IMG/VR virus record: IMGVR_UViG_3300046787_000141
Location: 1-42,736 of that record
DNA: 42,736 bases
From: a virus
Reading direction: 5' to 3' (one strand)
Shown here one piece after another: positions 1 through 42,736 of the stretch (the first letter of the stretch is position 1; the number at the start of each line of letters is the position of its first letter). The notes beneath the pieces were generated by a model. That model was not told the DNA's origin and did not search any database. It was given only the letters and a program-made list of their open reading frames with translations. The position numbers and the translations under genes are program-made.

Positions 1-102
1 TATTACGACAACAGAACAGATTTCATCACAGGAACTATTCAAGCAGATTTGCCGAGTAATTATCGCAGAATCTTGGATGGATATAAATCAGTATTTATTT
101 AA
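1..102 (+). CDS. Head-tail connector, 3' end only (arm A)
   Basis: The window opens inside this gene; 33 codons and a TAA stop remain. The residues (YYDNRTDF near the start, LPSNYRRILDGYK near the end) match the C-terminus of the complete connector at 34189-34698, which ends with LPSNFRRILDGYK. It would be a gp6-like connector forming a ring below the portal. Its stop overlaps the next start by one base, as in the second copy. Confidence 0.85.
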   Translation, partial: YYDNRTDFITGTIQADLPSNYRRILDGYKSVFI

Positions 103-434
103 TGGATAATTCAAGCATTTTAAAACAACGTGTGATCGTTAAGCGATTGACAAAAACAGCCGATGGTTATGGTGGATGGACATCTACTAAATCAACGGTT
201 GGGACATATTGGGCAAGAGTGCAGGAAACATCAGGCGATATTGATGCAAAAAATGGGATCCGTTTACATGAAGTAAAAATTGAGATCATCATGCGCAAAC
301 CAACAGCTGATTTAATCCAAAATCAGGATGTATTGCAGGTTGAAGGGGATAGCGCAGAATACAGATTAAATAGCACGTTTCAAACGTTCGAAAACTTTTG
401 GGTAAAATCAACATTGACTAAGATCGGGCAATGA
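102..434 (+). CDS. Head closure / head-tail joining protein (arm A)
   Basis: This 110-residue protein has the pattern of the Phage_H_T_join family (SPP1 gp16 type): a start of the form SILKQRVIVKRL, then DGYGGWTS, a YWARV strand and a small beta-barrel-like remainder. Such proteins sit between connector and tail and close the filled head. A homologue lies at 34698-35039, roughly 85% identical in protein by eye, with changes mostly at third codon positions. It overlaps both neighbours by a few bases, indicating one late operon. Confidence 0.8.
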   Translation: MDNSSILKQRVIVKRLTKTADGYGGWTSTKSTVGTYWARVQETSGDIDAKNGIRLHEVKIEIIMRKPTADLIQNQDVLQVEGDSAEYRLNSTFQTFENFWVKSTLTKIGQ

Positions 435-871
435 ACATAAAAATAGACAAAACAGATTTGGCCATGTTGCGCAATAAGATCAAGCAATTGCAGGATCTGT
501 CCAAACAGGAATTGTCTAATGAGTTAGCCACAACAGCATTCAAAGCAACACAGCGAATGAAGTTAACGGCACCACATGATACAGGTAATTTGGTCCAATC
601 AATTAGAGCCGAACGTGTGAATCAAACAAATATTGAAATTAGAGCAGGCGCAAAATATGCACCTTACATGGAATTTGGAACGGGCCGTGGTGTCACACTA
701 AAATTTTTAAGAGATGCAGGATTTCCTGAATCGTATGCAGCACAATTTAAGGGCAAAGGTAAGGGCCGTGGTTTTGTTTATGCGCGACCATTCTTTTTTC
801 CTGCATTACGTGTTGAATTTGATCAATTAATCAAGCGAGTAGATCGCAAAATCAAGAACATAACAAAATAA
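431..871 (+). CDS. HK97 gp10-like tail-component protein (arm A)
   Basis: The 146-residue protein resembles the HK97-gp10 family: an N-terminal helix rich in Lys and Gln, the segment APHDTGNLVQSIRAE (the usual P.DTG.L..SI motif), then YAPYMEFGTGRG, a family hallmark. Members act at the head-tail junction during tail attachment. The homologue at 35029-35475 keeps these motifs (PKDTGKLVQQI, YAAYVEFGTGR) but is clearly diverged elsewhere. It starts inside the preceding stop (ATGA overlap) and its stop abuts the next ATG. Confidence 0.8.
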   Translation: MNIKIDKTDLAMLRNKIKQLQDLSKQELSNELATTAFKATQRMKLTAPHDTGNLVQSIRAERVNQTNIEIRAGAKYAPYMEFGTGRGVTLKFLRDAGFPESYAAQFKGKGKGRGFVYARPFFFPALRVEFDQLIKRVDRKIKNITK

Positions 872-1317
872 TGTTAGAGGCAATTCAATTTATTCGCAAG
901 GCGATCATAACGCGATTAACAGGTACGGTGATCCTGCACGGTTCGGCATTGCCTGTGTACAATCGTGTGCCATCATCCAGCACATTTCCATACATTCACG
1001 TGTATTCAGTCAGCACAAATGAGGCAGATTTCAATCAAATGTCATTCATTTCTGAAACCGTTACACGAATTGAAATAATTACACGATTTCAAGGTGATTC
1101 AGGTGGTGAGTTGGATGTTAACACAGCCATGTCACAGGTTTTAAATTTAATCCGCACAAGATCAGCTGGTTACTTTGACCTTTCTGCTGATGGATTCCAA
1201 GTTTTTACCTGCATAAATGAGGGCATTTCATATTTAACTGATGAGGACGAAGATTTTACATATTTTCGTGGTATTTTAGAGGTATCAAATAAGATTCAAC
1301 AGCTAAATGGAGATTAA
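871..1317 (+). CDS. Tail completion protein, DUF3168-like (arm A)
   Basis: This 148-residue protein fits the DUF3168/SPP1 gp17 type tail-terminator family by position and pattern: an N-terminal helix (AIQFIRKAIITRLTG), the PVYNRVPSSSTFPYI stretch, then strands around RIEIITRFQGDSGG and a helix with LNLIRTRS. These proteins cap the tail tube where it meets the head. The homologue is 35475-35924. The order closure, gp10-like, gp17-like is conserved in siphophages and supports the call more strongly than sequence alone. Confidence 0.72.
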   Translation: MLEAIQFIRKAIITRLTGTVILHGSALPVYNRVPSSSTFPYIHVYSVSTNEADFNQMSFISETVTRIEIITRFQGDSGGELDVNTAMSQVLNLIRTRSAGYFDLSADGFQVFTCINEGISYLTDEDEDFTYFRGILEVSNKIQQLNGD

Positions 1318-1576
1318 CGATATAGTGGTTCCAAGCGCGACAGCAGGCATTGCATCGCTATTTACTTGGATATTCGGCAGAAAAAAGGAAAACGCGGACA
1401 TTTCAAACGTCCAATTGGAGGCATCGCAAAAAGTGATCGATATGATCACGGCAATGAATGACCGATTGGAGGCAAAAGTAAATGATCTAAGTAAAAAAGT
1501 GGATGAATTAACTGAGGAGGTGATCCATTTGCGTACAGAAAACAGCAAATTAAAGTCAGGTAAACAGCCTAAATAG
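1307..1576 (+). CDS. Holin-like one-TM coiled-coil protein (arm A)
   Basis: The 89-residue protein has one N-terminal hydrophobic stretch (about residues 7-24, ending at FGRKK) followed by a long heptad-rich coiled coil (KVIDMITAMNDRLEAKVNDL onward) and a basic tail. It lies directly before the endolysin and the spanin, so a role in membrane permeabilisation, as a holin or holin regulator, is the natural inference. No family match is claimed. An i-spanin-like role is possible but less likely because the next gene but one looks like a complete u-spanin. It overlaps the previous gene by 11 bases. Confidence 0.5.
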   Translation: MEINDIVVPSATAGIASLFTWIFGRKKENADISNVQLEASQKVIDMITAMNDRLEAKVNDLSKKVDELTEEVIHLRTENSKLKSGKQPK

Positions 1577-2065
1577 GTGAAAGATCCAAAGACATTAGAT
1601 AGGATTAAATTGCTGCATCCAAAATTACGAGTGGAGGCAGACAAAATTTATACTGAAATCGCATTGGCATTAACAGGCCGTGCGATTTGTCGTTTTGCCT
1701 ATACATTGCGGACCTTTAAAGAGCAGGATGACCTGTATGCACAGGGAAGGTCCAAAGCTGGTCCGAAAGTTACTAACGCGAAAGGTGGGGATTCATACCA
1801 CAATTATGGTTTAGCTGTTGACATTGTTTTAATAAAAGATGGCAAAGTTGCACTATGGGACACTAAATCAGATTTTGATAGCGATGGCAAATCAGATTGG
1901 ATGGAATGCGTTGCAATCTTTAAAAAATACGGTTGGGATTGGGGCGGTGAGTGGAAGTTTGTTGATGCGCCACATTTTCAGAAATCATTTGGATATTCAA
2001 TTGACAAATTAAAGGAATTACATTCACGCAAATTAGTGGATGCATCAGGTTACGTTTCAATCTAA
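1577..2065 (+). CDS. Endolysin: M15 Zn peptidase with EF-hand-like loop (arm A)
   Basis: This 162-residue protein is a single-domain peptidoglycan peptidase of the M15/VanY type, like the L-alanyl-D-glutamate endolysin of phage T5. The zinc motif SYHNYGLAVD gives His75 and Asp82; the late motif DAPHF gives Asp130 and the third ligand His133. Residues 99-110 read as a textbook EF-hand loop, with Asp at loop positions 1, 3, 5 and 9, Gly at 6 and Glu at 12. T5 endolysin is activated by calcium through such a loop, so calcium-triggered lysis is inferred. The start is GTG right after the preceding stop. There is no signal peptide, so it needs a holin. Confidence 0.85.
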   Translation: MKDPKTLDRIKLLHPKLRVEADKIYTEIALALTGRAICRFAYTLRTFKEQDDLYAQGRSKAGPKVTNAKGGDSYHNYGLAVDIVLIKDGKVALWDTKSDFDSDGKSDWMECVAIFKKYGWDWGGEWKFVDAPHFQKSFGYSIDKLKELHSRKLVDASGYVSI

Positions 2066-2072
2066 CTAATAA

Positions 2073-2501
2073 ATGAAAAATCTAATCATCATTTTTATGG
2101 TCCTGTTTTTGGGATCATGCAAATCCACGCACATCCAGCAACAGGAAATCAAACACGATTCAATATTCGTGCAAAAAATCATTACCAAATATGATAAGCT
2201 GATCGACACAATCATGATCAATAATCCATGTGACTCAAATGGCATATTGTTGCCATTTAGAGAACGTATTAAAGCGCAGCAAGGTAATGTGTCCATTGAG
2301 TCAAAGAACGGCAAGCTGAGGGCCATTGTACATTACTATCCAATGGTAACATCAGATAATTATCGAGTGGATTACAAGTACATCACAAAAACGGTTTATA
2401 AAACAGAAACAAAAAAGCAATTTGATTGGACACCGTGGATTATTTTGGTAGGGATTGCATTGGTTTACTTATTGATTAATTTGAGGCCAAAATTTTTCTA
2501 A
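2073..2501 (+). CDS. Unimolecular spanin: lipoprotein with C-terminal TM (arm A)
   Basis: The 142-residue protein has a type II signal: a basic start, hydrophobic core and lipobox LGSC with Cys16 as the lipidated residue. A periplasmic region of about 95 residues follows, then a C-terminal membrane helix (about residues 121-137, starting WIILVGIALVYLL). An outer-membrane lipid anchor plus an inner-membrane helix in one protein is the u-spanin plan known from phage T1 gp11; it fuses the two membranes at the last lysis step. Position after the endolysin supports this. The homologue at 36681-37121 keeps the plan with much sequence change. Confidence 0.7.
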   Translation: MKNLIIIFMVLFLGSCKSTHIQQQEIKHDSIFVQKIITKYDKLIDTIMINNPCDSNGILLPFRERIKAQQGNVSIESKNGKLRAIVHYYPMVTSDNYRVDYKYITKTVYKTETKKQFDWTPWIILVGIALVYLLINLRPKFF

Positions 2502-2518
2502 ATTGCATAAAATTAAAG
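2500..2518 (+). promoter_or_regulatory. Conserved intergenic element before the giant fibre (arm A)
   Basis: The 25-base gap before the fibre gene contains AAATTGCATAAAATTAAA (2500-2517). The same 18 bases occur at 37120-37137 before the homologous fibre, although the adjacent coding DNA is diverged. This suggests a constrained promoter or translation signal. It is not a TAnnTTTG box, and its role is unknown. Confidence 0.4.
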
Positions 2519-2526
2519 CGATTTAA

Positions 2527-5500
2527 ATGGCAACATTAACGGGCAAATTAGTATCGGAAACCTACAAAGCATTGTTGAAAATGATCGACAATGACATCCT
2601 AACCGAAAGCGAAAAACAAATTTCGGACGGTTATGGTCAGGGAACAGGTATTTTCATTGATGATAATGGGTTTATTCGCGCATCAGTTTTTAAAGTTACA
2701 GGCGGAAGTTCATCACAATTTTTAAAAGCAGATGGATCGCTGGATAGTAATTCATATTTGACAGCTGCCTCCGCGGCAAATTTATTTTTGCCAATTGGAT
2801 CAACAACAACGGTGATCCCTGAGGGTACCAATCTATATTTTACAAATGCCCGTGTATTATCAACACCATTAACAGGATTTGTTGCTACCACAGGAACGGT
2901 TACAGCTGCCGATACGGTATTGACATCAATTGAAAAGATTTGGTGGAATATTGTTAACGGTGGTGGCGGTGGAGGTGGATATATTCCATATACAGGTGCA
3001 ACGCAATCCCTTAATATGGGTGAGTGGGGCATCACATCAGGTTTCTATGGATTTGATTTAACACCAACAGGTACACCGACAACGGTAGGTACAATGTCTT
3101 GGAATAGTCAAGATGGTACAGCTGATTTAAAAATGGGCGGCGGTAATGTTACTTTGCAGATTGGTCAAGAGGAATTGGTCAGAGTTGTAAATAAAACAGG
3201 GGCCAATTTATTAGAGGCAAATTATCAAGCAGTTAGGGTTTCAGGTGCGCAGGGAAATCGATTAAAAGTTGCATTAGCCAAAGCAGATAATGATGCAAAT
3301 TCAGCTGATACGATTGGATTGGTTACAGAAACAATAAATAATAATCAAGAGGGATTTGTAACAGCAGTTGGATTAGTTAGGAATATTGACACAACAGGTG
3401 ATTTGCAAACGGAAACGTGGGCAGATGGAGAAATGTTGTATTTAAGTTCAACAACAGCTGGGGCCATAACAAACATAAAACCAGAAGCACCAGAACACGG
3501 TGTGCGTTTAGGTTACGTTGTTCGTGCGCATAAAACACAGGGCCAAATTTATGTCAAGGTTGACAATGGCTATGAATTGGATGAGTTGCACAATGTGTTG
3601 ATTACCGATCCTATCACACAGGATATTTTAACCTATGATGAAGGATTGACAGGTGGTCTGTGGATTAACAGAAATATTTGGACTGCTATTGGCGCAACAG
3701 AGGTTGGTAAATCATTGCTTGCAATTTTGGATGCTGAGGACACCACACCTGTGACGACAAAGCCAAGGGCCATTAGGATAAACGTTGACAATACGGTCGA
3801 TGCGTTAGAAGTTGGCACACAGGGATATTTACCATTTTATGATGACACAGATTTTTACATTGATTCACCTGTATTTACAGATGGAACTGATGTAGTCATT
3901 GGAGGTGAAACACCAAATGGTACAAATAAATTGACCGTTATTGGTGGTATTTGGGGAGAAGAATTAGTATTAAATGACCAATTTTTATTGGCTACAAATC
4001 CAATTGGTGGTAATTATTCATTTAATATTTATGACGGCACAAGTTGGATTACTCAAATGGTCCTATCTAAAACCAATTTAGTATTCAATATTAGTGGGTA
4101 TGAAAAGATGCGATTAAACGCATCAGGTTATTTAGGTTTGGGAACTGATACACCAACAGCATTAATTCATGCTAAAAGTACGGTTGCATATCCTAAAATT
4201 ATCATTGACAATGCCAGCGCATCAGGTGGTGGTATGTTTAGCGCATACCAAAACGGCACAGAGATTGCCAATTTTGGAGTTTCAGGTGCATGGCTTATAG
4301 ATAATTCATCTGATGTTGCAATCGTTGCTACAAAGGCAGGACAAGGCATTCAATTTTTTACCAATGGGAGCAATTCTCAAAAGATGGCAATCAATGATGA
4401 AGGTAATGTTTACATTGGCCAATCACCAACATTTGTCGCAGGTGCTACACAGCTAATTGTAAGAGGTAAAACAGGTGCTGGATTCTTAGGTGTTCAGCAT
4501 TATGATATGTCAATCAAAGGTTCAATCAACACATTTAATAGTGTGTTTCAGGTTGGTACATCGACTTTTCATTCAGTAGCTGTAATCGTTGAGGATACAG
4601 AACGTGCAAGGTTTAATTCAGGTGGTCGTTTCTTATTAGGAACAACGACAGATAATACAACAGATATTTTTCAAGCTAACGGATCAATTATTGCATCAGC
4701 AATTAAGAAATCAGGCGGTACATCTGCACAATTTTTAAAAGCAGATGGTAGTGTCGATTCGACAGCATACGGCACAGGATCAGTTACATCAGTAAGCGCA
4801 ACGGTTCCAACAGGTTTTGCAATTTCAGGATCACCGATCACAACATCGGGAACATTAGCGATTACATTTGCATCAGGTTATGCATTGCCAACAACGATTA
4901 AGCAATCTAATTGGGATGATGCATATACGTGGGTGGCTGCATTCCCAACACAAACAGGAAACGCAGGAAAATATTTAACCACAGATGGTTCGACATTATC
5001 ATGGGGTACAATTGTAGCTGGTGTCAGTTCATTTAATACAAGAACAGGGGCAATTACATTATCAAGTACAGACGTAACAAACGCATTAGGATTCACACCT
5101 GTGACTAATGCACGTACCATTACAATTAACGGTACAACAAAAGATTTATCTACCAATATAACATTTACAACAGGCGGTGTCACATCGTTTAACACACGTG
5201 ATGGTGCCGTAACATTATCAAATACAGATGTAACGACAGCATTAGGATTTACACCTGTAACACAGGCGAGAACGTTGACAATTAACGGCCAAGGTTATGA
5301 CCTTTCTGCGGATAGAAGTTGGACCATTACACCAAGCAGCGGTATGCGTAATGTTACGCAATACATTGCAACGGCAGGACAAACTACATTCACAATTACA
5401 GGTGGTTACACGGCAGGATTAATTGATATTTTCTTGAATGGTGTTCGTATTCCTGAATCAGATTTCACAGCTACAAATGGCACAACGGTTGTATTTACAA

Positions 5501-7275
5501 CAGGTGTTAAAGTTGATGATGTGGTTACAGCTGTACTTTACACAGCAAGCGCAACATCAGGAATTACGGGTGCAGGTACAGCCAATTATTTGGCTAAGTG
5601 GTCAGGCACATCAGCCATTACAAATTCAATAATATTTGATGATGGTACTAATGTTGGAATTGGAACTGCATCACCAACATTTAAATTAGATATTGTTGGA
5701 ACTACAAGAATTGCAGGAAATGTTAGTGGAGGTTTTGTTGGATTAACTATTAAAAATAATAGTACAGGAACAAATGCATCACAGATTTCAATGCAAACAA
5801 ATACTCAAGATTGGTTTTTAAATGTTAGAACGGATAATCATTTTGGTATTTATAATAATACAGCAGCTACATCACCATTTGTTATTACAACAGGAGGAAA
5901 TGTTGGAATTGGTACAACATCTCCAAGTAGTATTTTACATTTAAATTCTGCATCATCTAATGGTACCGTAATTAGATTAACATCTACATCGACAAATGGC
6001 AAAACTTATGGAATAGGTTCAAACTTTGTTTCAGGAGCAGGTGAATTTGCAATTTATGATTATACAGCAGGCGCACAAAGATTTTTCATAAATTCATCAG
6101 GTAATATTGGTATTGGAACAACAACACCAAGTGAAAAACTTTCAGTGTTAGGAAATATTAATATTGCAACGGATGGTAATTCGTTTCAATGGGATGCAAG
6201 TGGTAATAAAGTAGCATTAAATGCTTATAGTGGAAATTTAGTATTTTATACTGGTACTGCTGGATATAATGAACGTATGCGAATTACATCATCTGGTTTT
6301 GTTGGTATAAATACATCAAATCCTGGTGTTTATTTAGATGTACAAGGTGGTACTATAAATGCATTTACTGCTGCTATAATGGCTAATTCTACATTTACAT
6401 TTGGAAGTACAAATGGCAAAAGATTAGTTGTTTTATCAAGTACACAAGGAGATAAAAATGGGCTGCAAATTGGTTATGATTCTACTGATGGGACAGGTAT
6501 AATTGCAGCATCTACTGAATCAGCTGGTGCAGGATTAGACTTTTATACATATAATGGCTCTTGGGCCAGTAGAGTTAGAATTGCAAAGTCAGGTTCATTA
6601 GGAATTGGAACTACTAACCCAAGAACATATTTACATAGTGCTACATCTGCAAGTTCAGGAGTTTTGCCATCATTAGGAGCAATTGGAGATGCAACAGCAT
6701 TATATTTAACAAATAGTAATAGTTTATATGGAATGTTGATGGGTTCATTGCCAAGTGGTAATTCATGGATTCAGGTTCAGAGAACAGATGGGAATGCAAC
6801 AGCATATAATTTAATATTACAGCCTAATGGTGGTTCAGTAAGTGTTACAGGTTCATTATCAAAAGGCTCAGGTTCATTTCGAATAGACCATCCTTTAAAA
6901 CCTAAAACCCATCAATTAGTTCATTCATTTATTGAGGGGCCACAGGCAGACTTAATTTATAGAGGTAAATTGAATCTTGTTAATGGAAAGGGAATGGCAA
7001 ATATTGACGATGTTTCATCAATGACAAAAGGTACTTTTGAGGCTCTTTGCAGAGATGTTCAATGTTTTACTACTAATGAAAATGGATGGGATTTAGTAAA
7101 GGGAAAAGTAATTGGTAATATTATTTACATAGAAAGTGTAAATCCAAATTCAACAGATGAGATTTCGTGGATGGTAATAGGAGAAAGAAAAGATAAACAT
7201 ATGTTTGATACGGAATGGACAGATGAATATGGTAAAGTAATAGTAGAGCCATTAAAAGAAATATTTAACGCATAG
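2527..7275 (+). CDS. Giant modular tail fibre (arm A)
   Basis: The 1582-residue protein is a tail fibre. The N-terminal part (start MATLTGKLV, ADGSL motifs) likely attaches to the tail. A run of six glycines near residue 147 forms a hinge before YIPYTGATQ. The middle has two tandem repeats around SSFNTRTGAITLSS and LGFTPVT (about 5017-5330). The C-terminal half is built of 70-90-residue beta cassettes, each introduced by a GNVGIGTTSP-like motif, typical of phage fibre shafts. The last ~120 residues (from HQLVHSFIEGPQ) are a separate domain; no S74 chaperone is present. Its homologue at 37149-41609 is 96 residues shorter because cassettes differ. It is probably receptor-binding or shaft-forming. 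Confidence 0.85.
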   Translation: MATLTGKLVSETYKALLKMIDNDILTESEKQISDGYGQGTGIFIDDNGFIRASVFKVTGGSSSQFLKADGSLDSNSYLTAASAANLFLPIGSTTTVIPEGTNLYFTNARVLSTPLTGFVATTGTVTAADTVLTSIEKIWWNIVNGGGGGGGYIPYTGATQSLNMGEWGITSGFYGFDLTPTGTPTTVGTMSWNSQDGTADLKMGGGNVTLQIGQEELVRVVNKTGANLLEANYQAVRVSGAQGNRLKVALAKADNDANSADTIGLVTETINNNQEGFVTAVGLVRNIDTTGDLQTETWADGEMLYLSSTTAGAITNIKPEAPEHGVRLGYVVRAHKTQGQIYVKVDNGYELDELHNVLITDPITQDILTYDEGLTGGLWINRNIWTAIGATEVGKSLLAILDAEDTTPVTTKPRAIRINVDNTVDALEVGTQGYLPFYDDTDFYIDSPVFTDGTDVVIGGETPNGTNKLTVIGGIWGEELVLNDQFLLATNPIGGNYSFNIYDGTSWITQMVLSKTNLVFNISGYEKMRLNASGYLGLGTDTPTALIHAKSTVAYPKIIIDNASASGGGMFSAYQNGTEIANFGVSGAWLIDNSSDVAIVATKAGQGIQFFTNGSNSQKMAINDEGNVYIGQSPTFVAGATQLIVRGKTGAGFLGVQHYDMSIKGSINTFNSVFQVGTSTFHSVAVIVEDTERARFNSGGRFLLGTTTDNTTDIFQANGSIIASAIKKSGGTSAQFLKADGSVDSTAYGTGSVTSVSATVPTGFAISGSPITTSGTLAITFASGYALPTTIKQSNWDDAYTWVAAFPTQTGNAGKYLTTDGSTLSWGTIVAGVSSFNTRTGAITLSSTDVTNALGFTPVTNARTITINGTTKDLSTNITFTTGGVTSFNTRDGAVTLSNTDVTTALGFTPVTQARTLTINGQGYDLSADRSWTITPSSGMRNVTQYIATAGQTTFTITGGYTAGLIDIFLNGVRIPESDFTATNGTTVVFTTGVKVDDVVTAVLYTASATSGITGAGTANYLAKWSGTSAITNSIIFDDGTNVGIGTASPTFKLDIVGTTRIAGNVSGGFVGLTIKNNSTGTNASQISMQTNTQDWFLNVRTDNHFGIYNNTAATSPFVITTGGNVGIGTTSPSSILHLNSASSNGTVIRLTSTSTNGKTYGIGSNFVSGAGEFAIYDYTAGAQRFFINSSGNIGIGTTTPSEKLSVLGNINIATDGNSFQWDASGNKVALNAYSGNLVFYTGTAGYNERMRITSSGFVGINTSNPGVYLDVQGGTINAFTAAIMANSTFTFGSTNGKRLVVLSSTQGDKNGLQIGYDSTDGTGIIAASTESAGAGLDFYTYNGSWASRVRIAKSGSLGIGTTNPRTYLHSATSASSGVLPSLGAIGDATALYLTNSNSLYGMLMGSLPSGNSWIQVQRTDGNATAYNLILQPNGGSVSVTGSLSKGSGSFRIDHPLKPKTHQLVHSFIEGPQADLIYRGKLNLVNGKGMANIDDVSSMTKGTFEALCRDVQCFTTNENGWDLVKGKVIGNIIYIESVNPNSTDEISWMVIGERKDKHMFDTEWTDEYGKVIVEPLKEIFNA

Positions 7276-7279
7276 AACA

Positions 7280-9337
7280 ATGTCAAAAAATCAAGATTTA
7301 GGTGAATTAATAAATGGGATTAAGGCATTAGCTACTAATCAGCTAAATGCACCTGCATATACATCAGCAACAGCATTTACAGGAACAATTGCTGGGTATC
7401 TTGGATTTGATACAAGCGGAAATATTTTAACAACAGGTGCATCAAGTCAATGGACTACATTAGGGTCAAATATTTATTATAATTCGGGAAATGTAGGAAT
7501 AGGAACATCAACACCTGATTCATTGCTTGTTGTTCAAGGTGGAACAATTAATGGTTTTGTATCATCAATTATAGCCAATTCAACATTTACATTTGGTAGT
7601 ACAAATGGTAAAAGATTATCTGTTTTTTCAAATACTCAGGGTGATAAAAATGGTATTCAAATTGGATTTGATTCTGTTGATGGTACAGGTATTATAGCTG
7701 GCTCAACAGAATCAGCTGGTGCAGGTATAGATTTTTATACTTACAATTCTGGTTCATGGGGTAACAGAATGAGAATTAGTAAAAATGGAAATATTGGAAT
7801 TGGTGTATATTCGCCTGCTGCATCATTACATTTAACAAATAGCACAACAGGTACACCAAGTATACCATCATTAGGTACTATTAATAATTACGTTGCACAA
7901 TATATTACTAATGGTGTTGGTGGTGGTTCTTATGGTTTAATGATTGGTACATTATTTTCAGGAAATGCATATTTTCAAGTACAGAGGTCTGATGGTACAG
8001 CAACAGCATACAACATATTATTACAGCCAAATGGAGGTAATGTTGGGATAGGTACATTAGGTCCATCATATAAATTAGATGTTGCAGGTGATGTAAATGT
8101 TACAGGTTCATTTAGGGTAAATGGCACACCTATTGGAACAGGTGGTGGTGGTGTATCTGGGTCAGGTACAACAAACTATTTATCTAAATGGTCAGCAGGA
8201 ACGGCCCTAACAAATAGCCAAATATTTGACAATGGTTCAAGCATTGGTTTACGCACAGCATCGCCATTCTACGTTATTGATTACCAATTAACAGGCAGTT
8301 TACGTTTAGGATATTTTATTGGTTCAATTGATGGCACAGACAACGCAAGTGGTATTGTCGCACACAATGGTAACGGTATTACACAAACGGTTCCATTTGG
8401 TTTCTCAGGTTCTAAATTTGCTTGGTATGTTGGTACAAATGAGGCAATGCGAATTGATACAAATCGCAATTTGTTAATTAACACAACAGGCGGAGTTTCA
8501 GGAGCAGGTGCATTACAGGTTAATGGCGATGTAAACGTCACAGGAACATTCAAGGTAAACGGTGTGCAATACAACACAGGCGGAGGCGGTGGTAATATTT
8601 CAGGTTCAGGTTCAACAAATTATGTTCCAAAGTTTACAGGTAGCACATCATTAGGTGATTCAGCATTATATGATGATGGTAATTTTTCAATGATTATTGG
8701 TGCCACAGGATTTTCAAGTGGCATCTTTATGAGAGCATCAAAATACTTAGGTGTTTACGGTGCATCATCATCAGGTATTGTTTTAAGAACAGCGGATGGT
8801 GACCCTAATGTAGCATCTGTAATTACACGTGAGCAGGGTGCTGGACAGGGTTTATCAATTTATGATGACAGACAAATATGGTTGGGCCAAAGTGGATTGT
8901 TAACGGTTGTAAATATATCAAACAACGCAGTCGGAATTAAAACACCAGCTGTTGGTACACCTTATGCATTGAATTTACCAAACGATTATTTGAATGCTGC
9001 CCGTGCTTATGCGTGGTACACATATTCAGATGAACGTATAAAACGTGACATTGAAGAAATCAGCTATGGTATCAATGATGTAATGAAAATGAAGCCTGTT
9101 AGATACAAGCATTATTCATCAGTATTTGAAAACAATTCATGGACATTAGAAAATAATTATACGACAGAGATTGGATTTGTTGCTCAGGATATGGATAAAA
9201 TTATCAGCGAAGTTGTAAATCGTGGAAGCGATAAGGAATTATGGTCATTGGATAAAAGCAAATTGATTCCTGTATTGGTTAAAGCCATTCAGGAATTGAA
9301 ATCAGAATTGGATATAATTAAATCAAATATTGCCTAA
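7280..9337 (+). CDS. Tail fibre with C-terminal S74 chaperone (arm A)
   Basis: The 685-residue fibre begins with a short adapter, followed by beta cassettes with GNVGIGTSTP-type motifs and two glycine-rich hinges. Its first ~190 residues after the adapter resemble the last cassettes of the preceding fibre, so the two genes share a duplicated block. The C-terminus carries the peptidase S74 intramolecular chaperone: YSDERIKRDI provides the Ser and Lys of the self-cleavage site, followed by MKMKPVRYKH, EIGFVAQDM and a terminal helix. S74 domains trimerise the fibre and then cut themselves off. It starts four bases after the previous stop; the homologue at 41614 runs off the window. Confidence 0.87.
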   Translation: MSKNQDLGELINGIKALATNQLNAPAYTSATAFTGTIAGYLGFDTSGNILTTGASSQWTTLGSNIYYNSGNVGIGTSTPDSLLVVQGGTINGFVSSIIANSTFTFGSTNGKRLSVFSNTQGDKNGIQIGFDSVDGTGIIAGSTESAGAGIDFYTYNSGSWGNRMRISKNGNIGIGVYSPAASLHLTNSTTGTPSIPSLGTINNYVAQYITNGVGGGSYGLMIGTLFSGNAYFQVQRSDGTATAYNILLQPNGGNVGIGTLGPSYKLDVAGDVNVTGSFRVNGTPIGTGGGGVSGSGTTNYLSKWSAGTALTNSQIFDNGSSIGLRTASPFYVIDYQLTGSLRLGYFIGSIDGTDNASGIVAHNGNGITQTVPFGFSGSKFAWYVGTNEAMRIDTNRNLLINTTGGVSGAGALQVNGDVNVTGTFKVNGVQYNTGGGGGNISGSGSTNYVPKFTGSTSLGDSALYDDGNFSMIIGATGFSSGIFMRASKYLGVYGASSSGIVLRTADGDPNVASVITREQGAGQGLSIYDDRQIWLGQSGLLTVVNISNNAVGIKTPAVGTPYALNLPNDYLNAARAYAWYTYSDERIKRDIEEISYGINDVMKMKPVRYKHYSSVFENNSWTLENNYTTEIGFVAQDMDKIISEVVNRGSDKELWSLDKSKLIPVLVKAIQELKSELDIIKSNIA

Positions 9338-9342
9338 CTTTG
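9335..9342 (+). promoter_or_regulatory. TAACTTTG -7 box, tail module promoter
   Basis: A perfect TAnnTTTG box overlaps the stop of the S74 fibre and lies 25 bases before the ATG at 9367. It would start transcription near 9347 with a short A-rich leader. No clear -33 TTTG is seen at the ideal spacing. Confidence 0.5.
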
Positions 9343-9366
9343 GGTATTAACTTAATCAATAAAAAA

Positions 9367-9768
9367 ATGAAAAAAACGTATGCAGAATTGTTCACTTTGG
9401 TGGCATTATTAAATCACAATGTTAAGGATGCAAAAACTAAAGGACAAAAGAAATTAGTAAAGATTGCGGAGAAAGTAAAGCCGTATTTGGATGCTTATAA
9501 TGAGAAGGCTGAGGATTTGAGATTGGATAATGCATCGGTTGATAAGGATGGAAATTTAATCCTAAATGAAAAGGGAAATTATTCATTCTCAAAAGATGGA
9601 TTGAAAAAATTAAATGCAGCATCTAAGGAATTAAATTTATCTGATTTTGATTATACGGTCATTCAGGTAAACAATCCCGAAGGATTAGATATTTACACAT
9701 TCTTAGATGGATGGGTTGATGGTGTTAAATTTATTAAAACAGATAAAATAGAAGATGTCGAATTATAG
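9367..9768 (+). CDS. Hypothetical protein, 133 aa, start of tail module
   Basis: The family is not recognised. It is a Lys-rich protein with a mostly helical N-terminus (KKTYAELFTLVALLNHN) and a second half reading DKDGNLILNEKGNYSFSKDG, like a beta hairpin. The reading frame extends upstream to a TTG at 9340, but the ATG at 9367 after a run of seven A is preferred because the TAACTTTG promoter box covers the TTG. It overlaps the next gene by 14 bases and sits between fibre and tail-tube genes. It may be a small virion or assembly protein. Confidence 0.65.
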   Translation: MKKTYAELFTLVALLNHNVKDAKTKGQKKLVKIAEKVKPYLDAYNEKAEDLRLDNASVDKDGNLILNEKGNYSFSKDGLKKLNAASKELNLSDFDYTVIQVNNPEGLDIYTFLDGWVDGVKFIKTDKIEDVEL

Positions 9769-10135
9769 AAAAGTCGCACCGAAGGAAATCACATTTGCTT
9801 GGGTAATTAGCCAGCTTGATTGCGCACCATCATACGAAGGTATGCAGGATTATGTTGTTACCGTTCATTGGCGATACACAGCATCATTTGAAACGTATTT
9901 CACAGACATTTACGGTGCGCAAAGTTACAGCGAAGTGGCTGGACCTGATTTCATTCCTTATGCTGATTTGACTGAGGAAATTGTAATCGGTTGGTTGGAA
10001 TCATCATTGGATGTACCACAGATGCAAGCAGGTTTAGCACAGTCAATTGAGGATTTAGTTAATCCACCTGTAATTGTTTTACCATTACCTTGGGCGCAGC
10101 CTGAGGAGCCAAGCGAGCCAATCGTAAATATTTAA
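9755..10135 (+). CDS. Hypothetical protein, 126 aa, tail module
   Basis: The family is not recognised with certainty. The sequence starts SNYRKVAPKEITFAWVISQL, has an aromatic-rich centre (VVTVHWRYTASFETYF) that looks like beta strands, and a proline-rich C-terminus (PPVIVLPLPWAQPEEP). Similar small proteins of this shape occur beside fibre genes in Bacteroidota phages. The overlap with both neighbours shows it is translated in the tail operon. A minor virion component is a reasonable guess. Confidence 0.62.
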   Translation: MSNYRKVAPKEITFAWVISQLDCAPSYEGMQDYVVTVHWRYTASFETYFTDIYGAQSYSEVAGPDFIPYADLTEEIVIGWLESSLDVPQMQAGLAQSIEDLVNPPVIVLPLPWAQPEEPSEPIVNI

Positions 10136-10584
10136 TGGCTGTAATTAGCGGAAATCATTTAGTCGTTTATGATAACGATATGGCATTAGGGCATTCAACG
10201 TCCTGTGCCATTTCGTTTAATATGTCTACTGCGGAAGCTACAAGCAAAGATTCAAACGGTTGGCAAGAAGTTTTAGCCGGCAGAAGAACAGCAACAATAA
10301 AGGTTGAAGCATTAGTTGATTATTCGCAGACGCAAAATTATAACGATTGGGTAACGCAGATAATTACAAGAAAATACACTAAGTGGGTATTTAAAGATGC
10401 GACTGCATTCTATATGGGTGGTGGTTATGTGTTAAGTTGTGAGCAGATTGCAGAATTTGAAACAGTTGATAAATATTCAATTGAAATTCAAATTGATGGT
10501 AGGGTTTATGTTGAGCCAAGACTTCCTTGGAATTTGGTTTTTACAAATTGGGAAAACATAAATATAAATTGGGAAAATGTGTAA
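10135..10584 (+). CDS. Tail tube paralogue 1 (TP901-1 major-tail type)
   Basis: The 149-residue protein is clearly related to the next gene. Both share G.(H/N)L, then GHSTSCAISF / GHTTSCTLSI, then a T.KDS.GW.E motif and LVDYS. That fold pattern belongs to the TP901-1-like major tail tube family. This copy ends with an extra tail containing two similar NWEN units (FTNWENININWENV), absent from the paralogue. It may be a minor tube or cap/adaptor subunit while the promoter-driven copy at 10634 is the main tube protein. Its start overlaps the previous stop. Confidence 0.72.
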   Translation: MAVISGNHLVVYDNDMALGHSTSCAISFNMSTAEATSKDSNGWQEVLAGRRTATIKVEALVDYSQTQNYNDWVTQIITRKYTKWVFKDATAFYMGGGYVLSCEQIAEFETVDKYSIEIQIDGRVYVEPRLPWNLVFTNWENININWENV

Positions 10585-10594
10585 TGCTTTTTCA

Positions 10595-10602
10595 TATATT
10601 TG
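10595..10602 (+). promoter_or_regulatory. TATATTTG -7 box before major tail protein
   Basis: A perfect TAnnTTTG box lies in the 49-base gap, 32 bases before the ATG at 10634. A TTG at 10569-10571 lies 23 bases upstream and could serve as the -33 element. A dedicated promoter fits a highly expressed tube protein. Confidence 0.6.
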
Positions 10603-10633
10603 TCAAAAGAAAACGAAATAATTTAATAGCAAT

Positions 10634-11041
10634 ATGGCAACATCAGGAGTATTTAACGGAACTAATTTATTAATCAAAGTTGAGAACGTAGTAATTGGTC
10701 ATACTACATCTTGCACATTATCAATCAGCCACGATATTGCTGATGCAACTACAAAGGATTCAGCAGGTTGGTCAGAAGGTATTTCAGGCTTGCGTTCAGG
10801 TGAGATTTCATTTGACGGCTTGGTTGATTATTCAGATGCAACTAACGTTGTTGACTTGTTTGATATGATTGCAAACCGTACTATGATTGAATGTAAATTT
10901 GGAACAGCCGCAACAGGCGATACTGTTTTAAACGCAGAAGGTTATTTGACATCTTTAGAGCAAACAGGTGAAATGGAAGCATCTGTTACTTATAGCGGTT
11001 CAATTACCTTAACAGGTCCAATCACTAAGTCAACAAACTAA
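10634..11041 (+). CDS. Major tail tube protein
   Basis: The 135-residue protein shows the TP901-1/phage major-tail pattern: GTNLLIKVENVVIGHTTSCT, DIADATTKDSAGWSEGISG, a central LVDYSDATN and a C-terminal strand SVTYSGSITLTG. It would polymerise around the tape measure to form the tail tube. It has its own TATATTTG promoter and is followed by a strong terminator at 11064-11095, so it can be transcribed as a single gene, as expected for the most abundant tail protein. A diverged paralogue lies immediately upstream. Confidence 0.8.
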   Translation: MATSGVFNGTNLLIKVENVVIGHTTSCTLSISHDIADATTKDSAGWSEGISGLRSGEISFDGLVDYSDATNVVDLFDMIANRTMIECKFGTAATGDTVLNAEGYLTSLEQTGEMEASVTYSGSITLTGPITKSTN

Positions 11042-11063
11042 TAATTTGTTTGCTAAAAATATG

Positions 11064-11095
11064 ACCCGACATCTATAATAACGGTGTCGGGTTTT
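11064..11095 (+). terminator. Terminator after major tail protein
   Basis: ACCCGACA (11064-11071) pairs with TGTCGGGT (11085-11092), with a run of T at 11092-11095. The stem can be extended by two weaker pairs. It stands in the 79-base gap before the chaperone gene and would insulate tube expression from it. Confidence 0.8.
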
Positions 11096-11120
11096 AAACT
11101 TTAATCTAACTAATAAAACA

Positions 11121-11513
11121 ATGAACACAAATCCACAACGTGGGTACTATCAACTTGAGCTTGGTGGTAAAACTCGCACACTTCATTTTTCAATGAATTT
11201 TTGGGCAGCTTTTGAACAGGCTACCGGTTACTCAATTAGTCAACTTGGCGAAGTATTTTCAAACGGAATCAGTCTAATGACTATTCGTGGAATTATCTAT
11301 GCCGGTTTGTTAGCTAATGACCAAGAAGAAGGTAATAAAATTGACTACACTATCTATTCAGTAGGTAATTGGATGGAAGAAGTTACACCTGAAATGATTG
11401 ACGAGATTAGTCAAGCTATGATGTCATCTAAAATTTTAGGAATGGACTTAAATGCAGGTGTTCGTAGAAACGTGACTAAATCTACAAAAAACCCAAAGCA
11501 GAAAACCCAATAA
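11121..11513 (+). CDS. Tail assembly chaperone, short form (G-like)
   Basis: The 130-residue protein lies between the tube and tape-measure genes, the usual position of the short tail chaperone (lambda gpG). It starts with a strand-like region (YYQLELGGKTRTLHFSMNFW) and continues with helices (TIRGIIYAGLLAND). The C-terminus is basic (KSTKNPKQKTQ). An in-frame A-AAA-AAC heptamer at 11486-11492 lies just before the stop and allows a -1 shift into the next reading frame. These chaperones coat the tape measure during tail assembly and are absent from the mature virion. Confidence 0.75.
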   Translation: MNTNPQRGYYQLELGGKTRTLHFSMNFWAAFEQATGYSISQLGEVFSNGISLMTIRGIIYAGLLANDQEEGNKIDYTIYSVGNWMEEVTPEMIDEISQAMMSSKILGMDLNAGVRRNVTKSTKNPKQKTQ

Positions 11514-11830
11514 CATGGGACAGTTTGCTTGATTTTTACATTGGTCAGGCAGGTATTCCACCTGAACGTTTTTGGAAAAACACATGGAGGGAAAATGCTT
11601 TATTGGGTGAAAGTTGGTCAATCAATGTAAACTTACAATGGGAAATGACACGGTACATCAGTCATATGGTGTTTAATACCAAAGCAACTAAGCGAAGTCA
11701 GATTATTACACCTGATAAACTATTCCCGTTGCCGCAAGATATTATGCTAAAAAAAGGTGAGCCAAAGAGTACACCTGAACAGTTAAAAGAATTTATGGAT
11801 AAAATTGCAAAAAGTCAGGCTACAAAATAG
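11121..11830 (+). CDS. Tail assembly chaperone, -1 frameshift long form (GT-like)
   Basis: Slippage at A-AAA-AAC (11486-11492) moves ribosomes to the -1 frame, so base 11492 is read twice and translation continues to the stop at 11828-11830. The product would be about 236 residues: 124 of the short form plus 112. The extension reads PKAENPITWDSLLDFYIGQA and then FWKNTWRENALLG, matching the usual T-domain signature of a hydrophobic repeat followed by FW..T.RE. The extension frame has no good independent start: the nearest ATG (11515) is in another frame and stops at once. A small hairpin (CCCA 11506-11509 with TGGG 11516-11519) follows the slip site. Confidence 0.8.
11486..11492 (+). other. 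-1 ribosomal frameshift heptamer A-AAA-AAC
   Basis: The heptamer is positioned so that AAA (11487-11489) and AAC (11490-11492) are zero-frame codons, which is the classic X-XXY-YYZ arrangement. It lies 19 bases before the zero-frame stop. Confidence 0.8.
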
Positions 11831-11844
11831 CTTGGCTTTTTTCT

Positions 11845-11852
11845 TAACTTTG
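11845..11852 (+). promoter_or_regulatory. TAACTTTG -7 box abutting tape-measure start
   Basis: This perfect TAnnTTTG box ends only five bases before the ATG at 11857. If active, transcription would begin at or next to the start codon and give a leaderless mRNA. A T-rich stretch precedes it; no clear -33 is seen. Confidence 0.4.
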
Positions 11853-11856
11853 GACT

Positions 11857-14022
11857 ATGGCAGAGAATATACTAAAACTTCTAATAACCGGTGATGCAGC
11901 CGACTTAGACAAAGAACTTTCTAGCGTTGATAAAAAGTTAAAGAAACTTGGAGATTCAACAAAAAAAATAGGTGAGCGTTTATCATTGTCGTTAACTGCG
12001 CCATTATTGTTAGCAGGTACGGCGGCAGTAAAACTTGCGTCTGACTTTGACGAATCAATGAACAAGGTAAATGTTGCCTTTAAAGAATCATCAAAAGAGG
12101 TTGTTGCGTTCTCAAAAACTACTTTAAAGTCATTTGGTATTGCTCAAGGCTCAGCATTAGATATGGCTGCACTATTTGGCGATATGGGTACTTCAATGGG
12201 ATTAAGTACAGGTCAAGCATCAAAATTATCTACCGGATTAGTAGGATTAGCAGGCGATTTAGCTTCATTTAAAAACATGAACATTGAGGAAGTTACTACT
12301 GCCTTAAATGGTGTTTTTACAGGTGAAACAGAATCATTAAAGCGTTTAGGTGTTGTAATGACTGAAAATAACTTGAAGCATTTTGCAATGTCTCAAGGGA
12401 TTAAGGGAAACATAAAAGACCTATCAGAAAGCGAAAAAGTTTTATTGCGTTACAATTATGTAATGGCAAAGACAGCAAACGCACACGGTGATTTCGAGAG
12501 AACAGGTGGGGGTGCAGCAAATCAAATGCGTGTATTTACCGAGTCTTTGCAACAACTTGGTGTTCAGTTTGGCCAAGTTGTTTTACCTGCTGTTACTTCA
12601 GTAATTAAGGTGCTTAATTCAATGCTTTCTAAAATTGGTGAATTATCTCCAGCTACAAAAACTTTTGTAATGATTGCCGGTGGAATTGCAGCATTAGCTG
12701 GACCAATGTTGTATTTAGCAGGAACAGTAATTCCAAAAGTTATAACAGGTGTAAATCTACTGAGAGTAGCATTTACAAAACTTGGAACAAGCATTAAATC
12801 AGCAGGAATTGTTGGTGCTATTTCATTAGTTGCCGGTGCTGCGTTAGAACAACAATCAGCATTAAATGGAGCAAATGATGCATTAGCAAAATTAACAGAT
12901 GAAGAAAAATCAAGCGCAGATGCAATTAGGTCAAAAAATAAAGAGTTATATGCTTCGATAACAGCTTATGAGCAATTAAGAAAATCAGCTGCACAACAAG
13001 ATGCTACATTTAAAGCACAAACTAATCAAGAACGAAATACTGCTAAAATTTATGAAGATAAAATTGCAGCAGCAAAGGCATTTATTGTAGCAAATAGAGA
13101 ACTATTAAAAACTGCAACTAAAAATGCAGCAATTGATGTATCAGCAGGTGGTGTAGATTTAAAGCCAAAAGGAACAGCTGCTCAAGATAAAGCACCAAAA
13201 GAACAATTTGGATTAGCTGGCGATATTCAATCTCTTGCAGAAAAAGTTGCTAACGCACGTAAAGAAACAATTGAATTAAAAAATGAATTTTTAGATTTAC
13301 GTTGGCCATCTCTTAAAGAGCCATTAAAAACGTTAGGATACGATGTTGAAAAATTAACTGAAAAAATTAAAACACCTTTTCAGATTATAAATCAAGAAAT
13401 TTCAGCAAACACTAAACTTCAACAAGACCAATTACAAATATTACAAGATTCATATTCAACATATATGGGCAATGCTCAGGTGTTAGCTGATGGCCTTGGT
13501 CAAATGTTTGGTAATTTAGGTGCAGGTTTAATAGATTCGTTAGGATTAGCAAAGGATGGTATTGAAGGAATTATTGCAGCAATGGCTAAAATGTTGCTTC
13601 AATTAGGAATTGGTTTGCTACAAGAAGCAATTATCAATAAAGCAAAGCAAGCATTTCTTCGTAAAACTGCAATGACAAATGCAATCGTTGCCGGTTCGTC
13701 TGCTGCTGCGGCAATGGGTCCAGCTGGTGTAGTTGCCTTGCCGGGACTTATTGCGGGTGCTATGGGTACAGTAGGTGCAGCATTAGCAGGTGTTCAGGCT
13801 TTTGCACAGGGTGGTATTGTTAGTGGTCCAACAATGGGTTTAGTCGGTGAGTATCCGGGAGCAAAGTCAAATCCGGAAGTAATTGCACCACTTAATAAAT
13901 TACAAGGAATGCTTGACCAAGGAAATCAATCAACAGTATTAGGTGGAGAATTTAAAGTACGTGGACAAGACCTTTTATTGGTTATGCAACGTGCAGAAAA
14001 AGAACGTAATCGAATAGGATAA
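11857..14022 (+). CDS. Tail tape measure protein
   Basis: The 721-residue protein has the tape-measure plan: a helical N-terminus (VDKKLKKLGDSTKKIGERLS), a TP901-type core (SDFDESMNKVNVAFKESSKE, then LNGVFTGETESLKRLGVVM), a hydrophobic block near residues 265-300 (TFVMIAGGIAALAGPMLYLA), a long Gln/Lys/Ala coiled region, and a Gly/Ala-rich hydrophobic C-terminus ending in FAQGGIVSGPTMGLVGEYPG. It sets tail length; at about 0.15 nm per residue it implies a tail near 100 nm. It follows the chaperone pair and overlaps the next gene by one base. A short tape measure fits a small siphophage. Confidence 0.9.
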   Translation: MAENILKLLITGDAADLDKELSSVDKKLKKLGDSTKKIGERLSLSLTAPLLLAGTAAVKLASDFDESMNKVNVAFKESSKEVVAFSKTTLKSFGIAQGSALDMAALFGDMGTSMGLSTGQASKLSTGLVGLAGDLASFKNMNIEEVTTALNGVFTGETESLKRLGVVMTENNLKHFAMSQGIKGNIKDLSESEKVLLRYNYVMAKTANAHGDFERTGGGAANQMRVFTESLQQLGVQFGQVVLPAVTSVIKVLNSMLSKIGELSPATKTFVMIAGGIAALAGPMLYLAGTVIPKVITGVNLLRVAFTKLGTSIKSAGIVGAISLVAGAALEQQSALNGANDALAKLTDEEKSSADAIRSKNKELYASITAYEQLRKSAAQQDATFKAQTNQERNTAKIYEDKIAAAKAFIVANRELLKTATKNAAIDVSAGGVDLKPKGTAAQDKAPKEQFGLAGDIQSLAEKVANARKETIELKNEFLDLRWPSLKEPLKTLGYDVEKLTEKIKTPFQIINQEISANTKLQQDQLQILQDSYSTYMGNAQVLADGLGQMFGNLGAGLIDSLGLAKDGIEGIIAAMAKMLLQLGIGLLQEAIINKAKQAFLRKTAMTNAIVAGSSAAAAMGPAGVVALPGLIAGAMGTVGAALAGVQAFAQGGIVSGPTMGLVGEYPGAKSNPEVIAPLNKLQGMLDQGNQSTVLGGEFKVRGQDLLLVMQRAEKERNRIG

Positions 14023-15956
14023 TGGCATACAATACTAAATATCGTTTAGATTTTGCAGATGTTCAAGGACATAAACGCAGAGTTGAAATATTAAAAAAGA
14101 ATTACAGCGGTGAAGTTTTGCCTATGATTGGTACAGACGAGCCTGTTGTAATTGAATGGAAAGCAGACGATGATTTTTATGAGCCATTAATTGGTTCTAC
14201 CTGTACTTTAAATTTAATGGTAACTGATACCGTTACCTATGACGAATTTTATCTTTTTGATGAAAAAGAATATACAGTAAAGGTATTCTACGAATCAGCA
14301 CCGGGAACATTTACCTTGTATTGGAACGGATGGATAGCAAACGATATTTATTCAGAGGCAATATCATCTACCCCTTATTCAATTACAGTAAACGCTAACG
14401 ATGGACTTGGAACATTGGAGGGATACAATACTTGGATTCCTGCAGTTGGTGCTTCTCAGCCTACGTTATGGCAATTTGTTTATAACAATTTAGCATTTAT
14501 TGGTTTAGATTTTGACATATGGATTAGCTGCGATATTCGTACTTCTTCATCTGCAATATGGTCTAACATATTTGCTTCTGTTACGGTTCGTAAGGAAACA
14601 ATGTTTCATGACAGCTACATTATCCATAACGCAAAAGATGTTTTACGTTCTATTTTAATTGGCTTTAATTGCAAGATTTCTCAGTCATACGGCCGTTGGG
14701 TAATTAGTAATGCATCAAGCTATGGGGACCAAAGAATTATTTCAGGAATTCAGGATGGTTCACTTTCAGGCGCAGGCATTTTAGCTGCAAAACAAGCCTA
14801 TTTAAATAGTGGCTCAGAAGATATTAAGTTCGAGATTTATAATCCAGCAGGAGCGAATACAGGCGGTGCTACGGCTAATTATTTGCGTATTGTTCCAAGT
14901 TATTTTAAGGCAATCAATAATAACTTAACAAGAATAGTTCGTAGACCGGTTAAAAAATACCAAGAGATTGTTGACATTAGTCAAAAGAAATTAGACCTTA
15001 ACAACAATGCTTCGTTTGAATTTGGAACTGAAAATTGGATTGTTGATTTAGGTTTTATTGGAACAATAGGTGTTCCCTTTGCAGGTTTAACAGCTTTGTC
15101 ATTTATTGAATTTACTAACAATTCAGCTACTCGCACTTTAAAATTACATTCAAATGATGCCGGTGCTTATATGATTCAAGGCGGAAAATATCAATTTTTA
15201 TTTTCAATACGTTTAGAAAATCAAGCTACAACAAACAGAGAATATTGGTATATAAAATTAGTAGGCAATACAAGCGGAAACACTTGGTATTGGGACAATG
15301 CAAATAAAGGTTGGAATTTAGGGACAACGATTAGATGGAATACAACGGAAGTCACTAATCAGGACAAATACCAGTCGTTTAAATACACAATTGAAGATGT
15401 GCCTGAATACGGATTATCAACAATAGGTTTAAGCATCCCATATAGTACACCTGTTGGCTCGCAAGTACAAACATTAATTGATAACGTAGCTTTGCGTTAC
15501 GTTGACGATGAAATTAATCAATACGAATCAGTTTATTTTATAAGAGAGCAGTCAGGAACATTTGTTGCTTCTGATGTGATGGAACATGAGGACATTTATC
15601 AAGCAAATATACCGGCTGACATCTTTTGGGGTAACTTTACTAATATTGACACTTACCGTAGAGCACAGGACACATCAAATAAAACGCTTGAGGAAATCGT
15701 TACGCAGCAAAGATTAAACGATTTTAGGGAATACTGTAAAACCTATGAGGGTGATTTATCTTCGGCAAGCCAATATATGGTCTTGTCAATGATGAATAAA
15801 ATTTGGTTTGATTTTAATACATTTTCTGAAACAGATTCAGCAATTATTGATTCAATGAAGTTCAGCGTTAAGTCTAATGAATATTCGGTAATATGCCATA
15901 TTCCTAATAATTACACTGACGTTGCAAACAATTATAGAGTATCATATCAAGAATAA
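14022..15956 (+). CDS. Tail-tip / distal tail protein with possible carbohydrate-binding insert
   Basis: The 644-residue protein follows the tape measure, the normal place for distal tail or tail-hub genes. The N-terminal ~150 residues look like a Dit-type barrel (YRLDFADVQGHKRRVEILKK, then YTVKVFYES and LYWNGWIANDIY). Residues about 325-510 start NNNASFEFGTENWIVDLG, the opening of many jelly-roll carbohydrate-binding modules, and end with VQTLIDNVALRYVDDE. The C-terminal part may be the hub. No catalytic motif was identified. It would bind the host surface together with the fibres. Tail transcription probably ends after it at paired hairpins. Confidence 0.7.
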   Translation: MAYNTKYRLDFADVQGHKRRVEILKKNYSGEVLPMIGTDEPVVIEWKADDDFYEPLIGSTCTLNLMVTDTVTYDEFYLFDEKEYTVKVFYESAPGTFTLYWNGWIANDIYSEAISSTPYSITVNANDGLGTLEGYNTWIPAVGASQPTLWQFVYNNLAFIGLDFDIWISCDIRTSSSAIWSNIFASVTVRKETMFHDSYIIHNAKDVLRSILIGFNCKISQSYGRWVISNASSYGDQRIISGIQDGSLSGAGILAAKQAYLNSGSEDIKFEIYNPAGANTGGATANYLRIVPSYFKAINNNLTRIVRRPVKKYQEIVDISQKKLDLNNNASFEFGTENWIVDLGFIGTIGVPFAGLTALSFIEFTNNSATRTLKLHSNDAGAYMIQGGKYQFLFSIRLENQATTNREYWYIKLVGNTSGNTWYWDNANKGWNLGTTIRWNTTEVTNQDKYQSFKYTIEDVPEYGLSTIGLSIPYSTPVGSQVQTLIDNVALRYVDDEINQYESVYFIREQSGTFVASDVMEHEDIYQANIPADIFWGNFTNIDTYRRAQDTSNKTLEEIVTQQRLNDFREYCKTYEGDLSSASQYMVLSMMNKIWFDFNTFSETDSAIIDSMKFSVKSNEYSVICHIPNNYTDVANNYRVSYQE

Positions 15957-15971
15957 GGTTTGGGTTTTGGT

Positions 15972-15998
15972 AAGTGTACCGGCTTTGTCGGTACATTT
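15972..15998 (+). terminator. Hairpin 1 after tail module
   Basis: AAGTGTACCG (15972-15981) pairs with CGGTACATTT (15989-15998) with one G-T pair, around a 7-base loop. The downstream T-run is interrupted, so it may be a weak terminator or an RNA-stabilising stem. Confidence 0.6.
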
Positions 15999-16022
15999 AT
16001 TTGGTTAGGTTACGGTTTGCAG

Positions 16023-16058
16023 ATAGGTCAATTTCTATGGGATTGGCCTATTTTGTTT
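16023..16058 (+). terminator. Hairpin 2 / terminator before phosphoesterase gene
   Basis: ATAGGTCAAT (16023-16032) pairs with ATTGGCCTAT (16042-16051) with one G-T pair, followed by a T-rich run. Together with the preceding hairpin it fills the 128-base gap 15957-16084 and probably ends tail transcription. Confidence 0.65.
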
Positions 16059-16084
16059 TGGTTAATGTTCTCTTAATTAGTTAA

Positions 16085-17119
16085 ATGCCTAAATTTGGCA
16101 AATTAATCGAACAGATGAGAGAAGAAATAGAAGAAAAATTTGAAGCAATTCGCAATCATTACTATTCCTCACAACTACCGTTAAAATCATTTTACAAAGA
16201 ATTTCATACGACTTACGGCTATGCATTACCAAAGGGATTAAAAGATGCTATGATTCGTAATAATATTACGATGAAAGCTCGCACTGAATTTTTAATGAAT
16301 AATAAAGTGCCTAAAAAGGTTCAAATTAAAGAATTTGATATTTCCGAGGTTACAGATTTTGGAATACAGAAATCAATAGGTCAAGAATATCTTTCAGCTA
16401 AATTACCAGACCATTTAAAAAAGATTGGTGTATTATCTGATATTCATTTCCCTTTTCATTCGATGGATGCTTTGCTTTGTGCAATTAAGTATTTAAGAGA
16501 GGAACGTATTGACTGCCTGTATCTAAACGGAGACATATTTGACTTTTATTCAATTTCACGTCACGAAAAGGACAAGGATTTAAGAGATTTAGCAAGGGAA
16601 GTAGATATGTGCAGGGATTTTGTACATAAGTTAAGAGAGATTTTTTCAGATATACCTATTTATTACAAATTAGGAAATCACGAGGACCGTTATGCACGTA
16701 GTTTACAAGTACAAGCTGAGGAGTTTAGCCAATTACACGACCTGCAATTCGATGTTTTCTTCCACCTTGACAGACTTAAATTTGAAGTCATTGACAGTTG
16801 GCGTGGAATGGAAATGGGTAATTTATTGGTACTGCACGGACATGAATTGTATGGAGGTGGAGGTGTAAACCCAAGTCAAAACTTATTTCAAAAGGTATTG
16901 TGCAATACACTTATCGGACACGTTCATAGGACGTCATCTACGACACGAAAGACAGGTTTTAAGGAATATATCCATACCTATTCAACAGGATGCCTTACGG
17001 CCCTATCACCGAAGTATATGCCATTCAGTCAACATAATCACGGATTTGCTTTGGTTGAAATAGAGAATGGAAAAAGTAAAGTGAAGAACATTGTCATAAA
17101 AGACGGAAAAATTATATAG
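16085..17119 (+). CDS. Calcineurin-like metallophosphoesterase
   Basis: The 344-residue protein carries the full metallophosphoesterase motif set: SDIHF (Asp119, His121), NGDIFD (Asp150), GNHED (Asn198, His199), LHGHE (His251) and GHVH (His279, His281). These bind two metal ions and hydrolyse phosphomono- or diesters. A ~110-residue N-terminal extension has helical character (LIEQMREEIEEKFEAIRNHY) and no recognised domain. It stands alone between the tail and early regions, flanked by hairpins. The substrate is unknown; DNA-end processing, nucleotide turnover or counter-defence against nucleotide signals are possibilities that the sequence cannot separate. Confidence 0.85.
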   Translation: MPKFGKLIEQMREEIEEKFEAIRNHYYSSQLPLKSFYKEFHTTYGYALPKGLKDAMIRNNITMKARTEFLMNNKVPKKVQIKEFDISEVTDFGIQKSIGQEYLSAKLPDHLKKIGVLSDIHFPFHSMDALLCAIKYLREERIDCLYLNGDIFDFYSISRHEKDKDLRDLAREVDMCRDFVHKLREIFSDIPIYYKLGNHEDRYARSLQVQAEEFSQLHDLQFDVFFHLDRLKFEVIDSWRGMEMGNLLVLHGHELYGGGGVNPSQNLFQKVLCNTLIGHVHRTSSTTRKTGFKEYIHTYSTGCLTALSPKYMPFSQHNHGFALVEIENGKSKVKNIVIKDGKII

Positions 17120-17124
17120 CTTTG
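17117..17124 (+). promoter_or_regulatory. TAGCTTTG -7 box of candidate small RNA
   Basis: A perfect TAnnTTTG box overlaps the phosphoesterase stop codon. No gene begins before a strong terminator at 17164-17200, so a transcript starting near 17129 would be a short non-coding RNA. Confidence 0.5.
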
Positions 17125-17128
17125 TAAC

Positions 17129-17200
17129 GAAATATTGAGAGTACAAAGTTTTGTTGTTGTGCCAATAGACCGGTGATTTATGTTGCCGGTTTATTTTTTT
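17129..17200 (+). ncRNA. Candidate antisense-type small RNA with GTTTTGTTG loop
   Basis: The stretch between the TAGCTTTG box and the terminator would give an RNA of about 70 bases. GTACAA (17141-17146) can pair with TTGTGC (17157-17162), holding AGTTTTGTTG in a 10-base loop. GTTTTGTTGTTGT (17148-17160) is perfectly complementary to ACAACAACAAAAC at 17546-17558 (13 bases) and to AACAACAAAAC at 17272-17282 and 22256-22266 (11 bases), all in leaders just before early genes. A 10-base match also covers the first codons of the ERF gene. The layout (promoter, seed in loop, terminator) is that of a trans-acting regulatory RNA. The alternative is a 3' untranslated region with a low-complexity chance match. 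Confidence 0.45.
17164..17200 (+). terminator. Intrinsic terminator
   Basis: AATAGACCGG (17164-17173) pairs with CCGGTTTATT (17186-17195) with one G-T pair, around a 12-base loop, followed by an unbroken T-run to 17200. It is a strong intrinsic terminator at the end of the phosphoesterase transcript and of the candidate small RNA. Confidence 0.85.
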
Positions 17201-17207
17201 ACATTAT

Positions 17208-17239
17208 TTTATAAAATTTATTTTAATTTATTTTTTTAT
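17208..17239 (+). repeat. 32-bp AT-rich direct repeat, copy 1 (early promoter)
   Basis: A 32-bp sequence made only of A and T, ending in a run of seven T and then AT, is repeated exactly at 22193-22224. In both places a -7-like box follows with its last base 23 bases after the repeat end, and the T-run falls where a -33 element belongs. Confidence 0.75.
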
Positions 17240-17254
17240 TCCAAATAAAAGGTA

Positions 17255-17262
17255 GATATTTG
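17255..17262 (+). promoter_or_regulatory. GATATTTG -7-like box, early promoter 1
   Basis: This is one base off TAnnTTTG and lies 30 bases before the ATG at 17292, downstream of the 32-bp repeat. The leader that follows contains AACAACAAAACAAC (17272-17285). It probably drives the early operon. Confidence 0.5.
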
Positions 17263-17291
17263 CAATACAATAACAACAAAACAACAAAAAA

Positions 17292-17477
17292 ATGGAAAAT
17301 TCAAACGCTCAATCTAATTTTTACAACATTATTTATTCATCTGGTAAGCCAAGTAAAATTTATATTATTGCATCTAATTTAAAAGAAGCACATGCTGAGG
17401 CTAAAAAAATTCAAAATCAAATTGGTTCAGCATACTACAAAGTAAAAAGATGTTATGACGGAGGAGTTAGAGGATAA
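17292..17477 (+). CDS. Hypothetical early protein, 61 aa
   Basis: The family is not recognised. The small protein starts MENSNAQSNFYNIIYSSGKP and has an Ala/Lys-rich helix (NLKEAHAEAKKIQNQIG) followed by a basic end (VKRCYDGGVRG), resembling compact beta-alpha proteins of early phage regions. It is the first gene behind the 32-bp-repeat promoter, so it is probably expressed very early, a position often held by host-takeover proteins. Its leader carries the AACAACAAAAC motif complementary to the candidate small RNA. A small stem follows its stop. Confidence 0.65.
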   Translation: MENSNAQSNFYNIIYSSGKPSKIYIIASNLKEAHAEAKKIQNQIGSAYYKVKRCYDGGVRG

Positions 17478-17519
17478 CATTAAAGATAAAAATCTCACAG
17501 TATTCGTACAGAGTTGACA

Positions 17520-17543
17520 GACCGGAACAGACGGTCAATTTTT
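17520..17543 (+). terminator. Short hairpin with T-run
   Basis: GACCG (17520-17524) pairs with CGGTC (17532-17536), followed by AATTTTT. The stem is only five pairs, so termination is probably partial. It separates the first early gene from the next leader. Confidence 0.45.
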
Positions 17544-17567
17544 AAACAACAACAAAACAACACTATT

Positions 17568-17693
17568 ATGAAAAATTTCCTAAAAGAACTAAAAGAAGGA
17601 CATCAGGCAGACCCTACATTTGTTTGGCTTGCAATACCAACATTTATCTTGTTGGTTGCTATTTATGTTATTTCAATAAACTTAACTGCATAG
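17568..17693 (+). CDS. Small membrane protein, 41 aa
   Basis: The gene starts at the ATG after the AACAACAAAACAAC leader motif (17548-17561). The product has a charged N-terminus (KNFLKELKEGHQADP) and one membrane helix (about residues 18-38, starting VWLAIPTFILLVAIYVI). No family is recognised. It is followed two bases later by the next ATG, so the two are translated together. Small single-span proteins in early regions can act on the host envelope or in superinfection exclusion, but this is only a possibility here. Confidence 0.6.
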   Translation: MKNFLKELKEGHQADPTFVWLAIPTFILLVAIYVISINLTA

Positions 17694-17695
17694 CC

Positions 17696-17962
17696 ATGAG
17701 AATCTACACAAAAGGAAGCACGACAGTTGAATTACATAACATAGAAGGTGATGAAATAGAATACATTGAATTAGCAGTTGATTGGTCTTATTACTACGAT
17801 TCAGGCAACTATGACGAGCCGGAAGAATGCGAATTTGATATTATAAATTCAATGGTCATTTCTAAAAATAGTCATCCATTGCGAGTTTATGAAGATGCAC
17901 CGGAATGGGTAGATTGGGACGATGTAACATATAGAGTACAGCAAACAGAAGGATTAATATGA
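17696..17962 (+). CDS. Hypothetical protein, 88 aa, acidic
   Basis: The reading frame extends upstream, but the ATG at 17696, two bases after the preceding stop, is the sensible start (MRIYTKGSTTVELHNIEGDE). The protein is strongly acidic and rich in Tyr, Trp and Asp (DWSYYYDSGNYDEPEECEFD, then DAPEWVDWDD). Acidic DNA-mimic-like composition is notable but not diagnostic. No family is recognised. It overlaps the next gene by ATGA. Confidence 0.62.
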   Translation: MRIYTKGSTTVELHNIEGDEIEYIELAVDWSYYYDSGNYDEPEECEFDIINSMVISKNSHPLRVYEDAPEWVDWDDVTYRVQQTEGLI

Positions 17963-18153
17963 AAATAAAGATGGAAAAAGTTTATGCCATAGTGGCAAAG
18001 AATCTAAACGAGAGAGGTGTATTGCCTTTCTCGGCTCGGGAGTGGACAGTAGGAAACATCAAGCGAATCCAATACAATCCACAGCTAAACGAGCCAATCG
18101 TTAGAGCAGAAATCATTAAAGTTTCGCAAGAGTTATCACAATCAAACCAATAA
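17959..18153 (+). CDS. Hypothetical protein, 64 aa
   Basis: This is a small basic protein (MKIKMEKVYAIVAKNLNERG, later EWTVGNIKRIQYNPQLNEP). No domain is recognised. It lies directly before the ERF annealase, four bases from it, and is probably co-translated with the recombination genes. A second ATG at codon 5 could be the true start. It could be a small DNA-binding accessory, but nothing shows this directly. Confidence 0.6.
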   Translation: MKIKMEKVYAIVAKNLNERGVLPFSAREWTVGNIKRIQYNPQLNEPIVRAEIIKVSQELSQSNQ

Positions 18154-18157
18154 AATA

Positions 18158-18742
18158 ATGGCACAACAAAACACATTAGCAACAATTCAGGCCAAGGTCA
18201 AAGCACCAAAAGGTCAGTTCAATTCATTCGGTAAGTACAAGTACAGGTCAGCCGAGGACATCCTTGAATCAGTTAAATTAATTATCAATCCGTTAGGTTT
18301 TTCAATTGTCCTCTCAGACACGATAATTAACGTAGGCGATAGATTCTATATCAAAGCAACTGCAACGCTCACAGATGGCAAGGAAACGTACTCAGCAGAC
18401 GGGTATGCTCGTGAAGATGAAAGCAAAAAAGGTATGGATGGTTCACAGGTCACTGGGGCATCAAGCTCGTATGCTAGAAAGTATGCGCTTAACGGTCTGT
18501 TTGCATTAGATGATACAAAAGATGCAGATGCTACAAATACCCACGGAAAAGAAGTTCAAGCATATCAACCGAAGCAAGAAGTAGCAACCGAGCCATCAGT
18601 TTTATCGGCTTGGCAAGTAGCAGTTAAGAAATGTAACACCGGTGCTGAATTAATGTCCTTGTATAGTTCAAACAAAGAGTTAATTGATTCAGATATCAAT
18701 ATCAAGTCGTTATTCACAACTCGTAAATTAGAAATTGACTAA
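18158..18742 (+). CDS. erf: ERF-family single-strand annealing protein
   Basis: The 194-residue protein matches the ERF family: FGKYKYRSAEDILESVK in the N-terminal part, YIKATATLTDGKE, and the conserved GASSSYARKYALNGLFALDD segment. ERF proteins form rings that anneal complementary DNA strands for phage recombination and end joining, as in P22. The C-terminus (QPKQEVATEPSVLSAWQ) is a linker plus a small helical part. It is followed directly by an exonuclease and an SSB-like gene, a standard recombination cassette. The first codons (ACAACAAAAC, 18163-18172) are complementary to the candidate small RNA. Confidence 0.88.
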   Translation: MAQQNTLATIQAKVKAPKGQFNSFGKYKYRSAEDILESVKLIINPLGFSIVLSDTIINVGDRFYIKATATLTDGKETYSADGYAREDESKKGMDGSQVTGASSSYARKYALNGLFALDDTKDADATNTHGKEVQAYQPKQEVATEPSVLSAWQVAVKKCNTGAELMSLYSSNKELIDSDINIKSLFTTRKLEID

Positions 18743-19446
18743 TGGATAGCACTTGGATGGATTCTCGTAAAGGTAAATTTACGGCATCAGCAATGTACAA
18801 GTTATTTACTCAGCCAAAATCGGTAAAAGACCGTGAGGCTGGGTATTTATCAGAGACAGCTAAAAGCTACATTGAAGAAGTAGCAATTGAGGAATTGACA
18901 GGCTATCGTAAAGACTTTGGCACATCAGCTACCGAACACGGAAACAAATACGAAGAAGAAGCATTTGAAATGTTTAAGCAGGCAACCGGTTTAAACTTTG
19001 ATTTTACTTCAAAAACGTTTTATCCTTTCGGTGGTAATAGCGGAGCATCACCCGATGGTGTTTTGTATGAAGATTTAAGCATTACGGCAGTCGTTGATAT
19101 TAAATGCCCATACTCACCGCTATCATTCTACGAACAAAAGGAAATGCTGATGAATTGTGCAGGAAATAAAACACAAGGAGTGCCACCTGCATATTTCTAT
19201 CAATTGCAAACACAAATGATGGCTACCGGCGCAAGAATTGCATATTTGGCTCGTTATTTAGCAAATGAAATTGAGGATACTAAGACAGGCGCAATATTAG
19301 AGTTCAATTTGCCAATATCAGCAAGATTGTACTGGGCAGAAGTTACAGCAGACCAAGATATCCAAGACGAGATTTTAATGAAGCTACGTCAGGCAGAAAT
19401 TTACAAACAACAAATAATTCAAAACTTTTTAAAACAAATCAATTAA
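18742..19446 (+). CDS. YqaJ/lambda-type recombination exonuclease
   Basis: The 234-residue protein fits the lambda exonuclease/YqaJ family: WMDSRKGKFTAS at the start, EHGNKYEEEAFEMF (Glu71), GASPDGVL (Asp105) and VVDIKCPYS (Asp119, Lys121), then a Gln-rich YYQLQTQM-like region. It would degrade one strand of double-stranded DNA 5' to 3' so that the ERF annealase can pair the exposed strand. The usual Glu of the ExK motif appears as Asp (DIK). It overlaps the annealase stop by one base. Confidence 0.87.
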   Translation: MDSTWMDSRKGKFTASAMYKLFTQPKSVKDREAGYLSETAKSYIEEVAIEELTGYRKDFGTSATEHGNKYEEEAFEMFKQATGLNFDFTSKTFYPFGGNSGASPDGVLYEDLSITAVVDIKCPYSPLSFYEQKEMLMNCAGNKTQGVPPAYFYQLQTQMMATGARIAYLARYLANEIEDTKTGAILEFNLPISARLYWAEVTADQDIQDEILMKLRQAEIYKQQIIQNFLKQIN

Positions 19447-19459
19447 ACCAATCAAAAAA

Positions 19460-19783
19460 ATGGCAAAATTAATAGCAATCAGAATTGACGTGACTAAACT
19501 TGATGAATCACGTTATTACAAAGGTGCAAAGGGAACGTACCTAGACATTACAGGCATCTTAAATGATGACCCTGACAAGAATGGCAACTATGGCTTTCAT
19601 ACTCAGCAGGTAACGAAAGAAGAACGAGAAGCAAAGGTACAAATGCCAATACTTGGAAATTTCAAGGTATTAAAGGAAATTAGCAAGGGATACAATGCTG
19701 TGCCAACACCACAAGCACCTGCACCTTCATCACCATTTCCAAATGGCTTAAACGAGCCAGAAAGTGACGATTTACCATTTTAA
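19460..19783 (+). CDS. SSB-like protein with acidic DDLPF tail
   Basis: The 107-residue protein is not a canonical OB-fold SSB by sequence, but it ends with a Pro-rich linker and ESDDLPF, the acidic-hydrophobic tip that bacterial SSBs use to recruit partners. The body (ITKLDESRYYKG-like, TYLDITGILNDDPDKNGNYG, QMPILGNFKVLKE) is plausible for a small OB-type barrel. Placement right after annealase and exonuclease fits a single-strand-binding role in recombination and replication. It is followed at once by a strong terminator. Confidence 0.62.
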   Translation: MAKLIAIRIDVTKLDESRYYKGAKGTYLDITGILNDDPDKNGNYGFHTQQVTKEEREAKVQMPILGNFKVLKEISKGYNAVPTPQAPAPSSPFPNGLNEPESDDLPF

Positions 19784-19790
19784 CTTAAAC

Positions 19791-19815
19791 GGGGGAGTAA
19801 TGTCCCCCATTTTTT
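19791..19815 (+). terminator. Terminator after recombination cassette
   Basis: GGGGGA (19791-19796) pairs perfectly with TCCCCC (19803-19808), followed by ATTTTTT. The T-run directly abuts the next ATG at 19816, so terminator and translation start are packed together. Confidence 0.85.
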
Positions 19816-20085
19816 ATGAGAAAAGTTATTTCAACATACATTTCAAGACACGGTAATCCGGTCGCAATTTATTCAACCTACGGAACAATATTTAGGTCAA
19901 AGGACATCGAGCTTGGAGCAACTTACGAGTTAGCATACAAACTCGGACGTGGTGATGCTTATATTAAAGCTGAACTTGTTATGGTGACTGAAAATAACCG
20001 GACACTGTTTTTTAAAAATCCCGAGGACGAAAACAAATTAATTGGGATACCTACTATGAACGTAATTAAATACTACAAAAAATGA
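19816..20085 (+). CDS. Hypothetical protein, 89 aa
   Basis: The family is not recognised. It appears to be mostly beta strand (MRKVISTYISRHGNPVAIYS, GTIFRSKDIELGATYELA, AELVMVTENNRTLFFKNPED). Its ATG lies at the end of a terminator T-run, so most transcription may have stopped before it unless read-through or antitermination occurs. It overlaps the next gene by ATGA. Confidence 0.62.
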   Translation: MRKVISTYISRHGNPVAIYSTYGTIFRSKDIELGATYELAYKLGRGDAYIKAELVMVTENNRTLFFKNPEDENKLIGIPTMNVIKYYKK

Positions 20086-20237
20086 AAACACCTACTGCAA
20101 ACCGTAACCAAATCAAAAATGAATTAGGCTATACATTTAATCAAGTATTCAGCCACATTAGCCAACAATTAATTAAAGACAAACGCAAGCTGTACGGGGC
20201 AATCCCAGCACAGCTAAAAAATCATCTAAGACCATAA
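20082..20237 (+). CDS. Hypothetical protein, 51 aa
   Basis: This short frame starts at an ATG overlapping the preceding stop and reads MKTPTANRNQIKNELGYTFN, then a helical QQLIKDKRKLYGAIPAQLKN. It is basic, with no recognised family. The tight overlap and lack of rare start codons support it as a real gene. It could be a small nucleic-acid-binding protein. Confidence 0.5.
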   Translation: MKTPTANRNQIKNELGYTFNQVFSHISQQLIKDKRKLYGAIPAQLKNHLRP

Positions 20238-20241
20238 GAAA

Positions 20242-20355
20242 ATGAGAAATCTATTCGTAACAATAACGGTTTATGCCATAGTTGCATTTATATGGATTTT
20301 TGTTTTTCCTTTTATTCTTTTTTATCGTTTAATCTCAAAATTAAAACAGCAATGA
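20242..20355 (+). CDS. Tiny membrane protein, 37 aa
   Basis: The frame starts at the ATG four bases after the preceding stop and encodes a protein that is mostly one membrane helix (LFVTITVYAIVAFIWIFVFP) with a basic C-terminus (YRLISKLKQQ). The stop overlaps the next ATG (ATGA). No family is recognised. It is one of several single-span micro-proteins in the early region. Confidence 0.5.
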   Translation: MRNLFVTITVYAIVAFIWIFVFPFILFYRLISKLKQQ

Positions 20356-20630
20356 AAACATTTCAAGAGTACGACCAAGAAAATCCACACTTGTGGGAAC
20401 TTTACCAAATGATTGCCTTAAATTTAATTAAACAAGGATTTAGACAAATTGGCTCAAAAAGAATTTGCGAAGAAATTAGATGGCATCACAAGGTTTCAAC
20501 TAACGAGCCGTACAAAATTGGTAACAACTATACAGCATACTACGCAAGAAAGTTTGCCGAACGATATCCTGAACATTCTGGTTTATTTAAATTTAGAAAT
20601 TTGTCTAAAAACTTTTTTATTAGCCAATAA
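20352..20630 (+). CDS. Hypothetical protein, 92 aa, helical, possibly DNA-binding
   Basis: The ATG at 20352, overlapping the preceding stop, is preferred over upstream starts in the same frame. The protein begins MKTFQEYDQENPHLWELYQM and continues with LIKQGFRQIGSKRICEEIRW and YYARKFAERYPEHSGLFKFR. Similar small proteins with this W...Y and R.P pattern are common in phage early regions, but their function is unknown. The GSKRICEEIRW segment could be a recognition-helix-like element. It is the last gene before the attenuator-like region. Confidence 0.6.
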   Translation: MKTFQEYDQENPHLWELYQMIALNLIKQGFRQIGSKRICEEIRWHHKVSTNEPYKIGNNYTAYYARKFAERYPEHSGLFKFRNLSKNFFISQ

Positions 20631-20635
20631 ATTTA

Positions 20636-20643
20636 GAATTTTG
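20636..20643 (+). promoter_or_regulatory. GAATTTTG -7-like box
   Basis: This is one base off TAnnTTTG, in the same way as GATATTTG at 17255. A T-run at 20613-20618 lies at the position of a -33 element. It would begin a transcript near 20648 covering the leader-peptide/terminator region. Confidence 0.35.
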
Positions 20644-20677
20644 GGCATCGAAATGAACAATATGATGTAGGAGTTAT

Positions 20678-20707
20678 ATGGTTCATTTTTTTCCTTGGTT
20701 TCCTTAA
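20678..20707 (+). CDS. Possible leader peptide MVHFFPWFP
   Basis: An ATG five bases after AGGAG opens a 9-codon frame (MVHFFPWFP) ending with TAA. Good Shine-Dalgarno spacing is unusual in this genome, and the frame sits inside a terminator-containing leader. Phe, Pro and Trp codons could stall ribosomes. Evidence is positional only. Confidence 0.28.
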   Translation: MVHFFPWFP

Positions 20708-20713
20708 ACCATT

Positions 20714-20748
20714 CCCCGATTGTTCTCCTACGCAGTCGGGGTTTTTTT
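20714..20748 (+). terminator. Terminator upstream of replication initiator
   Basis: CCCCGATT (20714-20721) pairs with AGTCGGGG (20734-20741) with one G-T pair, followed by TTTTTTT at 20742-20748. The ATG of the next gene is at 20753, so expression of that gene requires read-through or a second promoter. Confidence 0.8.
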
Positions 20749-20752
20749 ATTC

Positions 20753-21496
20753 ATGGCAAAAATCACAATTAAAAATAGGTATGCAACAGTACCTAATGAT
20801 TTGCTCAATTCCGATAAAATTTCATTAAAAGCAAAGGGATTGTACGCATTTATTCAATCTAAACCGGATACTTGGGATTTTAGTGTAGAACGTATTTCAA
20901 AGCAAATATTAGAAGGTACTACGGTTGTTTCATCAGCACTAAGAGAGCTTGAAGCATTTGGTTATTTACGCAGGAAACGTTTTCAAAACGCATCAGGATT
21001 TTGGCTTGTAGAATACGAATTAAACGAATCGATAAATCCTGTAGTAGAAAATCCTACTAAGGAAATCCTAGTATCAGGAAATCCTGTGCAGGAAAATCCT
21101 GTATCAGGAAAACCTACAAATATTAGTAAGAAAGATTTTAGTAAAAAAGATACTAATAAAGAAATAGTAGTAAAAAATAATAGGGATTTGCTTTTTGAAA
21201 AATGGTTCAAGTATAAAAAGGAAAAAAAACAATCATATACTGAAACCGGTATAAAATCACTTTATGAGAAATGGCAAAAACACACAGACGAACAATTAGC
21301 TGAAATTATAGAGCAATCAATATCAAATAATTGGGCAGGCTTGTTTCCATTAAAACAACAAGTTGCTAATTTTAAAGCACCACAAAAAGGTAAAATACAA
21401 TCGGCTTATGAAAACATAAGTCAGGCAGGCAACAACATTTTAAAACAAATTGAAGATGGCACTTACGTTAATCCATTCGCAACCGGCAATAAATAA
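20753..21496 (+). CDS. HTH replication initiator-like protein
   Basis: The 247-residue protein starts at the ATG after the terminator; the frame reaches upstream to a TTG inside the terminator loop, which is rejected. Residues about 1-95 form a winged-helix domain typical of phage replication initiators: VPNDLLNSDKISLKAKGLYA, then IQSKPDTWDFSVERISKQI and SALRELEAFGYLRRKR. A linker with 5-residue repeats (NPVVE, NPTKE, NPVQE, NPVSG) follows, then a charged C-terminal domain (LFEKWFKYKKEKKQSYTETG). It would bind the origin and recruit a helicase. The linker DNA may itself be the origin. Confidence 0.72.
   Translation: MAKITIKNRYATVPNDLLNSDKISLKAKGLYAFIQSKPDTWDFSVERISKQILEGTTVVSSALRELEAFGYLRRKRFQNASGFWLVEYELNESINPVVENPTKEILVSGNPVQENPVSGKPTNISKKDFSKKDTNKEIVVKNNRDLLFEKWFKYKKEKKQSYTETGIKSLYEKWQKHTDEQLAEIIEQSISNNWAGLFPLKQQVANFKAPQKGKIQSAYENISQAGNNILKQIEDGTYVNPFATGNK
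21034..21115 (+). repeat. Iteron-like repeats inside the initiator gene
   Basis: AAATCCT recurs at 21034, 21049, 21063, 21079 and 21094, with AAACCT at 21110, so six units are spaced 14-16 bases apart. Several are part of GGAAATCCTGT-like units, and AGGAAATCCT is nearly self-complementary. Iterons inside the initiator gene are the lambda O type of origin. Confidence 0.55.
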
Positions 21497-22199
21497 TTTA
21501 AGCGCAAGCGAGATGCAAATCTACAACGCTCAACTATCCCCTCGTTTAGCTACTTTACAGCCATCTGACAAGACTAAAATAGCAATGGAGGTATATTTGT
21601 TAGCTAAGATTAAATTGGGGCTTAATTCACCAAGTCCAGAAGAAGAACAGGCAACGATTTCTATTTTATTAGATGACCTTGAAAATTTCAACACACTAAC
21701 CAAGGATGAAATTATAATTGCTCACAAAAAAGGTTTAAACGGTGAATTTTTAGGACCAAAGGACAATCAGGTATTTTTTAACAGTTCAAACTTTGTTCAA
21801 TGGGTCAGGAAGTACGAAGAAAATAAACGTGCTGTTATGGGCAAGATTGCTAACGCTAAACAGGAGCAAGAAACACTTGAAGAGCCAAGCGAAGAAGTAT
21901 TGAAGCTACAAGCCATTAACATTGCCAATATGTATGCTGACCAATTAAGTAAAAGCAAATCAGTAGGTGAAACGTTTAAATGGGCAGGAGGTTTAAATCA
22001 TTTGTATGACTACGCAAAGAAATTTAAACTACTGGTAATGACCGAAGAACAGCGAGCAAAGCTAATTGCTAAATTTAAGGACAAATTCGACAACGAAGCA
22101 GAGTTTGTTGCAGCCTGTAAAACACAAGCATATAAAGATTTTATTATCAGTTTAGTTGATTTTAATGCCCGATTTGATGAAAATGGAAATTATTTATAA
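21456..22199 (+). CDS. Replication-associated hypothetical protein, 247 aa
   Basis: The ATG at 21456 overlaps the initiator gene by 41 bases; an ATG at 21512 just after that gene is an alternative start and would shorten it by about 19 residues. The protein has a conserved-looking start (SASEMQIYNAQLSPRLATLQ), a SPSPEEEQ segment, KGLNGEFLGPKDNQVFFNSS and FVQWVRKYEENKRAVMGK, then helices to the end. Pairing with the initiator suggests a helicase-loader-like role (the lambda O and P arrangement), but no AAA+ motif is present. The stop lies within the second 32-bp repeat. Confidence 0.65.
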   Translation: MALTLIHSQPAINNLSASEMQIYNAQLSPRLATLQPSDKTKIAMEVYLLAKIKLGLNSPSPEEEQATISILLDDLENFNTLTKDEIIIAHKKGLNGEFLGPKDNQVFFNSSNFVQWVRKYEENKRAVMGKIANAKQEQETLEEPSEEVLKLQAINIANMYADQLSKSKSVGETFKWAGGLNHLYDYAKKFKLLVMTEEQRAKLIAKFKDKFDNEAEFVAACKTQAYKDFIISLVDFNARFDENGNYL

Positions 22200-22224
22200 A
22201 ATTTATTTTAATTTATTTTTTTAT
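22193..22224 (+). repeat. 32-bp AT-rich direct repeat, copy 2 (early promoter)
   Basis: This is identical to 17208-17239. It begins in the last codons of the preceding gene and is followed by a -7-like box with its last base 23 bases after the repeat end, as in copy 1. Confidence 0.75.
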
Positions 22225-22239
22225 ATAAAACAATTTGAT

Positions 22240-22247
22240 TTACTTTG
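22240..22247 (+). promoter_or_regulatory. TTACTTTG -7-like box, early promoter 2
   Basis: This is one base off TAnnTTTG, 29 bases before the ATG at 22276, matching early promoter 1 in geometry. The leader carries AACAACAAAAC (22256-22266). Confidence 0.5.
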
Positions 22248-22275
22248 GTACATCAAACAACAAAACAATATCAAA

Positions 22276-22515
22276 ATGGAAATGCAATCTATCAATTTAA
22301 CAAAAACAGCCGGTATTATGCTTAAAGGTGAAGCAATTATATCTGGAGTAAATGTGTTTTTTTATTACAATCCTATTAAGGACAGATTTACCGCAATTTC
22401 TTTTAATATTTATCAAGCATACAATGTTTTTCCTTATGTTAATCGTGATGTTCCACAAGAATATTTAGTTGGCTCATTCATTTCTAAATATATTAAGTCA
22501 AACAATTTAATCTAA
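22276..22515 (+). CDS. Hypothetical early protein, 79 aa
   Basis: This is the first gene behind the second 32-bp-repeat promoter. The frame is open further upstream but the ATG at 22276, after the CAA-rich leader, is preferred (MEMQSINLTKTAGIMLKGEA). The sequence is aromatic-rich and beta-like (GVNVFFYYNPIKDRFTAISF). No family is recognised. Its promoter and leader match those of the gene at 17292, suggesting co-regulation. Confidence 0.62.
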   Translation: MEMQSINLTKTAGIMLKGEAIISGVNVFFYYNPIKDRFTAISFNIYQAYNVFPYVNRDVPQEYLVGSFISKYIKSNNLI

Positions 22516-22522
22516 TTCAACA

Positions 22523-22738
22523 ATGGAAACTATCGGATATTTTGAGGAATACATTATCGCAGGAAAATTCATCGGTTGTAAAGTTTGCAATCAGCAAGAC
22601 AGAGAAATTGGCTATTACGGTAAGCAAACATTTGTAGCTGAATCTACTATTATTTTAGAAGGCAATAAAAAAATCAAGAAAGGTCAAGAATACTACACTC
22701 GGTATTATCCCTTAAACGGTAGAATCACAAAAAATTAA
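22523..22738 (+). CDS. Hypothetical protein, 71 aa
   Basis: The family is not recognised. The sequence begins METIGYFEEYIIAGKFIGCK and contains a pair of Cys-bearing strands (GCKVCNQQDREIGYYG); two Cys alone do not make a metal site. The basic C-terminus is KKGQEYYTRYYPLNGRITKN. It follows the previous gene by seven bases in the same operon. Confidence 0.6.
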   Translation: METIGYFEEYIIAGKFIGCKVCNQQDREIGYYGKQTFVAESTIILEGNKKIKKGQEYYTRYYPLNGRITKN

Positions 22739-22760
22739 TTTACTCTCAAATTTTTATTTT

Positions 22761-23222
22761 ATGAAACGTTACAAACCAACCAAATTTGAATTACAAGTAT
22801 CAGAATACATAATTGCATACAAATCATTATCAAATATTAAACATAGAGTTACATCTGCTGACGATGCCTACAAAGTTATAAAACCATATTTTCAAGAATA
22901 TGAAGGTGTAAAAGAAGTATTTTATACTATGTATTTAGATAACCAAAGTAATGTAATTGGTATTTATAAATGTGCTGAAGGCTCAATAAGCAATTGTTTA
23001 GTAGATGTTCGATTAATTGTAAAACCTGCAATTGAATTACTTGCTTCTACTGTTATTTTATTTCATAATCATCCATCAGGAAATACTTCAATTTCACAGG
23101 CAGATAAAAAAATTACAGAACAAGTAAAAGATGGTTTAAATTTATTTAGCATTCATGTTGTTGACCATATTATTTTAACTAATCCTGATTATGTTTCATT
23201 TGCAAATTCAGGTTTGTTATGA
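22761..23222 (+). CDS. radC: RadC-like JAB/JAMM-domain protein
   Basis: The 153-residue protein contains the RadC-type JAMM signature FHNHPSGNTSISQAD, giving His102, His104 and Asp115 as metal ligands, with Glu52 in GVKEVFY as the likely catalytic acid. HVVDHIILT near the C-terminus is also typical of RadC. The N-terminal HhH region of chromosomal RadC is missing; only the JAB domain is present, as in many mobile elements. The substrate of RadC is unresolved, and a role in recombination or anti-restriction has been proposed for mobile copies. It overlaps the next gene by ATGA. Confidence 0.85.
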   Translation: MKRYKPTKFELQVSEYIIAYKSLSNIKHRVTSADDAYKVIKPYFQEYEGVKEVFYTMYLDNQSNVIGIYKCAEGSISNCLVDVRLIVKPAIELLASTVILFHNHPSGNTSISQADKKITEQVKDGLNLFSIHVVDHIILTNPDYVSFANSGLL

Positions 23223-23443
23223 TTCGTAAAAATAAAACGGCTGTTTTTATTGTTGGTTTAGCATTAACACTATTCATTCTTTACAGTAAAGAGGAACAGC
23301 AAATTGAAGAAAATTACAGGCAATTTGTAAAATATAGCAACGATAATTCTGATACATATCACGAAGATTTTGACAGCACTTATTTTTACAATGGTTGCAA
23401 GGCAAACACATTTAAATCAAAACACATTTGCAATGGAAAATGA
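23219..23443 (+). CDS. Small single-span membrane protein, 74 aa
   Basis: The N-terminus is basic (MIRKNKTA), followed by one membrane helix (VFIVGLALTLFILY) and an acidic, Asn/Tyr-rich outside or periplasmic part with two Cys near the end (YNGCKANTFKSKHICNGK). No lipobox is seen. No family is recognised. It overlaps radC and the next gene. Confidence 0.58.
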   Translation: MIRKNKTAVFIVGLALTLFILYSKEEQQIEENYRQFVKYSNDNSDTYHEDFDSTYFYNGCKANTFKSKHICNGK

Positions 23444-23816
23444 GTTCGTGACATTTGAGCAAGCCGTAGAATTAAAGAAACTATTGTACGGAGAGCATTA
23501 TGGAGATGATTATTTAGCTTGGTATTCTAGCAACAAAGACTTTCATTACAGGAATATTAATTCGCCTGTTTACCCAAATAATCAGTCATTTATTGCACCA
23601 CTTAAACAACAAGTATTTAGATGGTTTAGGGAAAAGTATAATCTAATTGGTTTAATTGAAGGCGGGTATGATAGTTATAAAAATGTTTATAGCTATGTTA
23701 TTTGGAAAGGCTCATATGATGATTGGTTATATTATTATTGGGACACTTACGAAGAAGCAGAGAATGCTTGTATTGATAAACTTATAGAGATAGCTAAACA
23801 AAAAGACAATGGGTAA
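23433..23816 (+). CDS. Hypothetical protein, 127 aa, aromatic-rich
   Basis: The ATG at 23433 (MENEFVTFEQAVELKKLLYG) is chosen over upstream starts that would overlap the membrane protein more. The sequence is rich in Tyr and Trp (YGDDYLAWYSSNKDF, SYVIWKGSYDDWLYYYWDTY) and ends with a helix (EEAENACIDKLIEIAKQK). Small proteins with this FEQA..LK..G pattern are frequent in phages of Bacteroidota; their function is not known to me. It overlaps the next gene by eight bases. Confidence 0.65.
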   Translation: MENEFVTFEQAVELKKLLYGEHYGDDYLAWYSSNKDFHYRNINSPVYPNNQSFIAPLKQQVFRWFREKYNLIGLIEGGYDSYKNVYSYVIWKGSYDDWLYYYWDTYEEAENACIDKLIEIAKQKDNG

Positions 23817-24030
23817 GTATAAATACATAGGAAATGATAACTATTTTATTAAAAATGGAGATGTAATTAATGCAGAGCCTACTACTTGGTCTATACAAAA
23901 TGTGAATAGTAAAGATAGGGATACTGTAAAAGTTATATACTTTAAAAATGTAGGCTTTGATGGAAAAGATGTTCCAATTAATTTAGAAAGTTTTATAGAA
24001 ATAGTTAAACAACAAAATAATGGAAACTAA
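23809..24030 (+). CDS. Hypothetical protein, 73 aa
   Basis: The sequence (MGKYKYIGNDNYFIKNGDVI, then STKDRDTVKVIYF-like strands) suggests a small SH3-like or beta-barrel fold: the opening KYKYIGN...KNGDVI resembles short SH3-type domains in phage early genes. There are no catalytic motifs. It overlaps both neighbours. Confidence 0.58.
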   Translation: MGKYKYIGNDNYFIKNGDVINAEPTTWSIQNVNSKDRDTVKVIYFKNVGFDGKDVPINLESFIEIVKQQNNGN

Positions 24031-24253
24031 AAAAACAGCAGTAGAATGGCTTTACGAAAATTTGCCATTGTTACCATACACAATTAAAGATTTTGAATAC
24101 AACGAAGAAATATTACGTCAAGCAAAGGAAATGGAAAAAGAGCAGATAATGGATGCTTATTTAATTGGTTTAGCATTTTTAATAGAAATGAAAGCTACAA
24201 TTCAAGCAGAACAATATTACAACGAAACCTATAAACAAAAAGAAAATGCTTAA
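24020..24253 (+). CDS. Hypothetical protein, 77 aa, helical
   Basis: This helical acidic protein (METKKTAVEWLYENLPLLPY, EILRQAKEMEKEQIMDAYLI, AEQYYNETYKQ) resembles a recurring small phage protein whose ending of the type AEQYYNETY I have seen in Bacteroidota phages, without known function. AACAACAAAA (24008-24017) just before its ATG is complementary to ten bases of the candidate small RNA. It overlaps the next gene by eight bases. Confidence 0.58.
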   Translation: METKKTAVEWLYENLPLLPYTIKDFEYNEEILRQAKEMEKEQIMDAYLIGLAFLIEMKATIQAEQYYNETYKQKENA

Positions 24254-24425
24254 AATATTGATTGAACTGATAATTGGCTATGCCGCAATATTTATTATTT
24301 ACTCTATTTTGGATTACATTCAAAAAAAGTTTGATTTTGAAGAATTGTATTCGATTATTTTGCTTTCTTATTTAAGCTGGCAAGCAATATTATTGGGTGA
24401 GTATTTACTAAAACTTACATATTAA
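24246..24425 (+). CDS. Membrane protein, 59 aa
   Basis: The frame starts at an ATG overlapping the preceding gene. It encodes a first hydrophobic stretch (ILIELIIGYAAIFIIYSILD) and a second one (LYSIILLSYLSWQAILLG), consistent with two membrane helices joined by a charged loop (YIQKKFDFEE). No family is recognised. Two-helix micro-proteins can be holin-like, but lysis genes here lie elsewhere. Confidence 0.5.
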   Translation: MLKILIELIIGYAAIFIIYSILDYIQKKFDFEELYSIILLSYLSWQAILLGEYLLKLTY

Positions 24426-24427
24426 AA

Positions 24428-24643
24428 ATGACACCTAAAGAAAAAGCAGCTGAAATATTTAATAAAATGTGTGCATCAGTTGATGAACTATTGCCATATG
24501 ATGTTAAAGAATGTGCAATAATTGCAGTGGATGAGATAATTAATTGCCTTGATGATGATGATTTATATATTCAAGGAGAATCAAATATTGATGGGTTTAT
24601 TAGCTATTATAAAGAAATTAAACAAGAAATAGAAAAGTTATGA
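24428..24643 (+). CDS. Hypothetical protein, 71 aa
   Basis: This acidic helical protein (MTPKEKAAEIFNKMCASVDE, CAIIAVDEIINCLDDDDLYI) starts like the product of 25175 (MTPRETAIEIL), so the two may be distant paralogues. The TP(K/R)E.A.EI opening is a common small-protein signature in Bacteroidota phages and prophages. The function is unknown. It overlaps the nuclease gene by four bases. Confidence 0.6.
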   Translation: MTPKEKAAEIFNKMCASVDELLPYDVKECAIIAVDEIINCLDDDDLYIQGESNIDGFISYYKEIKQEIEKL

Positions 24644-25047
24644 AGCAAGAAGAACACCGGTTGCAAGTAGCTATTTGCAAATATTTAGATTTTAACGGAT
24701 ATGATTTTTTTGCAATCCCTAACGGTGGTATGCGAAACATTAAAGTGGCAGCTAAATTAAAGCAAGAAGGTGTCAAAGCCGGTGTTGCTGACCTGTTCAT
24801 ACCATTGTCTAATGCAAAGTATCACGGATTATTTATTGAGGTCAAATTTGGAAGAAATGGACAACAGCCAAGCCAAAAGAAGTTTGAAGCTACTGTAAAA
24901 AGTCACGGATACGAATATAAAATTGTTAAGTCACTTGACGAGTTAATTGAATTACTTAAAACATATCGTGCTGAACGTGCTGAAATTAGAACGTATTCAG
25001 ATGGGTACAAGGATGGTATGCTAAATGCTCAAATCACAAAAATATGA
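24640..25047 (+). CDS. VRR-NUC domain nuclease
   Basis: The 135-residue protein is a stand-alone VRR-NUC, a PD-(D/E)XK-type nuclease. The motifs are in order: Glu5 and Gln9 in the first helix, FFAIPNGGMRN, GVKAGVADLF (Asp51), FIEVKFGRNGQQPSQ (Glu67, Lys69, Gln75). Single-domain VRR-NUC proteins of phages cut branched DNA such as Holliday junctions. It may resolve recombination intermediates before packaging, complementing the ERF/exonuclease pair. It overlaps both neighbours by four bases. Confidence 0.85.
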   Translation: MKQEEHRLQVAICKYLDFNGYDFFAIPNGGMRNIKVAAKLKQEGVKAGVADLFIPLSNAKYHGLFIEVKFGRNGQQPSQKKFEATVKSHGYEYKIVKSLDELIELLKTYRAERAEIRTYSDGYKDGMLNAQITKI

Positions 25048-25178
25048 AGATAATAAATCAAAAAAATGTATTTGAATTTGTGCCTGCCATTACTTTTTAT
25101 AAAAATCGAGGTGGCGAATATAAAAAAGGAACATTAACAATTGCTTGGCTCAGCCTTGCTTTACAATTTAACATATGA
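25044..25178 (+). CDS. Hypothetical protein, 44 aa
   Basis: This short frame begins at an ATG overlapping the nuclease stop (ATGA) and ends overlapping the next ATG. It reads MKIINQKNVFEFVPAITFYK, then RGGEYKKGTLTIAWLSLALQ. It shares a V.PA.T(F/I).K pattern with the small protein at 26212 (VLPAVTIKVNTYSW), so both may belong to one micro-protein family. The function is unknown. Confidence 0.5.
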   Translation: MKIINQKNVFEFVPAITFYKNRGGEYKKGTLTIAWLSLALQFNI

Positions 25179-25390
25179 CACCAAGAGAAACAGCAATTGA
25201 AATCCTAAAAGATTGCGAATATATACAAGAGTTGGATTATGCGGTAAAAAATACAAACGCTAAAATTGAAGCAATTGAACAAGTAAATGTTGTTTTTAGC
25301 AAATTAGAATCTATCAATGTTGAAAACAAAATTGAGTTAATGGAATTTTGGCAAGATGTTTTATATGAAATAGTGCATTATGACTTATAG
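25175..25390 (+). CDS. Hypothetical protein, 71 aa
   Basis: This acidic helical protein begins MTPRETAIEILKDCEYIQEL. The opening matches the gene at 24428 and hints at local duplication. No catalytic motif or membrane segment is visible. It overlaps its neighbours and is certainly co-translated with them. Confidence 0.58.
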   Translation: MTPRETAIEILKDCEYIQELDYAVKNTNAKIEAIEQVNVVFSKLESINVENKIELMEFWQDVLYEIVHYDL

Positions 25391-25601
25391 AGAGCAAGCA
25401 ATTCAATGGGCAACAGAACAAATTGAAAGGAATCAATTAATTGAGCCAATTAAAATTAATGCTTGGGAAAAAATAGACAATCCGATATTGTTTTTACAAA
25501 CAAGCATACAAAGATTAAAATACGGCTCGGAAAGAGAGCAACGTGCAGTTTACAGCAGAATACGTAACCTAAAACAAAAACTAAATGAAACAGCTAAATG
25601 A
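25380..25601 (+). CDS. Hypothetical protein, 73 aa
   Basis: This helical protein (MTYREQAIQWATEQIERNQL, later SEREQRAVYSRIRNLKQKLN) has a basic C-terminal half that could bind nucleic acid. No family is recognised. It overlaps the previous stop by 11 bases and the next gene by 17. Confidence 0.57.
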   Translation: MTYREQAIQWATEQIERNQLIEPIKINAWEKIDNPILFLQTSIQRLKYGSEREQRAVYSRIRNLKQKLNETAK

Positions 25602-25935
25602 AGAAGAAAACATAATGATTTATTTAGGCTTGATTTCTGCCTTAATAGACCATATTGAACTTGACCTGTACAAATCAAAGTTTAGGGACAATTTTCTTAG
25701 ATATAAATTAAAAGATATTCAGAACGAATTAATCAAAAAAGAAAAGCTGGTATTTACAAGAGACAATAGTCATTCAGATAATGTACAAAAACAATATATG
25801 GATGCAGGAACAATTATGCTACGGTTTTTCTTAGTTGGTTTGCAAATGGGAAACTTAGATGAAATTAAAGCACAAGGATTCAATACACAATTAGAAATGT
25901 TATTGCATTCATACGGTATTAACACCGATGTGTAA
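25585..25935 (+). CDS. Hypothetical protein, 116 aa, helical
   Basis: The all-helical-looking protein (IMIYLGLISALIDHIELDLY, FRDNFLRYKLKDIQNELIKK) continues with a FFLVGLQMGNLDEIKAQGFN segment. The length and pattern resemble small phage structural or regulatory helical bundles; no family is recognised. An internal ATG at 25615 is a possible alternative start. Transcription probably restarts after it at the TACCTTTG box. Confidence 0.6.
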   Translation: MKQLNEEENIMIYLGLISALIDHIELDLYKSKFRDNFLRYKLKDIQNELIKKEKLVFTRDNSHSDNVQKQYMDAGTIMLRFFLVGLQMGNLDEIKAQGFNTQLEMLLHSYGINTDV

Positions 25936-25954
25936 AAAGGAATAAATTTTTATT

Positions 25955-25962
25955 TACCTTTG
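25955..25962 (+). promoter_or_regulatory. TACCTTTG -7 box before DUF3310 gene
   Basis: A perfect TAnnTTTG box lies in the 46-base gap, 20 bases before the ATG at 25982. It would start an operon running through the DUF3310, ParB-like, glycosyltransferase and terminase genes. Confidence 0.6.
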
Positions 25963-25981
25963 AAATATAAAACCTACCAAA

Positions 25982-26212
25982 ATGAATTACGTTGAGCCAC
26001 ACGAAAAAATCGATTTTGTAAATCAGCCACCGCATTACAAATCAAAAGGCGGTATTGAATCAATAGAAGTTATCGAATCATTTGAACTAAATTTTAACCT
26101 TGGCAATGCTGTAAAATATATCTTACGTTGCAATAAGAAGGGAAACAAAAAACAAGATTTAGAAAAAGCAATTTGGTATCTTAAACGTGAACTAATTAAT
26201 TTTCAAGGATAA
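25982..26212 (+). CDS. DUF3310 (SaV-like) protein
   Basis: The 76-residue protein matches the DUF3310 pattern throughout: VNQPPHYKSKGGIESIEVIE, LNFNLGNAVKYILRCNKKG and QDLEKAIWYLKREL. The family is widespread in phages and often lies near nucleotide-metabolism or replication genes. Its biochemical role is not settled. It is the first gene after a clear promoter box, and its stop overlaps the next ATG. Confidence 0.88.
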   Translation: MNYVEPHEKIDFVNQPPHYKSKGGIESIEVIESFELNFNLGNAVKYILRCNKKGNKKQDLEKAIWYLKRELINFQG

Positions 26213-26340
26213 TGATTGGAATCGGATTGCTAAGAAATAAAGTTGAAGTTTTGCCTGCTGTTACCATTAAGGTAAACACGTATTCGTGGTATGTATCGTT
26301 TCGATGGGTAATATTTGAACTAAGAATTTTTAGTGTATGA
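26212..26340 (+). CDS. Hypothetical protein, 42 aa
   Basis: This small frame starts at the ATG overlapping the DUF3310 stop and reads MIGIGLLRNKVEVLPAVTIK, then TYSWYVSFRWVIFELRIFSV. It is beta-like and aromatic-rich, similar in pattern to the 44-residue product of 25044. It overlaps the next gene by ATGA. The function is unknown. Confidence 0.5.
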   Translation: MIGIGLLRNKVEVLPAVTIKVNTYSWYVSFRWVIFELRIFSV

Positions 26341-26447
26341 AATCTGAAGAAAGATTGATTTTTGAAGCTATTTTAATCGGTATGGTTGAAATAGCTTTTA
26401 TCATTTATATGACAATTAAAATTTTAAAACAAAGAAATAACCAATGA
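26337..26447 (+). CDS. Tiny membrane protein, 36 aa
   Basis: Starting at an ATG overlapping the previous stop, it encodes a charged start (MKSEERLIFE), one membrane helix (AILIGMVEIAFIIYMTIKIL) and a basic end (KQRNNQ). The stop overlaps the ParB-like gene start. No family is recognised. Confidence 0.5.
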   Translation: MKSEERLIFEAILIGMVEIAFIIYMTIKILKQRNNQ

Positions 26448-27016
26448 ATGCTGAATTAATTAAAATCGGTGAAATTAAATCTAATCCTAACAACCCAAGG
26501 ATTATCAAGGATGATAAATTTAAAAAACTTGTAAATTCAATTAAGGAGTTTCCAAAGATGCTTGAATTGCGTCCAATAGTTGTTAACGATGATATGGTTG
26601 TGCTTGGTGGCAATATGCGATTAAAAGCATGCAAAGAAGCAGGATTAAAAGAAGTGCCGGTCATCAAAGCATCTGATTTAACTGATGATGAGCAGAAGCA
26701 ATTTATTATTAAAGACAATGTAGGATTTGGGGAGTGGGATTGGGATATGCTTGCAAACGAGTGGGAAATTGAAGATTTAACCGAGTGGGGATTGGACCTA
26801 TGGAATAAGGGACTTGACGTAAACGAAATGAACGAAAGTGACATTGATTTACAGCAAGAGTTTGACCCAATTGGTTTATCAGCAGGATTGCAACGTGTTG
26901 TATTTATTTTTGATGGGCCGGAAGAAGCTGAAAGCTGGTTGAATCAACATCCCGAGTTACCACTTAAAAAAATGAATAACGCATGGCAAATCGACCTATC
27001 TACCCAATCTATATAA
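26444..27016 (+). CDS. ParB N-terminal-domain-like protein
   Basis: The 190-residue protein opens with the ParB/Srx fold pattern: IKIGEIKSNPNNPRIIKDDK, FKKLVNSIKEFP, RPIVVNDDMVVLGGNMRLKA, VIKASDLTDDEQKQFIIKDN. GGNMRLKA takes the place of the GERR-type loop that binds CTP in chromosomal ParB. The C-terminal part (LSAGLQRVVFIFDGPEEAES) is a short extra domain. In phages such proteins are often linked to DNA modification enzymes or terminases. Here it overlaps a glycosyltransferase-like gene by 34 bases and precedes the terminase, so a role in modification or packaging is inferred. No partition system is present. Confidence 0.8.
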   Translation: MNAELIKIGEIKSNPNNPRIIKDDKFKKLVNSIKEFPKMLELRPIVVNDDMVVLGGNMRLKACKEAGLKEVPVIKASDLTDDEQKQFIIKDNVGFGEWDWDMLANEWEIEDLTEWGLDLWNKGLDVNEMNESDIDLQQEFDPIGLSAGLQRVVFIFDGPEEAESWLNQHPELPLKKMNNAWQIDLSTQSI

Positions 27017-27750
27017 TCTCAAAAGGCAGGTATGAAAAAACTTTATCTGCTGACATTTTTGAGAAGGCAGGATTGGATTATTATGTAGCTGTTGAGCCAC
27101 AAGAATATGACCTATATGTTAAGAAACTTGGCGAAAAGAGAATATTAAAATTGCCATTTAAAAATTTGGGATTAGGTAGCTATCCGGCAAGGAATTTCTG
27201 TTGGGAGCATAGTAAAAGTCTTGGATGCAAATATCATTGGTTGTTCGATGATAATATTCAATATTTTTCTAAGTGGATTAACGGAAAGCGTAGAAGAATT
27301 GACACGATAGGTGATGCACTAATTTATGTTGAGCAATTTGTTATAAAAAATAAAATAACAATAGGTGGGTTTGAAGAGCCTAATTTTGTTGTTAAACCAC
27401 CTAAAAAAGCATTTAAAATTAATTGCCACGTTTACTCGGCAATGCTAATTAAAAATGATATACCTTTCAGGTGGCGACTTAAATACAATGAAGATGTAGA
27501 TTTGTGTTTGCAAGTTTTACATAACGGAGGCAGTACAGCAAGCTGTATTTATTATATGGCCGATAAAGTAAGTACGGCAGCTAAAATGAAAGGTGGCAAT
27601 CAGACTGAACTTTACAAAGGGAATGCACCGGAAAAAAATCTATTAAAAGCAAAGATGCTCGAAGCTGTTTGGCCACAATATGCTAAAACAGTCATTAGAT
27701 TTAATCGCCATCATCATTTAGTAGATTGGAAAGTATTTAAAAGAAAGTAA
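26983..27750 (+). CDS. TET-associated-glycosyltransferase-like protein (GREB1-related)
   Basis: The 255-residue protein has the pattern of the TET-associated glycosyltransferase (TAGT) / GREB1-related family: PIYIISKGRYEKTLSADIFE, AVEPQEYDLYVKKL, GSYPARNFCWEHSKSLG, then WLFDDNIQYF with the acidic Asp89-Asp90 metal/nucleotide-sugar motif, and YNEDVDLCLQ (Glu170, Asp171) as likely catalytic acidics. Members are predicted to add sugars to hydroxymethylated DNA bases in phages. No TET/JBP dioxygenase or hydroxymethylase gene was found, so the base to be modified would have to come from another source or the target differs. It lies between the ParB-like and terminase genes. Confidence 0.7.
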   Translation: MANRPIYPIYIISKGRYEKTLSADIFEKAGLDYYVAVEPQEYDLYVKKLGEKRILKLPFKNLGLGSYPARNFCWEHSKSLGCKYHWLFDDNIQYFSKWINGKRRRIDTIGDALIYVEQFVIKNKITIGGFEEPNFVVKPPKKAFKINCHVYSAMLIKNDIPFRWRLKYNEDVDLCLQVLHNGGSTASCIYYMADKVSTAAKMKGGNQTELYKGNAPEKNLLKAKMLEAVWPQYAKTVIRFNRHHHLVDWKVFKRK

Positions 27751-27752
27751 TT

Positions 27753-28136
27753 ATGGCAAAGTCAGAATCAACAGGAATTAGAAAAAGAGCAATGCTGGAA
27801 GCATTAGAGAAATCGCTTGGTGTGGTTACTTCTGCCTGCGCTTCGGTTGGCATTACTCGGGTTACGCATTACCAATGGATGAACAATGACCCTGAATACA
27901 GGGAAGCTGTACACGATATTACCGAGATGGCTATTGACTTTGTAGAAAGCAAATTGTACAAGCAAATATCAAACGAAAATACAACAGCCACTATATTCTA
28001 CCTAAAAACAAAAGCAAAGCATCGTGGCTATGTTGAACGTACTGAAATACAGCACGGTGGTAATTTAGATTTGTCGTCAAAACTTTCAGACGAGGCAAAG
28101 AATAAAATTGAGCAAATATTGGAAAATGAATACTAA
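27753..28136 (+). CDS. terS: Terminase small subunit
   Basis: The 127-residue protein has an N-terminal HTH (MLEALEKSLGVVTSACASVG, then ITRVTHYQWMNNDPEYREAV) of the kind used by small terminases to bind the packaging site, followed by a helical oligomerisation region (VESKLYKQISNENTTATIFY, KTKAKHRGY) and an acidic end. The THYQWMNNDPEY.EAV pattern is frequent in small terminases and prophage HTH proteins. It overlaps the large terminase by 11 bases. Confidence 0.8.
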   Translation: MAKSESTGIRKRAMLEALEKSLGVVTSACASVGITRVTHYQWMNNDPEYREAVHDITEMAIDFVESKLYKQISNENTTATIFYLKTKAKHRGYVERTEIQHGGNLDLSSKLSDEAKNKIEQILENEY

Positions 28137-29493
28137 TGGAATTAGTGAAATCATTAAAAAGAAATGCGAGGAATCTTTGCTATTTTTTACTCGGTATATG
28201 TTCAAGGAAAATACCGGTAATAAATTTGAGGTTGCGCCGTTTCATATTACATTAGCCGAAACACTTGAAGCTGTTAATCGTGGCGAAATCAAGCGTTTAA
28301 TAATTAACATTCCACCAAGATACGGTAAGACAGAGATTGCTGTAAAAATGTACATAGCTTGGTCATTAGCTAAAAATCCATCATCAAAATTTATTCATCT
28401 TTCTTATTCTGATGCATTAGCATTAGACAACTCGTCACTAACTAGGGACTATGTACAAAGTGAATCATTCCAAGAGATTTGGAAGTTGCCATTAAAAAAA
28501 GACACACAAGGTCAGAAAAAGTGGTACACAGAACAAGGTGGCGGAGTTTATGCTACATCATCAGGTGGTGCAATTACAGGTTTTGGAGCAGGAACAGGTG
28601 GTGCAATAATTATAGATGACCCGTTAAAACCAGACGATTCAGGCTCAGACATTAAACGTAATTTTATTAATAACCGGTACAATACAACTATCCGTTCTCG
28701 TGTTAACGACCGAGATGTGCCAATCATAATTATCATGCAAAGATTGCACGAAGATGATATTACTGGATTCTTGTTGGATGGCGGAAGCGGAGAAGAATGG
28801 ACGCATTTAAAGCTATCAGCACTCAATGAAGATAACGAGCCACTATGGCCAAGCAAACATTCATTTGAGGAACTTGAAGCAATACGTCAGGCAAGCCGTT
28901 ACACATTTTCAGGTCAGTATATGCAAGAGCCTGCACCACAAGAAGGTGGAGAGTGGCGCAAGGATTGGTTTAATATTATTGAGCCGGCACATTTGCCTGC
29001 TGATATAAATTGGGAAATGTACATAGATGGTGCTTACACCGAAAACACAAAGAACGACCCAACAGGTATTCAAATTTCAGGTAGTGTAGATGGCAACCTG
29101 TATATTTTAAAGTCAATTGACAAATACCTTGAAATGCCTGAATTAAAGAATTTTATTAGTAGTTTTATTGCAGGTGTAGGTGTAGATGTAACGCAAATTT
29201 TAATTGAGCCAAAAGCATCAGGAAAATCGTTGGCACAATTGCTACATCGGGAGACAAGGCTGAACATTAGTGAACTAAATACAAATTTTGTTAAGTATTC
29301 AAAAATTGAAAGAGCAAGAGCATCGTCCCCATTTATAGAAGGTGGTAGGGTGTATTTGGTAAAAGATAATTGGAATGAAGCGTTTTTACAGCAGGTAAGC
29401 ACATTCCCAAATGCTAAACACGATGAGCATATTGACATCACATCCTATGCCATTGAACGTAATTTAATTAAGCCTGCATTTTATGTAGTTTAA
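28126..29493 (+). CDS. terL: Terminase large subunit
   Basis: The 455-residue packaging motor starts at the ATG at 28126; a TTG 18 bases upstream in the same frame is less likely. The ATPase domain has Walker A PPRYGKTE (residues 63-70), Walker B AIIIDD (160-165) and a coupling region IIIIMQRLHEDD. The RNase H-like nuclease domain has MYIDGAY (Asp301), LIEPKASGK (Glu361) and HDEHIDITSYAI near the end (Asp433 or Asp437). It cuts concatemers and pumps DNA into the prohead. A TATTTTTG promoter follows for the capsid genes. Confidence 0.93.
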   Translation: MNTNGISEIIKKKCEESLLFFTRYMFKENTGNKFEVAPFHITLAETLEAVNRGEIKRLIINIPPRYGKTEIAVKMYIAWSLAKNPSSKFIHLSYSDALALDNSSLTRDYVQSESFQEIWKLPLKKDTQGQKKWYTEQGGGVYATSSGGAITGFGAGTGGAIIIDDPLKPDDSGSDIKRNFINNRYNTTIRSRVNDRDVPIIIIMQRLHEDDITGFLLDGGSGEEWTHLKLSALNEDNEPLWPSKHSFEELEAIRQASRYTFSGQYMQEPAPQEGGEWRKDWFNIIEPAHLPADINWEMYIDGAYTENTKNDPTGIQISGSVDGNLYILKSIDKYLEMPELKNFISSFIAGVGVDVTQILIEPKASGKSLAQLLHRETRLNISELNTNFVKYSKIERARASSPFIEGGRVYLVKDNWNEAFLQQVSTFPNAKHDEHIDITSYAIERNLIKPAFYVV

Positions 29494-29498
29494 ATCGC

Positions 29499-29506
29499 TA
29501 TTTTTG
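29499..29506 (+). promoter_or_regulatory. TATTTTTG -7 box before portal
   Basis: A perfect TAnnTTTG box lies in the 34-base gap after terL, 22 bases before the portal ATG. No strong -33 is visible. Confidence 0.5.
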
Positions 29507-29527
29507 ACAAAAAAATTAATCTAAATA

Positions 29528-30925
29528 ATGGCTTCATTCATAGATTCAGTACGGCAGGGTGTCGTCAAAGCATTAAGTCAAACAAATCCGACTTACAATC
29601 AATTTCTTTATCAGTGGCTTGGTTCATCAATCGTCTGGAATCCGGAGAATGATGCAACTTACATTCACGATGGCTATCAGCAAAACGCAACTGTTTACTC
29701 AATTGTAAACTTAATTGCCAAAGCTGCATCGGTAGTGCCTTTCCAAATTTACGAGGTAAAAAACGTATCAGAGGCAAAGAAATACAAAGCGATGACATCA
29801 AGTTTTATGGATGGCAATACAATCCTTAAATCTAACATTATTCGTAAGCAAGCATACGAGGTTGTTGACGTACCAGCGTTGGAGCAATTATTAAACAGAC
29901 CAAACGAGGACCAATCTTATGCATCGTTTATTACTAACCTAATTGCTTTTGGAAAGCTAACAGGAAACAGATACATATGGGGACTTGGCCCAGACAACGG
30001 CCCTAACGCAGGCAAAGTAACTGAGATGTATGTTTTACCATCTCATTTAATTGAAATCGTAGCAAACGGCTATCAAGAGCCAATAGCAGGTTACAAATTA
30101 CAATACAATGCAGGTCAAACAATTCCACCGGAGCAAGTGTGCCATATCAAGGATTTTAATCCTGAATATGATTCAGCAGGTTCAAACCTTTACGGTCAGT
30201 CACCACTTCGTGCAGGGTTTAGAGTTTTGACAATGAATAACGATGCTACGATTTCAGGTGTTAAATACCTACAAAATCAAACGGCTCGTGGTATGCTTGT
30301 AGATAAATCAGGATACCAAAACGCAATTCAGTCAAAGCAATTAAAGGACCAATTCAAAAAGCAATACCAAGGCACTAATAATTCAGGTGATGTAATTATT
30401 ACAAACCAAGATTTGCAATGGGTAAATTTTGGATTATCGGCAGCGGACGTTGCTTTAATTGAGCAATACAATGCTTCGGTAAAAGACATTTGTAACATTT
30501 ACAATATTCCTGTTCAATTGCTTAACAATACTGATTCTTCTTCATACAATAATATGAAAGAAGCAAAGAAGGCAATGTATCAAAATGCTGTTATTCCTGA
30601 ATTGATTAAAATTCGTGACGAATTAAATCGTTGGTTGGTTCCTCAGTTCGGTGACAATCTCTATCTTGATTTTGACTTTACAGTAATCGGTGAGTTGCAA
30701 GAGGACGTTGACAAGTTAGTATCTCAAATGGCTTCCGCTTGGTGGTTGACACCTAACGAGAAACGTGAGGCAATGAATTACGGACGTGATATGGATAATG
30801 CTACAATGGATGATTATTACATCCCTGCTAACTTACAGCCATCATCAATTACGATTGATTCAATTGAAATGCCTAAATCATTTGACATTGATTTTTCTAC
30901 GTTCAAACCAAAAACTGAACAATAA
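29528..30925 (+). CDS. Portal protein, HK97 family
   Basis: The 465-residue protein matches phage portal proteins: YQQNATVYSIVNLIAKAAS at the N-terminus, LEQLLNRPNEDQSYASFITN, GKLTGNRYIWG, YGQSPLRAGFRVLTMNND, then NIYNIPVQLLNNTDSSSYNN and KIRDELNRWLVPQFG. This set of motifs is the HK97/SPP1-like portal core. Twelve copies form the DNA gate and dock the terminase. It abuts the MuF-like gene (one-base overlap). Confidence 0.92.
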   Translation: MASFIDSVRQGVVKALSQTNPTYNQFLYQWLGSSIVWNPENDATYIHDGYQQNATVYSIVNLIAKAASVVPFQIYEVKNVSEAKKYKAMTSSFMDGNTILKSNIIRKQAYEVVDVPALEQLLNRPNEDQSYASFITNLIAFGKLTGNRYIWGLGPDNGPNAGKVTEMYVLPSHLIEIVANGYQEPIAGYKLQYNAGQTIPPEQVCHIKDFNPEYDSAGSNLYGQSPLRAGFRVLTMNNDATISGVKYLQNQTARGMLVDKSGYQNAIQSKQLKDQFKKQYQGTNNSGDVIITNQDLQWVNFGLSAADVALIEQYNASVKDICNIYNIPVQLLNNTDSSSYNNMKEAKKAMYQNAVIPELIKIRDELNRWLVPQFGDNLYLDFDFTVIGELQEDVDKLVSQMASAWWLTPNEKREAMNYGRDMDNATMDDYYIPANLQPSSITIDSIEMPKSFDIDFSTFKPKTEQ

Positions 30926-31920
30926 TGCCATTACCTGTACCGAAACCGGCAGAATCAAGGAACGAGTTTGTTGCAAGGTGTGTGATTGACCCTAACGTAC
31001 AAGGGGATTTTGACACCATTGAGCAACGTATGGCTGTGTGCCAATCTCTTTGGGAGCAGGAAGTACAGGTAAAATCATACGAGGAGACATTTGCGGAACA
31101 GTTCGACAAACGTTTATTAAAAGCAGAAGCAAAGCAAGCTAAGAAGTGGCAGAAGTATTATGCCAAAGAATATGCTGATGCAACAGCTATGTTTATTCGC
31201 CAAGGTGGTAAATTAGATTCAAACGACATTAATGGGTTCTTCAAGTTTGATGATTTACAACGTCTTTACGTTGAATTGTACACCGAAATGGGAATGGAGT
31301 TTGCAAGCTGGTATGCTAAGTCATTTGAAAAGTTTACACCTAAGGGATTTGATATCAGTAACATAAGCGAGATTTGGAGTCAAGCATTTGCTTTTGTTGG
31401 ACAAACCGTTGCAGCGCAAAGAGTTTCAGGTGTAAGCGGAACAGCTAAAAAAACACTTATTGCAGTTACAAGGAAAATAATGGCTGACCCTATGATGCAG
31501 GTTCAAAACGAGGCAGTAGTTGCTCGTGCTTTAAAGAAAGATTTTAGTCGGTATTCTACCTATCAAGCCAAACGATTAGTAAGAACAGAGGCAACGTATG
31601 CAGCTAATTACGGCAACCTACAATCAGCTACAAGTATCTTTGCAGGACGTGATTTAATGAAGAAGTGGGGAACGGCAAGAGACGAAAGAGTTCGTTCAGC
31701 ACACGCAGCAGCAGAAGGTCAAATAGTACCTGTTTCAAAGAAGTTTAGTGTCGGAGGTGAAATGCTTACATTACCATCAGACCCAAGCGCAAGCGCAGGC
31801 AATAGAATAAATTGTCGTTGTTACACTACATTTATCCCAAAGGCAAATGCAAACACAATAGGTGGCTTAATTAGCGACATCGGATTTGGTGTAGCTGTAT
31901 CGGAGATTCAAAACTTGTAA
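30925..31920 (+). CDS. MuF-like minor head protein
   Basis: The 331-residue protein has an N-terminal segment (PLPVPKPAESRNEFVARCVI, then EQRMAVCQSLWEQE) found in several phage head proteins, a helical middle with LVRTEATYAANYGNL, and a C-terminal MuF (phage Mu protein F-like) domain: WGTARDERVRSAHAAAEGQI, then FSVGGEMLTLPSDPSASAGN and NCRCYTTF. MuF proteins are injected or minor head components encoded after the portal. No extra toxin domain is fused. Transcription of the capsid genes restarts downstream. Confidence 0.88.
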   Translation: MPLPVPKPAESRNEFVARCVIDPNVQGDFDTIEQRMAVCQSLWEQEVQVKSYEETFAEQFDKRLLKAEAKQAKKWQKYYAKEYADATAMFIRQGGKLDSNDINGFFKFDDLQRLYVELYTEMGMEFASWYAKSFEKFTPKGFDISNISEIWSQAFAFVGQTVAAQRVSGVSGTAKKTLIAVTRKIMADPMMQVQNEAVVARALKKDFSRYSTYQAKRLVRTEATYAANYGNLQSATSIFAGRDLMKKWGTARDERVRSAHAAAEGQIVPVSKKFSVGGEMLTLPSDPSASAGNRINCRCYTTFIPKANANTIGGLISDIGFGVAVSEIQNL

Positions 31921-31958
31921 AGATTTTTTTTATTTGTTTTTTCTACCGATTAAATCCA

Positions 31959-31966
31959 TAATTTTG
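31959..31966 (+). promoter_or_regulatory. TAATTTTG -7 box with TTTG -33
   Basis: This perfect TAnnTTTG box lies 17 bases before the protease ATG. A TTTG at 31933-31936 lies 22 bases upstream, within the usable range. It is one of the best promoters in the window and drives protease and capsid. Confidence 0.7.
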
Positions 31967-31982
31967 AACAAAAGAAATTAGT

Positions 31983-32660
31983 ATGATATTTAAAGGAGCA
32001 GGTATTGACCCAAATTTAGTAGACGATGTAGAAGGTATCGTTGAAGGTTACGGTTCAATTTTTGGAAACATTGATTCTGATGGCGATATAATTGTCAAAG
32101 GAGCATATACTAAAACATTGGCTGAAAACGGGGCAAGAGTTCGTTATGTAAACCAACACCGTATTGACCAACCTTTGGGCAAGATGGATATGTTGATTGA
32201 AGATGAAATCGGTTTAAAATTCAAAGCTAAGGTACCATTGACTACGTTAGGCAAAGACGTTTTGCTATTAATGAAGTCAGGTGTATTAAATGAAAACTCG
32301 GTTGGTATTGTTCCTATTCAAAAGGAATATTCAAACGATGGTGTACGTTTATTAAAAGAAGTAAAACTTTACGAGATTAGCTGTGTAACATTGGCTGCAA
32401 ATCCTATGGCATTAATTACTAATGCAAAAGGTGAGATTGACCAAGATTTATTCAGCGCACGTTTTGATGCCTTGAATCGAGTAATTAAAAAAGAAAACGT
32501 ATCTGATGAACTTGGATACGCTATTGAAGCTGAATTGATGAAAATGAAATCATTGTTTATTCAATTAACCACTTTGCCGGAGGATAACACCACCACAGAG
32601 CCGGAAGTTAAGCAAGAGGACATTTCAGAAATTTTCAAATATTTAAAATCAAAAATTTAA
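31983..32660 (+). CDS. Prohead protease, HK97 family
   Basis: The 225-residue protein is a caudovirus prohead protease (S78 type): EGYGSIFGNIDSDGDIIVKG, GARVRYVNQHRIDQPLGKMD (His59), MKSGVLNENSVGIVP (Ser106) and LYEISCVTLAANPMALI (Glu131). It trims the capsid protein scaffold domain during maturation. The C-terminal ~60 residues are charged and probably act in self-assembly. The adjacent capsid gene follows after 10 bases. Confidence 0.9.
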   Translation: MIFKGAGIDPNLVDDVEGIVEGYGSIFGNIDSDGDIIVKGAYTKTLAENGARVRYVNQHRIDQPLGKMDMLIEDEIGLKFKAKVPLTTLGKDVLLLMKSGVLNENSVGIVPIQKEYSNDGVRLLKEVKLYEISCVTLAANPMALITNAKGEIDQDLFSARFDALNRVIKKENVSDELGYAIEAELMKMKSLFIQLTTLPEDNTTTEPEVKQEDISEIFKYLKSKI

Positions 32661-32670
32661 ATTTAAAACA

Positions 32671-33867
32671 ATGTCAGAGGATATTAAAAAACAATTAGAC
32701 GATTTAACGTCTGCGATTGATTCGAAAATCGAATTAGCAAAAGGTCAAGCTGCGGATAACGCATATAACAAAGCTGACGAAGTATTGAAAGGTGAAATAA
32801 AAAACTTAGAAGAAAAGTTTGGTCAAATTCACTCTCGTTTAGATGCAGCTGAGGTTGCAGCTAAGAAAACTGCATCAGGTGCTTCTGCTCGTGATTTCAA
32901 ATCTGCTTTGGTAGAAGGAATCAAAGGTGGTGCATTAGAGGCAATGGCAAAAGGAGAATCTCGTTCTGCTAAGTTTATCGTTAAAGCTAGCGATATGACA
33001 ACTGCAAACAGCTTTACAGGTGAGGTTATTCCTGCACAGCGTGTTCCGGGTATCAAGTATGACCCAACTCGTCCAGTACACGTTCGTCAATTATTGTCAG
33101 TAGGTTCTACAACTTCTGACGTTATCCGTTACGTAAAAGAGACAGGATATGACAACGGTGCATCTACAAAGGCAGAAGGTTCTACATTGAACGAATCAGA
33201 TTTTGATTTGACTGCTACTTCTGTAAACGTTGAGAAAATCGGTACATATTTCCGTATTTCAGAGGAAATGTTAGCTGACACTCCTCAGTTGACTTCTTAC
33301 TTGGCAGCTCGTGCTCCTGAGAAATTATTAACTGTTGAAGATACTCAATTGTTGTCAGGTAACGGAACTGCTCCAAACTTGTCAGGTATCATCACTTCTG
33401 CAACTGCTTTTGCTGCAGGTGGATTTACTGATGCTGTTAACGCAGCAAACCAATTTGACGTATTAACGGTAGCAATCAACCAATTAGCTTTGGTTAATTA
33501 CACACCTGATTACATCATGTTGAATCCAACTGACTTCCACAAGATTCTATTGTTGAAATCTACAACTAACGAATACTTGAAGGACCAAGTGTATATGGGA
33601 TTACAGCCACAATTCTTAGGAATTCCTGTAATTACAAACACAGCTATCCCTGCAGGTGATTACTTGGTTGGTAACTTCGCAATCGGAACACAAATGTGGG
33701 TTCGTGAGAACATCAGCCTTGAGTTCTTCCGTGAGGATGGAACAAACGTACGTGACGGTTTCGTTACAGTTCGTTTAGTTGAGCGTATCGCTTTATCTAC
33801 TTATGCACCACTTGCATTCGTAACAGGTGATTTCGCAACTGATATGGCTGCATTAGAAACTCCATAA
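32671..33867 (+). CDS. Major capsid protein, HK97 fold
   Basis: The 398-residue protein starts with a coiled-coil delta/scaffold domain (about residues 1-70: SEDIKKQLDDLTSAIDSKIE) that the protease would remove, then the HK97 core: EVIPAQRVPGIKYDPTRPVH, RQLLSVGSTTSDVIRYVKET, IGTYFRISEEMLADTPQLTS, YTPDYIMLNPTDFHKILLL, LGIPVITNTAIPAGDYLVGN and FVTVRLVERIALSTYAPLAF. Codon use is visibly more biased than in neighbours (many AAC, TTC and CGT codons), as expected for the most abundant protein. It is followed by a terminator. Confidence 0.94.
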   Translation: MSEDIKKQLDDLTSAIDSKIELAKGQAADNAYNKADEVLKGEIKNLEEKFGQIHSRLDAAEVAAKKTASGASARDFKSALVEGIKGGALEAMAKGESRSAKFIVKASDMTTANSFTGEVIPAQRVPGIKYDPTRPVHVRQLLSVGSTTSDVIRYVKETGYDNGASTKAEGSTLNESDFDLTATSVNVEKIGTYFRISEEMLADTPQLTSYLAARAPEKLLTVEDTQLLSGNGTAPNLSGIITSATAFAAGGFTDAVNAANQFDVLTVAINQLALVNYTPDYIMLNPTDFHKILLLKSTTNEYLKDQVYMGLQPQFLGIPVITNTAIPAGDYLVGNFAIGTQMWVRENISLEFFREDGTNVRDGFVTVRLVERIALSTYAPLAFVTGDFATDMAALETP

Positions 33868-33888
33868 TTTTAGTTGTTTGAATAATAA

Positions 33889-33925
33889 GAGAGCCATCCA
33901 TTTATTTGGGTGGCTTTTCTTTTTA
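33889..33925 (+). terminator. Terminator after major capsid protein
   Basis: GAGAGCCATCC (33889-33899) pairs with GGGTGGCTTTT (33908-33918), including several G-T pairs, followed by CTTTTT. It shares bases with the TATCTTTG box of the next gene, so termination and re-initiation are adjacent. Confidence 0.7.
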
Positions 33926-33931
33926 TCTTTG
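33924..33931 (+). promoter_or_regulatory. TATCTTTG -7 box before neck genes
   Basis: A perfect TAnnTTTG box lies immediately after the capsid terminator and 19 bases before the ATG at 33950. It restarts transcription of the connector, lysis and fibre operon (arm B). Confidence 0.6.
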
Positions 33932-33949
33932 AAAAAAAATAATAACCAA

Positions 33950-34186
33950 ATGGCAAAATTATTAATGAGTAGAACAGTATTTGATGGCAAGGTCTATCAT
34001 AAAGCTGGCAATATTGTTGAAGTAAAACCCGAAGTTGAAAAGTGGTATTTGGATAAAGGTTTTGCATACAAAATTGATGAGAAAATCATTGAGGAATTAG
34101 AAGAAATCGAAAGTGCACCGGAAGAAGTTGAGCCGGAAGTAATCGAGACAAAAGAAGAAAAGAAAGTTTATCGTAAAAGAAAATAA
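33950..34186 (+). CDS. Small neck/head protein, 78 aa
   Basis: The frame is open upstream through the terminator, but the ATG at 33950, after the promoter box, is clearly the start (MAKLLMSRTVFDGKVYHKAG). The product has a small beta domain followed by an acidic Glu-rich stretch and a basic end (EEKKVYRKRK). Such proteins are common between the capsid and connector genes in siphophages; the role is unknown, possibly a head accessory or chaperone. It is followed after two bases by the connector. Confidence 0.72.
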   Translation: MAKLLMSRTVFDGKVYHKAGNIVEVKPEVEKWYLDKGFAYKIDEKIIEELEEIESAPEEVEPEVIETKEEKKVYRKRK

Positions 34187-34188
34187 CG

Positions 34189-34698
34189 ATGCACCAAATT
34201 AAAGTTATATCTGAATCAGCTACTGAGATTATCAGTGTTGCAGATGCTAAGAATTACATCCGTATTGATACGACCGCAGACGATACGTTGTTAGCTTCAA
34301 TGATTAAATCTGCACGTATTCAGGCAGAAAACTATATCAGTCGAGACATCGTAGCTAAAAACCGTGTTTATTACATTCCTAAATGTGATGGTGAAATAGA
34401 TTTATTATTTGGTCCTGTTGATGCTGTTAATTCAGTTACCGTTAAAGGTACATCTGCAACATATACGACATTAGGATTAGGTGACTTGACTATCGTTTTA
34501 GATGGTGGCCCTGCAATTAACATTAAGGTTGATTACGATACAGAAGGAATGAACGATGGACTATTAAAGCAAGTATTGCTTCAAATGGTTTCTACGTTAT
34601 ACGACAATCGTACCGACTACGTTCAAGGGATTACAGTAAACGAGTTGCCTAGCAATTTCCGTAGAATTTTAGATGGCTATAAATACATGTTTGTATAA
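34189..34698 (+). CDS. Head-tail connector, gp6-like (complete)
   Basis: The 169-residue protein fits the gp6-like head-tail connector family: SVADAKNYIRIDTTADDTLL, SMIKSARIQAENYISRDIV, a central beta part, and LLKQVLLQMVSTLYDNRTDY at the end. It forms the ring under the portal. Its last 33 codons correspond to the broken gene at 1-102, which fixes the alignment of the two arms. It begins the diverged duplicate region. Confidence 0.85.
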   Translation: MHQIKVISESATEIISVADAKNYIRIDTTADDTLLASMIKSARIQAENYISRDIVAKNRVYYIPKCDGEIDLLFGPVDAVNSVTVKGTSATYTTLGLGDLTIVLDGGPAINIKVDYDTEGMNDGLLKQVLLQMVSTLYDNRTDYVQGITVNELPSNFRRILDGYKYMFV

Positions 34699-35039
34699 TG
34701 AACAACGACGCTTCAATTTTAAAACAACGTGTGATTGTTAAGCGATTAACAAAAACAGCTGATGGTTATGGCGGTTGGACGTCTACAAAATCAACAGTAG
34801 GTACTTACTGGTGTAGTGTAAGAGAAACATCAGGAGAAATAGATGCTAAAAATGGCATTCGGTTGCACGAGGTAAAAATTGATTTAGTTATGCGCAAGCC
34901 AACGTCAGATTTAATTCAAACTGAGGACATATTGCAAGTCGAAGGTGCTTCTGCTGAATACAGATTAAATAGTTTGTTTCAGACCTTTGAAAACTTTTGG
35001 GTAAAAGCAACACTTACCAAGATAGGCAATGAAAACTGA
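34698..35039 (+). CDS. Head closure / head-tail joining protein (arm B)
   Basis: This 113-residue homologue of 102-434 shares ILKQRVIVKRLTKTADGYGG exactly but differs at YWCSV against YWARV and has a longer C-terminus (KIGNEN). It has the same role in closing the head. Differences are mainly synonymous, as between related strains. It overlaps the next gene by 11 bases. Confidence 0.82.
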   Translation: MNNDASILKQRVIVKRLTKTADGYGGWTSTKSTVGTYWCSVRETSGEIDAKNGIRLHEVKIDLVMRKPTSDLIQTEDILQVEGASAEYRLNSLFQTFENFWVKATLTKIGNEN

Positions 35040-35475
35040 AATCAAGATTGACCCAAAGGCATTGGCTGATGTTAAAAGAACATTAAAGCAATTGGCTCAA
35101 ATTAGCAAGCAGGAACTATCAAACGAACTTGGTATTTCTGCTTTGGCTATGGTAGCTAAAATGCAAAGGGCAGTCCCAAAGGATACAGGTAAATTGGTTC
35201 AGCAAATTAGAGCGCAAAGAAAAGGAGCAAACAGCATAGAAGTTGTAGCCGATACACCTTATGCAGCCTATGTTGAATTTGGAACAGGACGATTTGTTGA
35301 CCTATCAAATTTACGTCCGTTAGGCATACCAAAAGTATATGCTGAACAGTTTAAAGGCAAAGGTATTAGAAAAGTAAATTTAACGGCTCGCCCTTATTTC
35401 TTTACATCTGCATCAAAGGAATTTAGTGCATTACAGAAACGAGTTGAAAATAAAATTAAAAACATAATCAGGTAA
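35029..35475 (+). CDS. HK97 gp10-like tail-component protein (arm B)
   Basis: This 148-residue homologue of 431-871 is much more diverged than its neighbours: the N-terminal helix differs, while PKDTGKLVQQIRAQ, YAAYVEFGTGR and EQFKGKGI are kept. It has the same family and role at the head-tail junction. The faster change suggests contact with a partner that also varies, or replacement by recombination. It overlaps the next gene by one base. Confidence 0.8.
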   Translation: MKTEIKIDPKALADVKRTLKQLAQISKQELSNELGISALAMVAKMQRAVPKDTGKLVQQIRAQRKGANSIEVVADTPYAAYVEFGTGRFVDLSNLRPLGIPKVYAEQFKGKGIRKVNLTARPYFFTSASKEFSALQKRVENKIKNIIR

Positions 35476-35924
35476 TGCTAACAGCAATTCATTTTATTCG
35501 CCAAGCGATTATAACACGATTGACCGGAACTGTTCTATTGAATAGCGTTGCCGTTCCTGTTTTTAACCGTGTACCATCTTCAAGTTCATTTCCGTATATC
35601 TACGTTTATTCTTTGACTTCAAATGAAACTGACTTTAACGCAGATTCTTTTATTGAGGAGACAAGAACAAGAATTGAGATTGTAACAAGATTTCAAGGAG
35701 ATTCAGGTGGCGAACTGCAAGCAAATCTTGCCATAAGCCAAATTTTAAATTTAATTCGCACAAGGTCAGCTGGTTATTTTGACCTTTCAGAAGATGGATT
35801 TAATGTTTTTACGTGTATTAACGAAGGTGTGCAATATTTAACCGATGAGGATGCTGACTACACTTATTTTCGTGCTATTTTAGAGGTGTCAAACAAGATA
35901 CAACAGTTGAACAATGGAGATTAA
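35475..35924 (+). CDS. Tail completion protein, DUF3168-like (arm B)
   Basis: This 149-residue homologue of 871-1317 shares AIHFIRQAIITRLTGTV, NRVPSSSSFPYIYVYS, RFQGDSGGEL and ILNLIRTRSAGYFDLS. It has the same inferred tail-terminator role. It overlaps the holin-like gene by 11 bases, as in arm A. Confidence 0.72.
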   Translation: MLTAIHFIRQAIITRLTGTVLLNSVAVPVFNRVPSSSSFPYIYVYSLTSNETDFNADSFIEETRTRIEIVTRFQGDSGGELQANLAISQILNLIRTRSAGYFDLSEDGFNVFTCINEGVQYLTDEDADYTYFRAILEVSNKIQQLNNGD

Positions 35925-36198
35925 TGATGCAATATATGGTGCCGGAGGTGGAATTGTAGGGTCAATTACGACTTGGATTTTAGGCAAAAAGAAAGAAACG
36001 GCTGATATAAGTACGATTCAATTAGAAGCAAGCCAAAAAGTAATTGATATGGTCACGGCGATGAATGACCGTTTAGAGGCAAAAGTAAACGAGTTAAGCA
36101 AAAAGGTTGACGAGCTTACAGAAGAAGTGATACATTTGCGCCAAGAAAATAGCAAATTAAAGTCTACAAAGACATCTAAAACACATGAAGGACGGTAA
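35914..36198 (+). CDS. Holin-like one-TM coiled-coil protein (arm B)
   Basis: This 94-residue homologue of 1307-1576 keeps the coiled coil (QLEASQKVIDMVTAMNDRLE) but has a different hydrophobic N-terminus (YGAGGGIVGSITTWILGKKK). The membrane segment changes while the cytoplasmic coil is conserved, which fits a membrane-spanning lysis protein. Its C-terminus overlaps the endolysin start by 14 bases. Confidence 0.5.
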   Translation: MEINDAIYGAGGGIVGSITTWILGKKKETADISTIQLEASQKVIDMVTAMNDRLEAKVNELSKKVDELTEEVIHLRQENSKLKSTKTSKTHEGR

Positions 36199-36673
36199 AA
36201 CATTAGACCGGATTCAGTTGCTTCATCCAAAGGTAAGACAGGAAGCAGATAAAATTTATTCAGAAATCGCATTGGCATTAACCGGCCGTGCGATTTGTCG
36301 TTTCTCTCATACACTAAGAACATTTAAAGAGCAAGATGATTTATATGCACAAGGACGTAGCAAGCCGGGAGCAAAAGTCACTAACGCAAAAGGCGGTGAT
36401 TCATATCACAACTACGGATTAGCTATTGATATTGTTTTAATTAAAGATGCAAAAGTTGCACTATGGGACACTAAATCAGATTTTGATGGAGATGGCAAAT
36501 CAGATTGGATGGAATGTGTTGCAATATTTAAAAAATACGGTTGGGATTGGGGTGGTGAGTGGAAGTTTGTTGATGCTCCACATTTCCAAAAGTCATTTGG
36601 ATATTCAATTGCAAAATTAAAAGAGTTAAGAAACAGGGGATTTCTTGATTCAAAAGGATACGTACAAATATAA
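36185..36673 (+). CDS. Endolysin: M15 Zn peptidase with EF-hand-like loop (arm B)
   Basis: This 162-residue homologue of 1577-2065 has the same length and keeps the catalytic residues (SYHNYGLAID, DAPHF) and the EF-hand-like loop (DFDGDGKSDWME). It is the most conserved pair in the lysis block. Here it starts with ATG inside the previous gene, whereas arm A uses GTG after the stop, so translational coupling differs. Confidence 0.86.
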   Translation: MKDGKTLDRIQLLHPKVRQEADKIYSEIALALTGRAICRFSHTLRTFKEQDDLYAQGRSKPGAKVTNAKGGDSYHNYGLAIDIVLIKDAKVALWDTKSDFDGDGKSDWMECVAIFKKYGWDWGGEWKFVDAPHFQKSFGYSIAKLKELRNRGFLDSKGYVQI

Positions 36674-36680
36674 CTAACCA

Positions 36681-37121
36681 ATGAAAAATTCAATTTACTT
36701 ATTAGGATTGTTCCTAATTGCAACTGCTTGCACTACAAGCAAAAAAATCACAACTAATTCAGAGTATATTCAGCGAGATACCATTTACAAAGAATTAATC
36801 GTTGAAAAAATTCAAGCCGTTACAGATACCTTTACGGTTGATAATCCTTGCGACACCAGTGGCCTATTGTCCTCGTTTTACAAGCGTATTTCTGCTCGTC
36901 AAGGTGATGTTATCATCGAAGGTAAAAAAGGCAAGCTAAAGGCAACAATTAAGTATTATCCATTTGTTCTTTCTGATTCTAAGGATTATCAAATCAGATA
37001 CGTAACAAGAACAGTTTACAAAGAAAAAGAAACAACTAAAAAAGACATTACACCGTACTTAGTTTTAGTCATTGTCATAGCTTTGTTTTTATACATCAGA
37101 TTGAGCCGTATTTCTTTATAA
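36681..37121 (+). CDS. Unimolecular spanin: lipoprotein with C-terminal TM (arm B)
   Basis: The 146-residue homologue of 2073-2501 has a lipobox ATAC with Cys17, a periplasmic segment with conserved VDNPCDTSGLL and RQGDVIIEGKKGKLKA, and a C-terminal membrane helix (YLVLVIVIALFLYIRL). The topology equals arm A, though the overall sequence is strongly diverged. Conservation of anchor plus helix despite this divergence supports the u-spanin call. Confidence 0.7.
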   Translation: MKNSIYLLGLFLIATACTTSKKITTNSEYIQRDTIYKELIVEKIQAVTDTFTVDNPCDTSGLLSSFYKRISARQGDVIIEGKKGKLKATIKYYPFVLSDSKDYQIRYVTRTVYKEKETTKKDITPYLVLVIVIALFLYIRLSRISL

Positions 37122-37138
37122 ATTGCATAAAATTAAAA
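37120..37138 (+). promoter_or_regulatory. Conserved intergenic element before the giant fibre (arm B)
   Basis: This is the second occurrence of AAATTGCATAAAATTAAA, between spanin and fibre. The bases after it differ from arm A. Confidence 0.4.
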
Positions 37139-37148
37139 GCATCCTATT

Positions 37149-40100
37149 ATGGCTACATTAACCGGAAAATTAGTTGCGGAAACATATAAAGCGTTATTAA
37201 AATTAATTGATAATGACGTAATAACCGGTTCAGAAAAGCAAATTTCGGATGGTTTAGGTGGTTCGACAGGAGTGTTTATTGACACAAATGGTTTCTTGCG
37301 TGCATCTAAATTTATTGTTACAGGTGGAAATTCAGGTCAATTCTTAAAAGGTGATGGTTCACTTGATGGAACAGGTTATTTACCTATTGGCTCAACAACA
37401 TCAGTAATTCCGGAGGGAAGCAATTTATATTTTACAAATCCACGAGTTTTATCAACACAGTTAACAGGATTTGTTTCGACAGAGGGAACGGTCACAGCTG
37501 CTGATACAGTACTAAGTGCATTTAACAAAATTTGGTGGAACATCGAAAATGGTGGAGGCGGAGGTGGTGGCTATGTGCCATATACAGGTGCAACACAAAA
37601 TTTAAACTTAGGAACATACGGCCTTATTTCTGATTACATTCAATTTAATTTAGCACCAACATCTATTCCAACAACGGCAGGTACAATGTCTTGGAATGCT
37701 GCGGATGGAACAGCCGACCTAAAAATGGGCGGAGCAAATGTTACATTGCAGGTAGGTCAAGAGGAATTGGTTAGAGTGGTAAACAAAACAGGGGCCAATT
37801 TATTAGAAGCAAATTATCAAGCTGTGCGTATATCAGGTGCGCAAGGTAATCGATTAAAAGTTGATTTAGCCAAAGCGGATAATGATGCAAATTCTGCCGA
37901 TACGATTGGTTTGGTTACAGAAACAATTAATAATAATCAAGAGGGATTTGTTACAGCTGTTGGATTAGTTCGGAATATTGATACGACAGGTGACTTGCAA
38001 ACGGAAACGTGGGCAGATGGTGAAATGTTGTACTTAAGTTCAACAACAGCTGGGGCCATTACTAATATAAAACCCGAAGCACCTGAACACGGTGTTCGTT
38101 TAGGTTACGTTGTTCGTGCGCACAAAACACAAGGCCAAATTTATGTCAAGGTTGATAATGGCTATGAGTTGGATGAATTGCACAATGTGCTAATTACTGA
38201 CCCATTAGATGAGGATGTTTTATTTTATGATGAAGCTAATTTGCTTTGGATTAATAAAAATATTTATTCCGCAATTAATGCCACAGACGTAGGTAAATCA
38301 TTGCTTGGTATTTTAAATGCTGAGGACACTACACCTGTAACGACAAAGCCAAGGGGCATTCGTATTAATGTTGACAATACGGTCGATGCGTTAGAGGTTG
38401 GCACACAGGGTTATTTGCCATTTTACGATGACACAGATTTTTACATTGATTCACCAGCTTGGACAGATGGAACACAGGTTGTAATTGGTGATGATGCAGC
38501 ATTTGCAACAGGCAATAAATTATCAGTAGTTGGTAATTTAGCAATTGCAAATACATTTGGTTACTATATTGGAGCCAACAGAATCCTATTTAGAAACAAT
38601 ACAACAGGGGAATTTACAATTGGCACAACGGTTGCTAATGATTTCACAACGTTTTATGCAAACAGCATTGAACGTATGAGATTAAGCGCATCAGGATATT
38701 TAGGAATTGGTTTGACAAGTCCAACACAGCCATTACACGTTAAAGGTGTTTTGGCATATCCTAAAATTATCATTGACAACAACAGCGCATCAGGTGGAGG
38801 TATGTTTAGCGCATACCAAAACGGCACAGAAACAGCCATGTTTGGAGTTTCAGGTGCATGGCTTATAAACAATTCATCTGATGCTGCAATCGTTGCTACA
38901 CGGGCAGGACAAGGCATCCAATTTTACACTAACGGCAGCAATTCAGAAAAGATGGGAATCAATTCTGATGGTAATGTTTTTGTGGGCCAAACACCAACGT
39001 ATGTCGCAGGTGCCACACAGCTAATTGTAAGAGGCAAAACAGGTGCTGGATTCTTAGGTGTGAATCATTATGATATGTCAATCAAAGGTTCAATCAACAC
39101 ATTTAATAGTGTGTTTCAGGTTGGCACATCGACATTTCATTCGGTTGCATTTATTGTTGAGGACATTGAACGTGCAAGAATCAATTCAGGTGGCCGTATG
39201 TTATTGGGAACAACGACAGATAATACGGTCGATAAATTACAGATTGATGGTTCATTAATTGCCACAGCCATTAAGAAATCAGGCGGTACATCTGCACAAT
39301 TTTTAAAAGCTGATGGTAGTGTGGATACGACAGCATACGGCACAGGTTCAGTTACATCAGTAAGCGCAACGGTTCCAACAGGGTTTGCCATTTCAGGTTC
39401 ACCAATTACAACATCGGGAACATTAGCGATTACTTTTGCATCAGGTTACAGCCTGCCAACAACGATTAAGCAATCCAATTGGGATGATGCATATACCTTT
39501 GTGGCAGCATTTCCAACGCAGACAGGCAACGCAGGTAAATATTTAACCACAGATGGTTCATCATTATCATGGGGTAGCATTGTTTCAGGTGTCAGTTCAT
39601 TTAATACAAGAACAGGTGATGTTACATTGGTAAGTACAGACGTAATCAATGCGTTGAATTACACACCTGTGACCAATGCAAGAACGTTAACAATCAACGG
39701 CACAACATACGATTTATCAGCAGATAGAAGCTGGACAATTGCAAGTGGTGTGTCATCGTTTAATACACGTACAGGCGCAGTTACATTAACAAGTTCAGAT
39801 GTAACAACAGCATTAGGTTTTACACCTGTAACGCAGGCAAGAACATTGACAATTAATGGTCAAGGTTATGACCTTTCGACTGACCGTGCTTGGACTATTA
39901 CACCAAGCAGTGGAATGCGTAATGTTACGCAATATATTGCAACGGCAGGACAAACTACATTTACAATCACAGGTGGTTACACAGCAGGATTAATTGATAT
40001 TTTCTTGAATGGTGTACGTATACCTGAATCAGATTTCACAGCTACAAATGGGACTACGGTTGTATTTACAACAGGGGTAAAAGTTAATGATGTAGTTACA

Positions 40101-41609
40101 GCTGTACTTTACACAGCCAGCGCAACATCAGGAATTACAGGTGCAGGAACAGCCAATTATTTGGCTAAATGGTCAGGCACATCAGCCATTACAAATTCAT
40201 TGATTTATGACAATGGTACAAATGTTGGAATTGGAACTGCATCACCAAGTAGTATTTTACATTTAAATTCTGCATCATCTAATGGTACCGTAATTAGATT
40301 AACATCTACATCTACAAATGGCAAAACTTATGGAATAGGTTCAAACTTTGTTTCAGGAGCAGGTGAATTCGCAATTTATGATTATACAGCAGGCGCACAA
40401 AGATTTTTCATAAATTCATCAGGTAATATTGGTATTGGAACAACAACACCTTTTTCAGTTAATGGAACAAATCTTGAAATAACATCTACAACAGCTTTTC
40501 CATCAAGATTAATATTAACAAATTCATCAGCATCTGGTCGCCAATATTTCTTTCAAAATCAGGGTGATGGTAACTTAATTATATATGATAATACAGCATC
40601 TACTGAACGTTTTAGAATTACATCATCTGGTTTTGTTGGTATAAATACATCAAATCCTGGTGTTTATTTAGATGTACAGGGTGGGACTATAAATGCATTT
40701 ACTGCTGCTATAATGGCTAATTCTACATTTACATTTGGAAGTACAAATGGTAAAAGATTAGTTGTTTTATCAAGTACACAAGGAGATAAAAATGGACTTC
40801 AATTAGGTTATGATTCTACTGATGGGACAGGTATAATTGCAGCATCTACTGAATCAGCTGGTGCAGGATTAGATTTTTATACATATAATGGCTCTTGGGC
40901 CAGTAGAGTTAGAATTGCAAAGTCAGGTTCATTAGGAATTGGAACTACTAACCCAAGAACATATTTACATAGTGCTACATCTGCAAGTTCAGGAGTTTTG
41001 CCATCATTAGGAGCAATTGGAGATGCAACAGCATTATATTTAACAAATAGTAATAGTTTATATGGAATGTTGATGGGTTCATTGCCAAGTGGTAATTCAT
41101 GGATTCAGGTTCAGAGAACAGATGGGAATGCAACAGCATATAATTTAATATTACAGCCTAATGGTGGTTCAGTAAGTGTTACAGGTTCATTATCAAAAGG
41201 CTCAGGTTCATTTCGAATAGACCATCCTTTAAAACCTAAAACCCATCAATTAGTTCATTCATTTATTGAGGGGCCACAGGCAGACTTAATTTATAGAGGT
41301 AAATTGAATCTTGTTAATGGAAAGGGAATGGCAAATATTGACGATGTTTCATCAATGACAAAAGGTACTTTTGAGGCTCTTTGCAGAGATGTTCAATGTT
41401 TTACTACTAATGAAAATGGATGGGATTTAGTAAAGGGAAAAGTAATTGGTAATATTATTTACATAGAAAGTGTAAATCCAAATTCAACAGATGAGATTTC
41501 GTGGATGGTAATAGGAGAAAGAAAAGATAAACATATGTTTGATACGGAATGGACAGATGAATATGGTAAAGTAATAGTAGAGCCATTAAAAGAAATATTT
41601 AACGCATAG
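37149..41609 (+). CDS. Giant modular tail fibre (arm B)
   Basis: This 1486-residue homologue of 2527-7275 has N-terminal and middle regions with moderate synonymous and some amino-acid divergence. Compared with arm A, one ~80-residue cassette between GIGTASP and GIGTTSP is missing and another (after GIGTTTP) is replaced by an unrelated one (FSVNGTNLEITSTTAFPSRL). From about 40620 to the end it is nearly identical to arm A. The hexaglycine hinge, the SSFNTRTG repeats and the C-terminal FIEGPQ domain are all kept. It is the receptor-binding fibre of the second variant. Confidence 0.85.
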   Translation: MATLTGKLVAETYKALLKLIDNDVITGSEKQISDGLGGSTGVFIDTNGFLRASKFIVTGGNSGQFLKGDGSLDGTGYLPIGSTTSVIPEGSNLYFTNPRVLSTQLTGFVSTEGTVTAADTVLSAFNKIWWNIENGGGGGGGYVPYTGATQNLNLGTYGLISDYIQFNLAPTSIPTTAGTMSWNAADGTADLKMGGANVTLQVGQEELVRVVNKTGANLLEANYQAVRISGAQGNRLKVDLAKADNDANSADTIGLVTETINNNQEGFVTAVGLVRNIDTTGDLQTETWADGEMLYLSSTTAGAITNIKPEAPEHGVRLGYVVRAHKTQGQIYVKVDNGYELDELHNVLITDPLDEDVLFYDEANLLWINKNIYSAINATDVGKSLLGILNAEDTTPVTTKPRGIRINVDNTVDALEVGTQGYLPFYDDTDFYIDSPAWTDGTQVVIGDDAAFATGNKLSVVGNLAIANTFGYYIGANRILFRNNTTGEFTIGTTVANDFTTFYANSIERMRLSASGYLGIGLTSPTQPLHVKGVLAYPKIIIDNNSASGGGMFSAYQNGTETAMFGVSGAWLINNSSDAAIVATRAGQGIQFYTNGSNSEKMGINSDGNVFVGQTPTYVAGATQLIVRGKTGAGFLGVNHYDMSIKGSINTFNSVFQVGTSTFHSVAFIVEDIERARINSGGRMLLGTTTDNTVDKLQIDGSLIATAIKKSGGTSAQFLKADGSVDTTAYGTGSVTSVSATVPTGFAISGSPITTSGTLAITFASGYSLPTTIKQSNWDDAYTFVAAFPTQTGNAGKYLTTDGSSLSWGSIVSGVSSFNTRTGDVTLVSTDVINALNYTPVTNARTLTINGTTYDLSADRSWTIASGVSSFNTRTGAVTLTSSDVTTALGFTPVTQARTLTINGQGYDLSTDRAWTITPSSGMRNVTQYIATAGQTTFTITGGYTAGLIDIFLNGVRIPESDFTATNGTTVVFTTGVKVNDVVTAVLYTASATSGITGAGTANYLAKWSGTSAITNSLIYDNGTNVGIGTASPSSILHLNSASSNGTVIRLTSTSTNGKTYGIGSNFVSGAGEFAIYDYTAGAQRFFINSSGNIGIGTTTPFSVNGTNLEITSTTAFPSRLILTNSSASGRQYFFQNQGDGNLIIYDNTASTERFRITSSGFVGINTSNPGVYLDVQGGTINAFTAAIMANSTFTFGSTNGKRLVVLSSTQGDKNGLQLGYDSTDGTGIIAASTESAGAGLDFYTYNGSWASRVRIAKSGSLGIGTTNPRTYLHSATSASSGVLPSLGAIGDATALYLTNSNSLYGMLMGSLPSGNSWIQVQRTDGNATAYNLILQPNGGSVSVTGSLSKGSGSFRIDHPLKPKTHQLVHSFIEGPQADLIYRGKLNLVNGKGMANIDDVSSMTKGTFEALCRDVQCFTTNENGWDLVKGKVIGNIIYIESVNPNSTDEISWMVIGERKDKHMFDTEWTDEYGKVIVEPLKEIFNA

Positions 41610-41613
41610 AACA

Positions 41614-42736
41614 ATGTCAAAAAATCAAGATTTAGGTGAATTAATAAATGGGATTAAGGCATTAGCTACTAATCAGCTAAATGCACCTGCATATACATCA
41701 GCAACAGCATTTACAGGAACAATTGCTGGGTATCTTGGATTTGATACAAGCGGAAATATTTTAACAACAGGTGCATCAAGTCAATGGACTACATTAGGGT
41801 CAAATATTTATTATAATTCGGGAAATGTAGGAATAGGAACATCAACACCTGATTCATTGCTTGTTGTTCAAGGTGGAACAATTAATGGTTTTGTATCATC
41901 AATTATAGCCAATTCAACATTTACATTTGGTAGTACAAATGGTAAAAGATTATCTGTTTTTTCAAATACTCAGGGTGATAAAAATGGTATTCAAATTGGA
42001 TTTGATTCTGTTGATGGTACAGGTATTATAGCTGGCTCAACAGAATCAGCTGGTGCAGGTATAGATTTTTATACTTACAATGCTGGTTCATGGGGTAACA
42101 GAATGAGAATTAGTAAAAATGGAAATATTGGAATTGGTGTATATTCACCTGCTGCATCATTACATTTAACAAATAGCACAACAGGTACACCAAGTATACC
42201 AGCATTAGGTACTATTAATAATTACGTTGCACAATATATTACTAATGGTGTTGGTGGTGGTTCTTATGGTTTAATGATAGGTACATTATATACAGGAAAT
42301 GCATATTTGCAGGTTCAGAGGTCTGATGGTACAGCAACAGCATATAATATATTATTACAGCCAAATGGCGGTAATGTAGGTATTGGTACTTTATCACCTG
42401 CATATAAATTAGATGTTGTAGGAGATGTAAACGTTACAGGTTCATTTAGAGTAAACGGAACACCAATTGGAACAGGAGGTGGTGGTGTATCAGGTAGTGG
42501 TACAACAAACTATTTAGCTAAATGGTCAGGTTCAACGGCCTTAACAAACAGCCAAATATTTGACAATGGTTCAAGCATTGGTTTACGCACAGCATCGCCA
42601 TTCTACGTTATTGATTATGCATTAACAGGCAGTTTACGTTTAGGATATTTTATCGGTTCAATTGATGGAACAGACAACGCAAGTGGTATTGTGGCACACA
42701 ACGGAAATGGTATTACACAAACGGTTCCATTTGGTT
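41614..42736 (+). CDS. S74-type tail fibre, 5' part (arm B, runs off window)
   Basis: 374 codons of the homologue of 7280-9337 are present before the window ends without a stop. The first ~470 bases are identical to arm A; differences begin at 42082 (Ser to Ala) and become frequent after about 42300. The S74 chaperone expected at the C-terminus lies outside the window. Confidence 0.85.
   Translation, partial: MSKNQDLGELINGIKALATNQLNAPAYTSATAFTGTIAGYLGFDTSGNILTTGASSQWTTLGSNIYYNSGNVGIGTSTPDSLLVVQGGTINGFVSSIIANSTFTFGSTNGKRLSVFSNTQGDKNGIQIGFDSVDGTGIIAGSTESAGAGIDFYTYNAGSWGNRMRISKNGNIGIGVYSPAASLHLTNSTTGTPSIPALGTINNYVAQYITNGVGGGSYGLMIGTLYTGNAYLQVQRSDGTATAYNILLQPNGGNVGIGTLSPAYKLDVVGDVNVTGSFRVNGTPIGTGGGGVSGSGTTNYLAKWSGSTALTNSQIFDNGSSIGLRTASPFYVIDYALTGSLRLGYFIGSIDGTDNASGIVAHNGNGITQTVPFG

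What the first reader, a model, noticed from the sequence alone, without database searches (positions are those of the whole stretch)
5640..6290. Tail-fibre cassette deletion and swap exactly at GIGT repeat motifs
Seen: between the arms, arm A has an extra cassette from GIGTASP (about 5660) to GIGTTSP (about 5915), absent in arm B, where GIGTASP joins directly to SSILHLNSAS. After the next GIGTTTP motif the two arms carry unrelated cassettes (6126-6280 versus about 40447-40615), rejoining at FRITSSGF / MRITSSGF. Inference: the repeated GN(V/I)GIGT..P codons act as recombination joints that let shaft or receptor modules be exchanged.
Basis: partly seen in the sequence, partly recalled or inferred. 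Interest (0 to 1): 0.6.

Follow-up and report, generated by a model that had tools for sequence, protein, structure and literature searches.

The report
Phage fibre cassettes swapped at loops
A repeated loop in these virus tail fibres marks where whole blocks of the fibre are added, lost or exchanged between related viruses, which may help viruses keep changing what they stick to.

Summary
Arm B lacks exactly 249 nt (83 codons) that arm A carries between GIGTASP and GIGTTSP. After GIGTTTP the arms carry unrelated cassettes and rejoin at (M/F)RITSSGF, the lead-in of the next motif. A third relative, L228, combines A's extra cassette with B's alternative cassette, so the two blocks assort independently.

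Of 46 homology breakpoints inside the motif zone of multi-motif fibres (26 pairs, 37 loci), 34 lie at a motif, against 12.6 expected; without the window arms, 32 of 41 against 11.7. A random-DNA control shows no method bias. Isolate phages show it too: S-TIM61 switches parent inside the motif.

The motif is the 'capping loop' of trimeric beta-helix fibres solved in Bdellovibrio MAT proteins. Motif codons are homogenised within genes, not between genes, although other repeated 6-mers show some excess too. The phage encodes ERF and YqaJ. Joint and module are well supported; whether DNA homology or protein selection fixes the joint is open. New variant of known motif-mediated fibre shuffling.

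The parts
2527..7275 (+). tail fibre gene, arm A (1582 aa), five motif copies
   Evidence: ORF, translation, PHROG tail fiber hits 2e-29 and 3.1e-17; motif copies read
5647..5676 (+). motif copy 1 of arm A (TNVGIGTASP), left joint of the cassette missing in B
5677..5925 (+). 249-nt extra cassette of arm A including motif copy 2; absent in arm B, present and 98-100% identical in L228
5896..5925 (+). motif copy 2 (GNVGIGTTSP), right joint of the missing cassette
5926..6099 (+). cassette common to A, B and L228 (97.4% A to B over 5898-6128)
6100..6129 (+). motif copy 3 (GNIGIGTTTP), left joint of the swapped cassette
6129..6282 (+). swapped cassette, arm A version (154 nt between last shared base and rejoin)
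6295..6324 (+). motif copy 4 (GFVGINTSNP); the arms rejoin at 6283 in its RITSSG lead-in
6592..6621 (+). motif copy 5 (GSLGIGTTNP)
7280..9337 (+). second fibre gene (685 aa) with three motif copies and a C-terminal Peptidase_S74 chaperone
   Evidence: PF13884 1.1e-8; motifs
18158..18742 (+). ERF single-strand annealing protein, proposed agent of the exchanges
   Evidence: PF04404 1.9e-37, phrog_155 8e-43
18742..19446 (+). YqaJ-type exonuclease next to ERF
   Evidence: PF09588 2.1e-14, phrog_149 1.3e-22
37149..41609 (+). tail fibre gene, arm B (1486 aa)
40218..40247 (+). fused motif of arm B (left half like copy 1, right edge like copy 2)
40422..40451 (+). motif copy 3 of arm B
40451..40616 (+). 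swapped cassette, arm B version (166 nt), shared at 96-100% with L228
41614..42735 (+). second fibre gene of arm B, cut by the record end

Best explanation
The GIGT motif encodes the capping loop that closes each beta-helix segment of a trimeric fibre. Consecutive loops bound cassettes, mostly of about 60-140 residues, each carrying one outward face. Recombination at the loop codons (shown for the joints; the enzyme is inferred to be the phage's own ERF annealing protein with its YqaJ exonuclease) adds, removes or replaces whole cassettes in frame. The result is a new outer surface on an intact fibre. Shown: joints at motifs, independent assortment of two cassettes, motif identity with MAT capping loops. 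Inferred: the agent, the trimer, and the effect on what the phage binds.
For: Exact joints in the window. Three haplotypes A(+,a), B(-,b), L228(+,b). 34 of 46 between-sequence breakpoints at the motif against 12.6 expected; 23 of 31 without the richest pair; query side 31 of 46 against a shift null of 6.9, sd 2.5; 32 of 41 against 11.7 without the window arms. No bias on random DNA: 77 of 400 against 79.7. Isolate cyanophage S-TIM61 changes from S-TIM66/S-TIM5-like to S-TIM54-like bases within codon 3 of a motif (leading Gly = codon 0). Capping-loop identity: profile hits to Bdellovibrio MAT chains (8ond 2.7e-24, 8ojn 3.5e-17), consensus in PMC10769870, model match to 8onb_B Z 8.2, rmsd 2.3 over 73 residues. 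Motif codons homogenised within ORFs: 0.550 against 0.363 expected in 80 ORFs; between ORFs 0.345 against 0.335. ERF and YqaJ genes adjacent.
Against: 12 of 46 events are not at the motif. Joins between paralogous stretches of one sequence show no enrichment (3 of 17 against 3.8). In isolates only 5 in-zone events remain, 3 at the motif (expected 1.2), and S-TIM5 against S-TIM66/61 rejoin 304-325 nt from a motif. Repeated 6-mers elsewhere in the same ORFs also share codons beyond expectation (0.175 per ORF, 0.133 pooled, against 0.206 for the motif). S-TIM66 and S-TIM61 show no motif homogenisation. ERF-type recombination was measured on 800 bp substrates (PMC3945230), not on 30 nt.
Confidence: 0.6

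Rival explanations
1. Protein selection alone sets the joints: recombination happens anywhere, but only chimeras that join at a capping loop fold and survive, so the motif is a structural boundary and not a DNA joint.
For: The motif is a real structural boundary in MAT fibres. Breakpoint clustering alone cannot separate the two readings. Repeated 6-mers elsewhere also show codon excess.
Against: Motif codons are homogenised within genes and not between genes; the excess is 0.11-0.34 at codons 0-8 and is near zero at conserved flanking residues such as codons 12, 13 and 15 (K, L and V of KL.V). The window and S-TIM61 joints can be placed within a few bases inside the motif.
Confidence: 0.33
2. 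Assembly artefact: the joints are chimeras made by a metagenome assembler at repeats.
For: The window is one virus record whose ends are homologous but diverged, which looks like two strains assembled into one contig.
Against: The two joint copies in A share at most 14 nt exactly. L228, from another record, carries each cassette in another combination. Complete isolate genomes show motif joints.
Confidence: 0.03
3. A dedicated site-specific system (invertase, mutator retroelement or transposon) swaps the cassettes.
For: None found; cassette swaps in tail fibres by invertases are known elsewhere (recalled).
Against: No inverted repeats of 60 nt or more in the window. Cassettes are joined directly in frame with no left-over element. 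No site-specific recombinase family among the 20 window ORFs searched (the other ORFs were not searched).
Confidence: 0.03

Closest known systems
Mosaic adhesive trimer (MAT) fibres of Bdellovibrio bacteriovorus (Caulton et al. 2024, PMC10769870)
   Same: Same capping-loop motif bounding a beta-helix segment, loops about 96 residues apart (R656-H669 and F752-H765 in Bd3182); profile and fold match; some members end in S74.
   Different: There 'mosaic' refers to different tips on a conserved base; the sections read (11 and 16, plus passages) propose tip swapping and do not describe recombination at the capping loops. Host is a predatory bacterium, not a phage.
[quoted passage not shown] 1998; only the title seen, in the reference list of PMC3797505; content recalled)
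   Same: Short conserved motifs in a fibre act as joints for exchanging receptor-binding parts.
   Different: Different motifs (His boxes and Gly-rich motifs, recalled) and a different fold; no sequence relation tested here.
Relaxed homologous recombination by Rad52-like phage recombinases including Erf of phage D3 (De Paepe et al. 2014, PMC3945230, passages)
   Same: ERF plus exonuclease pair that recombines diverged DNA.
   Different: Shown on long diverged substrates, not on loops of about 30 nt.
Ongoing domain shuffling in phage receptor-binding proteins (PMC10684548, passages)
   Same: Recent exchange of fibre fragments between related phages.
   Different: Fragment or domain level; the words linker and breakpoint do not occur in that text and no joint motif was seen in the passages shown.

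Membership tests
MAT-type capping-loop beta-helix fibre | capping-loop consensus (V-G-G/N-pi-X-X-P-X-X-X-L as printed) | tested here: met
   A1 profile of the repeats hits MAT chains at 2.7e-24 to 2.4e-6 and aligns motif to motif; G, G-I-G and P invariant in 60 cassettes, which were chosen by the motif. The consensus as printed is one residue shorter between V and P than the aligned MAT loops.
MAT-type capping-loop beta-helix fibre | beta-helix segment between successive capping loops | tested here: met
   Cassette model pLDDT 84, Foldseek 8ond 3.6e-6, 8onb_B Z 8.2, rmsd 2.3, 73 residues aligned
MAT-type capping-loop beta-helix fibre | intertwined trimer | not testable with these tools
   only monomer prediction offered
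MAT-type capping-loop beta-helix fibre | conserved N-terminal beta domain of about 130 aa after a signal peptide | not tested
   bacterial surface feature; the phage fibre N terminus was not compared, so membership of the bacterial MAT family itself is not claimed
S74 (intramolecular chaperone) fibre | C-terminal Peptidase_S74 domain in fibre 1 | tested here: not met
   No Pfam S74 hit in fibre 1, A or B. The neighbouring fibre 2 (P0003) has it (1.1e-8), so only fibre 2 is filed as S74.
Motif-mediated fibre module exchange (T-even type) | breakpoints at repeated conserved motifs | tested here: met
Motif-mediated fibre module exchange (T-even type) | exchange changes receptor specificity | not testable with these tools
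   needs host-range or binding assays
ERF single-strand annealing recombinase | ERF domain | tested here: met
   PF04404 1.9e-37, 129 bits against a cut-off of 25

The most novel reading that the evidence does not exclude
The capping-loop codons are a two-layer element: at protein level they end one beta-helix face and start the next, and at DNA level they are kept alike within each gene by repeated recombination, so the fibre gene is a self-maintaining array of interchangeable cassettes (up to 21 strict motif copies in one ORF) used by many different aquatic phages.
Probability: 0.3. Interest if true: 0.75.

Novelty: new variant of a known kind. Interest (0 to 1): 0.58.

Why it matters
It gives a simple, testable rule for where fibre genes of many uncultured phages recombine, ties that rule to a solved structure, and suggests how phages rebuild their contact surface cassette by cassette. 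The codon homogenisation makes it possible to ask whether a protein loop can also be a DNA recombination site.

Tried and rejected
Literature for the motif itself: 'GIGTTSP', 'GNVGIGT' and 'tail fiber'+'GIGT' returned 0 papers. Wider searches gave related mosaicism papers but none whose listing names this motif as a joint; 'S-TIM61' gave 0 papers. No claim of priority goes beyond these searches.

The first breakpoint pass on 212 sequences (28 events) was replaced by the larger one on 368. From 386 loci, 3 that are pieces of the window and 17 same-contig duplicates were dropped and the two arms added. Searches kept only the best 80 of 137, 251, 83 and 417 confirmed loci. Of 97 between-sequence events, 51 lay outside the motif zone or in ORFs with fewer than two motifs and were not counted. 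The motif pattern misses B's fused copy (TNVGIGTASP), so the L228/B event counts as far.

Parental triples: the automatic search over 1,138 motifs found one (L239, crossover -7 to +17 of the motif, 3 incompatible sites); the window and S-TIM61 joints were read by hand.

Tandem prophages as the origin of the arms: not favoured (no integrase among the 20 ORFs searched), not excluded.

Megablast of window 1-24000 against phages: no match. Genome contigs: one weak relative. A last viral scan with an L234 segment gave 5 loci, 2 of them already-known contigs, not used.

Full report
What is there. The window is one whole virus record, G000, 42,736 bases. Its ends are homologous: bases 1 to about 8,400 (arm A) align with 34,600-42,736 (arm B) at an offset of about 34.6 kb, mostly 55-95% identical per 100 nt, but 100% over windows starting at A 6564 to 7564. 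A related record is 34,500 bases long (L014), so I infer a genome of about 34.6 kb with the record running past one turn into a second strain. Tail terminator, tape measure, terminase, portal, head maturation protease, major head protein and endolysin families are present.

B lacks 249 nt between motif copies 1 and 2 of A; the swap after copy 3 spans 154 nt in A and 166 nt in B; the arms rejoin at the RITSSG lead-in of copy 4. L228 (another record, IMGVR_UViG_3300020045_006122) is 98-100% identical to A across the extra cassette and 96-100% identical to B across the swapped one. Three of the four possible combinations thus exist.

Do breakpoints cluster at the motif? 368 sequences were compared all against all by blastn; abrupt ends of homology inside motif-bearing ORFs were collected and those sharing a position merged: 298 raw ends, 159 events, 97 between sequences and 62 within. 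In the motif zone of ORFs with at least two motifs, 46 between-sequence events remain; 34 lie within -12 to +36 nt of a motif start in at least one partner, 12.6 expected. On the query side alone it is 31 of 46 against 6.9 by random shifts (5,000 shifts, maximum 18); one event per pair gives 16.7 of 26 against 3.8. Without the pair L234/L239 it is 23 of 31 against 8.0; without the window arms 32 of 41 against 11.7. Random DNA with planted repeats showed no pull of end-points (77 of 400, 79.7 expected). Against: 12 of 46 are elsewhere, though two of these lie within 15 nt upstream and one within 25 nt upstream of a motif start; and within-sequence joins are not enriched, 3 of 17 against 3.8.

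Isolates. Fibre regions of 21 named phage records were fetched. Five in-zone events remain, 3 at the motif, 1.2 expected. In S-TIM61 a tract of about 240 nt is S-TIM54-like in a background otherwise nearly identical to S-TIM66 and S-TIM5; the switch lies between GTT of codon 2 and the third base of codon 3 of the motif. One isolate rejoin (S-TIM5 with S-TIM66 or S-TIM61) is 304-325 nt from a motif.

What the motif is. The repeat profile hits solved Bdellovibrio MAT fibres. The paper (outline and abstract, passages, sections 11 and 16 read) describes capping loops of identical structure at R656-H669 and F752-H765 that limit a surface cleft. A cassette model from 60 aligned cassettes has mean pLDDT 84 and matches that beta-helix. 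Spacing of 671 successive motifs: median 88 residues, quartiles 74 and 138. The cassette is therefore best read as one beta-helix face between two loops.

DNA or protein? In 80 ORFs with at least four motifs (596 motifs, 2,677 copy pairs with dissimilar flanks) synonymous codons agree at 0.550 against 0.363 expected from the ORF's own usage; between ORFs of different loci 0.345 against 0.335 (1,495 ORF pairs, sampled). The excess is concentrated in codons 0-8. With ORFs sharing 100-nt stretches merged it is 0.553 against 0.362 in 68 ORFs. With a stricter flank filter the motif excess is 0.206 (66 ORFs); repeated 3-, 4-, 5- and 6-mers elsewhere give 0.021, 0.056, 0.103 and 0.175. So the motif is homogenised, but long repeated peptides in these genes tend that way too. 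Of 6 isolate ORFs, S-CRES1, S-CRES2 and S-TIM54 show a clear excess, S-TIM5 a small one, S-TIM66 and S-TIM61 none.

Agent. ERF and YqaJ genes sit side by side at 18158-19446. Passages of PMC3945230 report that Erf/Exo of phage D3 recombines 78% identical substrates; extension to loops of 30 nt is my inference.

Verdict. Observation confirmed; interpretation mostly right and now anchored in a known structure; the DNA-joint mechanism is likely but unproven.

Noticed in passing
window 1-8400 and 34600-42736: The record's two ends are diverged homologous arms, as if two strains of one 34.6 kb phage had been assembled into a single contig of about 1.23 turns.
   Followed up: partly
window 6564-7664 and 40898-41998: About 1.1 kb of fibre 1 end and fibre 2 start is 100% identical between arms that are otherwise mostly 55-95% identical, which suggests very recent transfer.
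   Followed up: partly
window 6252-6551, 6722-6846 and 7444-7743, 7926-8050: Cassettes at the end of fibre 1 are 66-67% identical to cassettes at the start of fibre 2, so cassettes appear to have been copied between the two neighbouring genes.
   Followed up: no
L234 and L239: Very long fibre ORFs with 20 and 19 motif copies, plus second ORFs with 17 and 10; they share only scattered blocks at about 78-95% identity, many bounded by motifs.
   Followed up: partly
window 26444-27750: A ParB/methyltransferase-like protein next to a TET-associated glycosyltransferase (PF20691), hinting at modified phage DNA bases.
   Followed up: no
window 4990-5340: A second repeated unit (SFNTRTGAVTL...LGFTPVTNARTLTING) lies upstream of the GIGT cassettes in both arms.
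   Followed up: no

Follow-up and report, generated by a model that had tools for sequence, protein, structure and literature searches.

At 17129-17200, the window (a virus record from IMG/VR, 42,736 bases long) most likely encodes an independently transcribed antisense-type small RNA (sRNA) that represses the gene of a small membrane protein and the exchangeable cassette genes carrying the same leader (probability about 0.7). The identification is a computational case, made from sequence alone. Transcription of the sRNA would begin at a host-type promoter where a phosphoesterase gene ends, just upstream of the early operon and on the same strand, and would stop at its own terminator. The stretch before the terminator would pair with the translation start region of the membrane-protein gene and of the same-leader cassettes, over about -25 to +7 in many relatives and -22 to -10 in the window. 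Formed on an unstructured, A-rich leader that lacks a Shine-Dalgarno sequence, such a duplex should block initiation (30S binding), much as with a type I antitoxin or the phage P22 sas RNA. A preliminary description had proposed an sRNA that pairs near the starts of several early genes. The core of that interpretation is upheld: early-gene starts do appear to be the targets, while the set has been modified, as it centres on the membrane-protein gene at 17568 and the cassettes, with a weaker site in erf. The suggested role at the early-to-late transition gained no support either way.

Table 1. Coordinates of the features of the sRNA locus and of its candidate target sites in the window.
Feature	Position	Strand	Remark
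Calcineurin-like metallophosphoesterase (MPE) gene	16085-17119	+	directly upstream of the sRNA locus
-7 promoter box TAnnTTTG, TAGCTTTG	17117-17124	+	Bacteroidetes-type match
Predicted sRNA, ~72 nt, without ORF	17129-17200	+	start from box spacing; end from terminator
Pairing stretch (seed), GUUUUGUUGUUGU / GTTTTGTTGTTGT	17148-17160	+	sequence check
Intrinsic terminator of the sRNA	17164-17200 (17164-17195 plus T run)	+	terminator prediction, fold
Early promoter -7 box, GATATTTG	17255-17262	+	sequence; one mismatch to TAnnTTTG
Target site 1, cassette-gene leader, -20 to -10 from ATG	17272-17282	+	11 nt complementary
Cassette gene, 61 aa	17292-17477	+	unrelated ORFs replace it in relatives
Hairpin between cassette and membrane-protein gene	17520-17536	+	structure prediction
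Target site 2, membrane-protein leader, -22 to -10	17546-17558	+	13 nt complementary
Small single-membrane-span protein, 41 aa, proposed main target	17568-17693	+	counterpart in 62/70 relatives
Possible target site, first codons of erf	18163-18172	+	10 nt, ACAACAAAAC
Possible target site, -20 to -10 from ATG 22276 (79 aa ORF)	22256-22266	+	11 nt
Possible target site just before ATG 24020	24008-24017	+	10 nt, AACAACAAAA

The predicted sRNA gene and its setting in the window

The window carries genes for tape measure, portal, terminase, Erf, exonuclease and replication-initiation proteins, all of them on the plus strand, and the sRNA locus is found between the MPE gene and the early region. The TAG of the sRNA promoter box is also the stop codon of the phosphoesterase ORF. 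In Flavobacterium, the TAnnTTTG box sits at -12 to -5 (PMC9723704), and this spacing gives the predicted +1 of the sRNA. The early promoter has its own box, which relatives carry at the same place as TATGTTTG/TAGGTTTA. A sigma-70 promoter scan is uninformative for Bacteroidetes-type hosts; those of this phage group are probably Flavobacteriia-like.

The positions given in the preliminary description for the box, the stem arms, the seed and the five complementary sites were all found to be correct, as was its account of 17117-17200 as a box, no gene and a strong terminator, the +1 at 17129 agreeing with the Flavobacterium spacing. Its 6-bp stem fared less well. The arms are present (GTACAA at 17141-17146, TTGTGC at 17157-17162) and fold as described, but by itself the stem does not reach significance (z = -0.87); in L002, the closest relative, a G-G mismatch disrupts it, and it is unconserved. 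The fold of the whole RNA has a z of -4.1, which is owed nearly entirely to the terminator. Folding predictions suggest a fairly exposed seed: its mean unpaired probability in the folded RNAs was 0.60, against 0.15 for the terminator, with 0.34 in the window (for an RNA starting directly after the box) and 0.63 in L002. On the plus strand of the 42.7 kb, GTTGTTGT occurs once, at the sRNA locus.

No close DNA relative was found among annotated phage records, where the small membrane protein had no match and the phosphoesterase reached only 38%, in Chryseobacterium phages. Bacterial and archaeal genomes did not yield a close relative, and IMG/VR did not yield a match to the exact terminator sequence. 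A search of Rfam (4,227 families) gave no gathering match in the window, and a permissive Rfam search of eight loci gave a match at chance level only. Elsewhere in the window, at 26444-27747, a gene for a ParB/methyltransferase-like protein is followed by a match to the PHROG family beta-glucosyl-HMC-alpha-glucosyltransferase, a gene pair hinting that the DNA of this phage may be modified and glucosylated.

The window has five sites that can pair with 17129-17163 over 10 nt or more, and all are start-proximal (-30 to +15 of the start codon), a zone that makes up about 7% of the window. The reverse complement of the seed GTTTTGTTGTTGT, ACAACAACAAAAC, is matched exactly in the membrane-protein leader, while AACAACAAAAC is present both in the cassette leader and upstream of the ATG at 22276. 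The latter start, left out by the automatic gene caller, was entered manually; otherwise, four of the five sites would be counted. Among all the gene starts that were scored in the window, the one with target site 2 gives the best duplex (-17.6 kcal/mol); the cassette start at 17292, where target site 1 forms a duplex of -15.7 kcal/mol, ranks third. For the shuffled-sequence control called for in the preliminary description, the RNA was given 2,000 dinucleotide shuffles, of which 11 reached five start-proximal sites. When every 35-nt stretch of the plus strand was scanned, five sites were reached only by the sRNA and by 1797-1812; the surrounding 1797-1846 resembles coding sequence with an anti-start-like stretch. 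As evidence, the complementarity within the window is moderate, that is, suggestive and not conclusive. Comparison across related sequences gives much stronger evidence.

Conservation of the unit and co-variation of its pairing sequences

Relatives were gathered via MPE and Erf, and the interval after MPE was read in each. Seventy relatives were parsed, in which the product of the upstream gene is mostly 57-88% identical. A recurring order was found: a TAnnTTTG-like box closes MPE, a terminator follows after about 25-60 nt, and next come an AT-rich early promoter and a leader, often one or two cassette ORFs, a membrane-span ORF, small ORFs and erf. The unit from the sRNA through the small membrane-protein gene is present in 62 loci. 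The TAnnTTTG box is perfect in 57 of the 70 parsed relatives and imperfect in L002 (TAATTTCG), the nearest relative, and in L003. A terminator is present in 70 of the 72 relatives considered, with a stem sequence that varies between clades. The -33 promoter element is not conserved among the relatives; this element is also weak in F. johnsoniae (PMC6847099).

Such a conserved stretch might be read as the 3' UTR of the phosphoesterase mRNA with its terminator, the sRNA being a processed 3' fragment, which could itself act as a regulator, or nonexistent. The overlap of the box with the stop codon, the imperfect boxes of L002 and L003 and the unconserved -33 element would fit this reading, yet it is quite improbable given how the box behaves. 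When the MPE stop lies a few codons further on, the box shifts together with the RNA (L021, L027 and L029: TAAGTTTG, TACATTTG and TAAATTTG). An HNH-type gene is inserted after MPE in six loci, and in the three that were read to the end, the last codon and stop of the HNH gene (TTGTAGGTTTG) rebuild the box, with the sRNA intact behind it. Two distinct phosphoesterase families precede the sRNA in different phages (window 16085-17119; L026 3051-4217). Because the box is moved or rebuilt, and because a second phosphoesterase family can stand upstream, the conservation of the box and the RNA is not a by-product of MPE coding. Moreover, co-variation with the leaders of the next operon would not be expected of a plain 3' end. 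The discrete sRNA gene put forward in the preliminary description gains support, as the box and terminator are conserved despite changes in the neighbouring genes and in the sequence of the terminator. The insertions between the phosphoesterase and the sRNA are HNH/NUMOD homing endonuclease-like (L010, L123 and L128; also L011, L108 and L109), and similar ones lie behind the second phosphoesterase (L035, L175 and L178-L180).

The stretch just 5' of the terminator varies by clade, and the leaders vary alongside it. Pairs of seed and leader that change together include GUUGUUGU/ACAACAAC, AGGUUUAAG/CUUAAACCU and UUUAGAUGAUUAU/AUAAUCAUCUAAA, and about ten seed types with matching leaders were recognised. 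The window seed and its leader are identical in L002; GTTGTTG is retained in L003-L007, L041, L043, L047, L048, L050 and L053, and elsewhere other seeds are found with matching leaders. Examples are GTTGTTGTTT with AAACAACAAC (L004), AGGTTTAAG with CTTAAACCT (L013), TTTAGATGATTAT with ATAATCATCTAAA (L150) and AGTTTGGTTT with AAACCAAACT (L039), as well as TTGATAAGGTTTA with TAAACCTTATCAA (L031) and TTTTGTTAGGTTTA with TAAACCTAACAAAA (L044), where the leader stretch lies immediately 5' of the ATG. In L091, the seed TATGTGTTTAATTGGTTTA pairs along almost its whole length with the start of the membrane gene, and a shifted register pairs it with the cassette leader. Perfect matches of 13-14 nt that end at or just before the AUG occur in L031, L044 and L150. 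A perfect seed had been predicted for L036/L037 (GATAGGTGTTT); it was absent there, and only an imperfect match was found. The preliminary description had named relatives that keep the leaders and lose the complementary loop as a finding that would speak against it. What was found is that a change in the leader brings a matching change in the RNA.

The sRNA of many lineages contains TTTTCAT, which can pair with ATGAAAA and would extend the duplex over about -25 to +7 in these phages. Start-region duplexes were calculated at -19.6 (L029), -20.5 (L031), -23.6 (L141), -21.4 (L144) and -19.8 kcal/mol (L150). The AUG is covered by the duplex in L031, L089, L139, L141, L144 and L150, whereas the window duplex stops 10 nt short of it. 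It is solely this position that suggests repression rather than activation. A real RNA that pairs with the leaders could instead activate or stabilise the early mRNAs, or the leaders could act as sponges for an sRNA with other (host) targets. Several modes of action are possible for sRNAs, and the window duplex, ending before the AUG, would be compatible with these; they are nevertheless unlikely, in that coverage of the AUG in most other lineages fits a block and the co-variation is tightest with the neighbouring early genes. Repression of translation is also favoured by what is known of initiation in these hosts, since Flavobacterium johnsoniae initiates without a Shine-Dalgarno sequence, and initiation is tuned by structure in the start region and by an A-rich context, with nucleotides such as A at -3 (PMC6847099).

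The co-variation was evaluated by a permutation test in which each sRNA was scored against the start of its own membrane gene (-30 to +10) and the starts were then shuffled among representatives. Representatives were chosen greedily, because single-linkage clustering merged nearly all loci. For 12 representatives below 80% MPE identity, own pairs averaged -14.9 kcal/mol against -11.9 kcal/mol for exchanged pairs (sd 0.72), a difference reached in 0 of 20,000 permutations (2 of 20,000 when repeated with another random seed). The corresponding values for 27 representatives below 90% identity were -15.3 and -11.7 kcal/mol (sd 0.51; 0/20,000), and for eight representatives below 75% identity, the count was 27 of 20,000. 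Pairwise swaps gave the better score to the own pair in 56 of 66 cases for the membrane gene and in 58 of 66 for the first gene. Several loci (L048, L122 and L136) pair weakly when compared with shuffled leaders.

It could be argued that a U/G-rich RNA will match the CAA-rich, A-rich leaders typical of this group by chance. The window motif is indeed of low complexity, and even exchanged pairs reach about -11.9 kcal/mol. Such compositional bias is common to own and exchanged pairs and so cannot explain the advantage of own pairs; permutation among equally biased sequences still separates them, and seeds in other lineages, such as UUUAGAUGAUUAU, are non-repetitive. Coincidence is therefore scarcely credible as an explanation. 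The caution about low complexity raised in the preliminary description was fair for the window alone; it does not hold for the family, since the pairing sequences of other lineages are quite unlike it.

The complementarity might also act at the level of DNA, as inverted repeats belonging either to a promoter that can be inverted or to a pair of operators bound by a regulatory protein. Seed and leader are indeed inverted repeats that flank the early promoter. This arrangement is very unlikely to be the explanation: the orientation of terminator and promoter is constant in 70 of the 70 parsed loci, with the sRNA upstream on the same strand and a flipped segment in none; several phages have two to four leaders that fit a single seed; and the matches end at start codons, not at promoters, with seeds that are non-palindromic.

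A tree of MPE from 59 loci requires ten changes of sRNA seed type. The GTTGTTG type requires two origins on this tree, since strongly supported branches place the window and L002 next to L039/L089 and apart from the other GTTGTTG phages. The leaders match at both origins, and the sisters of the window, L039/L089, carry GTTTGGTTT with the leader AAACCAAAC. The window seed type thus appears to have arisen apart from the larger clade that shares the seed. The sRNA type equals the leader type exactly in 45 of the 59 loci, most of the others being variants of TAAACC; as the types were set by eye post hoc, the permutation test is the better evidence.

Probable targets, the membrane protein and the cassette slot

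The complementarity to several early-gene starts noted in the preliminary description is borne out by both sides co-varying across lineages. Mean duplex energies were -14.8 kcal/mol for membrane-gene starts and -13.8 kcal/mol for cassette starts, against -10.6 kcal/mol for 1,092 other starts of the same loci. The membrane gene is the best-paired start in 17 of 62 loci (3.9 expected), and a cassette or the membrane gene is in 20. The neighbouring genes thus appear to be favoured as targets, with a noisy prediction at any single locus, and further targets elsewhere are likely from the sequences.

A hold-out set, largely unused in forming the idea, was found via the second phosphoesterase family. 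It comprises 23 loci with sRNA and membrane gene, whose own duplexes average -15.9 kcal/mol, against -13.0 kcal/mol for hold-out sRNAs with main-set leaders. The hold-out seeds are nearly all GATAGGTTTA-like, and because of this uniformity own and exchanged pairs were indistinguishable within the set (1,643 of 20,000 at 95% identity). The architecture is replicated in the hold-out set; the co-variation is without independent replication there.

The membrane protein of the relatives has 36-46 aa and one hydrophobic span, and no PHROG or Pfam family was found for it. Between the early promoter and its gene lies the cassette slot, with 0-2 ORFs (about 50-100 aa each). Almost every relative has a different first early ORF, while the leader and the following gene are conserved (window 17292-17477; L002-L007, L009, L013, L014, L016, L115 and others). 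Cassette genes tested against Pfam gave sub-threshold hits only, and no similarity between cassette and membrane protein was found. A natural guess is that the cassettes are anti-defence genes.

The hairpin between the two genes of the window has counterparts at 33 sites in relatives, with a constant hexaloop CGGATT (once TGGATT) on at least ten distinct, perfectly paired stems. It closes each cassette, directly 5' of the next leader (for example, L101 7408, L107 2294, L089 6646, L115 5458 and 5700, and L036 before 5127). CGGATT is the commonest hexaloop with a perfect 6-bp stem across all loci; the hairpins are terminator-like in some loci and are without a T run in others.

Relation to known antisense systems and possible role

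By analogy, the phage sRNA would act most like the side-by-side type I pairs (IstR-1/TisB, OhsC/ShoB, OrzO/ZorO, AgrB/DinQ and TimR/TimP), although it is not filed as type I. These pairs likewise combine a small membrane protein with an adjacent, non-overlapping sRNA gene that has its own terminator and with an mRNA whose 5' region the sRNA can pair with over about 10-20 nt. In the case of TimR/TimP, a complementary site was found in each relative (PMC7667032), as for the phage sRNA. A type I toxin is a small hydrophobic or membrane protein below about 60 aa, and the 36-46 aa protein in 62 of 70 loci agrees with this; the RNA complementary to the toxin mRNA has its counterpart in the co-varying complementarity to the start region. 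The adjacent-divergent subtype (istR/tisB, timR/timP) is transcribed divergently, whereas the phage sRNA and protein genes stand in tandem on the same strand in all parsed loci, and the one orientation seen in 70 of 70 loci differs from the two of an invertible promoter (inverton). Moreover, timP is paired at a distant 5' UTR site and the phage sRNA would pair over the translation start, and, unlike type I pairs, the phage sRNA also matches neighbouring exchangeable genes and is associated with a phage early operon.

The nearest phage analogy is sas/sieB of P22. The sas RNA is read from the strand opposite sieB, whereas the phage sRNA lies upstream on the same strand and would pair in trans. 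It was reported that sas controls the translation of sieB, a phage exclusion protein (PMC12197685). By this analogy, exclusion is only one possibility for the role of the small membrane protein. The c4 RNA of P1/P7 and the sar RNA of P22 are further phage RNAs that regulate by base pairing. The same holds for lambda OOP, VP882 VpdS and PreS (PMC12197685). These differ from the phage sRNA in that OOP and sar are cis-antisense, c4 acts inside a single transcript, Hfq is the partner of VpdS and PreS and none comes from a Bacteroidetes phage; a 2025 review names none from such phages (PMC12197685). The sRNAs of Flavobacteriaceae and Bacteroides (Rfp18 and others) share the promoter box and the translation without a Shine-Dalgarno sequence; they are host-encoded, and Rfam gives no relation to the phage sRNA. 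Trans-acting sRNAs of phages with Bacteroidetes-type promoters were undescribed in the (mostly open-access) literature searched.

The repression by a phage of its own gene could possibly serve to limit a toxic or depolarising protein, to time exclusion or to balance the cassettes. More tentatively, and at less than even odds, the sRNA may represent a large undescribed family of phage antisense RNAs that act as a common brake on an exchange site, holding down a membrane-active small protein, type I toxin-like or for exclusion, together with every same-leader cassette, possibly of anti-defence function; the RNA and the leaders would repeatedly recode their pairing together, leaving a mutually compatible set in each lineage. 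If the cassettes are anti-defence genes, the sRNA would give an accessory-gene slot a common regulator that acts after transcription, a role comparable to that of the Aca repressors of anti-CRISPR operons. Comparative evidence of such depth is unusual for a phage sRNA. The seed-leader system would offer a clean test of antisense translational control without a Shine-Dalgarno sequence, and its diversified pairs could serve as orthogonal translational switches for Bacteroidetes.

A related group of phages is without the membrane gene at this place (L093, L094, L142, L217, L224, L241, L244 and others). These phages share a conserved sRNA-like unit, GCGTTTCATTTTGTGTTTGTTTTGTGGTTTGG followed by a terminator, that points towards a convergent gene. 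A gene for a 130 aa protein about 2 kb upstream begins with AAACAAACAATACAAAATGAAA, which is strongly complementary to the unit, at about -26 kcal/mol, making it a possible trans target.
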